Assembly: GCA_009739215.1 (NCBI GenBank)
Contig: VSJF01000017.1
Coordinates: 1 to 64,000, forward strand
Direction of reading: 5' to 3'
Length of the DNA: 64,000 bases
Source: Floccularia luteovirens
Lineage: Eukaryota > Basidiomycota > Agaricomycetes > Agaricales > Squamanitaceae
Shown: piece by piece, positions 1 through 64,000 of the stretch
Numbering within the stretch: the first letter of the stretch is position 1
Layout of the letters: each line of letters opens with the position of its first letter
Translations under genes and position numbers: made by a program
The notes under the pieces: generated by a model
Told to the model about the DNA's origin: nothing
Databases searched by the model: none
Seen by the model: the letters and a program-made list of their open reading frames with translations, nothing else

Positions 1-3000
1 CACTAGGAGATAGTGATCATCAGGAGAGAATGATGCAGAATAACGAAAATAGCCTCTGAAGGAACCAAGCGAATCCCAAGTTTTCGTATTAAAGAAGTGG
101 ATTTTGTCAATTGTAGACGAGGCAAGGGTTTCTCCATTTTGGGACACAGCAATGCCGGAGATGTAAGTCTTGCCATTCTCCTTGACCGTGGATTCCAGTG
201 TGACTTTTGGAGTGCATTCGCCAGATTCTAAGTCCCATAAGTGGATTGCATCATCGAACCCACAGAAAGCAACTTGTGAGTCACCATGTAGAAATACAGC
301 AGCTCTCAAAGTGAATCGTACAGGAAGCTCCTTCAAAATCTTGCCATTCTCGCATCCTATACCCCATAATCGAAGCTTTCTTCCGGCTATCCAGTCTATT
401 GCACGGTCCGAATCCTTTGATATCGCTAACACTGTTCGTACCCCAGGAATAGACATACTCCCCTTCAACTCCTCGCCAATTGCAATGTCCCACACCTGTA
501 CTCCTCCTGGATCAGTGCTAGTAACAAGGTGCGTTCGGTCTCGACTCCACGTTACAGCATACACTTTGCATTCGGCACTGTGTGCACGCTGGATATGTAC
601 CTGTGCACCAGATATAGCATTCCACACACGAATTGTCCCATCTTCCGAACCAGAAACAAGCGACTCCCCATCAGGGGCCCATGCAACACACCGGACACTT
701 TTGGTATGCCCCTTTAAGGTCCTCTTCGATGTTCCGATACTAGCATCCCATATACACACTTCCCCATTTGATGACCCGGATGCAATCAACCTCCCGTTGA
801 TGAGAGCACTGCGCGACAATGTCTCGCCTCTATCGGGATCGTGTAGAGACAAGGACCCCCATGCTGAATCTCGAGGCATTGCTGACTTGATAGAATCCTT
901 CTTGCAGGTCGGCATGCTGGCGGAATCGTTTGTAGCGGGTGGTCAGCACACATGATGGTGCCAGCGGGAATGCAGATATATACAAGTGTTCTGGGCAATC
1001 GTTGATAGGTGCGTAACACTGTAGAACCAGCGCGTGCATGTCGTCGATTAATTGGATAATTCATTCCTATCCTCGCCCTGTATATGAACCTTGCAAATAT
1101 TTCAGTTTTCATTTTATTCACATCAGTCAATCATATGCGCACCTCGCACCAAGAAAGCACTGCTAGCAAAGCAGGCACAGCAACCTCAAGCCGGTTCATG
1201 TAACTGAGCACCTCCACCCATACCAGCAACTTCGTTCGTGTGAACTCAATGACTGCATCCAAAATATCTTCACCTGGATTATTGCAGTGCGACAAAATGC
1301 GTGGCCCAGTGAACACACGAGTACCGCAAACTTGATTTGATACATTTCTTGACAGTATCGTGTAGGCCAGGAATGCTCGATTTCATTATCGTCGGATCAT
1401 TGAGGTCACAAATGTTCCGTTTGAGTGGATGCCTCACAGTCATCACCTCCAAGCAGGTCGATTGCCAGGCGATGATGATGCACAGATGGATCAATGTAGA
1501 ACTTGAAATCGGTACAGCGTTTTCTATCGACGAGGAATTGCTGGAAACTCGCATGAAGCATTCGGATCTCGATGTCGTCATCTTCTGGCCACAGGATGAC
1601 AGAACCAAGGCGACCTAGTATATACCGAATGAAATCTATCGGGATATCAACCAAATATTTCAAGCAAGAAGTCGACACAGGATCCCGAAGCAGGCAAGAC
1701 TGCCTAGCACGAGTTGAATGTACTCCATCATGTCTGGATTATCAAAGTCGTCATCGTTCGAGCGCATTTTGCAATACAGCGATATATAATCGATCAAGGT
1801 TTTTCAGACTGAATGCTGCATCTGATACATTGTTTGACAAGAGATAATCAAGGATTTTGACTGCGAGAACTGGTTTGTTACTCAGGAATTTGACAACAGT
1901 GTCGGCATAAATGAATAATCCAGCGGCGAGATTGGTAAGGTCTTTGATAACATCGGGACGGACACTGTGTATCGTTCCCCAGCAGCTGAGATCTGTCAAT
2001 TTTGCATCGAAGAAAAGTTTGATGTCTCCATCGACGATTTGTCTCGGCACTTCATGTAATCTATATTGTTTCGACACCTGGCGGAGCTTTTCAGTGTTTA
2101 GTGCAGCTTCGATCTTCATTTCTGGTCTGGTGGTCACGAACACTCGGACAGGAAAGGGGATGTCGGGGAGCCGTTCCATGAAGAGGGAGAGAAGTCGGAT
2201 AACCTCATCCTGGGCTGCTTTAGTGCACTCATCGAGTGCATCGAAAACAAGTGTGATTGGGTGGTGTGATGCCTCGACATTCTTCAATGGGTTGATTAGT
2301 AAATTGTCGAGGTCCATTTGAAGTTGTTCCCCTTGTTTGCCTTCCTGAATGTACTCTCGAGCAGCTTTCGCAATGTGAGGATATAAGCTCTTTTGGTTGT
2401 GGCCCAACTGATAAGCGATCGTTGGCAACACATATGTCGCTGTGTTGAAACTACTAGCGTCATGGACAAAGAAAAATGAGGCACCGAGGGTCCCGGCCTT
2501 CTTCAATCTATCGGCTACCTCGTATGCGATGGTAGATTTACCAGTGCCAGCTCCGCCGCCTAGGACATATATGAAAGAGCCGTCACCGTCCGTGTGTGAT
2601 CGGAGAGACCACTCAAAGATTTCCTCAAGTAGTGCAGTACGTGTGCCCTCTAGTGTTCCTGATTTTGTTGGGTTTGAATTAGAAGAGTAGCCAGCATTGA
2701 CATGCGGGAGATCTTTCAGGGCCCTTTCATCGACTACAGACCATGTGATGAGTAGGCAGTCTTGATGATTAAAGATGGAGGAACTTACGTTCTCTTATGC
2801 GCTCTTGTTCTGCACGTTCCCGTTCTGCGCGCTCTTGCTGTTGCATACATTTAATTTTCTATGGATCCAAATCAGAATGATTGTCTAGCAGCGCAGTACA
2901 AGATTATACCTCCATATCAGTTCTAATTCCATTTATCAACATTTCGACGGTTATTCCACCTTGCATCTATGTGACATGTCAGGACAGAGCAGTCAGTTAG

Positions 3001-3587
3001 AATTAAATCCTTACGTGAAATTTTCTTGTCGCATCGTCAATGCCCGTCCTGATCCTTGATAAAGTATCCGAATTTTTTTTGCTCAACACAAATCTAAATA
3101 ATCCTTTTTCAAGGTTTTTCGCTTCATTCGCCAGATCATCCAGATCTCTGCGATGTGAAACACATAAGCAAAGCATATGGTTACTATCGTAACAACTCAC
3201 TTCTTGAGGGTAGCAACCCTCTTCTTTAATTCGGGTGAATTCACCAGACGAGTCCGCGTTTTATCATCGGTTCCCACAACCCACACCGCATTTTCTGCCG
3301 TCTCCTCGATTATCGATACGAGTGCCTGTATATGCTTTGCTAGGTCCTCATGTACTCCTTTATTTACTTCGGCAACCTGAATAACTAGTTCATTTGATTT
3401 ATTCATGCAAAAATATGCATTATTATGGACGCACCAGAATCAGACCGATGAGCACGGATAAGGTTGAGGCTGCAATAGCTAACCCAGGAATAGGAGCAAG
3501 GCTGAGTGAATCATGTGCAGCATCGAGAGTCTGCTTGGCCACAGTAAGGATGTCTGCGATACACTGATCTTTCTTTGATAGAGGCAT
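1..3587 (-). pseudogene. NACHT-WD40 NLR pseudogene A (runs off left edge)
   Basis: Decayed copy of the STAND/NLR family found six more times in the window. Exons 1-5 read well: 3435-3587 (starts MPLSKKDQ), 3201-3376, 3015-3147, 2910-2966 and 2789-2858. Exon 6 starts at 2733 and has an intact Walker A (GGAGTGKST), Walker B-like FDALDE and TTRPE. The frame then breaks: near 1755 (in-frame TGA after NALER), near 1690, near 1450 (after HHHRLAI) and near 1300 (after HWATH). In exon 7 it breaks after DRNE (about 1055), around 860-920, and at 810-825 just before the first WD repeat. From about 820 to 1 the WD40 part is again one open frame (LIASGSSNGEVCIWDASIG and following). The gene plan matches intact gene B, so the breaks are real lesions in a once normal gene rather than introns. 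The rest of the WD domain lies outside the window. Confidence 0.88.
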
Positions 3588-4888
3588 TGTTGAGACTATT
3601 TCTGAATGTAGGAACGTTACTTCTGTTCTACTGGCCACAACAGACAGGTTAGACAAGAGGTACCATATCGATGAATAGATGTTTCGACAATTGTATGAGC
3701 GACTGGTATGAGAGCAGTCAAACGTGTAGATGAGGCTTTTTGCGCCAGTTATCCTGGATATTGTACAGCATCTCCTAAAATTTCACATGTCGAGTTTTGA
3801 CAGTTGGAAGGGGGGAATGCTGTCCAAGAGTTCATCAGTAGGAATGTGGAACCCTTGATGTCCGCTAGTCCGGGTGTTCATTATGTTCCTTCCCCTCCGT
3901 CATCTCGGACAGTAGGGAATCTGGTGTACAACAGAGAGGCAGCCGTCGATTATTGGGTACGTCAGTGCTTCAGCCAAAATCACCAATCCTCGATTCTCCG
4001 TTGATTCGAGGCCGTGTTTTCACAAGTTGTTTATAGAACTCTCACACGCGAATGGAGGTCACTTGGGTAAGAAAAGATACATCCTTGCCTGTACGAATCA
4101 TCAATCATACAATGCAGTAGAGAAACAGATACATCACGAGAAGACCCAGCTTTAAAACCTGCGAAGTTCAAATATAAGCTGTGTGTGACGGTTACGCGCT
4201 GCATCGCCTTGTCTCGCTCTTGCGTTTGTTTGTAACTACAATAAATACTCGTGTACTCACCGTTTGTATTTTCCTTGTTGGATCAGCGCGCATTTTCACT
4301 GTTATTTCGTTCGCCTCGCTAACTCTCATCCGTGTCCATCACACTGCGTTTTATGCATATCTCTTCACTTATTTCCAATGTATGTTGTTTTTGTCTCTAG
4401 AAAGTTAAACATATCTTCAAAGGGCATGAATACCGTAGGTTATCATAAGGCTGAGTCTTAGCTTTGATCAATTGATCGATCATCCACTTGGGGCCCGTAC
4501 CTGTTCCAGCCGGAAACAGGTACTTGTGAAGTCCTGCGTGAACTACTGTTCTTTCCATTAATTAGCAAAATTTGAAGTAAGTTCAATTCATCTAGTGGAT
4601 ACTTGTTACTTATCTATTTCTCTTTTATCCAATAATACCACAGCCAACAGTCAACAAATCGAAACCCCCAACTGTACTACAATTCTCAATGCAACCAATT
4701 GTCAAACAAGACATGTGACAGTGATCTTGATGGGAAATGCTGTGAGGACTACTACTCCCACATCCCGACCTTTCTCATACCATACCATAGTTAAAGTATT
4801 GCTTATCGATACAGTACGTTTTGTCCAGTTGTTTGTTGTGGACCTTAGCGATACAAAACAACGCTCTCACATTCAAACAGTCTCAATA
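3588..4888. promoter_or_regulatory. Divergent intergenic promoter region of NLR pair A/B
   Basis: This 1.3 kb gap separates the start codons of two head-to-head NLR genes and holds no convincing gene. The roughly 130 bp next to each ATG are homologous to each other in inverted orientation, and both match the flanks of the 50.03-50.86 kb palindrome. Shared blocks are TGAGACTAT just upstream of the ATG, a GGCCACAAC-type block about 50 bp further out, and an ATCGAT-centred block about 90 bp out (for example 3663-3670 and 4804-4812). The middle of the gap shows no clear similarity to other parts of the window. Its promoter role is inferred from position and from conservation among paralogues. Confidence 0.6.
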
Positions 4889-7800
4889 ATGTCTCCATCA
4901 AAAAGCGATCAACATATCATTGACATTCTTACTATGACGAAGCAGACTCTTGATATTGCACAAGGCGCACTCACCCTGGCTCCTGTTCCAGGGTTATCGA
5001 ATGCTGCTTCTGCATTGTCCAACCTCATCGATATAATTCTGGTTTGTCTGTAATAATATAAAATTTTACCTACATGCACAATTAAATGATTTGTTTGATT
5101 GTAGGTAGCCAAAGGCAATGAGGGGACACGACAAGATCTAGCCAAACATATACAGGCACTCGCATCAATCATCGAAGAGACGGCAAGAAAGGCCGAATCT
5201 GTTTTGGGAACCGATGACGAAACGTTAATAAGGACTCATCTGGTGAATTCACCCGAGCTAAAGGAGAGAGTTTTGACTCTCCAGAAGTGAGTTTTCGACA
5301 TGGGTGATACACTTGCTTTGCTCATAACTTGATAATTGCAGTGATTTGAAGAATTTGATAAATGAGACAAAAAATCTTGAGACTGGACTATTCGGAGTTC
5401 TGTTAAGCAAGAAAAATGCGGATACGTTACTGAGGATCAAGACCGACATTGACAATGCTACAAGAAAATTCCTTGTATGCTAGTGCATTGATTCCTACTG
5501 AAAGCTCTGTCTTGACATATGATACAGATTCAAGGTGGAATAACCGTCGAGATGTTGATCAATGGCGTCGCAAATGATATTGAGGTGTGAACATTGTTCC
5601 CTGCTGTTGCACAATCATACTGATGTGAGTTTTTAGCAAATAAAACGTGTACAACAGCAAGAGGGTAAGTTTCTCATCATATTATCAAAACTAACTACCA
5701 ATCATCTACCTTGCAGTTGACAAAAGGGCACTCCAAAATCTCCCACACGTCAACGCTGGTTACTCTTCTTCCTCGAACCCAACAAAATCGGGAACACTTC
5801 AGGGCACCAGAACTGCATTGCTCGAAGAAATCACCGAATGGTCTCTCCGCTCACACACGGACGATCATGGCCCTTTCATTTATGTCCTAAGTGGCGGGGC
5901 TGGCACCGGTAAATCTACCATTGCGTTTGAGATCGCCCACAGATTAGAAGAGGCCGGGGCACTTGGTGCTTCTTTTTTCTTTGTCCATGACGCTGGCGAT
6001 TTTAACACAACAACACACGTGTTGACGACGATTGCATACCAACTGGCACACAATCAGACTAGTCTATATTCTCACATTGCAAAAGCTGCTCGAGAGTACA
6101 GCCGGAAAGGAAAACAGGGGGAACAGCTCCAAATGGACCTCAATAATCTCATAATCAAGCCATTGAAAAATGTCGAGGCATCACACCGGCCAGTCATACT
6201 TGTTTTGGATGCACTCGACGAGTGCACAAAACCAGCACAGGAAGAGGTCACCCGACTGCTTTTTCTCTTAATGGAACGGCTCCCCGAAATCCCATTTCCT
6301 GTCCGAGTGTTCGTGACCACCAGACCAGAAATGAAGATCGAAGCTGCACTAAACACTGAAACGCTTCGCCAAGTGTCGAAGCCATACAGTTTACATGAAA
6401 TACCGAGAGGAATCGTTGACGGAGACATCAAGCTTTTCTTGCATGCAAAACTCAAGGTTCTCAACTGCTGGGAGATAATATCCAGTATCATCCCCAGTGT
6501 CGTCGAAGACCTTACGAGTGTCGCTGCGGGTCTATTCATTTATGCTTACACTGTCTTCAAGTTTCTGGATGACTATCCGAATCACGCAGTTGATGTCCTC
6601 AAAGCCATATTGTCTGGTAATCCATCAGATGTAGCATATAGCCTGGAGAATCTTGACCAGCTCTATGTTGCTGTGTTACGGAATGCACTCGATCATTGTT
6701 TCAAAATTCCAGGTATGCAGAAGTATAGTCGAGTTATACTTGGCAGTCTCGCCTTGCTTCAAGATCAGGTATCAACATCTAGCCTAAGCGATCTAATTAG
6801 GGTCGAGAAGAGATTTATCCGGGACATTGTAGAACGGCTTGGTTCGGTGATCCTGAAGCCAAAAAATGATGACGTCGAAATTCGAATGCTGCATGCGAGC
6901 TTCCCACAATTCCTGGTTGATGACAAGCGTTGTACTGACACCAAATTTTACATTAATCCTTCTGAACACCACCAACGCCTGGGATTGACATGTCTGGAGA
7001 TGATGACTAGAAAATATGGACTGAAAAGGAATATTTGTGACCTTGATGACCCGGCGATGATGAAGTCAAACATCCCTGGTTTGTACGATACTGTCATGAA
7101 ATGTATCCAACCAAGTTTACGTTACTCGTGTATTCACTGGGCAACACATGTGTCGCGCTGTGATAATCCAGGTCAGGATCTCTTGGATGCAGTGATGCAG
7201 TTCGTACGAACGAAGCTACTGGTGTGGGTGGAGGTGCTCAGCTATATGAACCAGCTTGAAATCGCTGTTCCAGCTTTGCTTGTGGCACTTTCATGGTGTG
7301 AGGTGCGTATTTGATTCGTTCACCTAATAAAGAAGAAACCGAAATATTGTTACAAGGTTCACATTCAGGAGGACAGGAATGGTATCCTTCAGTTAATCGA
7401 TGATACACATAGGCTAGTTCTACGATGTTATACACCTATCAAGGAATGTCCCGAACACCTGTATATCTCTGCATTCACACTAGCACCATCATGTGTGCTC
7501 ACCTCCCACTACAACAGTTCTGACAACACACCAACTCGTAACCATACTGTAGAATCAATGATGCCTAGAGATTCAGCATGGGGTGATTGTCTCCACACTA
7601 TCCTGATAGATGCGAGAGGCTGTCAGGCAATGTTTTCCCCCGATGGGAGGTTAATCGCGTCTGGGTCATCAAATGGGGAGGTGTGCATATGGAATGCCAG
7701 TATCGGAACATCAAAGAGGACCTTAAAAGGACATACTGAAGATGTTCGATGTGTTGCCTGGGCTCCTGATGGGGAGTCGATTGCTTCTGGCTCGGCCGAT

Positions 7801-9192
7801 GGGACACTTCGTATCTGGAATGCGACGTCTGGAGCGCAGGTACATATCCAGGTGGAGGGCATGGTGAATACCATAGCATGGAGTCCAGACGGAATGCAAC
7901 TTGTCACTGCAGGTCCTGATCCGAGGGTACAGGTGTGGGACATTGTCATTGGTAAAGAGCTGAAGAGGAGAACGGGAGTTCCTAAAATAGAGATAGTGAC
8001 TGCGATATCAAAGGATCTGGGACGTGCAATAGACTCGGAACTTCAAGTATGGGATATTGGATACGACAAGGGCAAGATTCTGAAAATGCTACCTAAAAAA
8101 TATCTTGTGCTCGCAGCTGTCTTCATACACGGCGATACGCAGGTTGCTTTCTGTGGGTTGTTCGATCATACGATTCATGTGTGGGACATGGAATCTGGTG
8201 AATGCACTTCGAAAGTCGAACTGGAATCCGACATCTACGGTATCGCGGTGTCCCACGATGGAAACATTCTCGCCTCATCTACTATCGATAGGATACATTT
8301 CTTTTGTACGAAATCCTGGGATTCACTCGGATCTTTTCAAGGCTACTTTGATCGCACTGCGTCATTCTCTCCTGACGACCGTCGCCTTCTGACGTCTTAC
8401 TACACAATCCAAGTCTGGGACTTGTCTTCCGTGCTTGTGCCAATACCACGAATTACTTCACCCATTCCATCTTCCTTATCATCAACACACGACACACGCA
8501 TACATTTCGTAGCTATTTCTTTAAATGGCTCACGAGTAGCGGCTGTGACACACGAAGCAATTAGTATTTGGTCTCTCAAATCTGCGTCACTGTTATGCAC
8601 TATTCGGGGATATAACTATGGTAATATTGCCTTCTCCCCTGATGCGCAGAAAATTGCGGTAGCTGGCTATGAGACTCACATATGGGATATGACAACATTT
8701 GTGCACACTTTAAACAGCCCCAATGATAGAATCACATGGTCCTCCGATGGACATTGGATCGCGGGTGGGACGTATGATGCTAATTCAGATGTGTCCGAAA
8801 GCTTGGGTGTTTTCGATGCTGTGACGGGGGAACTTGAAAAATATCTGGAGATCGTCGGGGGTTCTTCAGATTTAGAATTCTCGCATGACAACACGATGTT
8901 ATATGTAAAATGTATGACGGGTGAGAAGACAATATTCCGATGGAAGGAAGGGAAGAAAGTCGAGCTCGAGCAGCATAGATGGGAAACAGAAATAGGCCGG
9001 AGGATGCGTTTACACAAGGATGGATGGATTGTACGTGAAGAGGATGGAAAGAGATTGTGTTGGGTAGAGCAAGGATACCCGCTTAGCATTGCACGGTGGG
9101 GTAATTATTATGCTGTGGGTAAGAATTCAGGCAAGCTAGATATTTTACACATCGAGGAAAGTTCTGTAGATGGCATGACCGAGGATCCATAG
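4889..9192 (+). CDS. NACHT-WD40 NLR protein B (1324 aa, intact)
   Basis: Probable intracellular STAND receptor/ATPase of the fungal NLR type. Seven exons: 4889-5041, 5105-5286, 5342-5474, 5528-5584, 5637-5664, 5717-7302, 7357-9192. All junctions are GT..AG and the phases give one open frame of 1324 codons. Exons 1-4 encode a helical N-terminal domain starting MSPSKSDQ, with a hydrophobic helix around LAPVPGLSNAASALSNLI. Exon 5 adds the short QIKRVQQQE linker. Exon 6 is the NACHT: Walker A SGGAGTGKST, Walker B LVLDALDE, TTRPE sensor region, then a helical segment ending in SWCE. Exon 7 is a WD40 propeller with clear repeats (IASGSSNGEVCIWNAS, IASGSADGTLRIWNAT) grading into degenerate ones, and a conserved tail GWIVREEDGKRLCWV. 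The start is chosen by alignment with the paralogues. The gene faces away from pseudogene A. The ligand is unknown; a non-self recognition or cell-death role is inferred from the family. Confidence 0.92.
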
Positions 9193-10818
9193 TGTACGTA
9201 GCCCTACTAGACAATGCATCCCAAGTACACCCTGCAGTAAAAAATAGGATACCACTCTGTTAGGTGCTTGTTCGGTGTAGTAAATTCGATATCTGTGGCT
9301 TGAAGTAATTATGACATAATTTTTTGAACGTACTTCGATATGCGTGTAAACCAACTTCGCCGTGCTACAATCAAGAGAAAAGAGACCAGTGGGACTATCA
9401 GGATTTGCCTCGGTACCATATCTCTTGAAGCATACATGCCTACGTCATAATATACACAATTGTCAAGAACCGTAACGTTGCAGTATACACGTCTGTTGAT
9501 TGTGACTGGTACTGGTACTTGAGTATTTTATGAGTAGATTCAAGCGAGAATACGACTTCATATCCGATATCCATGACCCAAACATGAACCTGGCTGGGAG
9601 ATCCACATTTTCACTACATGTTTTCAGTATGTTGACCCTCTGAGTATAGAGGGGGGAGCAGACTTGATATAGATGTGTGTTCAAATTAAACGAAGGAGAT
9701 TGTCTTGTGGAGGATATAGGGTCCGTTTTGAGATGTATCGTATATTATGTCGTGGGTAAGACAAGGATTTGTTTCGAACCGTATTCATCCTGTCGACGCG
9801 TAATAGTGCTTAATCATGTCCAAGTTTGTCCAACACGGACAAGACAATGAGGTTCATCCTCATATTCCGTTCATTCTCGCGTATCGCCTAAGGTATGTCT
9901 TCATTCTCCCTCCGTTTTTCTGTATACTTAATAAGGAGCGGAGATGTCCCAAAGAGAATATAGCAAGGTTTTTCACAGGTGAATTTTTTTTCTTGGATCC
10001 ATGGGGGGCTGAGCCCCATGGAGATCATTACATGCGTGTGGGTATAAGCACTATTAATTGAAAATTCTGTGCGTGAAGTGTACTTTTGCCGGTAAATGAC
10101 TGGATGCGGTCACATGTATGCAAGGTGGTTTGTTGGGTAACTGATCGGGAGTGTCGGCTGAAAGACCAGCCAGTTATTGCGTTGCAACAGGGACACGTAT
10201 TATGGATATAAGAAGGCGTCAAGCAACGTAACGGACGCATGAATGACCCAGTCCTAGTGATTACCGTCCGAGATGAGGCAACGAATTTCCGTGTCACGAA
10301 TCTGGTGACGAATATTGACAGCAGCTTAAGTACCGCGGCCATTCCTTGAAACGAGTCCAGATAAGAGAAAACAGCAAGCCAGCCAACCGGTTCACAGCAT
10401 AAAACATAGCACTAGAATATTAGTTCAAATTTGAAAAAAAAACCATGCATATCAAGTATATAGTACAGATGTTGCAGATCACATTCCACATGGTAAAACT
10501 CACTTGCGGCTACTCAATACCGCGCTTGAGAATACTTTTTTTCATCGTCTCCTACGTACGGTAAATCCGCTATATACACCGCCGGAAATGGGCCACCGAT
10601 GTCATCAGGATTATTTTCTTCTGATTCCAACGTTATTGCTTGCAGACCACACTTGGACAAGGTACGCTTATTCCATGTACGCAAGAGATATGCAATATTC
10701 TTTTGTAACCTTGTTTCAGTTTCATCTTGCGTTTGTAGCTTTCTTTCATTTATATTTTCATGAACCGCTTTCACGTCCTAATTAAAGAGTGTGTTTGATG
10801 ACGATGATACTATCGAAA
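9193..10818. other. Gene-free spacer after NLR B
   Basis: No supported gene. Two points stand out. A small perfect hairpin lies at 9999-10021 (8-bp stem CCATGGGG/CCCCATGG). A block at about 10265-10325 resembles DNA about 420 bp downstream of NLR gene F (55615-55680), which suggests that B and F share 3' flanks by descent. The other short open frames lack coding character. Confidence 0.5.
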
Positions 10819-13800
10819 TTAGGCAAGAGAAATTTTGCTCACAAGGACCAAATCATCCCATTCCTTATCTGTTAGGCAACAATCTCTAATTTCCTGAGGG
10901 ATCGATAATGTCCCACTATATTTTGAAATAACTTTTTTCGCACTTGATAAAGGAGCTCTTGTCATGATGATTGGAATATCTGGAGATCTTGTAGGACTTT
11001 TAGAGGGAGATGAAGAAGAGCGGTTGGTATTCATAGAAGGGGTAGATGACGTCTTGCGCGAAGGTGATGTGGATGAATATTGCCTTTCTGACGTAGAATG
11101 AGAACGCGACCGGCTTTTATAAGATGGATACACCAAGGGAACGGTTGGCGTAATCTTCGAATCCGCGTTAGTCCAAATCCTTACCGTCTCTAGCCACTTG
11201 TTGTCCATTTTATCTCCATATTCTCTCAAGGTCGATATAATAAGCACAAAGTATATGCATCCGATACCCAAGACGACGGAGATGACTATTCTTGGCCATA
11301 GCACATCCCGGGAGGTTACTAGCACTGTCTCTTCACCACTCACAATGCCAGCGCGCCAAACGAACGACATGATGCAAACGATGTATAAAATTAGCGACCT
11401 AGAAAAATTGATCAGTTGTCTTCCTTCTAACTAGTATAATAATGATACCAAGCGAGCCAGACAGCAGGCATTGCAAGAAAGACCCAAAAATTCCACCATA
11501 TGCGGAAATTTTTCTGATTCTTCTCCTTCCTAATAAAAGTAAAGGTAAAGGTTCAATATCTTAACTACCTTGTTCTAGAAAACATTAGGTAAACGTACCG
11601 ATGCCCATACTGCAGCTTTATGCGTCTTGCGCATGGTACCAATGCGGATGATATACATACAACCGTACAAGAGGCTCATTAACGCACAGATCAAGGATAT
11701 TAAAGCAGAATAACGGGTCAAAGGATCCGTCCCAGCGCTATCGATTTGAAGAATGGTCAAAATTGCACTGGAGCATAATTAGCAGAACATCATGTTTGAA
11801 AATAGCATGAACCAACGATAGTAAAAGTACGGAGACAATGTTGAGAGTCCTCCATTCCTCCATTAGTGAATCAATAAATGTTTCCCACATATTCTTTAAA
11901 TTCGCGAAAGGTGGATCAGGTACCGTCTCCAACTTGGTAAACCCACGAGACACATCTTGACCTTGCCTAGCTGCCTCCATGACCATATTTTTTATCTCAG
12001 GAATGCTTAAATCCGCTTCTTCAAATATCTTTGTTACCCGAGAGAAGTAAAGTCGTGGTAGACGCAGTAGAAGATGCAGATAAACCTGGTTCGGAAGTGT
12101 ATCCAGTAAGAAGGCATATATATAAGATCCTGCAGCGATCTTGTGCCAATCAAAATAGTTGTAATCAGGCGTTTGTGTATAGTTGTAACCAGATGTTTGG
12201 GGATAATTGTAACTAGGTGTTTGTGGATACGCGGCATTATAGTAAGAGTAGCTTGGTTCGACAACTGCTTGGACGGGCACAACAGTTGGTCCGGGGGCAT
12301 GATATCTGGACGGACCATAGGGACGTGAGCCATACCAACCTACAGGTGAGGGAGACCTTGAAATATGATGCGCATGTCTAGGAGCAGAAAGCGTAGAAGT
12401 GCTGGATCTGCGACGTCTGGAACTAATCGAGCGAGATGGATGATGGTAAGGGTAAGGGCTGTAGGCTCGGTGGGAATGGGGAGAAGGAAAATATGATCGA
12501 GAGCGTTCACGCTGTGGTCTAGGCAAAAAACCTGGCTGGCGCTCTGAAGACATAGACACTGGCCCCGCAGATTGACGACGTCGTGGAGGTGCACCCGGCG
12601 GATCTCCTGGCTGCACAACAACTGAAACAGTGACTGGTCGAGCATCACTTGGTTGAGGATCTGCAATAGCTGTTTGTAATCGAACATCAGGACGCTGAGA
12701 GGTGGACATAGATATAGGGGCTCGAGGGGGTGAGGGTGCGCGCACAGATGGTGGGACGATTATTGGGATTGTTGGTGGAGTAGGTCTCCTGGAAATTGGC
12801 CTACGTGAACGAGAGCGCGACCGACCCCTGCCTGGTATAGGATTAGAACGACTCCGCCGCCTGTGTCCCCCAGAGGGACTTGGTTTTATCACAATGGGAC
12901 GCGGAGAGCGAGAAGATGAATGTGACCGGTGTCGCCTTTGAATTGATGATGATGACCGTACACCGTCGTGAATATGGCGGCGATGATGATGATGATGATA
13001 ACGACGACTAGATGGATACATTACTTCACGTGGGTACGAACTTCCATTTAGGATGACGGTATCATTCATTCCTTGTCTGTTTTCTCGTGCATTCCGTATG
13101 TTTTGACCTGGGAAAAATTAGTATGGGTCGTTTGGTTTGTATGAACTACGTTGCTGAGGATGGGAGGGTATATAAAGATGTGGGGACTGAGGGGTGAAAA
13201 TGGGTATAGGAACTTGGTTAGGTGGAGGTGGGCGCACAGGTGATTGGATGGTTGTCTGGACTGGAGGTCGGGCCCGACTCCTGGCAATTGGCCTACGCGA
13301 ACGCGACCGACCCCTGCTCGGAGTGCGTGGTGTATGATCAATTGGAGAGTGAGAACGCCTCCGTCACCGGTGTTCCCCTGAGCGACCTGATTCTAAGGTG
13401 GGAGGTGACTGACGTCGTATCTGAGTAGATGATGAACTTGACCGTATACCATAGCGTCGATGATGATGGTGGTGGTGATGATGACGACGGGATGGATACA
13501 GTATTACTTCTTGTGGGTATGAGCTTGCATTTGGGATGTTTGGGTTGATGATGTCATTCATTCTCTTTCGCGCGAACATGTTTCGTACGCTTTTATCTAG
13601 CGATGGTTTGAATGGGTCGTTTGGTTCGTATCGGCCATGTTGCTGTGGGGGGTAACTGGGTTGGGGTGGTTGAGCATACGGATAGTCGGAATAAACGATA
13701 TATGAGCTACGCTGCCCAGTAAATCCACTGAAAGGTCTGGTACCATTTCCTGGTTGATGATTGTTCTGGTATCCATGCGATCTACCAACATGTGAGTGTA

Positions 13801-14161
13801 TTCTATCCGATCTTTTCTGTCGACTGCCATCATTTTCGTGGCGGCCACCTCCCTCACCATAACCTCCTAGTATTATGTAGTAGGTCAAGTCACTTATGTC
13901 AACGCAAGATTTTATAACTCACCTGGTGGCTGTGATACTGTCACAGGTGGTCGTTGTTGCACAACTGTGCTGTGACTAGTAGTGGCGCCTCCTGGGCCTT
14001 GTGCGCTTCGCTCACGAGGCAGCGCTAAAACCAAAAATTATTCATGAATGATGAAACAAGTTTGGCTCATCCATTAGATATTTACCAGAGACGGTAGGTC
14101 GCGTTGGAGTGTGTTCTCTAGAGCTATGGCTCCGCCATAAACGGTGGTGAAGGGTTTGCAT
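10819..14161 (-). CDS. Fungal multipass membrane protein with Arg/Ser/His-rich N-terminus
   Basis: The C-terminal half is a clear membrane protein of a family I associate with uncharacterised Agaricomycete proteins. Exons, 5' to 3': 14086-14161, 13923-14024, 13866 to about 13414, 11817-13106, 11599-11767, 11449-11525, 10819-11398. Predicted helices include LNIVSVLLLSAILTILQID, YSALISLICALMSLLYGC, FWVFLAMPAVWLAW..LILYIVCIMSFVW and RIVISVVLGIGCIYFVLII. The C-terminal tail is Ser-rich. The N-terminal half is low-complexity, with His runs of 8 and 5, RS/SR dipeptides and Pro/Tyr-rich stretches, probably disordered. I chose the ATG at 14161 because it alone keeps exon 1 in phase with exon 2. The 13.1-13.4 kb part is uncertain: an internal duplication contains an in-frame TGA, and an intron of about 300 nt with a GTCAGT donor would remove it in the right phase. 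Function unknown. Confidence 0.72.
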
Positions 14162-14437
14162 ATTATCCGATTGTCGATGGGTGGAGTTGTGGGAGAAGAA
14201 AGGTGGGGTATAGAGCGCGAAGAACCCATTTCGCCATTATATGAATATGTAGATCTGGCGTCTCTTTCGCTCCAAAAAGTGGAGACAGACAAGTATATAT
14301 TATCTGATAGTCAACGTTATTGTAACTGTCATGGTGAGTTGAATCTTTGTGGGAGCGTGGGAATAACTATTTTAATGCTTCATCGTCTCCTCAATGGGAA
14401 CAGTCAAGACGTATGTCGTACTTGGTATATCTCCTGA

Positions 14438-16286
14438 ATGTCTTCTTCAAAGAACGAAACATCACAAGCTGAAAAAGAAAAGGTTTCACAGTGATCATAA
14501 CAGTCTATGCCACCTGTTCAAACAACTAATTTCTCCCCTCGATTTTCATATATTCAGGGTAATATTGCATTTCGTGCAGGTAGATATCCAGAAGCAATTG
14601 GGCACTATTCTGCAGCTATCATCGCCGATAGAAACTCGAAAGATGTAACAATACCCCTGAACCGCGCTGCAGCCTATCTGAAGCTCGGCAAGTGCGTCGT
14701 GTCTCTATTTCTTTCCTCGTTTGATTGTCGCAAATTTCAATGAGGTTGACGATGTCATCCGATCAGATATGAAGATGCAGAACGAGATTGTACAAAAGTT
14801 CTGAACATTGATGCCAAGAATGTAAAGGCGTTGTATAGACGGGGCCAGGCAAGGATAGAATTGGACAAGGCAGCTGAGGCTAAGGAGGGTGCGTGATCAA
14901 TGTTTTCTATTATCCATATCTACTTAGTTATCAACGGAATAGATCTTGCACATGCAAATAAACTAGACCCAAAAAACGCCGCTGTCAAAGAAGAGCTCCA
15001 AAAGGTTGAAACGCTTCTAGCGAAGAAGGTGAAGAAGGTAGGGTTATGCCTTTCTACATTATCGACCCCCTATATCTTACTTGCGTTGTATTTCGGTATA
15101 TCGTACTGATATTTCAATACAGAAATCTTTGGTATCTGCGTCAATGTCTTCTCAACCAGATCCGGTTCGTCGACGCGTACCTATCAAGATTGTCAACCCA
15201 CCTTCGACTGTGACATCCTCAAAACCAGCAAGACCTTCCCCATCGAAAAGTATACAAAATGGGAAACCTACGAATCATACAAGCGACCCACTACGTCCCA
15301 TTTCAACACGCTCACTAGCAACCTCATCTACCAAAGAAACAGAGACTCTCTCCAAGGATCGACCCTCTACTTCTTCGAGAGCCGAAGAACCTTCTATTGC
15401 GACAAAAACTGAAGCCACCCCTCTCTTAGACGCCACATCTTCTAGTAAACCGGATCGTGTTTCATCCACCTCTACCCTGCAAGCTACATCTCACCTAGAT
15501 ACATTCAAAGAAGTAAAACGTGCTCGTGAAGGACGTCTCGGAGGTGGAATATTTCGCGCGTCTGGAGACAGTAAGTTGTTCGACGTGAAGGAGATCACAG
15601 ACAAGTCCCCAGAAAAACTTGTGACTCCCCCGCAGTCTCCCCCTTCTTCTCTCCCTGCTAATCCCGAGTTTCCTGTTCCACACACTCCAAAAGACGACAA
15701 TCCTTTACCTCCACATAAGAGCTCTTCCCTACACCAAAATTTGGGAGACTTATCAAGTGTGAGGGAGTCTTCGAATGTTGGGAAATCGTTAAATATGAGC
15801 GAGATTTTGAATACGGGAGAAACAACCAACGCTGGGCAATCATCAAGTCTTCCACCAGTTTCTCCTCCACAGACACTTTTCGAATTCAGCAAGGCTTGGG
15901 CAAGGTTCCCTTCTGTAGAAGACAGATGGCGGATAATACGCGTGAGTATCTGCCTCACTATATTCCTCATTCAATAACTCTAATCTCCCTATATTGTACA
16001 GAGTATCCCCACAAAGCATATCCCCACCATATGTAAAGCTTCGCTTGACCCTGCCCTCTTTGCGTCGATATTGGAAACATTACATACTATTCTCAAGGCA
16101 GCTCCAGATGGTAGTTATGATGCAGTTATGGTGCGTGCGTATATGGAGTCGCTTGCGCGTGTACCGCGGTTTGGAACACTTGTGTTGCTTTTGAGTAAAG
16201 AGGAGAGAGCGAGAGCTTTGGATGTGTGGAAGATGTTGGGTGTGAAGGTTCCTGTGGGGCCTTGGGCTGCTGTGTTGCAATCGTAG
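14438..16286 (+). CDS. TPR / RPAP3_C domain protein (R2TP co-chaperone-like)
   Basis: Exons: 14438-14482, 14558-14691, 14767-14888, 14943-15037, 15123-15941, 16002-16286. After a short charged N-terminus (MSSSKNETSQAEKEK), exons 2-4 encode a TPR block (GNIAFRAGRYPEAIGHYSAAI, LNRAAAYLKLGKYEDAERDC, KALYRRGQARIELDKAAEAK), the type of clamp that binds Hsp90/Hsp70 C-termini. A Ser/Pro-rich disordered linker of about 200 residues follows. The C-terminus (LFEFSKAWARFPSVEDRWRI, then LDPALFASILETLHTIL) fits the RPAP3_C/Monad-binding helical domain. This combination is found in RPAP3/SPAG1-type members of the R2TP complex, which helps assemble RNA polymerase II and PIKK complexes; that role is inferred from the family. 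It lies 199 bp upstream of the Sec14 gene on the same strand. The first donor (GTTTCA) is unusual. Confidence 0.82.
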
Positions 16287-16485
16287 ATTTCTGATATTTA
16301 TTTTAATGTTAGTTTAGATACTTAGTCTGAGAAACCTGTGATTCATTCAAGTTGATGTTCATGGCGAGATGAACGTCTATTTTTAGTATCTTGGTTCGGA
16401 GTCCGATTGGTTCCTTTACTACAGTACTACTTACACCCAGGGTCTTGTGTTTTAGAAAAGAACCAAAGGATACCCTTACAATATA

Positions 16486-17752
16486 ATGACATCCGAACCA
16501 ACAGCTTCTTCGAATTCACCACCTTCTGAATCAAACTCAACCCTACTAAACCGCACATTCGCAGGACATCTCGGCCACCTCACTGCTGCGCAAAACGAGG
16601 CTCTTTCTTTGTTCAAGGACAGCTTATCGAATGCTGGGTTGTATAAACCACCTACTGATACGCTATCGGCATCTCATGATGACCCAACATTATTGTGAGT
16701 TGAAAGATTCAAATCCTGTGTGTTTCACCGACATTTTTGACATTCTCTATTCGTGAAAGACGATTCTTACGAGCAAGGGGGTTCAATCTAAGTGCTGCAC
16801 AGAAGCAGTTCTCGGATACCGAAGATTGGCGTAAAAAATATGATGTGGATAACCTATATGCGACTTTCGATCATGACGAGTTTGAGAGCTCCAAACGATT
16901 TTATCCTCGTTGGACTGGGCGTAGAGATAAGGTGCGTTTTACAAATCCTTTTGGTCTATTAAATCCATATAACTGAGAAAAAACGACTTATTGTTATACT
17001 CTGATTTTAGCAAGGTGTTCCACTATATGTATATCGCCTAGACTCGCTAGAACCGATCCGAGGGGAATTGAATGGCGTCTCTGCGGAACGTCGATACCAA
17101 CGCATGCAAGAGTTTTTTTTATTTGTCCTACCAAAAAATCATGTTTAACTCAACCAGCTGGAAAAAAAATCCAACAGAATTGTGCTTTATGAATTAATGA
17201 CGCGATTTTCATTCAACTTATGCTCCCATCTCCCGCACCCGTCTCAGCAAACGCCTATCTCCTCTACGACCTCTATCATTGATCTCGAGAACGTTTCAAT
17301 TACCTCGATGTGGAGGCTTCGCGGCTTGCTACAAGAAGCTTCTCGATTAGCTACAGCCAATTATCCAGAGACGTTAGGCACAGTTGCCGTGGTCAACTCC
17401 CCTTCTTTCTTTCCTACTCTTTGGGGGTGGATCAAGGTTTGTATGATCCTCTGATAAATGCGGGCTTCTGATAGCTCTTTCCTCTTAATGACAGGGCTGG
17501 TTTGATGAAGGTACCAGAAACAAGATACACGTCTTGGGAAAGGATCCCGGACCTACACTACGGGAGATCATAGATACCCAAAATCTTCCAAAACCATATG
17601 GAGGAGAATTGCAATGGCGATTTGAGGACGAACCAAATCTAGATGAAGTAACAAAGCAATTATTGGGCAAAATGCCTTCGGGACCTGCCATTTTTGCAAA
17701 TGGTGCTGTGGCAAAGCCAGAGATTGCAAGTAATGGCAAGAATGTAGAATAA
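16486..17752 (+). CDS. Sec14-like CRAL-TRIO lipid-transfer protein
   Basis: Exons: 16486-16694, 16760-16931, 17011 to about 17111, 17158-17436, 17495-17752. The N-terminal CRAL-TRIO_N helices carry LRFLRARGFNLSAAQKQF. The lipid-binding domain has PLYVYRLDSLEP, SSTTSIIDLENVSITSMWRL, LATANYPETLGTVAVVNSP, GWFDEGTRNKIHVLG and LPKPYGGELQWRF, the usual order for cytosolic phosphatidylinositol/phosphatidylcholine transfer proteins. The exon 3/exon 4 junction near 17111-17158 does not join in phase with the visible GT..AG pair. It would fit if the run of eight A at the start of exon 4 had nine, so it is either a sequence error or a lesion. The gene converges on SCC2 with 108 bp between stop codons. 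Confidence 0.82.
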
Positions 17753-17860
17753 TTTACTTTACATGCGTGGGGTATCGTATTTCACAGATTACCGTAAGCT
17801 AGAGCAGGGAAATTTTTAATAATGATAATAGTCCAGAGCAGTGCGTAAAGTGGTAAAATC

Positions 17861-20800
17861 TTATATGTAGTCATCCTCAGGTTCAGCAGTAAGTCCATCT
17901 TCATTCCAAATTTCAAGGAACTGCCAGATAAAATGAATATCGAGTGAACCAAAGAAAGAATATGACTTACACGACTCTTTTGTACGTCGGCATCGTCAGT
18001 AGTAAGCAGGGGTGTAGTTGCGAAGGGTAGTCTGTCCCATGACATTGGCTTCTCGTGGCGTCTCACCGCAGGTTTATCACCAATTGCGCTTTTCTTGCCT
18101 ATCACAAATTTATTGCATTTACTAGCAACATGCGTTAGGCCCTGATTCATGAGACGAGTTGATCAAAACATACTCTTCCGACAACGAATATAATGATTTC
18201 AAATGAGCTTTCAGAAGCATCACCATTGCAATTATAACTGTGGTTCTCATGAGCATTATTCTGTCTTGATCATCGGATGGAAGGTGTTTGTTGTCTGCTA
18301 CAAAAGCAAATAAGTATACATGGTGGCATGACGGTATTGATTCAAAGTACCTTCAACTGGAATTACTTGGTGGACTTCTGTCGTTATGGGTTGCTGAACA
18401 AGTTCAAAGTTTTCAATAAAATGCTAACAACCAGAATCTATGACTCACAGAAGCTGAGATAGGAGCTGGACTCGGAACTAGCGCTTCCTGTGTTTGTTGG
18501 GTGAAGGGCTGAGAAGGTGCATGTAGTTGTGTGAGTAAATGGGAGGGTGATACAATTTCCAGCAAGTGCATTCCAATCGTAGAAAGCACAGAAGTTAAGT
18601 ATTTGATTACTGTTATCACCTCTTCTTGGGTCTTATAATCGAAAGCTGAGAAATTTTCTGCCATGTAACGCGTGAAGTCTACATCATCCTGATATAAACT
18701 CGATAAGACATGCCGGCGACAAGTAAAAGTGTCAACAAACCTGTGACGATCGATAGGTTGGGTTTTCTTGAAAAACCTTGACCAGTGATTTCAAAAAGTC
18801 TTGCCTTGTCGGTCGTTTTTCTCTGACGAGAGAATACCAACGTTGTAGTAAAGCAACAGGGGCCGGAGTTTCCCGGAAACCTTAGTGTTTAGTGATCAGT
18901 TCACCAAACGCAATCAGGAGTACCATAGCTTTCTACCTCGAAATGTCCCAGAAGCAATTTTCTTCTGGTAATCGAATGATGTTCTAGCGCTGATCGTATA
19001 TCTCGTGTTCAGGAGTGAAGCGTGCTTTCCGTGGAGGATCGCATGCAATGCACTAGCTCGATTGCTCAAACTTGTTACAGGGCTAGTCTCGAGAGCTACA
19101 ATGACGGGAAAAGACTGAAAGGAGAAATGAGTATTCCAGAATAGGAGAGTCAAGTAGAATAGACAAACCTGTAAAGGATGTGCAAGGCCTTGCTTGATCG
19201 TAAAACTAAGCACGTCAATAGCTGTCGCTTGGATTTGCATGTGTTGAGAGAGTGCGGCATCCAAGATGGGGTTCAAATAGCGCTGAACAATGGCTGAGCT
19301 GACGCTAAAGGGAATTGAGCTAATTGATCTCAATATGTACGGAGATAACATACCCGGAGTCTGCAAACCCGTCAGTGTTCCCTACTAGTTCTTCCATATC
19401 TACTTCGGTTGGTTTTCCTTTGGTACCTTCTATTCTCAAGAATGAGGATACCTGCTCCATGGATAGATAATGTACATACCTTTCTCCTTTGCGGAGTGCT
19501 TTGAAGCTTCTGAGACCAGAAAATCCTGCATGATCTTAAGCAGCCTACCACAGCCCTCCACTTCAGGTGATGCAAAGATGGCATCCATGATTGTAGCAGA
19601 CCGTTCCATGGTCATCAAAGTAGGTTGTGCACGGAATAAGAAACCTAAATACGTAAATGAACTTTGCTTTCTTCCTACAACACATGTACTCACCTAAGCA
19701 TTGAAGGATTCTCGCTCTTATAGATTGTGAATCATATTTATCATACAGGTTTAGGAGAGAGTTGTAAATGTGGTCAATTATCGGGCCCTATTGCTTGCAT
19801 GAGTTTAGTTATAAGAATTGTACTAAAAAAGTCTACCTGTGAGATACTACTGATCTCTGAAGCAAGGTCTGCATTTGGTCAGAACCACGTCGCTAACTCA
19901 TGTGAAATTTGTGCTTACTCGGATTTTCTTGCCGGAGCCGGTCGAAATTACAATTTTCACCAAGTAATGAGACAATGAAGATGAGGATTAGTAATGGGCG
20001 AACGTCATTGGGTGTCATGGCCTGGGTAGCGGGTCGTTTGATTGCTTGTTGCAATCGGGCTTGAGGATGCGTCATGTTGATTAGAGCATGGAAACTGCTG
20101 CAGGATTGCTTACCATTACATGACTTCATAAGGTTCACCAGTCGTATAAAATCATGCGTTAGATGTTGTACAACGATACACATGCAACCAACAGTTTCCT
20201 GTAGAACCTTGATTGAATAACGTTTGAGCTTCAGAGTTTATCATAGAATAGAGCAACGTACTTGAACTCCCCCACCGCCACTTGAAGGCTTTATGATCAT
20301 TGGTTGCAGAGCGCTCTGGAGCTCTTGTCCAAATTTTGCCGCAGTCTTGGGCATGTGAGGAATGGAAACTCGAAATATCTTCAACAAGTAATCAGAGGTT
20401 GCTAGTTCCTCAGCCTTTGTGCTTTTCAGTAAGTGGGCTAACTAGATAAGGGTTATTAAACATACAGAAGATGCGTTCTTGAGATAAGGCAGTAATGTGG
20501 AGGCATTTGAACTTGACAGTATCGATGGATAAGCCGAAGTCAGCAGGTATATCGTTCTGATACAATTGATTACCGTCTTAAAGGAGCTTTAAGTCAGTTC
20601 AACAAACAGGTATTTATGGGACTTACGAAGCCTGGCAGATCGGAAGCATCGACCAATCCATCAATCAGTGTCTCGCAAATTTCTGCGTATCTTGAATGCA
20701 AGGAGACAGCCTCGTTGCCTTGTTTGTCGGCCATGATCTTGTGCAACATATCTTCCAGCGGGGATTGTCGATCTTTGAAGTTAGCAGAAGTTCCCATTAT

Positions 20801-23800
20801 GACAACGACTTTTGTCAATAAAGCGCTCTTATTTTCCTGACTGCTGGAGATTGGGATGTTCTTGCTTCTGGTTACAGAGGGGTTGCTGCTCGAGAACCAG
20901 ATCTCTTCGAGGGTCTTCATTGCAAGGTCTTTCACAGTGTCATCTTCATCCAGCATACGCAAGACGAGACGCGTGGTAATATCGATTTTGCGTGCATTAT
21001 CATCCGTTACATTATAGAAAGATTTTAACAGTTTGATGACACGTTTTCTGACTGACAATCCAGTGTCCTACATGACAGAAGTAAGTTTTAAGTTTATTGA
21101 GTGTTTTCAAAACGTAATATGTATATCCCTTACCGCAATGCGATCAGCAATTTTTTGATAGTAATCACCTGCAACTTCGGGTGAGTCGATCATGTATTTT
21201 CCAATCAGTTCTACGGCAGCATCTCTAACAGCGGGGGAGCTGTCTAAAAGATGACTTTCAATGCCCCGACGAACATTTGGCTGCGTAATGTATTTAACAG
21301 ATTGGAAGTCTGAGTTTTATTATCTTTCTTACCGCTGATAGAATAGTTGAATCGCTCGTGACAATTTGTCCAAGAGCTCTCAGGGCCTTGGTCCTCATAA
21401 AAATAGCAGGTGAGTCCAGGGCCAAAAGGATAATGCTTAAAATAGGTTGAAAAGAGTTGCGTAAACTCTGAATAGTTCCAATCTCTTCTGCGAGACGATC
21501 AATTCGAATGACCTCCTCTGGGGATCTAGAGATTCGTCTATAAGACATTGAATGACAAACAGAGGAAAACTTGACACCGACCCGATATCAAATACATCTG
21601 TTGAAGGATCTTTCCACACTTCTCTGAGTGCTGTTTTAATTTTACGTCCGAAATAGAGAGTTCTATCGCCGCCTTTTAGCAGGTCCATATCTTCATCCGC
21701 GTCTGGTTCTTCGATCCAAGTATTGACTTGCTTCAGAGCCAGAGCCAATTCTTGTCCCAATGCTGCGGCTGTGAGTTCTCTTGCACTCTGCACAATCCGA
21801 TCAGGTCTTGCACAGTATGGAACGGAACGTCGAGCTTACATCATATGCTTGATCCTCCGAAGACCGCTTACATAGGTGAGATGCTACGTCTCTATGCGCC
21901 TGAAGTAGCTTTTCAAGTTCTTTGTTACTTAATTTGGAGACCACCTTTCATAGAAACCCTCACTTAAGCTTGTATGCTATCAGACAAGCGGATTCCTCAC
22001 CTCGTCCAATGGTTTTAAACCAATAAAATCTGGGCCAGATTCAACACTACCGTTCTGCACTTTTAACGTGCTAGAGCGAATACGAGCTGCAATCACACCC
22101 AAATGGTCTAGGGAAATAGTTTTAGCTGCATTAGAGTCCGTCTGCGTATTGAATTTGACATCGTCAAGAGATGAAACCTATATTTCCGATTAAAACAGCC
22201 TACTAGAAAAAAGTGAGGAAAAGAGCACCATATATTTCGATACGATGCTAAGTAGAATTCCAGCGGAAGGCCACTCTGGCCAATAAAGCACCACAAGTAG
22301 ATCCTCTATGAGGTTGTCGAATATTGCTCTATATTCTGCTTCATTGGAATTCTTTGTGGCTTTACCTTTCCCAGACCTAAACTTATGTTAGACAACGAAA
22401 GATTTCTCCTTATGCCTATTACCTTTGAGTTAGAAACAAGATAATCGTCTTCGCTGCCTTAGTAGCGGATTCCAGGCCAGATGTATACAACCGTATTTCC
22501 TAATAGTAATGACTCGATCATAGCTAAAAAATGAGAGGTAACAATATCATACCTCGCGGTCATTCTCATCGAGGAAGGTTTCGTTGATTTGTTGTTGACT
22601 TTCCGAGAAACTCTCCTGTCGGCGCAACGCGATTTTATTTTGACGCGATTTCTCGATTTTTCGGGCGTCGATTCGTACGTCGTGGGCAGATGTTTGAACC
22701 AACTGAAGGAGTAGAGCAGAGACTGTCCTGATGGAACGTCCGTCGCGTAAACTAATCAAATGAATATCAGTCAACTATGTTGTAATATGCAGGTATCACA
22801 GACCGAAATTGGCCAGCTTTCTGTTTCGTGTCCGAAAGTTTGATCAATGACGTTAGGATTTCTTCAATTATCCAGGACCTTTGGTCTTCATGGTTGGCAA
22901 ATATCTAGGCCATTAATTAGACCAAGACTGGAATATAGCCCGATTGACTTACACTTCTAATAAGCGCTAAAGCATCCAGGCGCAAACCCCTCATGGCGCT
23001 CTTTCCCAATGTTTTCAAAACGACACTGTCTTTCTTGCCTTTGACATCCGCACTACCTCCCTCAACTACAAAAAATGGTCCTATAGAAATATACACTGCT
23101 TGGATTATGATGGAATCAGACATTGATACACTTTCCGCGTTGATTAAAGCATTGATTCTAGGGAGAACTGCGGAGAGAGCTTGAAACGTTTCGCTAAGCT
23201 GATTACGGCGAGATTGAGATACAGAATCGTTGTTTCGGACAACATGAAATAAAAGTGGATTATTATTTGCATTGAAGCCTGGGTCCGCAGATGCTTCAAC
23301 GAATGGATATATGATTTGCGTGAGCTGGTTTTTGATCGAATTGAGACACCCGGTGATGAGTTCCTCAGAATACAGCTGTTAAGGAGATCGTTAATACTCT
23401 CACACATGAACACCCCATCATATTCCCACCTGTTTCGCTAGCCTATCGCTTCCCAATAAAGCTATACAGCAATCAGCAGCAATGATACTATCCCTCGCCA
23501 GATCTAGTAACCGAGCTAGCTTATCAAAATCGGATTCATTTAATTCCCTTGACGGGGCAAAATCAACTTGATCTAAATTAGGGCTCTGAGAAGTACGTTG
23601 ATCATTTTTCGGTCTTGCAGTCTTTTTGGAAGCAGATTTTCTAGGCGAGGCCTTCGCAGAGAATGAGGTAGCAACGTAGTGGAATGGATCAACGTCCTCC
23701 CCGGCCTTGACATTTCGATCGAGTAATTTGAGCACGCGAGATAGAACTTGGGTGTCTACCTCGGCCATTCTTCCTTTTACACGTGGAGTTCCCATAGATC

Positions 23801-25459
23801 CTGTAGCACCTTGACGGAGGCGTTTTGTGGGTCGCGAGACTTGACCAATATACTTCGTCAACTTTTTAATGATGTTTGGGTGCAACATCGGGTGCGAACT
23901 GTCACTCGTCAAAGGTGAAAAATATTCAGCAGGAAGGTCTTTAGCGTCAGCATCAGGTGGAAGACTATCTTCCGCTTCAAATATGTCCTCTATAAGTGCA
24001 ATGAGCTTCTCGAGCGGTGCTGTTGGAACAAAAAACATTAGTTTTGAAATAATACTGCAAACTATCTTATTTACCACGTTCATCTCTGTCACCAGTGCGA
24101 CGTGCGGAGGATTTTACTGAATCGCCAATATGCCTTCCATGAAGCGGGCTACGAAAATCGTCTTCTTCTGACCCATAACCTCCGAGATCATTGGGCGTGT
24201 CATCTAGTTTCCGACCACCTTTATTTACCACAACTGAATTGCTAGAACCCTTGAAGGAAGACGTAGGGGTTAGCCATGGCCTTTGTTTAACTTCAACATA
24301 TGCTAAGTTGACGCCACGTTTCGGAGTTGGTGTTGATGGGAAGCTCTTCTTTAATATAGAAGTAGGTAATGGTTTCGTACCCGGCTTTGTCGGTTGTTTA
24401 GGCGTTATTGGAAGATCATTTGATTTGTGTGGTTCATTTTTCGTTGTTTCAAGATAATGTATGCGCTTCTTCACAGATGGGGACTCTACCTCCACAACTA
24501 CCTCAACTTTTCGCTTGAGTGGAGATACAGACATTCTGGATGAGGCAGGTTTCAGAGCAAGCGGATCAGGGCTCTCTTCAACTTGTGGTACTTGATTGCG
24601 TCTTGGTGTCTGTATCTGCGTTATGGTATGATTCACGGGTTGTGCGGGCGCATTCATCTCTTGAGTTTTGCGCGCAATGAAGTCGTTGAAGAACCTTCCG
24701 GAATCTTTAGGTGGGTATACTTTAGGCTGTGGAGGAGTACGTGGTCGCTCTCGTGGAGCTGGAGGTCCAAGAGCAAATGCTAAGGAAGATGATGAACTGG
24801 TCATAGTGGGTGGTGGGGGGGTAGGATAAGCCGAACTGGGTGCAGCATGGTGGAAGATGGATTGAGCAAAATGAGGAGTCTGGAAACTCGAAGGAGCGGC
24901 CAATGATGGTCCCCAGTGATAGGGGGTTTGATACGGGTATGACCTAAGGAACTAAGAGCTGTATAAAAGCTTTTATAGAGAGGTAAGACGTACGAAGGTC
25001 CTGCATCTCCTAACAGCCTCACCGCATCATTTCTCGTACTCTCCCAATACTCTGAGTTACGGACAGGCAACTGGGATGATCCTAGGTATGAAATTTGTTG
25101 GTCATACTCCGAATAAGGTGGTGGATTCCCATTAGCGTGGAAGCTATTAGGAGGGGCGTAATATGTTGGTCGAGCGAAGGAAGGGGGGGCGGCATTGAAA
25201 TGCATGTTATTTAGATGCCGCGCAACTGCATAAAAAGTCAGAGCCATTTACTGGGAGATAGTTAGGCATTACCATGATGTGTAGGAGTCGCAGATGCCAT
25301 CGGATAGATAGCTAGCAAACGTTGAGCATTGTCAACGGAGCCTGCCGCAACTCCGGACTCAGGCGTATTCGTCGACTGTGGCTCGGTCTGACGTTGGTAG
25401 CCATCGTTGGGATTGTAATAACCATTATTTTGGGGATACCAATTATGGTTGCGATCCAT
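17861..25459 (-). CDS. SCC2: Sister-chromatid cohesion protein SCC2 (NIPBL/Nipped-B/Mis4)
   Basis: Large HEAT-repeat subunit of the Scc2-Scc4 cohesin loader, acting on chromatin in the nucleus. The start at 25459 ([12 protein letters not shown]) is followed by a long disordered Pro/Ser/Asn-rich N-terminus up to about 24.1 kb, with basic patches such as SPLKRKVEV. The HEAT core follows, with hallmark segments [33 protein letters not shown] and [13 protein letters not shown]. The C-terminus near 18.1-17.86 kb has the typical [17 protein letters not shown] and [20 protein letters not shown], and the stop is at 17861. The coding sequence is split by many short introns along its 7.6 kb; exact exon ends in the middle were not all traced. 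It is transcribed divergently from the DEAH helicase across 242 bp. Single copy and essential in other fungi (family knowledge). I saw no break in the parts read. Confidence 0.93.
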
Positions 25460-25701
25460 GGCGGACGATTTTGAGACATACAAGAACCGCGCTAATTAGC
25501 GACAGCAGTCAAACAGAAAAAGACCCGTTTCCGCGACGCGAACATATCAGTCACAGTGTGACACGTTACAACACTCTGGACTGATTTTTGGCGACTGACT
25601 TTAACGACCTCATGCTGGAACTCTGCATTTTACATTCATTAAACATACTACAAAGGCTATATCGCTTTCAGCGGTGACATATACCACTGGCTAAAAATTG
25701 C
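25460..25701. promoter_or_regulatory. Divergent SCC2 / DEAH-helicase promoter
   Basis: A 242-bp gap between two start codons. It holds a CGCG-rich block, CCGCGACGCG at 25531-25540, reminiscent of the ACGCG core of G1/S (MBF-type) sites. A perfect 13-bp inverted repeat, GTCACAGTGTGAC, lies at 25550-25562. Cell-cycle control of a cohesin loader would make sense, but the link is inference. Confidence 0.4.
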
Positions 25702-28476
25702 ATGCCCATTGCAACCAGACCCATGCAGAACGACCGACTAAATAACTTCAAAACAAAAAATACACCACGGGCAAATCTGAGCGACGATGACAACAAGCAT
25801 CATACAAACATGAAGAGGAACAACTCGCATGTGGAGGGACATAATCTTCAGCACAGTGGTCGACGATACAAAAAGCCTCGTTACATGAACCCCAATGGCG
25901 TTCACGAACTAGCAAACCATGATTCAACTCATATCAACGGAAAACATGACCACAGTAAGCTAAGCAGTCACACAAACTCAGCATCGCAATTCGATACAAA
26001 GTTTCTCGCGCTTCAGGAGCAGCGGAAACAACTACCGATTGCCAAGGGTGTGTTCTATTTCCTCAACTATTTTCTCTTTATTAACGGCTCTAAAGGCCGT
26101 GATGCACTGATTGAGGAGATCCGAAAGAATGATGTAACCGTTCTACTTGGAGAGACTGGTTCGGGCAAAACGACACGTAAGTAGTTGTACTATGATAACT
26201 TTTGATCGTTCACCCGTTGCGAAAGAGGTACCTCAATATATACTTGAAAGTGGACTGGCTCGCAATGGCGTTATAGCTGTTACACAGCCACGCAAGGTTG
26301 CCGCAACATCTCTCGCTGCCCGCGTAGCATCCGAACAGAATGGGACACTTGGAAAACTCGTCGGTTATTCCGTACGTTTCGACGAGAAATATAGTCCAGA
26401 GACTCGCATCAAGTATTTGACAGATGGAATGATTGTTCGTGAACTTCTTTCGGATCCAACACTGAGCAAGTATAGCGTGGTGATAGTTGACGAGGCTCAC
26501 GAACGAACTCTGCGTACCGACCTACTGATAGGAAACTTGAAAAATATTCAGAGGCAGAGAAACGGTACCACAGATTCGAAAGGGAAAGGAAATGAGAACA
26601 AGACAAATCCGCTTAAAATTGTTATAATGAGCGCTACATTGGATGCTGAGAAGTTTGGCGAATTCTACCAAAAGTGAGTAAATCAACCCAACATTTATTA
26701 TTGAAATATCAACCACTCGTAGCGCCAAGATTCTTTATGTGAAAGGTCGTCAGCATCCTGTCAAAGTGTATCATGCCGCAGAAAGCCAGCCGGATTATGT
26801 TGATGCCGCTATGAGGACCTTTTTTCAAATCCATACCGATCAACCTCAAGGAGATGTTCTTATATTCTTACCTGGTTTGTTGTCCTCGACATTTCTGAAG
26901 ATGCCATTCCTTATTTCATGTAGGACAAGAAGATATCGAGAGTTTGGAAAAATCAATAAAGTTGTTCGCCAACCGCTTACCAAAAGAAAATATGGATGTA
27001 AGAAATCGTGATAGCGATTAGAATATCACTCTGACCCAATCAGATAGGTATTATTATGCCCGATGTATGCTGCTCAAGCTCCGGGACAGAACTCCAAAGT
27101 GTTTATGCCGACACCACCAAATGTTCGAAAATGTATCCTTGCCACTAACATCGCAGAGACATCAATCACCATTCCAGGAGTCAAATATGTCATAGATACC
27201 GGAAAATGTAAAGAAAAAAGGTATCTTACTAGAGATACGGGAGGTGGTACGAAAATTTGCCAGCAAAATTACTCCATTTGTTCATTCGTTATTCTAGGTT
27301 TCGATACTCTGCTTACACGAGATATTACCAAATCCTCCGCTTTACAACGGACAGGGAGAGCAGGTCGAGAGGCAAGTTTCGGTACTTGCTTTAATTCCAT
27401 TGGTATTGACATCGATCAATCTTGCAAAGGGTATGGGTGTATGCTTCCGTCTCTACACGGAAGAAGCATTCAATGCAATGCCTTTGTCTGCGGAACCCGA
27501 AATATTACGATGTAGTCTTACTTCCAGTCTGCTCCAGCTCAAATGTCTCGGCCAAGATATCGAAGAACTTGACTTGATGGACAAGCCTAATCAAGATACA
27601 AGTACGAGATATTTCTCCGTCAGACATACAGTTGGAGATAACCATTAATTCCAGTCTTTTCTGCTCTCAAGACGCTATGGCTACTGGGTGCTATTGATAA
27701 TGATAAAAAATTAACACCCATTGGTCGCGAAATGGCCTCGTTTCCTCTGGAATCGCCTCACGCTCGTGCTGTGGTTGCATCTAGAGAATACGGATGTACA
27801 TCAGAAATCCTCGATATCGTATCGGTATTATCTGCGTCATCAAAACTCTTTTTAGATATTACAGAGCAACGCGAGGCTGTCGCAGATATGCGGCGCAAGT
27901 TTCGGCACTCTAGTGGAGATCACATGACAATTCTAAACGTTGTCCATGCATACCAGGACATTGCGGCATCTGAAAGCAAGGCATCCAGGAAGGAGTGGTG
28001 CAGAAAGCATTTTCTGAACGAGCGAGCTTTACTAGAAGCTAAGGATATAAGAGAACAGCTGAGGGTAACGTGTATTAGAGTAGGGATCGATTGGAAAGTA
28101 TCTTGTGGGGAGAAGGAAGATCCTATAATAAGGAGTGTTGGACACGGTTTAGCGATGAACTCTGCTTTTTTGCAGCCAGACGGATCGTATAAGCAGACAA
28201 TGGGGCAGTCTGTAAGTACCTCTTAAATATTGATTGACTGGTTCTTTGAAGTGAACACAACAGATTGTCAAAATTCATCCTGGATCCGTTTTATGCGATA
28301 AAAAGACCCCTGCCATCATATATGACGAATTGGTGCGTAACAATTTTCAACTCTAGCTGCCACTAACCTGAGTTCATTTCCAGATATATACAAGTCAAAT
28401 ATATGCGCGCGGGGTGTCCTCAATACCTAAAAGTTTTTTTGTATCTCATTCGGCTCTGAATCAACGAGGAGCTTAA
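25702..28476 (+). CDS. DEAH-box ATP-dependent RNA helicase (DHR2/DHX33-like)
   Basis: Eleven exons: 25702-26047, 26096-26176, 26226-26673, 26723-26874, 26934-26997, 27048-27246, 27298-27371, 27430-27601, 27655-28211, 28264-28332, 28384-28476. All helicase motifs are intact: motif I GETGSGKTT (split by intron 2), Ia TQPRKVAA, II DEAH in VIVDEAHERTL, III MSATL, V NIAETSITI and VI QRTGRAGRE. Ratchet/HA2 and OB-fold regions follow (LWLLGAIDNDKKLTPIGREM; KIHPGSVL; YTSQIYARGVSSIP). The N-terminus is short, polar and basic. Intron 7 starts with GC (CGAGAG|GCAAGT..AG), giving GRE|GMGVCF; it is the only GC-AG intron in this gene. Yeast DHR2 and animal DHX33 act in ribosome biogenesis. That subgroup is my best guess; another Prp22-like DEAH helicase is possible. 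Confidence 0.88.
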
Positions 28477-29708
28477 TTATTAATATGTTGTCATGCTATT
28501 CAGGGATACCTGAGATTTATAACCACTTACATAACTATTCTACCGAACGGTTCACAATGCATTGTCAAGTCATTTCTACAGTCGCGATTGAAAGGTGGCA
28601 AATAGCTGGTTATCACAGACGTAAAGCAAGTTTCGATAAACTTCAACCAAGTCGTTGGCATTGGTTAATAACTAACAAGACCATTCAAGTGCCAGGTTTG
28701 TCAATAGCCCTTAATAGCTTTGTCCCTTTTCTTGTTCTGATGGTTCTGACATCCCTTGCAATATGCGGACCTTCTTGAGATACTCCGATACAGTATTCGT
28801 GAAATCAGAAAATCTACAATTGATATGAACCCAAGTATCCTGTAGGTGGTTAACGAAATCCATATCATTTCATGCTGTCAGAAAGCTGGCAACTAGGTTT
28901 ATCATCAGTCAGCTCACTTCAACAGACCATAAAGACACCATCTGTATTGTTTTCCCCTAACAGTTGATGGGAGTAGATCCATCGTATGGCTGTTTTTAGG
29001 TTATCATATCCTGGTCTTGAATATGGATCGCTGATCTCCCGTTCAAACCCCAGGGGAGCAAATGGCACCTTTGTCGGAATTTTTTTTTTGGGATAAACAA
29101 TCCTCTAAAGGAAGGAAACTATTCGTTCTCACAGGTCAAGAAATTAGAGCGACCATTGCTTCGAAAAAACTCCGGGGTTGAATTACCGTTTTTCGATTAT
29201 AAAAATCCTCACACCTCGCTTCGTCTTCGGTAGGAAGTACAAATTCCACCGGCCTTAATAATACACGATCCAATCCAACACATGCCACAAAGCACAAAGG
29301 CACCGAGGGAAAGTATGACATATTCTCACCGCAATGGTATACAACCGGAATGGGATACCACCAATTACCGGTACCCTTATTAACAACATTACATAACAAC
29401 TTGCACCGCTTTTGTAGTTGCATAACTAACAACATGAAAAGTAGCTCTCTAGGTGAGCATCAAATTAAAATTTTTGCGAAACCTCGCGGGCTTGATTTTG
29501 ATTTTCCCTGATTCCGAGGTTGTTTACACAATATCATTCCAAGATGATAGAACTGTGAAGATGAAACGTTGATGCATGATGGATTGTATGAAAGTCACAC
29601 TTATCAACCTTCTATGATGCCATCTGAAGCTGTGAATTTATATAACATCAATAGCTAGCGGGTCCTCCGGTCTTGATTTCCACGCACTCTATCACTTCAT
29701 TCAGCCGC
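28477..29708. other. Intergenic region, no gene recognised
   Basis: Between the helicase stop and the first DUF6534-like gene. Open frames at 28485-28778 (plus) and 29136-29435 (minus) show no recognisable domain, no consistent splicing context and no paralogue in the window. I see nothing else in it. Confidence 0.5.
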
Positions 29709-31789
29709 ATGGCATCTCCACCAGTCCCAGAAGCTTTTACTTTAACATGGGGGTGCCAGATGGTTGCTTATATTATTAACGCAGTGTAGGTGCTCTATTC
29801 AATGAACACTTGTAACATTGACGAGATAGGTTTCTAGACTGTATGGAATGGCTCTGGTGGGAACAAAAATTAGGGCTATGATACCTGATTTTGCTCAAGA
29901 TAGACTAGCTTCTTGTTGGACAATACTTCGGTTCTCGACAAAGATCGAGAGACACTACACCAACTAAATTCGTGGTACGTTTATGTTTATATTCGAGTAG
30001 ACGCCTCCACCGAGATGACCTGACGTTTATTAGGTTGGCACACTGGGGTTTGTTCTTCCTACCCAATTTTAGATGTTCTGTATTCGACGTACTTTCTTCT
30101 CCATAGAATTCTGGCCACATTACAGTTTACGTTCCTCAGCCACCAGATATATGTTGACTATGTGATCCTATTGGCAAACAACGGTGATGCTGACCTGATT
30201 CCTTTGTACGTTTTCCAATCTTCTCAAAGCTAGGGTCCCGCTTATGGAACCTCCAGTTCTGCAACAGTGAGCAACCTTACACCTATGCACATAGGAAATT
30301 ATTGATCACACTATAGGCGCAGTTGCTGTTAATAGTGCGTCTGTCAGTCATCCATGTAACAGTGATTGAACTGAATATACCAATCTGTAGTACCTTGTGG
30401 CATTCACAGCCCAGATGTAAATACATGAATTTGGGATTTCTGACATCTGATTGACTTGTCTTCTTTATAGATTCTTTGCGAGTCGATTGTGGATGAGTTC
30501 GTTTCTATCTCTTATCTTTGGATTAGTTCTCATTATTCACCCAGTTACGAATCAAAATGTTTTCATTACTGCGCCAATTGTAAGTGATAATTTCATATTT
30601 GCGGGCACATTCCCTGTGGAATCACGATTGACGTCATTTGACAGGTCCTCCTAGCATTATTACAGATAGGCACGTTGTGCTTTTTCTCTAATCTAGTCTG
30701 TAACTTACTTTATATCATCTCGATAGGAGCTGGAATAGGTGTGTAACCGTGCATCTTTTCCTCTTGATCGTCACTAATTTGCCTATTCCAGCGCAAACAG
30801 TTCTTGTGTGAGAATACTAAACAGTTACGTACGATGAGTCTCTATTTATGTCAAAAATAGCGCAAAAGTTGGAAGATACAGCCTACTGGAATCGACAGCA
30901 GTAGGTCACAATTACCAGCAAGCCTAATTTTTTTATTCATGATAATTCAGAAAGTCACATCCACTCAAAGTGGTTCCACGGCTGCCTGCGACCTCTTGAT
31001 AACTCTTCTCTTGTGCTATACTCTACACGGAGCAAAAACTGGTATCAGAAAGTGAGGATTCCGTATATGCAGAAGATTACGCACATTGAATAACTAGCTG
31101 CTAGCACTGATTCAGTGATTGATCAAATGGTCGTGTACGCGCTCGAACGAGGGTCCATTACGAGGTTAGATGTCTTATTACGCCTCGATATCAAACCTCA
31201 CCCCTTTCTATTAAAAGCTTATGTGCCCTTCTGAATCTTATCTTGGTATGGACTACACAGCCCTCTACATGCAAGTTCCGAACTTTCTGATTCCGCTTAC
31301 ACAGTTCCTTTCCAAACCGGGAACGTTCATATTGTGAGCGTCATTATGTTGTGGTAAATACAACCCAACGTAACCAATCATATAGCATGATTTTTTTGGA
31401 GCCTTCATCACAACGTATGTTGATCCACCTTATCAGTTTCTTAAAATTAACGTCATGGTTCTTATCTAGTTTATGTGATATCTGTTCTTAGCATGTGCGC
31501 CCTTGGTGGTATTCTGAATGGGCATGAACTAACGAATCATTTTGACAGGCTTGCCAACAGGAGGTCCCTTCGTAATCAGCTGCAGGGACAGAGTAAAGCT
31601 TCCAGCTCAACCACAGCAACCGGGACATTCCAATTAACGTCTTTAACAGCTGTTGCGCAAGGAGCTCATCAAAATCATAAACATGATATACCAGTGGTGG
31701 ATCATCTTGGTACGAAGGTTTCTCTCACACCCGTGCACAACCCAACTGAGTTCCTAGAAGAAAGAGGCTGGGCTGATAATAAGGTGTGA
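29709..31789 (+). CDS. DUF6534-like seven-helix membrane protein, copy 1
   Basis: Start at 29709 (MASPPVPEAFTLTWGCQMVA). It has many small exons with short introns. Landmarks in order: LTWGCQMVAYIINAV, LYGMAL, LLVGQYFG (after an intron ending ACTAG at about 29910), GILATLQFTFLSHQIYVDYV at about 30110-30160, helices at about 30450-30760, a TSTQSGSTAACDLLITLLLC block at about 30957-31015, then a D-S-x-I-D-x-M-V-V-Y-A-L-E-R-G block at about 31110-31160. The last two blocks resemble the DUF6534 signature common in Agaricomycetes. The C-terminal tail (RLANRRSLRNQL and a Ser/Thr-rich stretch) ends at 31789. Function unknown; the topology suggests a plasma-membrane sensor or transporter-like protein. 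Its neighbour at 33193 is a tandem paralogue. Exon boundaries were only partly traced. Confidence 0.7.
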
Positions 31790-33192
31790 CAAAATTGGTG
31801 CCAGGTGACTTCCCATTCCCTATCACAATTAATTAATACGCTAATTTTTGGACTGGCAGGGATCATGACTTTCATAAAGTTTGTTATCTAATGTCCCATT
31901 CCATTTGTATCTATTTTTCAAGGATGTACGTTTCTGAGTTGGGTACTCAGCAGACTGAGAATGTTTTATTTCAATGTAGCCAGTGCGCAAGTATACCCGA
32001 AATGCACCGATCCATTTTCTTCTTCCTCCGCTCTCCTCCTCATTCCTTATCTCAATACATAACCGCAGAATCGATTTGACTATCATAAGTGCTCAGGCAA
32101 GAATTTCAAAATATTGTCTTAAGAGGATGGAGACGACGTTCGCGCAGTCATCATTGATCAAGCCTGCTGTACGATAATCCTAGCATCATCGCCGATGTCA
32201 TAGGAAATCATTGTCGCCAGATTCTATACTGCGAAAATCATCTTCGAAGTGTTTCAATTTCTTACCTTCATGGTTTCAAAATGCCGGGGTGTAACACATG
32301 CTCGGACAATTTGAAGAATTTATTTGAGTGCCTTGCATTCACGGGCGAGTTTCCGATTGATGCCGAGGAGGTTGTTATGATGAAAATTTACCGACTGAAT
32401 TGATTCTCGATATAGGCGACAAACGTTATCCGGACGGAGAATCAAATTTCGAGTCGTCATGTTCTATTTTTAACATGATTGACCATCTGGCCACAGTCAG
32501 TGTTAGCACCAACAGTAGCTTCCAGTGCTCGAAGATGCACACGCATAGCTACGCAGATATCCGAAATAAGCCTTTTTCATCCAGAATCATCGAGCAATGC
32601 TTCTGTTTGAATAATCGAATATGTGAAAGTCTCTAAAGTGTCGGGTGTTTACCATCATCACTGCCGGTTACTGGATCAAAATTCACACCCAATGGGATGC
32701 TTTCCCAGAACGAACTTACCCTACAGCTACCTACCATGTTGACAATAGCAATAACGTACAATGTCTGGGAATATCGCGATTACACAACATGCAAGTTACT
32801 CCTTGAGGAAGTGTGTACACATGGTGGTTCCCTATGCACACGAGTGAGTGTCGGGTTATTCATGACCAGAGCAGTTTGTCAGCTTGAATTCAATTCCTTT
32901 TTTCATTAATCAAACTCCAAGATTTATGTCGATCTCTTCATGGATAATCCTATAGTACGCGACGATACTCGAGGTTTGTGAAAAAGGGAAGTTTTACGCG
33001 TATACAAGTGAGTGGACAGCCGAATCGCAGGGGTTAAAAAAAACTGACCGAGCTGTACAACGTTTTCGTCGCAATCAGGAGTTTGTGCGATTCTTTCTCA
33101 GGCAACTGCACTATAATAGAAATACCTTTTGCGCTCGTTGACATTAAACATACTTCTCTTCCACTGCAATCTGTCTATGGTGCTTTCACGGG
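31790..33192. other. Spacer between the two DUF6534-like genes
   Basis: No gene is supported. Short frames at 31983-32177, 32400-32636 and 32697-32909 have no recognisable domain or paralogue. The last part before 33193 presumably holds the promoter of copy 2. Confidence 0.45.
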
Positions 33193-35376
33193 ATGTCTTC
33201 AAAGGAGGTCCCTACCGCACCATCTTCCTTTACGCTTAGCTGGGGATGTCAGATGGTAGCGTATATCATCAATGCAGTGTAAGTACATACCTCGCTTGAT
33301 AACCATCATCAAAATTTATCATGATTTAAAAGCTTGTATGGGATGGCACTGGTTAGTTTTGGATCATCTATTTGACTCGAGAGATAATGATGATATGGAA
33401 ATTCTCAGCTCTTAGTTGGTCAGTATTTTGGGAAAAAGCAGAATATCTCCGATTCTGCAATCACCAGAGCTACTGTGAGTTTATGTTGCAAACTATACCC
33501 TATCTGTGTTCTTTATCGCATTGTTACAGGTTGCTGTACTAGGGTTAGTTCAGTTGTGGTTCCTCCTTGATATCCGATGTCATCCCTTTCGCTGGCAGGA
33601 TTCTCGCAACTCTACAATTTGCTTTCTTGAGTCACCAAATATACGCGGACTATGTAGATTTCATGGGGACCAATTCGAATCTTGACATTATTTTGTTGTA
33701 TGTCTCCTTTTCAGTATGTTACATGATAATGAATAACAACGTCAATGCAAAGCTCTGCCCTGGTACGCAAATCATGTTTCTTGGCCTCAGAAGACCTGCT
33801 AAGCTTAATTACTACGTCAGGCTCAACTACTATCCATTGTATGTTAAATATAATGCTGCTTGGGCTTTTGATCTCATTTCATCTCAGTACCTACTAGCAT
33901 TTACTACCCAGATGTGAGTTTAAAGCCTTTAGTGATTGCAGACTTGAGCTAACGTGCTCTGTTATCACAGGTTCTTCGCTTCACGCGTGTGGATCAGTAA
34001 GTTCAACCAGTATTACCATGTGGGCCCACATTTGTAACCAGAACACAGTAACTAGACACAATCCATTCTTTACAATACCAATAGTGAGTCTGCTATGTCT
34101 CTTGGAGTTTCTTGTAATTGATTTTTCGAGGAAGGTTCTACTAGCTTTATTACAGCTAAGTATGTATCCGGAAGTGTAAATCAATTCGTCACGCTAATGG
34201 GATGGTTTCACTTCAGGCGCGGGTATCGGTGAGTCGCTATAACTGAACATCAGCCAAGCTTCTGAACAAGACACCCTCAAGCACAATGTGTCGCATCGTA
34301 CGTACAAGAAATGTGTTCAACGATATTGTTCTGATGTATAACAGAGCAAAGGTCGGCAGGTATAGTCTTCTAGCATCCACAGCAGTGAGTCAGATCTACA
34401 TGATTTCACTTTCAAATCGTTTCAATTTTTTTTGATAGAGAATCACTTCGACACAAAGTGGGGCAACTGCGGCGTGTGATGTACTCATTACCATTATTTT
34501 GTGCTATATCTTGTACGACGCGAGGACAGGCGTTAAAAAGTATGTATGTTGTTTATGGTCTTTGTTTGTGGAAGTTGATATACGGTATCAAGGACGGACT
34601 CGATGATCAACAAGATGATAGTGTACGCTCTTGAGCGTGGCGCAGTAACTAGGTATGGAATGATTTATAATATAATATTAAGATTACAGCTGTTCAACTT
34701 TTCCTATGACATTTTCAAGCTTATGTGCACTTCTCAACCTCATTACTGTGAGTACTTCATGAAGCTCCCCAGTAGAAATGCGCTTTTGTTGACTACGATG
34801 TAGTTCCTAGTAAAACCTGGGACTTTCATCTTGTACGTGCAGGTAATATTACAGCTGCTTAAGCCTCATGCATTTCATATGATAGTATGATATTTTTGGA
34901 ACCATCATCTCAACGTAAGGGTTCTATTGTTAAAGTTGAAATATTATCTTGCTGACCCGGTATTTATAAAGTCTATGTCATATCTGTCCTTAGCATGTTC
35001 GAGCTTTTCCATACAATCTATCTACGTAAGGGTTAACACAGACTTTTAACAGGCTCGCAAACCGCGAAGGCTTACGTGGACAACTCAATGCAACCACGCG
35101 TAGGTCAAGTGCAATAATTAATACTCGAAACTACGCAACGTCTTCATACACAACAAATACAACCGAGCCCCAGCTCGCTGTGCTACCGACGATAGATCAT
35201 ACTGAATCAGAAGGCGATAAGCTCTTCGTTATTGTACGTCTGAGTAATCTGCTAATCCACAAGATACTACATCTTCTGACGTGTGTTTAAAGCAGAAACA
35301 CATTGTCAAGTGGGACGTTGAAGGTGGAGATCAAAATCAAGATGATAGCGTTGCCCATGATACCAGCCATGCATGA
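33193..35376 (+). CDS. DUF6534-like seven-helix membrane protein, copy 2
   Basis: Tandem paralogue of the gene at 29709 with the same exon layout. Start MSSKEVPTAPSSFTLSWGCQ, then VAYIINAV, LYGMAL, LLVGQYFGKKQNISDSA, and VAVLG joined across an intron (GTTAGT..GGCAG) to ILATLQFAFLSHQIYADYVD. The DUF6534-type signature is clear: TSTQSGATAACDVLITIILC followed by DSMINKMIVYALERGAVT. The tail starts RLANREGLRGQL and the last exon ends KWDVEGGDQNQDDSV..SHA, with the stop at 35374-35376. The cytosolic tail differs strongly from copy 1, while the membrane core is conserved, a common pattern after tandem duplication. Ligand and role are unknown. Confidence 0.72.
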
Positions 35377-35549
35377 AGACCTTTGAAACTTCTGGAGATA
35401 CTAGAGGAGCATTTCTAGTTCTGGTCTTTGCATCCTCTGTACTCTATCTATGATATTTAAGTAGCAGTGAAGTTAAGATTGCTGCACCGAGTGACATGTG
35501 ACAGGTGACGCACTGTGAGCTTGTTTAGCCTGGATGCAAGATTCACATG

Positions 35550-36999
35550 ATCATGATGGGATTGAAGATTCATCAATATTGAGACCGTGTACCATTCCTT
35601 CCTTTTGTAGTGCCTGAAGTGCCCCTAATGAAATGTGTCCATATCATCAGTGCCACTGGTCCCAGGTAAGTTTTTGTGTGGATGCATACTGTGTCCTCTC
35701 CTCTCCAGGTAGTTGTGCCCTTGCCTCCAGTAAATATAACCTATTAGTTCTATTTCCTAGTCCAATGATTTTGTTATTTTTGTCCTTCAATAAACACTTT
35801 CCTTCCCTAAATTCTACATGGCCTCCTCCTTCATCAAGTCTGCTGATTGATAATAGGCAGTTTGGTGCCTCAGGAACATGTAGGACATTTTGTAATATGT
35901 GTTTGATATTATTCCCATTTACAGAGAAGTTCACGGCAACAGTGCCTTGTCCTTGTGCACTGATAGGGTCGCTTCCAAGGCCCTGAATTGTGGAGTTTTT
36001 GAGTGGCGTGTACTCCAGGAATGCTTTCTGATTTGTACAAATATGGGAGGTTGATCCGGAGTCCAAGATCCAATCGTATTTGGAAAATTCATGTGAATTC
36101 CCTCCTGTGCTGGTCATGTAAGCAATATCATTGAGTGTATCATTTATGTCATCTGTAGCCTGGTTGGTTCTATTTCCTCAATTTGGGCTGCATCGGCCTT
36201 TAGGACCCTGTCCTTCTCTCCCACCTCCTTTGGCCCAGCAGTCTTATGCTATATGGCCTTTCTTGTGGCAGTTGTAGCATTCTTTGTCTTGTGAGTCATT
36301 ATTTTTGCTGTCTTTGTTTCCCTTGAATTTTCCTTTTGATGCTTGCAGAGTTATCCCATCTGTGGTAAGCTCTCCACTTCTTGCTTGTCGACGCCTGTCT
36401 TCTTCTAACAATATTGCAACTAATTCATGTGATCGCAGGGTCAGTTTATTTCCACTCGATCCAAGGTATGCTGAGGTATAGTTATCCCAGCTTTCTGGTA
36501 ACGAGGTGACTAAAATCATAACGAAGTCTTCATCAGACACTAAATTCTCCATAAGGTGTAGTTCTTCCTGCAGCTTTCGTAATTTTGAGATGTGATCTAT
36601 CATGTCGAAATTTGATTCATCAGCTGTCATTCTGTATAGTGCGCATCTGGTTGCAAGAACACCAAGTCGTCCTCTTGATTCCTTGACCATGGTAAGTTGT
36701 TCCCATATTTCTTGCGCCGTTGTAGCCCCACTAATGTGTATCATCTCTGAATCTCCAATCGATAGCTCTATTCGTGTGCGTGCCCTTGCATCGCCTTCAA
36801 TCCATTTTTGGATAGTTTCAATTTCGGTACTCGTTGGTGCATCGGGGATTGCTGATTCCGGTTTTCTTGCATCCTTTGCAATGAATCATTCCAGTCCGAG
36901 GTCACGCAATACCGCAAGCATTTGTCGCTTCCACGGCATCCAATTGCTGGCCTTCAGCATCTCCATTCGGTAAGATCCCGACGTATATTCTTCTGACAT
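35550..36999 (-). mobile_element. Truncated Ty1/copia retrotransposon (gag-protease fragment)
   Basis: Minus-strand relic of a copia polyprotein. It begins at 36999 (MSEEYTSGSYRMEMLKASNW) with a UBN2-type gag (WEQLTMVKESRGRLGVL; LPESWDNYTSAYLGSS), then a CCHC knuckle CYNCHKKGHIA, the aspartic protease WILDSGSTSHICTN, and the start of a GAG-pre-integrase motif (WH..YGHISLGALQALQKEG) near 35.65-35.56 kb. Stops interrupt it near 36884 (LE*FIAK), 36243 and 36177, and after WDQWH at about 35646. Integrase core, reverse transcriptase and RNase H are absent. It is a dead 5' fragment. It lies between the DUF6534-like genes and the NLR inverted repeat. Confidence 0.88.
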
Positions 37000-37089
37000 G
37001 TTGTACTGATCGTAGATTTATTTGTAGAGGGCGAGTTTTTAGAGTTAAAGTAAGTCTGTTTGATTTATGACCACTCAGGGCCCATAACC

Positions 37090-37254
37090 TATTGAATGAG
37101 GTGCAGTTGGAGGGAAGTTAACAGATAAAATGAATGTAATAATTATGTAGACTACGCATTATGTAGCTACTTAAATACTAATGAATGTTATAGCTTTTTG
37201 GCTGTTCTAATAAATATAATACCCAAGCACTGATAAGCAGTGTTAGGTGCTACA
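37090..37254 (-). repeat. Candidate 5' LTR of the copia relic
   Basis: On the minus strand this stretch starts TGTAGCACC and ends TTCAATA. It is followed directly by GGTTATGGGCCC, which would fit a primer-binding site. The gag start lies about 90 bp further on. No second LTR copy was found in the window, so the LTR call rests on position and end sequence only. Confidence 0.4.
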
Positions 37255-39156
37255 TAAGGATGCGCTATGCAAGGCGCTACATGGGGCGCAGCCTTTGAGT
37301 AAGGCTGCGCATTGCTATCTACTGCGTGTTACTACCTACAACAATGTATGTAATACTACAATCAGGATCCTCACATTCCTCACAGCTACATTGCATGGAC
37401 TAACTTCATCTTCAATCTCCTCAACCTCAATAGAATATGATCTCACTTCTTCGAGTTGATACACTGCCATTGATTGTCATGTTTCTGCAATGCTTTGGAC
37501 TAGACAGAAGATTATTGATTTAGTGAAAAATGGATACAACAGAAGATGCAGCAAGGGTTTGCAAATTGTCAGTATCAACCATCATTCCATACTTCCTTGT
37601 GCCTTCAGTGTGGTTATTGCTATTACTGTAGCTTCTCAGATGTGGCTATATTGTACCATTGAGGGCTAGAGGTAGGTAGAGTTCAGTGAACTTTATACAA
37701 GCCTTGCAAAAAGATGACTGACATGTCGAACTGACAATCAAGGTAATAAGAAAGACCCTAGAACCAGAAAGACAGTTACAGCAGTTGAACAGGGCATAAC
37801 AGTACATTCCACAGTGACACACTCCTGACAGTTCTGTTGAAGTCTAGTTGCATTGCTTTTTAGGTTAGTGTTGGGGTGGTTATGAAGAGATGGGGTGGGA
37901 GTTGAACTTGAAGAAAAAAAATTGCGTAAGTCGAACATTTGAACGACGTGAAATTGCAACTCCGATGGTCACGTGAAATCCGCTGAGATGCAATATCCCT
38001 ATTATATTTGACCCCCAAGGCCGAGGAATTCAAAAAAGTCCAAGTCATTCAGAGATTTTTTGAAGGTAAGAGTCATAGTCAATGCTAGCTAAAAGTGAGG
38101 ATAAAGATTTCTGTACAAAGACTTGAAAGCACAAGTCAAAAGTCAAAGACAATCAAAGTCAAAGCAAAGACACTTAAAGCTGAAACCGAAGACTGTGAAA
38201 GCTAAAGATAGCCAAAGCTGATTCAAAGTTGATGCATTTTTGCTGATGTGAGAAATGGGGATAGACTAAAATGGAACTCGGCGAGGATGTTGGAGCATAT
38301 ACTTAAGATCTGCAGGGCACCAGTTGTGAAAGATCCCCTTACCCATAGAGTGGTTCGTATCACAACATCTCAAGGTGCACGTTTATAATCAAGCAAAATC
38401 GCAAATGGTATCGACAAAAAAGTAGAGCAATATCGTAAGATATGGCAGATAAGATTTACACGTAAATGGGCCCGGGTACTGAGTCTTCTCTTTTCCACAT
38501 ACACCCCCGCCTCGTTGACTCTTAGCTTCATTAAGCTCAAGGGTGGGTGAAATATCCCAGGAAAACAGGTTTGACCAGCAAAAAAAACATTCACATTAAA
38601 AAGCAATGAAGGGTGTACAATTGCCAGGCCGCATTAAGTTTCAATCTTTGAATGAAAAATACACAAGTTGCGCATTTCTATCTACTTAAAAAATGGAAGA
38701 ATCGATGTTTGAAAGTAGTCTGAAGGGTATCCAACTTGTCAATTCTTCCCTATTGAAAATAGAAATGCGGATGACATACTAGGTTGTTGTGGTTCGGTAA
38801 GTACGTACTATCAAAACCCAGAGAACTCTCGAGGATCGAATCAGCCCGTACGTTTGAACTTTGAGTTTCTGGATGAGTATACGACAAATGTTGATGTAGA
38901 GTGTACACTAGAAAATAACATACTATTATATATCACAATATCACGCAAACCACTACCCTACACCACGTAGCATATACTGAAGTAGAACTCGTCAGAAAAG
39001 AAAATGAAAGGAAAATGAATTATGCCAAAAAATGCAACCCCCAGACGGAAGTGCACAGTATGCAGGAAGTACATAAACACGTACTGTTGTTTGGCCTTAG
39101 TATGGACTTGGGTCATTGCTCATCATATAGATTGCATAAGAAATTAGTAGTAGGTC
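37255..39156. other. Gene-poor AT-rich region with a degenerate AAAG-rich repeat
   Basis: No coding region is supported. At about 38085-38230 the plus strand is purine-rich, with a loose repetition of CAAAGTCAAAG / AAAGCTGAAA-type units of 8-12 bp. At 37255-37320 there are short GCGCTACAT / GGCTGCGC repeats. The region ends where the left arm of the large inverted repeat begins. Confidence 0.45.
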
Positions 39157-42100
39157 ACCAGGATTATAGAAAAAAGTGAAGAAAACTCAAAACACACTGA
39201 AATTGAGAATTTTGTGTCAATCGCCGTGTACGCAAGTGATCAGGAGCACCATCACCTAGAAGGTTGAGTTTTCAGTATCGAAAGCTGGGAGAAAGTAATT
39301 ACGAGACACCGACAATAAAAGCAAGGAAGCAAGCCAGCCAACGTCATCGCTACCAAAGTGTGGCCTGTGCAGCCACCACACAACGCCAACGCTCCATTCA
39401 GGTGACGCATGTCAACACTGCACAAAGCCAGCATTTATCAGGTGTCGTATGTGTCGGCTACGAGCCACATGCTTCTGAGTCGAGCTAATTAGTAATCGTT
39501 CCTCATAGAGGCTGACTAGTCTATAAAGGGTTCAGTTGATAACAGAGGTATAACTATGGTGGCAGGCATTTCAACCAAAAAATTGAGGTAAAGATGTCAG
39601 CTGACGGAGGTCATCCAGGCAGTGGCCAGGCAGCCACTACACATCACTAGGGCCATATGATCTGTAGTTAACGCAACACATGTAAAGGATTCAAGACTAT
39701 AGCAGTCTATTATTAGTCGACCAGCCGGTGAGAGACAGTAATAGCGAAGAGATGTAGCCAATTTGTTCCACCTTGATATAAGAAAGGCAAGTATCAGAGT
39801 ATGGTGGGGAATGATGGAGATGGGGAACAACCTGTGGATGACTGTAATTCCAACGAGCCCAAGCCAACTTGAAATGACTTGGAGAAATGGTATGCGGCCT
39901 ATGACAAATGGCACAGGCTAAAAAGCAGTGATTCGAGGGGAGGATGTTGTAGAATGAAGGAAAGAAGGAAAGGGCAATATGCCGTACTTATACCCTGGCG
40001 GATAATAAGGAGGCTGACCTCGCCAACCACTTTCATGTAGATCGGTCCTGGGGATGACGCAAAGTTCCAGATCTTTTCTAGAGAGATACAAAGAATCAAA
40101 TGACAGATGTACCTACCCCTTACTAGTGTTGTTGGTCTCGGCGAAGCTTCAGTGTTCAGTATTCGGTGGTTACTCTAGAATAGTTTGTTATAGTATAGTT
40201 GAAAAAAATGTTGACATGAACTACACTTCAAGAATGCAATTTGGAAATTCAGTTCCTTCGACAGGCCTCTGAGAGATCTACACTTACCTATACAAGTTTA
40301 TAAAGTAGATAGTCAATTGAAATATCTTGCAGTCATGTTCATATGAGTACTTCATAGTTCTAAGTTAAATGCTCTTTCGGATCCATCATGGTACGAATTT
40401 GATCATCTGATCAACCACGTGAACCAACTCAAAAATTGAATCAAACATTGTTCAAAATACAAAGAACTTTAGCATATATATGATAAACAGGTTAGCTGTT
40501 CACATTTTATATATCTCTAACGTGGTTTCTTCCAGCTTCAACAAAAGAAAATGCATCGAGAGTTCAGAATTGTCATTACTAACATACCAACTTTACCTCC
40601 GTATATAGGTACTATCATAGGCGCCTGGAACACAGTGGCAAAGAACCAGCCAAACTGGACACGTGGGTGATGGTGTCAAATAGCTTCCAGCGTCTAGCCA
40701 TACACAGCATGCTTCCTCATTGCAACACAAATAACAATCTGACAGCTATTTTGGAGACCACCAAATATGCCTCCTTCTAAAAGAAACCAGCGGATCAATG
40801 ATATTCTCACTGGCACCAAGCTTGTGCTCGATACGACAAAGGATCTGCTCAACTTGAGCCCTATTCCAGGACTTCCAATTGCTGCATCAGCGCTGTCCGC
40901 AATCATTGGTCTTGTTCTGGTTAGTCTAGTATCACTATGGTCTTCAACGCTAATTAATTATTCTTTTTGTAGAAAACAAGAGGAAATGAAGATGCGCGTG
41001 AGGAACTAGCACAGGTTATCGTATCATTGAAATCTGTCATTGAGGAGACGATGAGGAAAGCAGAGTCTGTGCTGTGGACAGATAACTTGACACGGAACCG
41101 TTTGATGACTTCTCCTGAGCTAAAGGAGCGGGTTTCTACTCTCGAGAAGTTAGTCATTGTCATATTTGATATGTATTTCTCTCATGATCCATTAATCGTA
41201 GCGACCTGAATGGTTTAACTGAGCAAGCAAGGAAGCTGCAGGGAGGATCAGGCATTCGGAATTTCCTGCTCAGTAGTAGAAATGCGGATATATTATTAAA
41301 CTTGAAGACAGGCATCCAGAATGCAACCACCAAATTCCAGGTTTGTTTTAAACTCTAGTGGGTAGCATCTAACTGATAAATCGATAACCCTTTGCAGATA
41401 CAAAGTGGAATCACTGTGGAAATGCTCATAAACGGCGTCGTGGATGATATTGCGGTACCATTTTCCTATTCTCCTGCCTACCATTTCATTGACCAAGGTT
41501 CCCAGCTCATAAAGCTTACGCAGCATCAAGAGCGTCAGTTTTTCTCCCCAATCATCAGGATCGCTTACTTATTGATTACCTTGTAGTCGATGCGAAAGCT
41601 CTTGACAAACTCCCACACGTCAACGCTGGTTACACTTCCGCCTCAAATCCAACAAAGTCGGGCACACTACCCGGTACCAGGACTGCACTGCTTGAAGAAC
41701 TTATGGAATGGACCCTCCGGCCAGACTCAGTCCAGGACGACTCGTTCATGTATGTCGTTAGTGGCGGCGCTGGTACTGGCAAATCCACCATCGCATTCGA
41801 GATGGCTCGCAGATTGGAGGAGGTTGGGGCACTTGGTGCATCATTCTTCTTCGTTAATGGCAACAAGAAATTGAACACAACGAAATATGTCTTGACCACA
41901 ATCGCATATCAACTGGCCCATAAGCAGCCTGATTTGTATCCGCATATAGCAGCAGCAGCTCGATATTACTCAAAGCAAGGCAAAGAAGCCGAACAACTTC
42001 AAGTGGAACTCGAAGACCTCATAATCGAACCACTCATGAATGTCAGTGCGTCGCATCGCCCAATAACCCTGATCCTGGATGCTCTGGATGAATCGGCCCA

Positions 42101-45100
42101 AGATGAGGTTGTTCGACTACTCAATCTCTTGGTTTCGCGGCTTACCGAAATCCCATTTCCTGTGCGAGTTCTGGTAACTACCAGACCAGAAATGCACATT
42201 GAAGATGCTCTCAACACAGAGAAGTTGCGCAAAGTTTCCAAACCATACAAGTTGCATGAAATACCGAGGGAGATTGTTGACGAAGACATCAAGCTTTTCT
42301 TTGAAGCAAAACTGGGGGAATTGAACTGCCGGAGAATAATATTCAGTGCTCGTCCGAATGTTATCGAAGATCTTACGAAACTTGCTGGTGGATTGTTCAT
42401 ATACGCTGACACTGTCGTCAAATTTTTGGGTAGCAAGCCAGATCTTGTGGTTGAAATCCTTGATTCCCTCCTATCCAATGATCCGTCAAACGCAACGTTC
42501 AGTCTGAAGAATCTCGACCGGTTATACATCACTGTGCTACATAGTGCACTTGGCGGTGACGTTTCGGATATGGAGGGGTATATACAGGTTGTACTAGGCA
42601 GCCTTGCTCTGGTTCAAGACAATGTATCGACTGGTGTTCTACAAGATTTAGTTGATATCCCGATAGGATTCATTCGATACGTACTGAGTCGGCTTGGCTC
42701 AGTCATCCTCAAGCCAGAAAATGACGACGTCGATATCCAGGTGCTCCATGCCAGCTTTCCGCAATTTCTCGTCGATAAAAAGCGCTGTAATGATCCCATA
42801 TTCCACATCAACCCTTCCACGCACCACCATCGCCTCGCACTCACTTGCCTGAACATGATGACTGTCAAATCCCCTCTCAGAAGGAACATTTGCAATCTCA
42901 GAGATCCCACAAAGTTGAAGACAAGCTTCCATGGTCTGGATGAGGGCATCCCTGGGAGTGTACAATATTCATGCATCCACTGGGCGACACATTTGTCACG
43001 TTGTGATGTTGCAAGATCAGATATCCTGAATGTAGTGAAGGAATTTACGAGGACAAAGCTACTTGTTTGGGTGGAAGTATTGAGCTACATGGACAAGCTT
43101 GAGGTTGCTGTTCCGGCTTTGCTCACAGCATTGTCGTGGTGTGAGGTATGTAGTTGATTTTGTTCACATGATACAGGAGGAGTTGAGATATTTTTACAAG
43201 GCAAACATACAAGGAGAAGATAGGAATGAAATCCTGCAGCTAATTGATGATGCACACCGCTTGATCTTGCAGTTCTACACACCTATCAATCAATGCCCCG
43301 AGCACATCTACATATCTGCACTCCAACTGGCGCCATCCTGTGTTCTTACGACTCACTACAACAATGCCGAACATATGCCGACCATCAAGCACCCCATCAT
43401 GGAGCTAAGGACACCTCGAGACTTGGCATGGGGTGCTTGTCTCCTAACAATTCCCATGGAATCCAGGTTCTGCCGCGCAATTCTTTCTCCTGACGGCACT
43501 TTGATAGCATCTGGTCTCTCAAGTGGGGAGGTGTGCATATGGGACGCCAGCATTGGACTATCGGGAAGGACCCTGAGAGGGCATACCGAAGGTGTTAAAT
43601 GTGTCGCATGGTCGCCTAACGGGAAGTCTCTTGCTTCTGGGTCTGCCGATGGAACGTTTCGTATTTGGAATCCTACCTCTGGCGCGCAGATACATTGCCA
43701 GCGTACGCAAAAAAGCAGCTGTGGGGTATTTTCTATCTCGTGGAGCCCCGACGGAAAACGGCTGGTTACAGCGTCTGAACCTGGTGGATTACAAGTGTGG
43801 AATATCACTCTTGGTAAGAAGATGAAGCAGCTAATAGCGGTCCCCTCGATAGTGTCAGTGATGGCGATTTCCAAGGATGCATTGCGTGCAGTAGACATCA
43901 CGTACGATAATGTACTTCGGTTCTGGGACATTTCAGGCGATGACGGCAGGATCCTACAGGAGCTTCACCCAAAATCAAGCATAATTACAGCTTTGTTCCT
44001 ACACAACGACAAACAGGTTGCCTTTTTTGGGACAGATAGGAAGATTCGCATATGGGATTTGAAATCGGGCACATCCACTTCCAGGATCGAGCTGAAATCC
44101 AAAGTCACATTCGGGGGCCAGACTTACATATATGGCATTGCTGTCTCTCCAGATGGAAACATTCTTGCATCGTCTACTGCAGATAAAATTCATTTTTTCA
44201 ACACAAGAACATGGGACTCTCTCGGTTCATTCCAAGGCGTCTTTCGTTACACTGCATCATTCTCTCCAGATTGTGGCCGCCTCTTGACATCGTACGACGT
44301 AATCCAGATGTGGGACTCATCTGCAGTTCTCGCTCCAAAACCACAAATCACCCCTTCCATCGCACCCCCAACTACATCATCAATTATGAAACACGACTCA
44401 CTTTTAGCCTATGTTGGTATCTCCCCAGACGGTTCACGTGTTGTTGCTGTGTCCGATGAAGCAGTCAGCATCTGGACCCTTCAATCTGGGTTGCTCTTCT
44501 GTGTTATTCAGGGAGATATCTCCGGTTCTGTTGTCTTTTCTCCCGATTCACACAGGATTGCGGTCGCTGCATATAGGAAAACTTGTATATGGGATATCAC
44601 AACAGCTGAACCTGTTTTAATTCGGACTATTCCAAACGGAAACCATTGGGGTGACAAGATTGCCTGGTCTCCCGACGGGAAATGGATTGCGAGCGTAGCA
44701 AGTGGTCCTGTTACCTCCCGACAGCTCGGTGTCTTCGATGCAATGACGGGTGAACTTGAGATAACTTTTCCGCTCAGCAATAACGAGGGGATATGGGAAG
44801 TAGAATTTTCGTCTGATAGTTCATTGTTATTTGTGGAGTGTGGCACTGATATGGGAGTATTCCGGTGGAAAGAAGGGGAGAGACTTGATATCGATCATTA
44901 TGGGTGGGAAACAGAAAGAGTGTGGAAGATGCGTTATTACCAGGATGGGTGGATCATACGCGAGCGGGACGAAAAGAGATTGTGTTGGGTACCAAGTGTA
45001 AATGCTGATAACATTTCGTGGTGGGGCAGTTACTATGCTGTCGGTAAACTGTCGGGCCAGTTGGAAATTTTGCATATTAGGGATAGTTGATCTGTAATCA

Positions 45101-45140
45101 AGTTCGTAAATTATTTTACTCTTAATCGCATGTGGTAGCA
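39157..45140 (+). repeat. Left arm of large inverted repeat (carries NLR C)
   Basis: Reverse-complement homologue of 57850 to the window end. The first base of the NLR start codon, 40767 here, pairs with 62109 there (coordinate sum 102876). Matching extends outward at least to ACCAGG at about 39157, where the other copy meets the window edge, and inward to the TCTTAATCG block about 40-50 bp past the NLR stop. The outer 1.6 kb contains no convincing gene. It has a TATA-like box (TATAAGTA on the minus strand, 39985-39992) followed by a CT-rich stretch, also conserved in the other arm. Confidence 0.93.
40767..45090 (+). CDS. NACHT-WD40 NLR protein C (1333 aa, intact, left arm)
   Basis: Exons: 40767-40919, 40973-41148, 41202-41340, 41398-41454, 41506-41533, 41587-43145, 43201-45090; 1333 aa in one frame. 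N-terminal helical domain MPPSKRNQRINDILTG.., with the hydrophobic helix LSPIPGLPIAASALSAIIGL. The NACHT in exon 6 has SGGAGTGKST, LILDALDE and TTRPEMHIE. The WD40 domain in exon 7 has well-formed repeats (LIASGLSSGEVCIWDAS, SLASGSADGTFRIWNPT, NILASSTADKIHFFNT, VVAVSDEAVSIWTLQ, IAVAAYRKTCIWDIT) and the family tail GWIIRERDEKRLCWV. It is the mirror paralogue of gene D: the NACHT parts differ at roughly 20 of 480 residues, while the WD parts differ far more. It runs toward the 3' end of gene E (642 bp between stop codons). A STAND immune-receptor role is inferred from the family. Confidence 0.93.
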
Positions 45141-45732
45141 TCATAATTAATACGAAGGCCGTTGAATCGATCTCGCCGCTGACGTCAGTCAGGTAGCCTT
45201 CACACAACTGTTTTGAACACTGACCATAATAACTTTACTGTTTCCGGATGTCTGCTGACATTGACAACGAGTATAAGTATGCGCCAAAGTTTCTATCATT
45301 CTAGAAGTGGTTATCATCACATCATGATGTGTGCGGTTACAAGGCATATATTTTTGAAAAAACGACAGGGCCTTTTATTTGTAAATGCTTAAGCATTTTT
45401 GCATGTATGAAATTCAACACAATGTAGAATAGCTAACGTTTCACGAAATTAGTACGTCAGGTTCCGATATCTCAGACTTTGTGCTACAATTGCAAGTAGT
45501 ATACGATTGTCAGCGTCATTCATTACATTATGTGGTGAACTGGTTGATCACCCTACGAGTGTTTCCTCTAGACATTTGTAATAAGTTTTGGTTTTACAGC
45601 TTACGCATTATGATTAGTGGAGGGATCTATGATACTGTTGATGAGGTGTGTTGCGTCCATCATGATCGCCCTCGTAGTATTTGGATTGGGATGGATTATC
45701 TTGTATGACTACGTACATTTGATAAAGAGTGA
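45091..45732. other. Convergent spacer between NLR C and NLR E
   Basis: The first 50 bp still belong to the inverted-repeat arm; the rest is unique. No gene seen. It must hold the two 3' ends of the convergent transcripts. Confidence 0.5.
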
Positions 45733-48700
45733 TTATGAATCCCTTGTCGTTTCTACAGAACTTTCCTCAATGTACAAAATATCTAGCTTTCCTGATGTCC
45801 TACCTACGGCATAATAATTACCCCACCGCGCAATAGATTCTGGGTATCTCTCCTGTACCCAACATAATCTCTTCCCGTCCCGCTCGCGTATAATCCATGC
45901 ATCCTTGTGGAAATCTATCCTCCGTTGTCTCTCTGTTTTCCACTTGTGCTGCACGAGGTCGACTTCCTCCCCTTCCTTCCATTTGAATATTGTTTTATCC
46001 TCACCACAGTGGAAATATAACAAAGTGTTGTCATGCGAAAACTCTACTTCCCAAATTCTCTTGTTATTGCTGCGCACCAAATATTTTATGAGTTCGCCCG
46101 TCATTGCATCGAACACACCGAACCCTCGGGTCGTATTAGTACTAGGATCACACGCTGGACTCGCGATCCAAAGTCCATTGGAGGACCAAGCAATTCTATC
46201 TTCCGCACCACCTGCAGTGTATACACTCCGCACCAAAGTAGGGTCCATTGTCGTGATATCCCATATAACAGTCTTGCCATATTCAAGGACCACAATCTTC
46301 TTCGCATCAGGGGAGAAAGCAACATTACCAAGGAAATATCCCCGAAAAATGCATAATAGTGATGCAGATTGCAGAGACCAGATACTGACTGCATCCCGGG
46401 ACACAGCCGCTACTCGTGAGCCGTCCAAAGACATAGCTACGAAATGTATGGGTGAGTCGTGTTTAACAATTGGTGACGATGACGATGGAGGGGATGGTAT
46501 GATTTGTGGTTTTTGTGCACGCACGGAAGACAAGTCAAACATATTGATTGTGGAAAACGATGTCAGGAGGCGATGATCATTGGGAGAGAATGATGCTTTT
46601 CGAAAAGAGCCTTGGAAGGAACCAAGTGAATGCCAGAATTTCGTATCGAGGAAATGTATTCGATCAATTGTAGATAAAGCGAGGGTGTTCCCGTTATGAG
46701 ACAAACTGATGCCGTGGATAAAAGTCTTGCCTTCCTCTGTGACTTCGGGTTCTAGTTCGACCTTGGGAATACATTGGTTTGATTCAAAATCCCACACGTG
46801 GATCCGATTGTCCCGTCCGCAAAAGGCAACCTGCGTGTCATTGTGTAGAAACACAGCTGCATCTACACCAAATTGCACGGGCAGCTCCCACAGAATCTTT
46901 CCATTTTCGCGTTCTATATCCCAAACTCGAAGCGTTGCTGCGTTTTCCCTCCTGTCGACGTCCAGTGCATGACCGAGATCCTCCGATATTGCCAATACTG
47001 TCTCTATTTCGGGAGCTGTCCTCTTCACATTTAGCTTTTCACCGATCACAATGGTCAACACATGTATTCCTCCTGGATTAGCGCAAGTAACAAGCTGTGT
47101 ACCGTCTCGGCTCCACGCTATATCGTACAATTTGCCCTTTGTATTTTGCGCCTCCTGCGTATGCAACTGCCTACCAGATGTCGCATTCCAGATTCGAATC
47201 GTCCCATCGGCCGAACCAGAGGCAAGAAACTCCCCATTAGGGGCCCATGAAACACAGCAGACAGTTTTAGTATGTCCCTTGAAGGTCCCATTCGATGTTC
47301 CGATACTAGCATTCCATATGCACACCTCCCCATTCAATGATCCGGATGCAATCCACCTCCCATTGGGGGAGAGCACTGCGCAACAATGTCCCGCCTCTAT
47401 CGGGATCGTGTAGAGACAAGGACCCCATGCTGAATCTCGAGGCATAAGTGACTTGATAGAATCCTTGTTACGGGTCGGTATGCTGACAAAATTGTTGTGG
47501 TGGACTGTGAGCGCACATGATGGTGCCAGTGGGAGTGCAGATATATATAAGTGTTCGGGACAATCGTTGATAGGTGCATAACACTGTAGAACCAGCCTGT
47601 GTATGTCATTGACTAATTGGATGATTTCGTTCCTATCCCCGCCCTGTATATGAACCTTGCAACAACATTTCAGTTTCCACTGTATTACATCAGTCAATCG
47701 AATCGCACCTCGCACCAGAAAAGCACTGCCAGCAAAGCAGGCACAGCAACCTCAAGCTCGTTCAGGTAACTGAGCACCTCTACCCATACCAGTAGCTGCG
47801 TTCGTGCGAAGTGACTGACTGCATACAAAATGTCTTGATCCGGATCATTGCAGAACGATAGATGAGTGGCCCAATGAATGCACGAGTACCGCAAACTTGA
47901 TTTGATACATTTCTTGACAGCATCGTGCAGATCAGGAATGTCCGATTTCATTATCGTCGGATCATTGAGGTTACAAATGTTCCGTTTGAGAGGATGTCTC
48001 ACAGCCATCACCTCCAAGCAGGTCGATGCCAGGCGATGGTGATGCACGGATGGATCAACGTAAAACTTGGGATCGGTACAGCGCTTTGCATCGATGAGGA
48101 ATTGCGGGAAGCTCCCATGAGGTATTCGAATCTCGACGTCGTCATTTTCTGGCCTCGGGATGACAGAACCAAGCCGAGCTAAAATATCCCGGATAAATCT
48201 CATTGGAACTTCAACCAAATCGTTCAGATCGGATATCGATACATTGACTTGAAGTAAAGCGAGACTGCCAAGTACAATTTGAACATACTTCATCATGTGA
48301 GGAATGTCGAGGCTATCATAACCAAGGTCATGGCTTAACACGGAAATATAGAGCCGGTCGAAATTAATCAAGGTGAATGCCGCATGTGACGGACTGTCAG
48401 TTAAGATGGATCCGAGGATGTCAACTGCGTGATACTGATTTTGATCCAGGAACTTGACGACAGTACTGGCATATAGGAATTGTCCGGCAGCATTATAGGT
48501 AAGGACTTCAACAACATTGGGAAAGGTGCTGAATATCGTCCCCCAGCAGCTGAGATTCCTCAGTCTTGTCTCCAAGAAAAGCTTAATGTCTCCGTCAATG
48601 ATTTGTCTCAGCACTTGATGTAATCTATATTGTTTCGACACGTTGCGAAACTCTTCTGTGCTAAAAGCTGCTTCGATCTCCATTTCTGGTCTGGTGGTAA

Positions 48701-50033
48701 CGAGTATTCGAACAGGAAATGGAATTTCGGGGAGTCGTTCCGTGAAGAGGGAAAGGAGTCGGATAACCCCCTCCTGCGGTGCTTTGGTGCACTCATCGAG
48801 TGCATCAAAAACAAGTGTGATTGGGCGGTGCGATGCCTCAACATTCATTAGTGGCTTGATAATCAAATTTTCGAGGTCCAGCTGAAGATTTACCCCCTGT
48901 TTGCCTTTGCGGCTGTACTCCAGAGCAGCCTTTGCGATGTGAGGATATAGGCTGGTGTGATCATTTGCCAATTGATAGGCGATTGTTGCCAGTACAAGTG
49001 TCGTTGTATTGAGTTTACTTACATCGCGGACAAAGAAAAATGAGGCACCAAGTGCGCCGGCGCCGTCCAGTCTGTAGGCAATCTCGAAAGCGATTGTGGA
49101 TTTACCAGTACCAGCCCCGCCACTTAGGACGTATATGAAAGAGTCATCAGCATTTGTGCGTGACCGGAGAGCCCATTCAGTGATCTCCTGCAGCAATGCG
49201 GTTCGTGTGCCCGGCAGTGTTCCTGAATTTGTTGTTTTTGACGCAGAAGTGTAGCCAGCGTTGACATAGGGGAGACCTCTGAGTGCCTTTTCGTTGACTA
49301 TAAACTGTGTGATGAGACAACAATCTTGATGATTAAGTATTAAGTGAACTTACGCGCGATATCAGTTATAATCTCATTAATCAACATCTCTACAGGTATT
49401 TCACCCTAAATTTTTGTGGTTTCATATGTTAGAACGGAGAGTTGAGTAATTAGTTAGAATCAAGTGCATACCCGGAATCTTGCTGTGGCTTCCCGAATGC
49501 CTGACCTGGTCCCCGATAACATACCCGCATTTTTATTTCTTAACAATAATTCGAGGCGTCCCATTTTAGGGGGTGTAAAATCATTCATCAGGCCGCCGAG
49601 ATCCCTGAGATTATTAAGGTATTAAAAAACCACATGCTAGCAATGATGAAACTTCATTACCTCTGCAGAGTGGCGACCCTAAATATTAATTCAGGTGCAT
49701 TTACCAGACGAGTCCGTATTTTATCGGTTCCTGCAGCAGACTTAGCTTTGTTTGCGGTCTCCACGATAGCTAATGTGAGTTCCAGTACAAGTTTTGCTAT
49801 ATCTTCTCGTGTTCTCCTATTCCCCTTAGTAACCTGACCAAAAGAATAATTGAGTCATTCCTAAAGATAAAGGTAAAACGCACCAAGATCCTATCAATGA
49901 AGGAGGATAATACTGAGATTGTACTCGATAACTCAGGAATAGGAATAAGGTCAGGGCCGGTTACAGTATCAAGATTCTGTTTAGCTACAGTAAGGATGTC
50001 TGTAATACGCTGATCTCGCTCTGCTAGAGGCAT
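45733..50033 (-). pseudogene. NACHT-WD40 NLR E, near-intact with one frameshift
   Basis: Exons: 49884-50033 (MPLAERDQRITDILTV), 49661-49833, 49472-49605, 49354-49405, 47709-49297, 45733-47655. Exon 3 has 134 nt where A, B and F-type phase requires 133 (or another multiple-of-three match). The extra G is in the triple C at 49500-49502, so TRSG is followed by HSGS instead of the expected IREAT, and exon 4 would then meet a stop at once. Every other junction is in phase once this one base is discounted. There is no exon 5. NACHT (SGGAGTGKST, LVFDALDE, TTRPE) and WD40 (WIASGSLNGEVCIWNAS; tail AWIIRERDGKRLCWV) are fully open. It could be a recent pseudogene, a gene starting at an in-frame ATG downstream, or a sequence error. 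Its start codon lies inside the end of the 825-bp palindrome. Confidence 0.8.
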
Positions 50034-50855
50034 TGTTGAGACTATCCTGAATATGGGAGCATTATTATTGTATCACTGGCCACAACGAAGAGACTGGAAA
50101 AGACGTGCCGTATCGATGAGTAAATGTATTGACTATGGTATGGGCAAGGAAAGTAAGAATATGGGGGTAGATATGAAAGCACTAAGAGTAAACCAGGCCA
50201 TCTGCACACGAGTTCTCCTAGAACACTTTCAGAACACTTTCACACCTGTCACGCATCAATGCATCAAGCTTGACATGGACAGCTTGTACGATAAGGTGAG
50301 ATTTGCTACATAATACTACCAAACAAAAGAGGGTTTGAATTTGAATGATACCTATTCTGGAAAACACATTGCAAAGACACCGTGAGAACCTGGACCACTG
50401 TTCGGTAGCACATCTGCACACGCATCAATGCATCAAGCTTGACATGGACAGCTTGTACGATAAGGTGAGATATAATGCTACCGAACAGTGGTCCAGGTTC
50501 TCACGGTGTCTTTGCAATGTGTTTTCCAGAATAGGTATCATTCAAATTCAAACCCTCTTTTGTTTGGTAGTATTATGTAGCAAATCTCACCTTATCGTAC
50601 AAGCTGTCCATGTCAAGCTTGATGCATTGATGCGTGACAGGTGTGAAAGTGTTCTGAAAGTGTTCTAGGAGAACTCGTGTGCAGATGGCCTGGTTTACTC
50701 TTAGTGCTTTCATATCTACCCCCATATTCTTACTTTCCTTGCCCATACCATAGTCAATACATTTACTCATCGATACGGCACGTTTTTTCCAGTCTCTTCG
50801 TTGTGGCCAGTGATACAATAATAATGCTCCCATATTCAGGATAGTCTCAACAATG
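50031..50855. repeat. 825-bp palindrome from start codon to start codon of NLR E and F
   Basis: Position x pairs with 100886-x. Arms 50031-50410 and 50476-50855 match over 380 bp with one mismatch that I can find (50102/50784) and no gaps. The loop 50411-50475 contains a third, direct copy (50420-50471) of a 52-bp segment found in the left arm at 50251-50302 and inverted at 50584-50635. The outermost bases on both sides are the two start codons (CAT at 50031-50033, ATG at 50853-50855), so each NLR has the same upstream DNA. The arm ends carry the NLR promoter element also present at A and B. It is expected to act as a mirrored bidirectional promoter. Confidence 0.95.
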
Positions 50856-53800
50856 TCTGCAGTTCAACGTACTGGCATTGAAATCCTGAATCTGGCAATG
50901 AAAACTATTGATCGTTTACAGCCTCTACTCAACCTAGCTCCTGTACCTGGTTTATCGAGTGCTGCTTCATCATTGTCTGCCCTTATCGAACTATTTCTGG
51001 TGCGTCCATAACAAAAAAATTTCTGCCTCTGTACATGATCAAATAATCTGGTTGATCAGACTGCCGACCAGAATACAGAAACAATAAGAGAAATAGCAAA
51101 TAGGATAGACAACCTCATATCGATCATCCAGGATACTGCAGACAAGGCCCAATCTGTTTCGGCAACTGGTGATAGAAAGTTACGGGATAGTCTAGCAGAT
51201 TCGCCCAAACTAAAAGAGAGGATTGATGCTCTCAAACAGTGAGTTCCCATGATAATTACTGTGTCTTGCTTAGACTCATTAACCGCAGGGAACTAGATCG
51301 ACTAAGGGAAATGGCAATACCTAAAAAGGGATGCCTCAGAATACTGTGCAGCGTTAAAAATTCAAATACGCTATTGAGGATCAATCAGGGTATTGATCAA
51401 GCCATAACAAATTTCCGGGTATGCAATTGATTCTAAATGACTGGTCAGATCCTGACATGATATTGACAGACTCGAGGTGGTATCAGCGTAGAATTGGCGA
51501 TCAACAACATCGTAAAAGCTTTCGAGGTATGAATCCTTTTCTCTGTCATTGGAAAATCATATTAATCTGAATTTTGAAATAAAGGATGGACGTAAGTTCC
51601 TCTTCCTATGATTATCAAGACTGTCAACTCATCGTACACTTGTAGTTGACGAAGAGGCGCTGAAAAATATCCCACGTGTCAATGCTAGCTACTCTTCTGG
51701 CAAGATTCTAAACATTACAGGAACACTGGGTGAAACCCGAGCCGAATTGCTCAAAGATATCATTCAATGGTCTCTACGGCTACAAACGGATGCTGATACT
51801 ACTTTCATATGCGTACTCCGTGGCTGGGTTGGCACTGGTAAATCTGCTATTGCTTTCGAGATTGCTAAAAGATTGAAGAAGGCCGGAAGACTTGGCGCCT
51901 CATTTTTCTTTGTCCGCGGCAAAAGCGATTTCAACACAACGACATATGTGCTAACATCGATTGCTTATCAATTGGCGTACAACCAAAAGCCTAGCCTATA
52001 CCCTTACATGGCGAAAGCTGTTCGAGAGTATTATCAGAAAGGAAAGGAGGGGGAAAAACTTGACATGGACCTCGAAAACCTAATTATCAAAGCACTGAAG
52101 AATGTCAAGGAACACCACCCAATCGTGCTTGTGTTGGATGCACTCGATGAGTGCACTCCAGCAGCTCAGGATGAGATTATCCGACTTCTTTCCCTCTTCA
52201 TGGAACGGCTCCCCGAAATCCCATTTCCTGTCCGGGTGTTTGTCACCACTAGGCCAGAAATGAAGCTCGATAATGCACTAAACACTGACAAGCTCCTTAA
52301 AGTGTCGAAATCATTCAGTTTACATGAAATACCGGAAGAGATTGCCCACAGAGACATCAAACTTTTTCTAGGCACCAGACTCTCGGAGCTCGACTGCTGG
52401 AACACCGTATTGAGTCGGATTCCCAATATTGTCGAAGACCTTACTAATGTTGCTGCTGGACTATTCATGTATGCCGACATTGTCATCAAATTACTAAAAG
52501 ATAACAAAAACACCGTCACCGATGTTCTCGATGCTCTTCTATCCGGCAATCCAGCAAAGTCACTCACTATATCAAACCTGGACGAAATATATAACATTGT
52601 ATTAGAGAATGCATTGGATAGCATCCAGGTTAATAAGACAAAGGAGTATATTCCGGTTGTACTAGGCAGTCTTGCGTTGCTTCAAGATCAGATATCGACG
52701 TCCGCCCTGAATGATTTGGTTGGTGTTCCGGAACGTTATATCCACGAAATTGTAGGCCGGCTTGGTTCGGTCATCCTGAAGCCAAAAGAAAACAACGTCA
52801 GAATTCGAATTTTGCATGCGAGCTTTCCACAATTCCTCGTTCATAAAGATCATTGTATCAACAGGTTCTACATCGACCCGCCTAAACATCACAAGCGTCT
52901 GGCCTTGGCCTGTCTGAATGCGATGAACAAACTCGAAAGGAATATTTGTAAACTCGACGATCCGACAATAATGAAATCAAACAACTCTGCCCTGCGCGAT
53001 ACTGTCAACGTAAGTGTCCACCCAAGTTTACGTTACTCGTGTGTCCACTGGATCACGCATCTATCCCTATGCGAAGAGTCTGGTCCGGATATCCTGGATG
53101 CAGTAATAAATTTCGCACGAACGAAACTTCTAGAATGGGTGGAGGTCCTCAGTTATATGGAGCAGCTTGAGGTTGCTGTTCCTTCTTTGCTTGCGGCACT
53201 TTCATGGTGTGAGGTGAGTATTAGATTGATTCAAGTAATATAAGATAAGTTCAAATATTGTCGTTAGGTTCACATGCAGGACGAGGACAGAAATGAGACA
53301 GTCCAGTTAATCGATGACATGCACCGACTGGTTCTACGATGTTACTCACCTATCAATAATTGTCCAGAACACCTATACATTTCTGCATTCCCGCTAGCTC
53401 CATCATGTCCTTTCACCAATCGCTACACCGATTCTGTCAGCAAACCGACCCGTAACAAGGCTTCTATTAAGTCACTGATGCTTCGGAATACAGAGTGGGG
53501 TCCTCGTCTCCACACGATCCCAATAAATGCAATGAATTGTTGCGCAGTACTTTCCACCACTGGAAAGTTGATTGCGTCCGGGTCGTCAAATGGAGAGGTG
53601 TGCATATGGGATGCCAGCATCGGATTACTGAAGAGGACCCTAAAGGGACATACCAAAAGTGTCTGCTGTGTTTCATGGGCCCCCGATGGGGAGTCGCTTG
53701 CCTCTGGTTCGGCTGATGGGACGATTTGTGTTTGGAATGCGATATCTGGTACGGTGGTGCATACCCAAACAGTGCAAACCCAGGAAGTGCAAAGTACAGA

Positions 53801-55211
53801 ATTCAGCGTGGACGTTATAGCATGGAGTCGAGACGGAAGGCAGCTTGTTACTTGTGCTAATCCAGGAGGAGTACAGGTATGGGACATTGTAATTGGTAAA
53901 GAGCTGAAGATGAAGAGGACATTTCCTGCAATAACGACGGTGTTAGCGATATCGGAGGATGTGGGGCGTGCACTAGAAACAGTGCTAGTCATGCCAGAGT
54001 ACCCAGGTCATACTACACTAGTCCGGGAGTCGGTCACAAGAAAGCTTCGAGTTTGGGATATCGGGTCGGACGAGAACAAGATTCCTCTCGAGCTACCTTT
54101 GAAATTCTTCGTGGAGGCAGCTGTGTTTCTATCCAACGGCACTCAGATTGCCTTATCTGGGTATGATGATGTAATTCACGTGTGGGACCTGGTATCGGGT
54201 AACTGCACTTCCAAATTCACACCCGAATCCAAGTTGGGCCATACTCCGAGACATAGGAAAGGCATGGCCGTGTCCAAAAAAGGAACTCTCGCCTCGTCTT
54301 TTGGGGGCCAAATCCATTTCTTCAATACGAAATCCTGGAATAGGAGCGGCTCCTTCAAAGGCTCTTTTCACAAAAGCGCATCATTTTCTCCCGATGATCG
54401 TCACCTTCTGACGTCGTTTGTTACAATCGAGTTGTGGGACACATTTGCAGTACTTTCACCAAAACCAGAAATCACATCATCCACTCCATCATCATCGTCA
54501 ACACCAGCCGCAAATTTTGTACATGGCACAAACATACATTTCGTAGCTGTGTCCTCGAAAGGCTCGCGAGTAGCCGCTGTGTCTGATGATGCAGTCAGTA
54601 TCTGGTCTCTCGAATCTCCATCACAAAACACACACGTCATTCCGGGAAGGATCGCTGGTAACATCGCCTTCTCCCCTGACGCGCAGAAGATTGCAGTCCC
54701 TGAATTTGACCTAACTCGTATATGGGATATCTCAAAAGTCCGGCCCACTTTAGAACAGAGCATCTTAACTAAACAGGACTCCAATACCATAGTCGCATGG
54801 TCTCCAGACGGACGTTTGATTGCGGGTCCAACGAGCTTTGGGCTGGGTGTGTTCAATATGGGGGAGGATGGCAAACTTGAAAAGCAGCTTGTGTTCAGTG
54901 GCACGCTTTCAGATTTAGAGTTTTCTGCTGACAACACAATGTTATACGCAAAATGTAACACAGCTGAGGCAATATTCGAATTGAAGGAAGGGAAGGAAGT
55001 CGAACTCGGGAAGCACCGGTGGGTGACGGAAATAGGCAGGAGGAAGCGTTTCCACAATGATGCATGGATTGTATGTGAAGACAATGGAAAGAGATTATTT
55101 TGGGTAGAACAGAGACACCTTCCCAGCATTTCGCGGTGGAACAACTTTTTTGTTGTGGGTAAGGACTCAGGCAAGCTAGATATTTTGCGCGTCGAGGAAA
55201 GTTCGACATGA
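50853..55211 (+). CDS. NACHT-WD40 NLR protein F (1343 aa, intact)
   Basis: Exons: 50853-50999, 51060-51238, 51289-51418, 51470-51526, 51585-51591 (a 7-nt micro-exon), 51646-53213, 53268-55211; 1343 aa in one frame. The N-terminal helical domain begins MSAVQRTGIEILNLAMKTI, with LAPVPGLSSAASSLSALIEL. The NACHT has a slightly altered but valid Walker A, RGWVGTGKSA, plus LVLDALDE and TTRPEMKLD. The WD40 domain has LIASGSSNGEVCIWDAS and LASGSADGTICVWNAI, and an insertion (TVLVMPEYPGHTTLVRES) absent from B. The tail is AWIVCEDNGKRLFWV. The micro-exon was chosen because the paralogues have a 28-nt exon 5 in the same phase there. Divergent from E across the palindrome, which supplies its whole 5' region up to the ATG. 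Downstream it is followed by the NLR relic at 56.0-57.6 kb. Confidence 0.9.
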
Positions 55212-56038
55212 CAAAGGGTTCGTAGATTATTGTATTTTGCTGTATGTACGTAGCGGTTTGTATCTGAAGTAAATCTACCTACCCTTCCTCTTTCCGTTTA
55301 TATATCCACTCAGCAAACCCAAATTACAAATTAACCGTTTTGATGGATATCGTCATATCATCAGTCCGTTGCATACTCGATAACTGCGCATCGGGGAAGA
55401 GTAGGGTCCAAATATGGCCCACAGAGTACATGGTATAGTTTTTCAATGCCAGACCGTTAATGTATAGATGTGTATCTTACAGGTATATGGTGCTTGTTCG
55501 GGATGCTTTGCGTTAATATTCATAGTTCGGGTGAGAGCTATTCACCAATCAAAAGGAATGATCCATGAGCACACGAGTTTCATAATTAATTGAACAATCA
55601 AATATAAAAATCTGGACGAGTCCGACAAAGGCAATGAATTTTCTGTGTCATGAATCTGGTAGTGAAGATTAATGAGCACGACATACCCCCAATACCCTAA
55701 GCACTGCACACCATAAAACCGGACGTGACTACAATCGCTCTTTGGAAAGTATTATTGTATTTGGGGTTGACTTTCGTGGTTACTCCTTCAAGATTATAGA
55801 AATGAGTAGATGGTGATTCACAAATCGGAGGACTTGTTCGTTCGTCAATCCTGTTACTTACAGTAATCAGTCGCCACAACCTAGAAGTTTCGCGCTTTCT
55901 GTTTTTTCCTTATTTCGCACGTTGTGGGCGGTGATGACCAAGGCAGACAAATACATAATCAGAAAATAAGAATTCAATATATATAATTTTGGAACACTGG
56001 CTTTTCCGGCCCATTCAGCCATTCGTATTCTGCGATAC
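55212..56038. other. Spacer after NLR F
   Basis: No gene seen. A block at about 55615-55680 resembles 10265-10325, downstream of NLR B (for example GAATCTGGT followed by similar bases), suggesting shared 3' flanks of B and F. Confidence 0.45.
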
Positions 56039-57560
56039 TTGAATAATGCATGTGCTACGAAATCCTTTTTCCGAATATGGTTTGAAACCGTCGAGGATCG
56101 TACGGAACACCACATATTCAGTAGTCCTTGCGAGTACCGTATATCTTTTAATAGGTTGAGGGATTTGACTGGCATCAGCACCAAAGACGGAATAAGTATG
56201 CCATTCCGGGCCTGTAAGCCATATGCAGAAGCAAGAGGATGGCTACATGATGCAGAAATCCGAATGTTACATGCGGGCTTTCCACCACACACTCCAGCCG
56301 ATCTGCCTATCAACGCTCAACGATGATAAGGACTTAGTACTTAGTACTTAGTGCTTGTCGAAAACATATGCAAGCTAGATAATCCGCTCCCATCCATGAA
56401 GGACATTCCTGAGCCATCAGACCTCACCCCATGTCTGCTCATCTACAGTATGCCTGTATTTATTGGGCCACACATCTCACATATAGTGAACCGAAATCGG
56501 AACTTTTGGGTCTTATGAAAATATTTGTTACAAGAATAGAAGTGCTCGATTACATTAATCACTTGCAGGTCGGAGTTACAGGACTGATTAAGGCATACGA
56601 ATGATGGAAGGTATTGTCAGGATATCCTCAAATAGTTGTATGCAGGAGAACGTACAGTAAGGGGTGAAGAAGGACGTACCCCAGGTAATCAAGGAAGTAT
56701 ATAGACTCGTCTTTGAATTCATCTTGCCCATAATCTATCCCTAATGTACGGATGCTTGAAGCATCCGTCCATTAGAGATAGACAATTCGGTAATGATTCC
56801 CGTACCACATTGAAAGATGACCGAGCTATATGCTAATACAGAGGCGACAAACGGTACTGACACTACTACCAGGGGAACTTTTTTACGTGTAATTGAAACT
56901 TGACAACGTCATTTGCATTGCGTTGAGTATTCTCCAGACGGTGGCCTAATTGCTCGTCTGATGGTCTGGTGCAAATCTGGCACTCTTGAGTCGGTACACT
57001 GAAGAATAGTTTACTGGGACATACAAATTCCGTTAGATCCATCGCATGGTCATCAGACGGCCAGTGGCTTGTCTCTGGATCGGATGATAGGACTTGGCGA
57101 GTGTGGAATGTCGGATCAGGTGTTGAGGTAAATCAACAGGAGGTGGGCGGGTTCATAGGAAGGATTATGTGGCATACAATTCGGAAGCCGATTGGCTTCA
57201 TCAGTTCATTTGAGAGAGTTTCAGGTATGGGATGTAGATGTTGGGAGGGCAGTGGAGTCAGTGAAGAGCATTCCCGATATTAAATCTGTGAAGGCTGTTT
57301 CGAAGGATTTTGCACATGTTCTGGACAAAGCCAAAGACTCTATGACCTTGCGCTTGTGGGACATCATAGTGATGAAGGTTTGTAATAGGGAATCGGTCAC
57401 ATGAGCAAGGATTAGTCACTACAATTGGAAAGCAGAAAAGGAAGTTGGTATTGGACATTCAACTGGGAAATGAGTACTTGAGTATTGATCATGACAGATC
57501 GAAGTTTTTGGAAGAGGATGGATGGGTTATACGCAAAAGGATGGTAAAAAGTTGTGTTGG
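56039..57560 (+). pseudogene. Highly eroded NLR relic (3' NACHT region plus WD40 pieces)
   Basis: Plus-strand fragments in NLR order. AEIRMLHAGFP at about 56250-56280 matches the family motif IRMLHASFPQF. The segment ICKLDNPLPSMKD at 56368-56405 matches NICKLDDPTIMK. QYACIYWATHLTYSEPKSEL and VEVLDYINHL-like text at 56446-56600 match YSCIHWATHLS..VEVLSYMDKL. WD pieces follow: NSVRSIAWSSDGQWLVSGSD at about 57030-57090, RVWNVGSG, LRLWDI near 57350, and EDGWVIRK..KSCVGYQ at about 57510-57560. Frames change repeatedly and stops intervene, and the N-terminal domain and P-loop are missing. It is more divergent from A-F than they are from each other, so it is an older copy or another subfamily. A short triplicated ACTTAGT lies at about 56333-56352. 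Confidence 0.78.
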
Positions 57561-57898
57561 ATACCAGTCTCTAGGAGATATACGGATGCCGAACTTCACA
57601 ATGAGATGATTGCGGTTTGACCTGAGGGACACAATTATTTTGGTTCGATTTCGCGTTCTGATCGGCTCGTGCTCTTGTGTATTTCGGACAGCCTGTAAGT
57701 TAAATACGTTTTCCGTTGTATTTTTTTTTCTGGATGTAGAAATATGAATCATATATGATTCAACCGTCGTTGCCATTAACTTCCCAGATCTTAGAGGTCA
57801 CTTTTTCGTCTTTAACTTGAAAGCGCAAGCTACAATTTGACCATATTAGAAGAAAAAAACATGTAGAAACTACCACCTACGATTAAGAATACGATTAT
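57561..57898. other. Spacer between NLR relic and NLR D
   Basis: Holds a poly-T run at about 57720-57730. The last 50 bp, next to the stop codon of D, belong to the inverted-repeat arm. No gene seen. Confidence 0.5.
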
Positions 57899-60800
57899 TT
57901 ATGGACTTGTTGCTACAGTACTGTCCTCGATATGCAAAATCTCCAGCTGGCCCGAATGTTTGCCGACAGCATAGTAATTGCCCCACCACGAAACATTGTC
58001 AGGGTTTACACTAGATACCCAACACAACCTCTTTCCGTCCTGCTCGCGTATAATCCACCCATCCTGGTAATAGCGTACCCTTCTCCCTCTTTCTGTTTGC
58101 CACCCATAACGATCGACATCGACTTGCTCCCCTTCTTTCCACCGGAACACCCCCACATCCACATCGCACTGCACATATAACATTGAACTGTCATGCGAAA
58201 ACTCTATGTCCCAAATCTCCTCGTTATTGTTGAGTGCCAGACTTTTCTCGAGTTCACCCGTCACTGCATCAAATACACCGAGCTGTCGAGAGGTAACAGG
58301 GCCACTTGCTGCACCTGAAATCCAATTTCCGTCGGGCGACCATGCAATCTTGTCACACCAATGGTTTCCATTTGAAATAGTCAGAACCAAAACAGGTTGT
58401 TCGGGTGTTGTGATATCCCATATACAAGTTTTTTCATATGCAGCGACTGCAATCCTATCTGGGGAAACAGTAACAAAGGTTATAAGTGAGTCATGCTTTA
58501 TAACAGATGATGTTGGAGAGATTATGGAAGGGGTTATTTGTGGTTTCGGAGCGAGCACTGTGGACGAGTCCCACATTTGAATTACTTCAGACGATGTCAG
58601 GAGGCGGCCACAATCGGGAGATAATGATGCAGTGTAACGGAAGACACCTTGGATTGAACCGAGAGAGTCCCATGTTTTTGTATTGAAAAAATGAATTTTA
58701 TCTGCAGTAGACGATGCAAGAATGTTTCCATCCGGAGACGCAGCGATGCCATAGATATACGTCTGGCCCCCAAATGTGACTTTAGATTCAAGCTCGATCT
58801 TGGGTGCACATTCGCCCGATTTCAAATCCCATATGCGAATCATCTTATCTGTACCAAAAAAGGCGAGCTGCGTGTTGTTGTGTAGAAACAGAGCCGTGAC
58901 TACGCTCGATCTTGGGTGCAGCTCCTTTAAAATCCTGCCATTGTCGCATGAGATGTCCCAAAACCGAAGTATACCATTGTGCGTGATGTCTACTGCTCGT
59001 AGCGCATCCTTAGATATCGCAATCACTAGCACTATCGAAGGGTAGGTTATTATCTGTTTCACCTCCTTGCCAATCGTGACATTCCACACTTGCAGTCCAG
59101 CAGATTCAGCTGCTGTAACGAGCCGTTGTCCGTCTTGACTCCACAAGATAGAATATACTCCACTACTACCGCTTTGGGTGTACTGGGAATGTATCTGCGC
59201 GCCAGAGGTAGTATTCCAGATCCGAAATGTCCCATCGGTAGACCCAGAAGCAAGAGACTTCCCGTTAGGCGACCATGCGACGCATCTAACACCTTGAGTA
59301 TGCCCTCTCAGTGTCCTCCTCGACAATCCAATGCTGGCGTCCCATATGCACACATCCCCACTTGGGGAACCAGAGGCTATCAGGGCGCCATCGGGAGAGA
59401 GGATTGCGCGGCATAATTTGGATTCCATGGGAATTGTTAGGAGACAAGCACCCCATGCCGAATCCCGGGGTGACTTCAACTCTATGATGGGATGTTTGGC
59501 GGTTGGCATGTTATCAGCGTTGTTGTAGTGAGTCGTAAGAGCACAAGATGGCGCCAGTTTGAGCGCAGATATGTAGAGGTGCTCGGGGCACTGGTTGATA
59601 GGTTTATAGAACTGCAAGATCAGACGGTGTGCGTCATCAATTAGCTGAAGGATTTCATTTCGATCTCCTCCTTGAATTTTTGCCTTGTAACATTCTCTCA
59701 GTTCCTCCTATATTATGTGGGTAAAACAAACTACATACCTCACACCACGACAATGCTGTGAGCAAAGCTGGAACAGCAACCTCAAGCTTGTCCATGTAGC
59801 TCAACACTTCCACCCGAACAAGTAACTTGGTCTTCGTGAACTTCTTCACTACATTCAGGATATCTGACCTTGCAACATCACAACGTGACAAATGTGTCGC
59901 CCAGTGGATGCATGAATATTGTACACTCCCAGGGATGCCCTCATCTAGACCATGGAAGCTTGACTTCAACTTTGTGGGATCTCTGAGATTGCAAATGTTC
60001 CTTCTGAGTGGGGATTTGACAGTCATCATGTTCAGGCAAGTGAGTGCGAGGCGATGGTAGTGCGTGGAAGGGTTGATGTGGAATATGGGATCATTACAGC
60101 GCTTTTTATCGACGAGAAATTGCGGAAAGCTGGCGTGAAGCACCTGGATATCGACGTCGTCATTTTCTGGCTTGAGGATGACCGAGCCAAGCCGACTCAG
60201 TATGTATCGAATGAATCCTATCGGAACATCAACTAAATCTTCTAGAACAGCAGTCGATACATTGTCTTGAACCAGAGCAAGGCTGCCTAGTACAACCTGA
60301 ATATACCTTTTCATATCCGAAACGTCACTGCTGAGTGCACTGCGTAGCACAGCAATATACAACTGGTCGAGATTCTTCAGACTGAACGTTACATTCGATG
60401 GATCATTGGATAAGAGGGAATCAAGGATTTCAACCACAAGATCTGGCTTGCTACCCAAAAATTTGACGACAGTGTCAGCGTATATGAACAATCCACCAGC
60501 AAGTTTGATAAGATCTTCGATAACATTCGGACGAGCACTGAATATTATTCTCCGGCAGTTCAATTCCCCCAGTTTTGCTTCAAAGAAAAGCTTGATGTCT
60601 TCATCAACAATCTCCCTCGGTATTTCATGCAATTTGTATGGTTTGGAAACTTTGCGCAACTTCTCTGTATTGAGAGCATCTTCAATGTGCATTTCTGGTC
60701 TGGTAGTTACCAGAACTCGCACAGGAAATGGGATTTCGGTAAGCCGCGAGACCAAGAGATTGAGTAGTCGAACAACCTCATCTTGGGCCGATTCATCCAG

Positions 60801-62109
60801 AGCATCCAGGATCAGGGTTATTGGGCGATGCGACGCACTAACATTCATGAGTGGTTCGATTATGAGGTCTTCGAGTTCCACTTGAAGTTGTTCGGCTTCT
60901 TTGCCTTGCTTTGAGTAATATCGAGCTGCTGCTGCTATATGCGGATACAAATCAGGCCGCTTATGGGCCAGTTGATATGCGATTGTGGTCAAGACATATT
61001 TCGTTGTGTTCAATTTCTTGTTGCCATTAACGAAGAAGAATGATGCACCAAGTGCCCCAACCTCCTCCAATCTGCGAGCCATCTCGAATGCGATGGTGGA
61101 TTTACCAGCGCCAGCGCCGCCACTAACGACATACATGAACGAGTCGTCCTGGACTGAGTCTGGCCGGAGGGTCCATTCCATAAGTTCTTCAAGCAGTGCA
61201 GTCCTGGTACCCGGTAGTGTGCCCGACTTTGTTGGATTTGAGGCGGAAGTGTAACCAGCGTTGACGTGTGGGAGCTTGTCAAGAGCTTTCGCATCGACTA
61301 CAAGGTAATCAATAAGTAAGCGATCCTGATGATTGGGGAGAAAAACTGACGCTCTTGATGCTGCGTAAGCTTTATGAGCTTTGAACTTTGGTCAATAAAA
61401 TGGTAGGCAGGAGAATAGGAAAATGGTACTGCAATATCATCCACGACGCCGTTAATGAGCATTTCCACAGTGATTCCACTTTGTATCTGCGAAGGGTTAT
61501 CGATTTGTCAGTTAGATGCTACCCACTAGATTTTAAACAAACCTGGAATTTGGTGGTTGCATTCTGGATGCCTGTCTTTAAATTCAACAATATATCCGCA
61601 TTTCTACTACTGAGCAGGAAATTCCGAATGCCTGATCCTTCCTGCAGCTTCTTTGCTTGCTCAGCTAGACCATTCAGGTCGCTACGATTAACAGATCATG
61701 AGAGAAATACACATCAAATATGACAATGACTAACTTCTCGAGAGTAGAAACCCGCTCCTTTAGCTCAGGAGAAGTCATCAAACGGTTTCGTGTCAAGTTA
61801 TCTGTCCGCAGCACAGACTCTGCTTTCCTCATCGTCTCCTCAATGACAGATTTCAATGATACGATGACCTGTGCTAGTTCCTCACGCGCATCTTCATTTC
61901 CTCTTGTTTTCTACAAAAAGATTAGCGTTGAAGACGCATAGTGATACTAGACTAACCAGAACAAGACCAATGATTGCGGACAGTGCTGATGCAGCAATTG
62001 GAAGTCCTGGAATAGGGCTCAAGTTGAGTAGGTCCTTTGTCGTATCGAGCACAAGCTTGGTGCCAGTGAGAATATCATTAATCCGCTGGTTTCTTTTAGA
62101 AGGAGGCAT
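57899..62109 (-). CDS. NACHT-WD40 NLR protein D (1298 aa, right arm, one WD blade shorter)
   Basis: Exons: 61957-62109, 61735-61910, 61543-61681, 61430-61486, 61351-61378, 59739-61297, 57899-59683; 1298 aa, open throughout. Exon sizes 1-6 equal those of C exactly. The N-terminal domain of exon 1 is identical in sequence to C (MPPSKRNQRINDIL..). Walker A reads SGGAGAGKST (Thr to Ala against C), still a valid P-loop. In the WD40 exon, C has VGISPDGSRVV..SPDSHRIAV where D has VTVSPDRIAV. Forty-one residues, about one WD repeat, are missing in frame between two SPD motifs. The tail is GWIIREQDGKRLCWV, with six extra C-terminal residues compared with C. Expected role as for C; the altered propeller could change ligand choice. 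Confidence 0.93.
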
Positions 62110-63369
62110 ATTTGGTGGTCTCCGGAACAGCTGCCAGATTGTTATTTATGTTGCAATGAGGGAGTGCTGTGTATGGCTAGACGCTGGAAGCTATTTGACA
62201 CCATCACCTCACGTGTCCAGTTTGGCTGATTCTTTGCCAGTGTGTTCCAGGCGCCTATGATAGTACCTATATACGAAGGTAAAGTTGGTATGTTAGTGAC
62301 AATTCTGAACTCTCGATGTATATTCTTTTGTTGAAACTGGAAGAAACCACGTTAGAGATATATAGAATGTGCATGTGAGCAGATAACCTGTTTATCATAT
62401 GCTAAAGTTCTTTGTATTTTGAACAATGTTTGAATCAATTTTTGAGTTGGTTCACATCGTTGATCAGATGATCAAATTCGTCCCATGATGGATCCAAAAA
62501 GAGCATTTAACTTAAGTCAGAACTATGACACTTATATGGACATGACTGCAAGATATTTCAATTGACTATCTACTTTATAAACTTGTATAGGTAAGTGTAG
62601 ATCTCTCAGCGGCCTGTCGAAGGAACTGAATTTCCAAATTGCATTCTTGAAGTGTAGTTCATGTTAACATTTTTTTCAACTATACTATAACAAATTATTC
62701 CAGAGTAACCACCGAATGCTGAATATTTAAGCTTCAGCGAGGCCAACAACACTAGTAAGGGGTAGGTACATCTGTCATTTGATTCTTTGTATCTCTCTAG
62801 AAAAGATCTGGAACTTTGCGTCATCCCCAGGACCGATCTACATGAAACTGGTTGGCGAGGTCAGCCTCCTTATTATCCGCCAGGGTATAAATACGGCATA
62901 TTGCCCTTTCCTTCTTTCCTTCATTCTACAACATCCTCCCTTGAATCACTGCTTTCTAGCCAGTGCCACTTGTCATAGGCCACACACCACTTTTCTCATT
63001 TGGAGTTAGCCTGGGCTTGCTAGAAGTATTACAGTCATCAACAATTCGTTCTGCATCTCCATCGTTCCCCGCCGCATCCCGATACTTCCCTTTCTTTATA
63101 TCAAAGTGGGAACAAATTTGCTACATCTCTTCCTCTTTACTATCTCTCGCCAGCTGGTCGACCACTGATAGACTGCTATAGTCTCGAATCGTGTGTTGCG
63201 TTAACTGCAGATCATGCAGCCCTGACGATGTGTGGTGGCTGCCTGGCCACTGCCTGGATGGCATTCGTCAGCCCACATCTTCACTTCAATTTTTTGGTAA
63301 GTGCCTGCCACCATAGTTATACCTCTATTCTTATCAAGTGAACTCTTTATAGACTAGTCAGCCTCTAAT

Positions 63370-63850
63370 AGGGACACCTACTAATTAGCACAACCCAGAA
63401 GCATGTGGCATGTAGCCGACACATACGACACCTGATAAGTGCTGGCTTTGTGCAGTGTTAACATGCGTCACCTGAATGGAGCTCTGGCGTTGTGTGGTGG
63501 CTGCACAGGTCACACTTTGATAGCGTTGACGTTGGTCTGGCTTGCATCCTTGCTCTGATTGTCGGTTCGTGTCTACCCCCCTATTATCATTCTTCGATTA
63601 GTGTTCAACTTTGATTTACAGCTACTGGTAGCTTCCTCATGGCAAAGTGTGTGAGCGGACATAAACAGGAACAACCTAGTACATGTGGTATGAAGTCGGC
63701 ATATAGCGACACCTGATTAGTGTTAGATCTGTGCAGTGTTAACATGCGTCACCTGAATGAAGCGTTGGGGTTGTGTGGCGGCTGCACAGGCCACATTTTG
63801 GTAGCGTTGACGTTAGCTGGCTTGTTTCCTTGCTCTAATTGTCGGTGTGT
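63370..63850. repeat. 281-bp tandem duplication in right arm only
   Basis: Two direct copies with a period of about 281 bp. The block TGCAGTGTTAACATGCGTCA starts at 63451 and again at 63732, each followed by a CACCTGAATG motif and a GGCTGCACAGG block. The left arm has one inverted copy (about 39310-39480). The two units have diverged by many substitutions, so the duplication is not recent. No coding potential seen. Confidence 0.8.
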
Positions 63851-64000
63851 CTTCAATTTCGTTCTCCCAGCTTTCGATACTGAAAATTCGACCTTCTAGG
63901 TGATGGTGCTCCTGATCACTTGCGGACACGGCGACGGTCACAAAGTTCTCAATTTCAGTGTGTTTTTGGTTTACCTCTTCACCTTTTATGGGTCCCTGGT

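Follow-up and report, generated by a model that had tools for sequence, protein, structure and literature searches.

A near-perfect palindrome between the start codons of two unlike NLR genes of Floccularia luteovirens, and its possible origin by fold-back copying of a promoter

Two NLR genes of the fungus Floccularia luteovirens, here called B and C, lie close together in divergent orientation, both with NACHT and WD40 exons, and the DNA between them is a palindrome. Several questions arise. Are the genes copies of one another? If not, how did their upstream regions come to be mirror images? Which gene supplied it, and is the arrangement genuine? A gene falling under the control of its neighbour is seldom caught in the act. 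The B/C locus is a recent-looking case, at which the marks of the copying event are apparently still legible and, if real, it makes the acquisition of a neighbour's promoter by a receptor a testable question. The window is the whole stretch of 64,000 nucleotides that was analysed, bases 1-64000 of contig C9 (75,918 bp), in an assembly of 27.0 Mb and 22 contigs.

A sequence-only reading of the window had described a near-perfect palindrome running from one ATG to the other, giving both genes identical upstream DNA with similarity lost inside the coding regions. This is borne out to the base. The two arms of 380 nt carry a single mismatch, G at 50102 against 50784, and the spacer of 65 nt is asymmetric (Table 1). 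The arms terminate at the start codons, that of gene B at 50033-50031 on the minus strand and that of gene C at 50853-50855 on the plus strand, with 819 bp from ATG to ATG, and the first pair beyond them, 50030/50856, is mismatched. Called more broadly, the arms are 50028-50410 and 50476-50858, 383 nt at 99%. Identity is 99.7% across the arms and 69.3% over the first 150 coding nucleotides of B and C. When 325,601 bases were scanned by k-mers for inverted repeats (arms of at least 60 nt, identity of at least 85%, spacer of up to 2 kb), six were returned, of which this palindrome is the longest and the most identical; the remaining five all lie at C8:173-207k. The scan covered contig C9, C8:50001-239683 and two parts of contig C7, with some DNA counted twice as C9 overlaps both. 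Open reading frames in the palindrome are short only, a mirrored pair of 86 aa in the arms, antisense to genes B and C (50053-50313, plus; 50573-50833, minus), and one of 107 aa across the spacer. They are probably due to chance, and the idea of a conserved frame within the arms was rejected.

Table 1. Positions in the window of the palindrome, its parts and the surrounding genes
Feature	Position	Strand	Remarks
Gene A block	39308..44429		inverted paralogue of gene D block, 91% over 5.1 kb
Gene B, NACHT-WD40 NLR	45733..50033	-	four 5' introns placed by eye
Outer exit motif (proposed), gene B start	50028..50041	-	TCTCAACAATGCCT
Left arm	50031..50410	-	gene B upstream DNA and ATG, sense on minus strand
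Start-proximal block before gene B	50031..50145	-	G1 75%, C7:85582 71% over nearly equal stretch
Third copy (partial, direct) of arm segment 50241-50325	50409..50487	+	86% over 86 columns
Spacer	50411..50475		65 nt, asymmetric
Right arm	50476..50855	+	mirror of left-arm 380 bp; gene C upstream DNA and ATG
Inverted microhomology, proposed fold-back point	50476..50487	+	TGCTACCGAACA versus TACTACCAAACA in copy 1, 10/12
Start-proximal block before gene C	50741..50855	+	mirror of gene B block
Outer exit motif (proposed), gene C start	50845..50858	+	TCTCAACAATGTCT
Gene C, NACHT-WD40 NLR, non-sister to B	50853..55211	+	five 5' introns placed by eye
Gene D block	58458..63566		inverted paralogue of gene A block; both outside the B/C pair

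The gene models of B and C are likely, since their 5' frames are open once the introns placed by eye are removed and an intron-like gap between the NACHT and WD40 exons occurs at the same place in all six NLR genes inspected, B included. An alignment of their NACHT-WD40 parts gives 70.1% identity. When the coding sequence of B is searched against its own genome, C appears in row 34 of 40 (69%), and the best other locus by bits reaches 78%; with C as the query, B appears in row 21 of 56 (69%) and the best other locus by bits reaches 71%. The rows include the query itself and duplicate contigs, and the searches scored 40 of 108 candidates for B and 40 of 99 for C. The AU test rejects a clade of B and C in a tree of 10 distinct NLR genes (p = 0.0027). 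A placing of B beside the NLR gene G1 and C beside G2 is allowed (p = 0.43) though not required, the inner branches of this tree being mostly weakly supported. An inverted duplication of the whole gene is thus rejected by the tree test and the low mutual ranks, and the upstream DNA and the genes differ in history.

The wider family is large in this genome, with 127 NPHP3_N matches, a count that includes genes broken into two matches and stretches where contigs overlap. The N-terminal 246-250 aa of the two proteins match no Pfam family above its cut-off; this region may resemble an MLKL-type four-helix domain. Among the best 120 of 605 protein matches to the gene C NACHT exon the top one shares 39% identity, the named sequences near the top are from the polypore fungi Wolfiporia, Ganoderma, Postia and Cerrena, and one ascomycete, Triangularia, stands lower; the pattern probably reflects an agaricomycete with no near kin among these listed proteins.

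About 110 bp of each arm, adjoining the ATG, is related to the DNA upstream of other NLR genes, with z scores of 6.4-13.9 for five of the six genes compared (300 mononucleotide shuffles each; genes A and D were excluded from promoter comparisons as their start codons were not placed). Gene E is the exception (z 1.6). The distal part of the arm, some 257-265 bp, displays at most weak similarity to the same six upstream regions (z 0.1-3.2); gap-rich alignments continue into it but there consist mostly of gaps. Blocks common to several NLR genes in the upstream alignment are CATACCATAGTC and ATCGATACGG-AC. On the basis of this resemblance the core promoter probably sits inside each arm. A search of the genome with the arms finds, elsewhere, only start-proximal matches of 116-118 bp at 71-75%, and a second full copy of the palindrome was not found in the 27-Mb assembly. 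These results bear on the idea that a fold-back transposable element was inserted between the genes. Long inverted repeats around a short loop would suit such an element, but the ends of this one would include both start codons, the start-proximal 115 bp of its arms resemble NLR upstream regions and the genome search finds no second full copy. We reject this explanation as scarcely credible.

The spacer holds a feature absent from the sequence-only reading, a third and partial copy of an arm segment, in direct orientation. The core of this copy, 50419-50471, is identical to 50250-50302 at 53 of 53 positions; it carries a 7-nt deletion relative to the arm segment, and its tail reaches 12 nt into the right arm. 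If the third copy is native upstream DNA, then its tail and the inner end of the left arm would constitute a short imperfect inverted repeat with a loop of 65 nt, from which fold-backs commonly begin, and the tail of the native spacer is predicted to have been ACTACCAAACA-like. The microhomology had to be reconstructed from the third copy because the native tail would have been overwritten. Over its initial 12 nt the right arm agrees with the predicted tail at 10 positions, a comparison with a reconstruction and not with parent sequence; 0.24% of 20,000 random 12-mers from C9 match equally well.

The outer ends are also informative. The 11-mer TCTCAACAATG is common to both exit motifs and to several NLR starts. 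The assembly contains 11 exact copies of TCTCAACAATGYCT, against two of a reversed-pattern control, and six of the 11 sites coincide with NLR starts (those of B, C, G1, the duplicate of G1 on contig C8, C7:242550 and C7:153524), the other five lying away from any of the NPHP3_N matches. The base that follows the ATG is T in gene C and in five of the seven other aligned genes, and C in gene B and G1. The palindrome ends at a homologous codon in the two genes. This is expected where a copied end leaves its template at a sequence common to both, for which the 11-mer is a candidate, and is not expected of a blind copy.

These observations lead us to regard it as reasonably probable that fold-back (template-switch) synthesis placed a reversed copy of one promoter before the other gene and exited at homologous start-codon DNA. 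In the prior state, unlike NLR genes would have stood head to head, their start-proximal DNA inverted and some 70-75% related. A break in the DNA separating the genes, or a fork stalled there, would expose one strand of a promoter, more likely that of B. The strand end would fold on the imperfect inverted repeat of approximately 12 nt, at a distance of 65 nt, and prime synthesis along itself, producing a mirror of 377 bp of upstream DNA. On reaching the TCTCAACAATG start-codon block the new end would quit its template and join the homologous start of the other gene. The promoter of that gene would be replaced, leaving B and C with an equal promoter, 5' leader and control.

A second head-to-head NLR pair on C9, G1 and G2, has its intergenic space at 3588-4888 of the window, 1.3 kb from ATG to ATG. 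The start-proximal upstream blocks of the pair are inverted and diverged, with a blastn match that ends about 85 bp from the ATGs, and the pair may represent the state before mirroring. It also bears on a second possibility, that the promoters of a head-to-head pair, old and inverted, were equalised by gene conversion; the sequence-only reading had named conversion as what keeps the arms equal, as the alternative to a copied and flipped promoter. The related inverted blocks of G1 and G2 are of the kind that conversion could act upon, and conversion is expected to stop where exon 1 diverges. The distal arm offers little sequence to convert, however, since the 257 bp tested are at most weakly similar to the six paralogue upstream regions, and the third copy that makes up the 65-nt spacer is left unexplained. 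Given that the G1/G2 match extends for only some 85 bp and the distal arm is at most weakly paralogue-like, conversion alone is the poorer origin, and we think it improbable as such, although it may maintain the identity of the arms. A copied and flipped promoter is the best-supported of the two proposals, both by the non-sister relationship of B and C and by the marks of fold-back in the spacer.

Under fold-back copying, which gene was the donor? Gene B is the more likely source of the promoter of C, though the signs are weak. Its upstream block and exon 1 are continuous in the manner of G1, both proteins beginning MPL, and gene E, the best coding relative of C, is without the start-proximal block. 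Against this, G1 is the next relative of C and does have the block. Two further approaches gave no answer. Both bases of the single arm mismatch are present among the aligned paralogues, and the palindrome promoter is about equally like that of G1 (score 302) and G2 (300). A ranking of paralogues by B-side versus C-side bits would be circular, since promoter bases contribute to these bits.

The surroundings of the pair suggest another history. Blocks A and D flank B and C as inverted copies, an arrangement that fold-back copying leaves unexplained. A large inverted duplication might have turned A-B-promoter into A B P / P' B' A', with gene C later taking the place of the coding part of B' by recombination at the start codon; what survives of the centre would be the palindrome, its arms kept equal by conversion. 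Measured in 250-bp windows, A and D are 79-90% identical across the outer flank (38.5-40.0 kb) and 79-89% in the WD40 part; of the 12 windows from 40.0 to 43.0 kb, 11 stand at 95-99% and one at 91%. Such a patchwork fits patchy conversion within an old inverted repeat. The outer flanks, on the other hand, suggest an event older than the nearly identical arms, the gap between C and D has no blastn match to the gap between A and B (E 1e-8) and the swap of an entire 4.4-kb gene is also required. We judge a large duplication to be unlikely, though it is the foremost rival of fold-back copying. The A/D pattern is also as if the sensor repeats diversify with the remainder conserved or converted. Parts of the 2.6 kb between C and D match other places at 68-79%, a few short ones reaching 92%.

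Could the palindrome be an artefact of assembly, a mirror made by a fold-back or chimeric read? Contig C9 agrees with C8 over 1-35518 (C8:87062-122579, 99.92%) and with the end of C7 over 51640-75918 (99.89%). For the 16 kb in between, which carry A, B, the palindrome and the first part of C, C9 is the only contig; C9 departs from C8 at 35518, and C7 stops at C9:51640, about 785 bp past the gene C ATG. Contig C8 itself contains a giant inverted repeat, 50001-77658 against 122576-150236, 99.97% identical over 27.7 kb around a 45-kb loop, and a further fold-back stretch (36606-40605 against 160001-164000, 99%). The giant repeat may be a fold-back misassembly, for C9 at 35518 contradicts the junction. 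There are then structural doubts about the assembly here, but of a kind that would not easily make the B/C palindrome. A fold-back read would give gene B on both sides and the flanks are actually about 69% alike, the right flank being that of C7 from 51640; the arms end at start codons and the spacer is asymmetric. The C9 consensus looks sound where it can be compared, with three differences from C7 over 51640-70000 and 13 from C8 over 2387-35518. An artefact is accordingly a quite improbable explanation.

Two adjoining dispersed repeats occupy 35515-38249, where C9 leaves C8. They include a match to a copia-type gag at 36244-36744 and an end piece of 254 nt, at about 37090-37343, that recurs at no fewer than 10 places in the genome. 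C9 and C7 differ by 27 one-base indels, 25 of which fall in the last 6 kb of C9 (C9:70284-75468), so the frames of the last NLR gene, F, are unreliable on this contig.

With 819 bp between the ATGs, all the upstream DNA of B and C is either palindrome or the other gene. As this short space also holds the conserved block of about 110 bp in each arm, symmetric co-expression of the two receptors, as the sequence-only reading proposed, is plausible from the sequence. An upstream ATG is placed at -29 before both genes. Equal upstream DNA predicts an equal response and identical 5' leaders. The further suggestion was that a transcript crossing the palindrome would fold into a long hairpin and might feed RNA silencing. 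The single-strand fold has a calculated energy of -753 kcal/mol, whereas 20 dinucleotide shuffles average -214, and would apply only to a transcript that crosses the centre. The normal mRNAs of B and C would not pair, because leaders that start inside the arms share sense and are not complementary. Silencing fed by such a hairpin is speculation.

If fold-back copying is correct, it may have placed two unlike receptors under one switch. We offer, tentatively and as a possibility that may well prove not to be general, that such promoter mirroring is a one-step route by which NLR clusters acquire co-regulated head-to-head pairs of non-sister genes. The conserved start-codon blocks would then serve as landing sites and mirrored promoters would tend to end at the next ATG.

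Related processes are known. In yeast, hairpins with small or large loops prime fold-back synthesis that is resolved mostly by homology, as passages of PMC7467729 describe, and the human inverted duplications treated in parts of PMC3907307 have spacers with 2-8 bp of inverted microhomology. The B/C palindrome resembles the fold-back inversions of these accounts in its spacer, its reconstructed edge microhomology, its adjacent mirror copy and its proposed homology-guided exit, a route often taken in those cases. It differs in consisting of 377 bp plus an ATG, in involving upstream regulatory DNA and in being intergenic and not at a chromosome end, whereas the yeast and human cases, as there presented, are gross rearrangements. 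A polymerase of Saccharomyces cerevisiae can also switch strand within a short inverted repeat and so equalise its arms (PMC8604942). The switching described there alters a few bases within genes; here about 380 bp are mirrored and the upstream DNA of a gene is seemingly replaced.

Origin-dependent inverted-repeat amplification (ODIRA) generates inverted copies via template switching at replication forks. It is described for interstitial inverted triplications, and the B/C palindrome comprises two full copies with a partial third. The hsp70 pair of Drosophila consists of inverted gene copies held alike by gene conversion. There the genes themselves are alike, whereas B and C are unlike and the upstream DNA alone is alike. 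Passages of PMC2871787 state that gene conversion constrains the evolution of hsp70.

Agaricomycetes are rich in NLR genes, with 72 hits per species according to passages of PMC4986451. Head-to-head NLR pairs occur in plants, where the members often have diverged and share a promoter; in Sordariales, with 13 of 225 two-gene clusters, such pairs are described as rare (passages of PMC12258605). Like the paired NLRs of that account, B and C are diverged, stand back to back and have common upstream DNA. The plant pairs often share one promoter, while B and C each own a mirror copy of one upstream region. Among the literature matches listed, which are no proof of absence, we recognised neither a palindrome coinciding exactly with the upstream DNA that separates two NLR start codons nor a promoter-only palindrome between other divergent genes. 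Fold-back palindromes and head-to-head NLR pairs are both already known.
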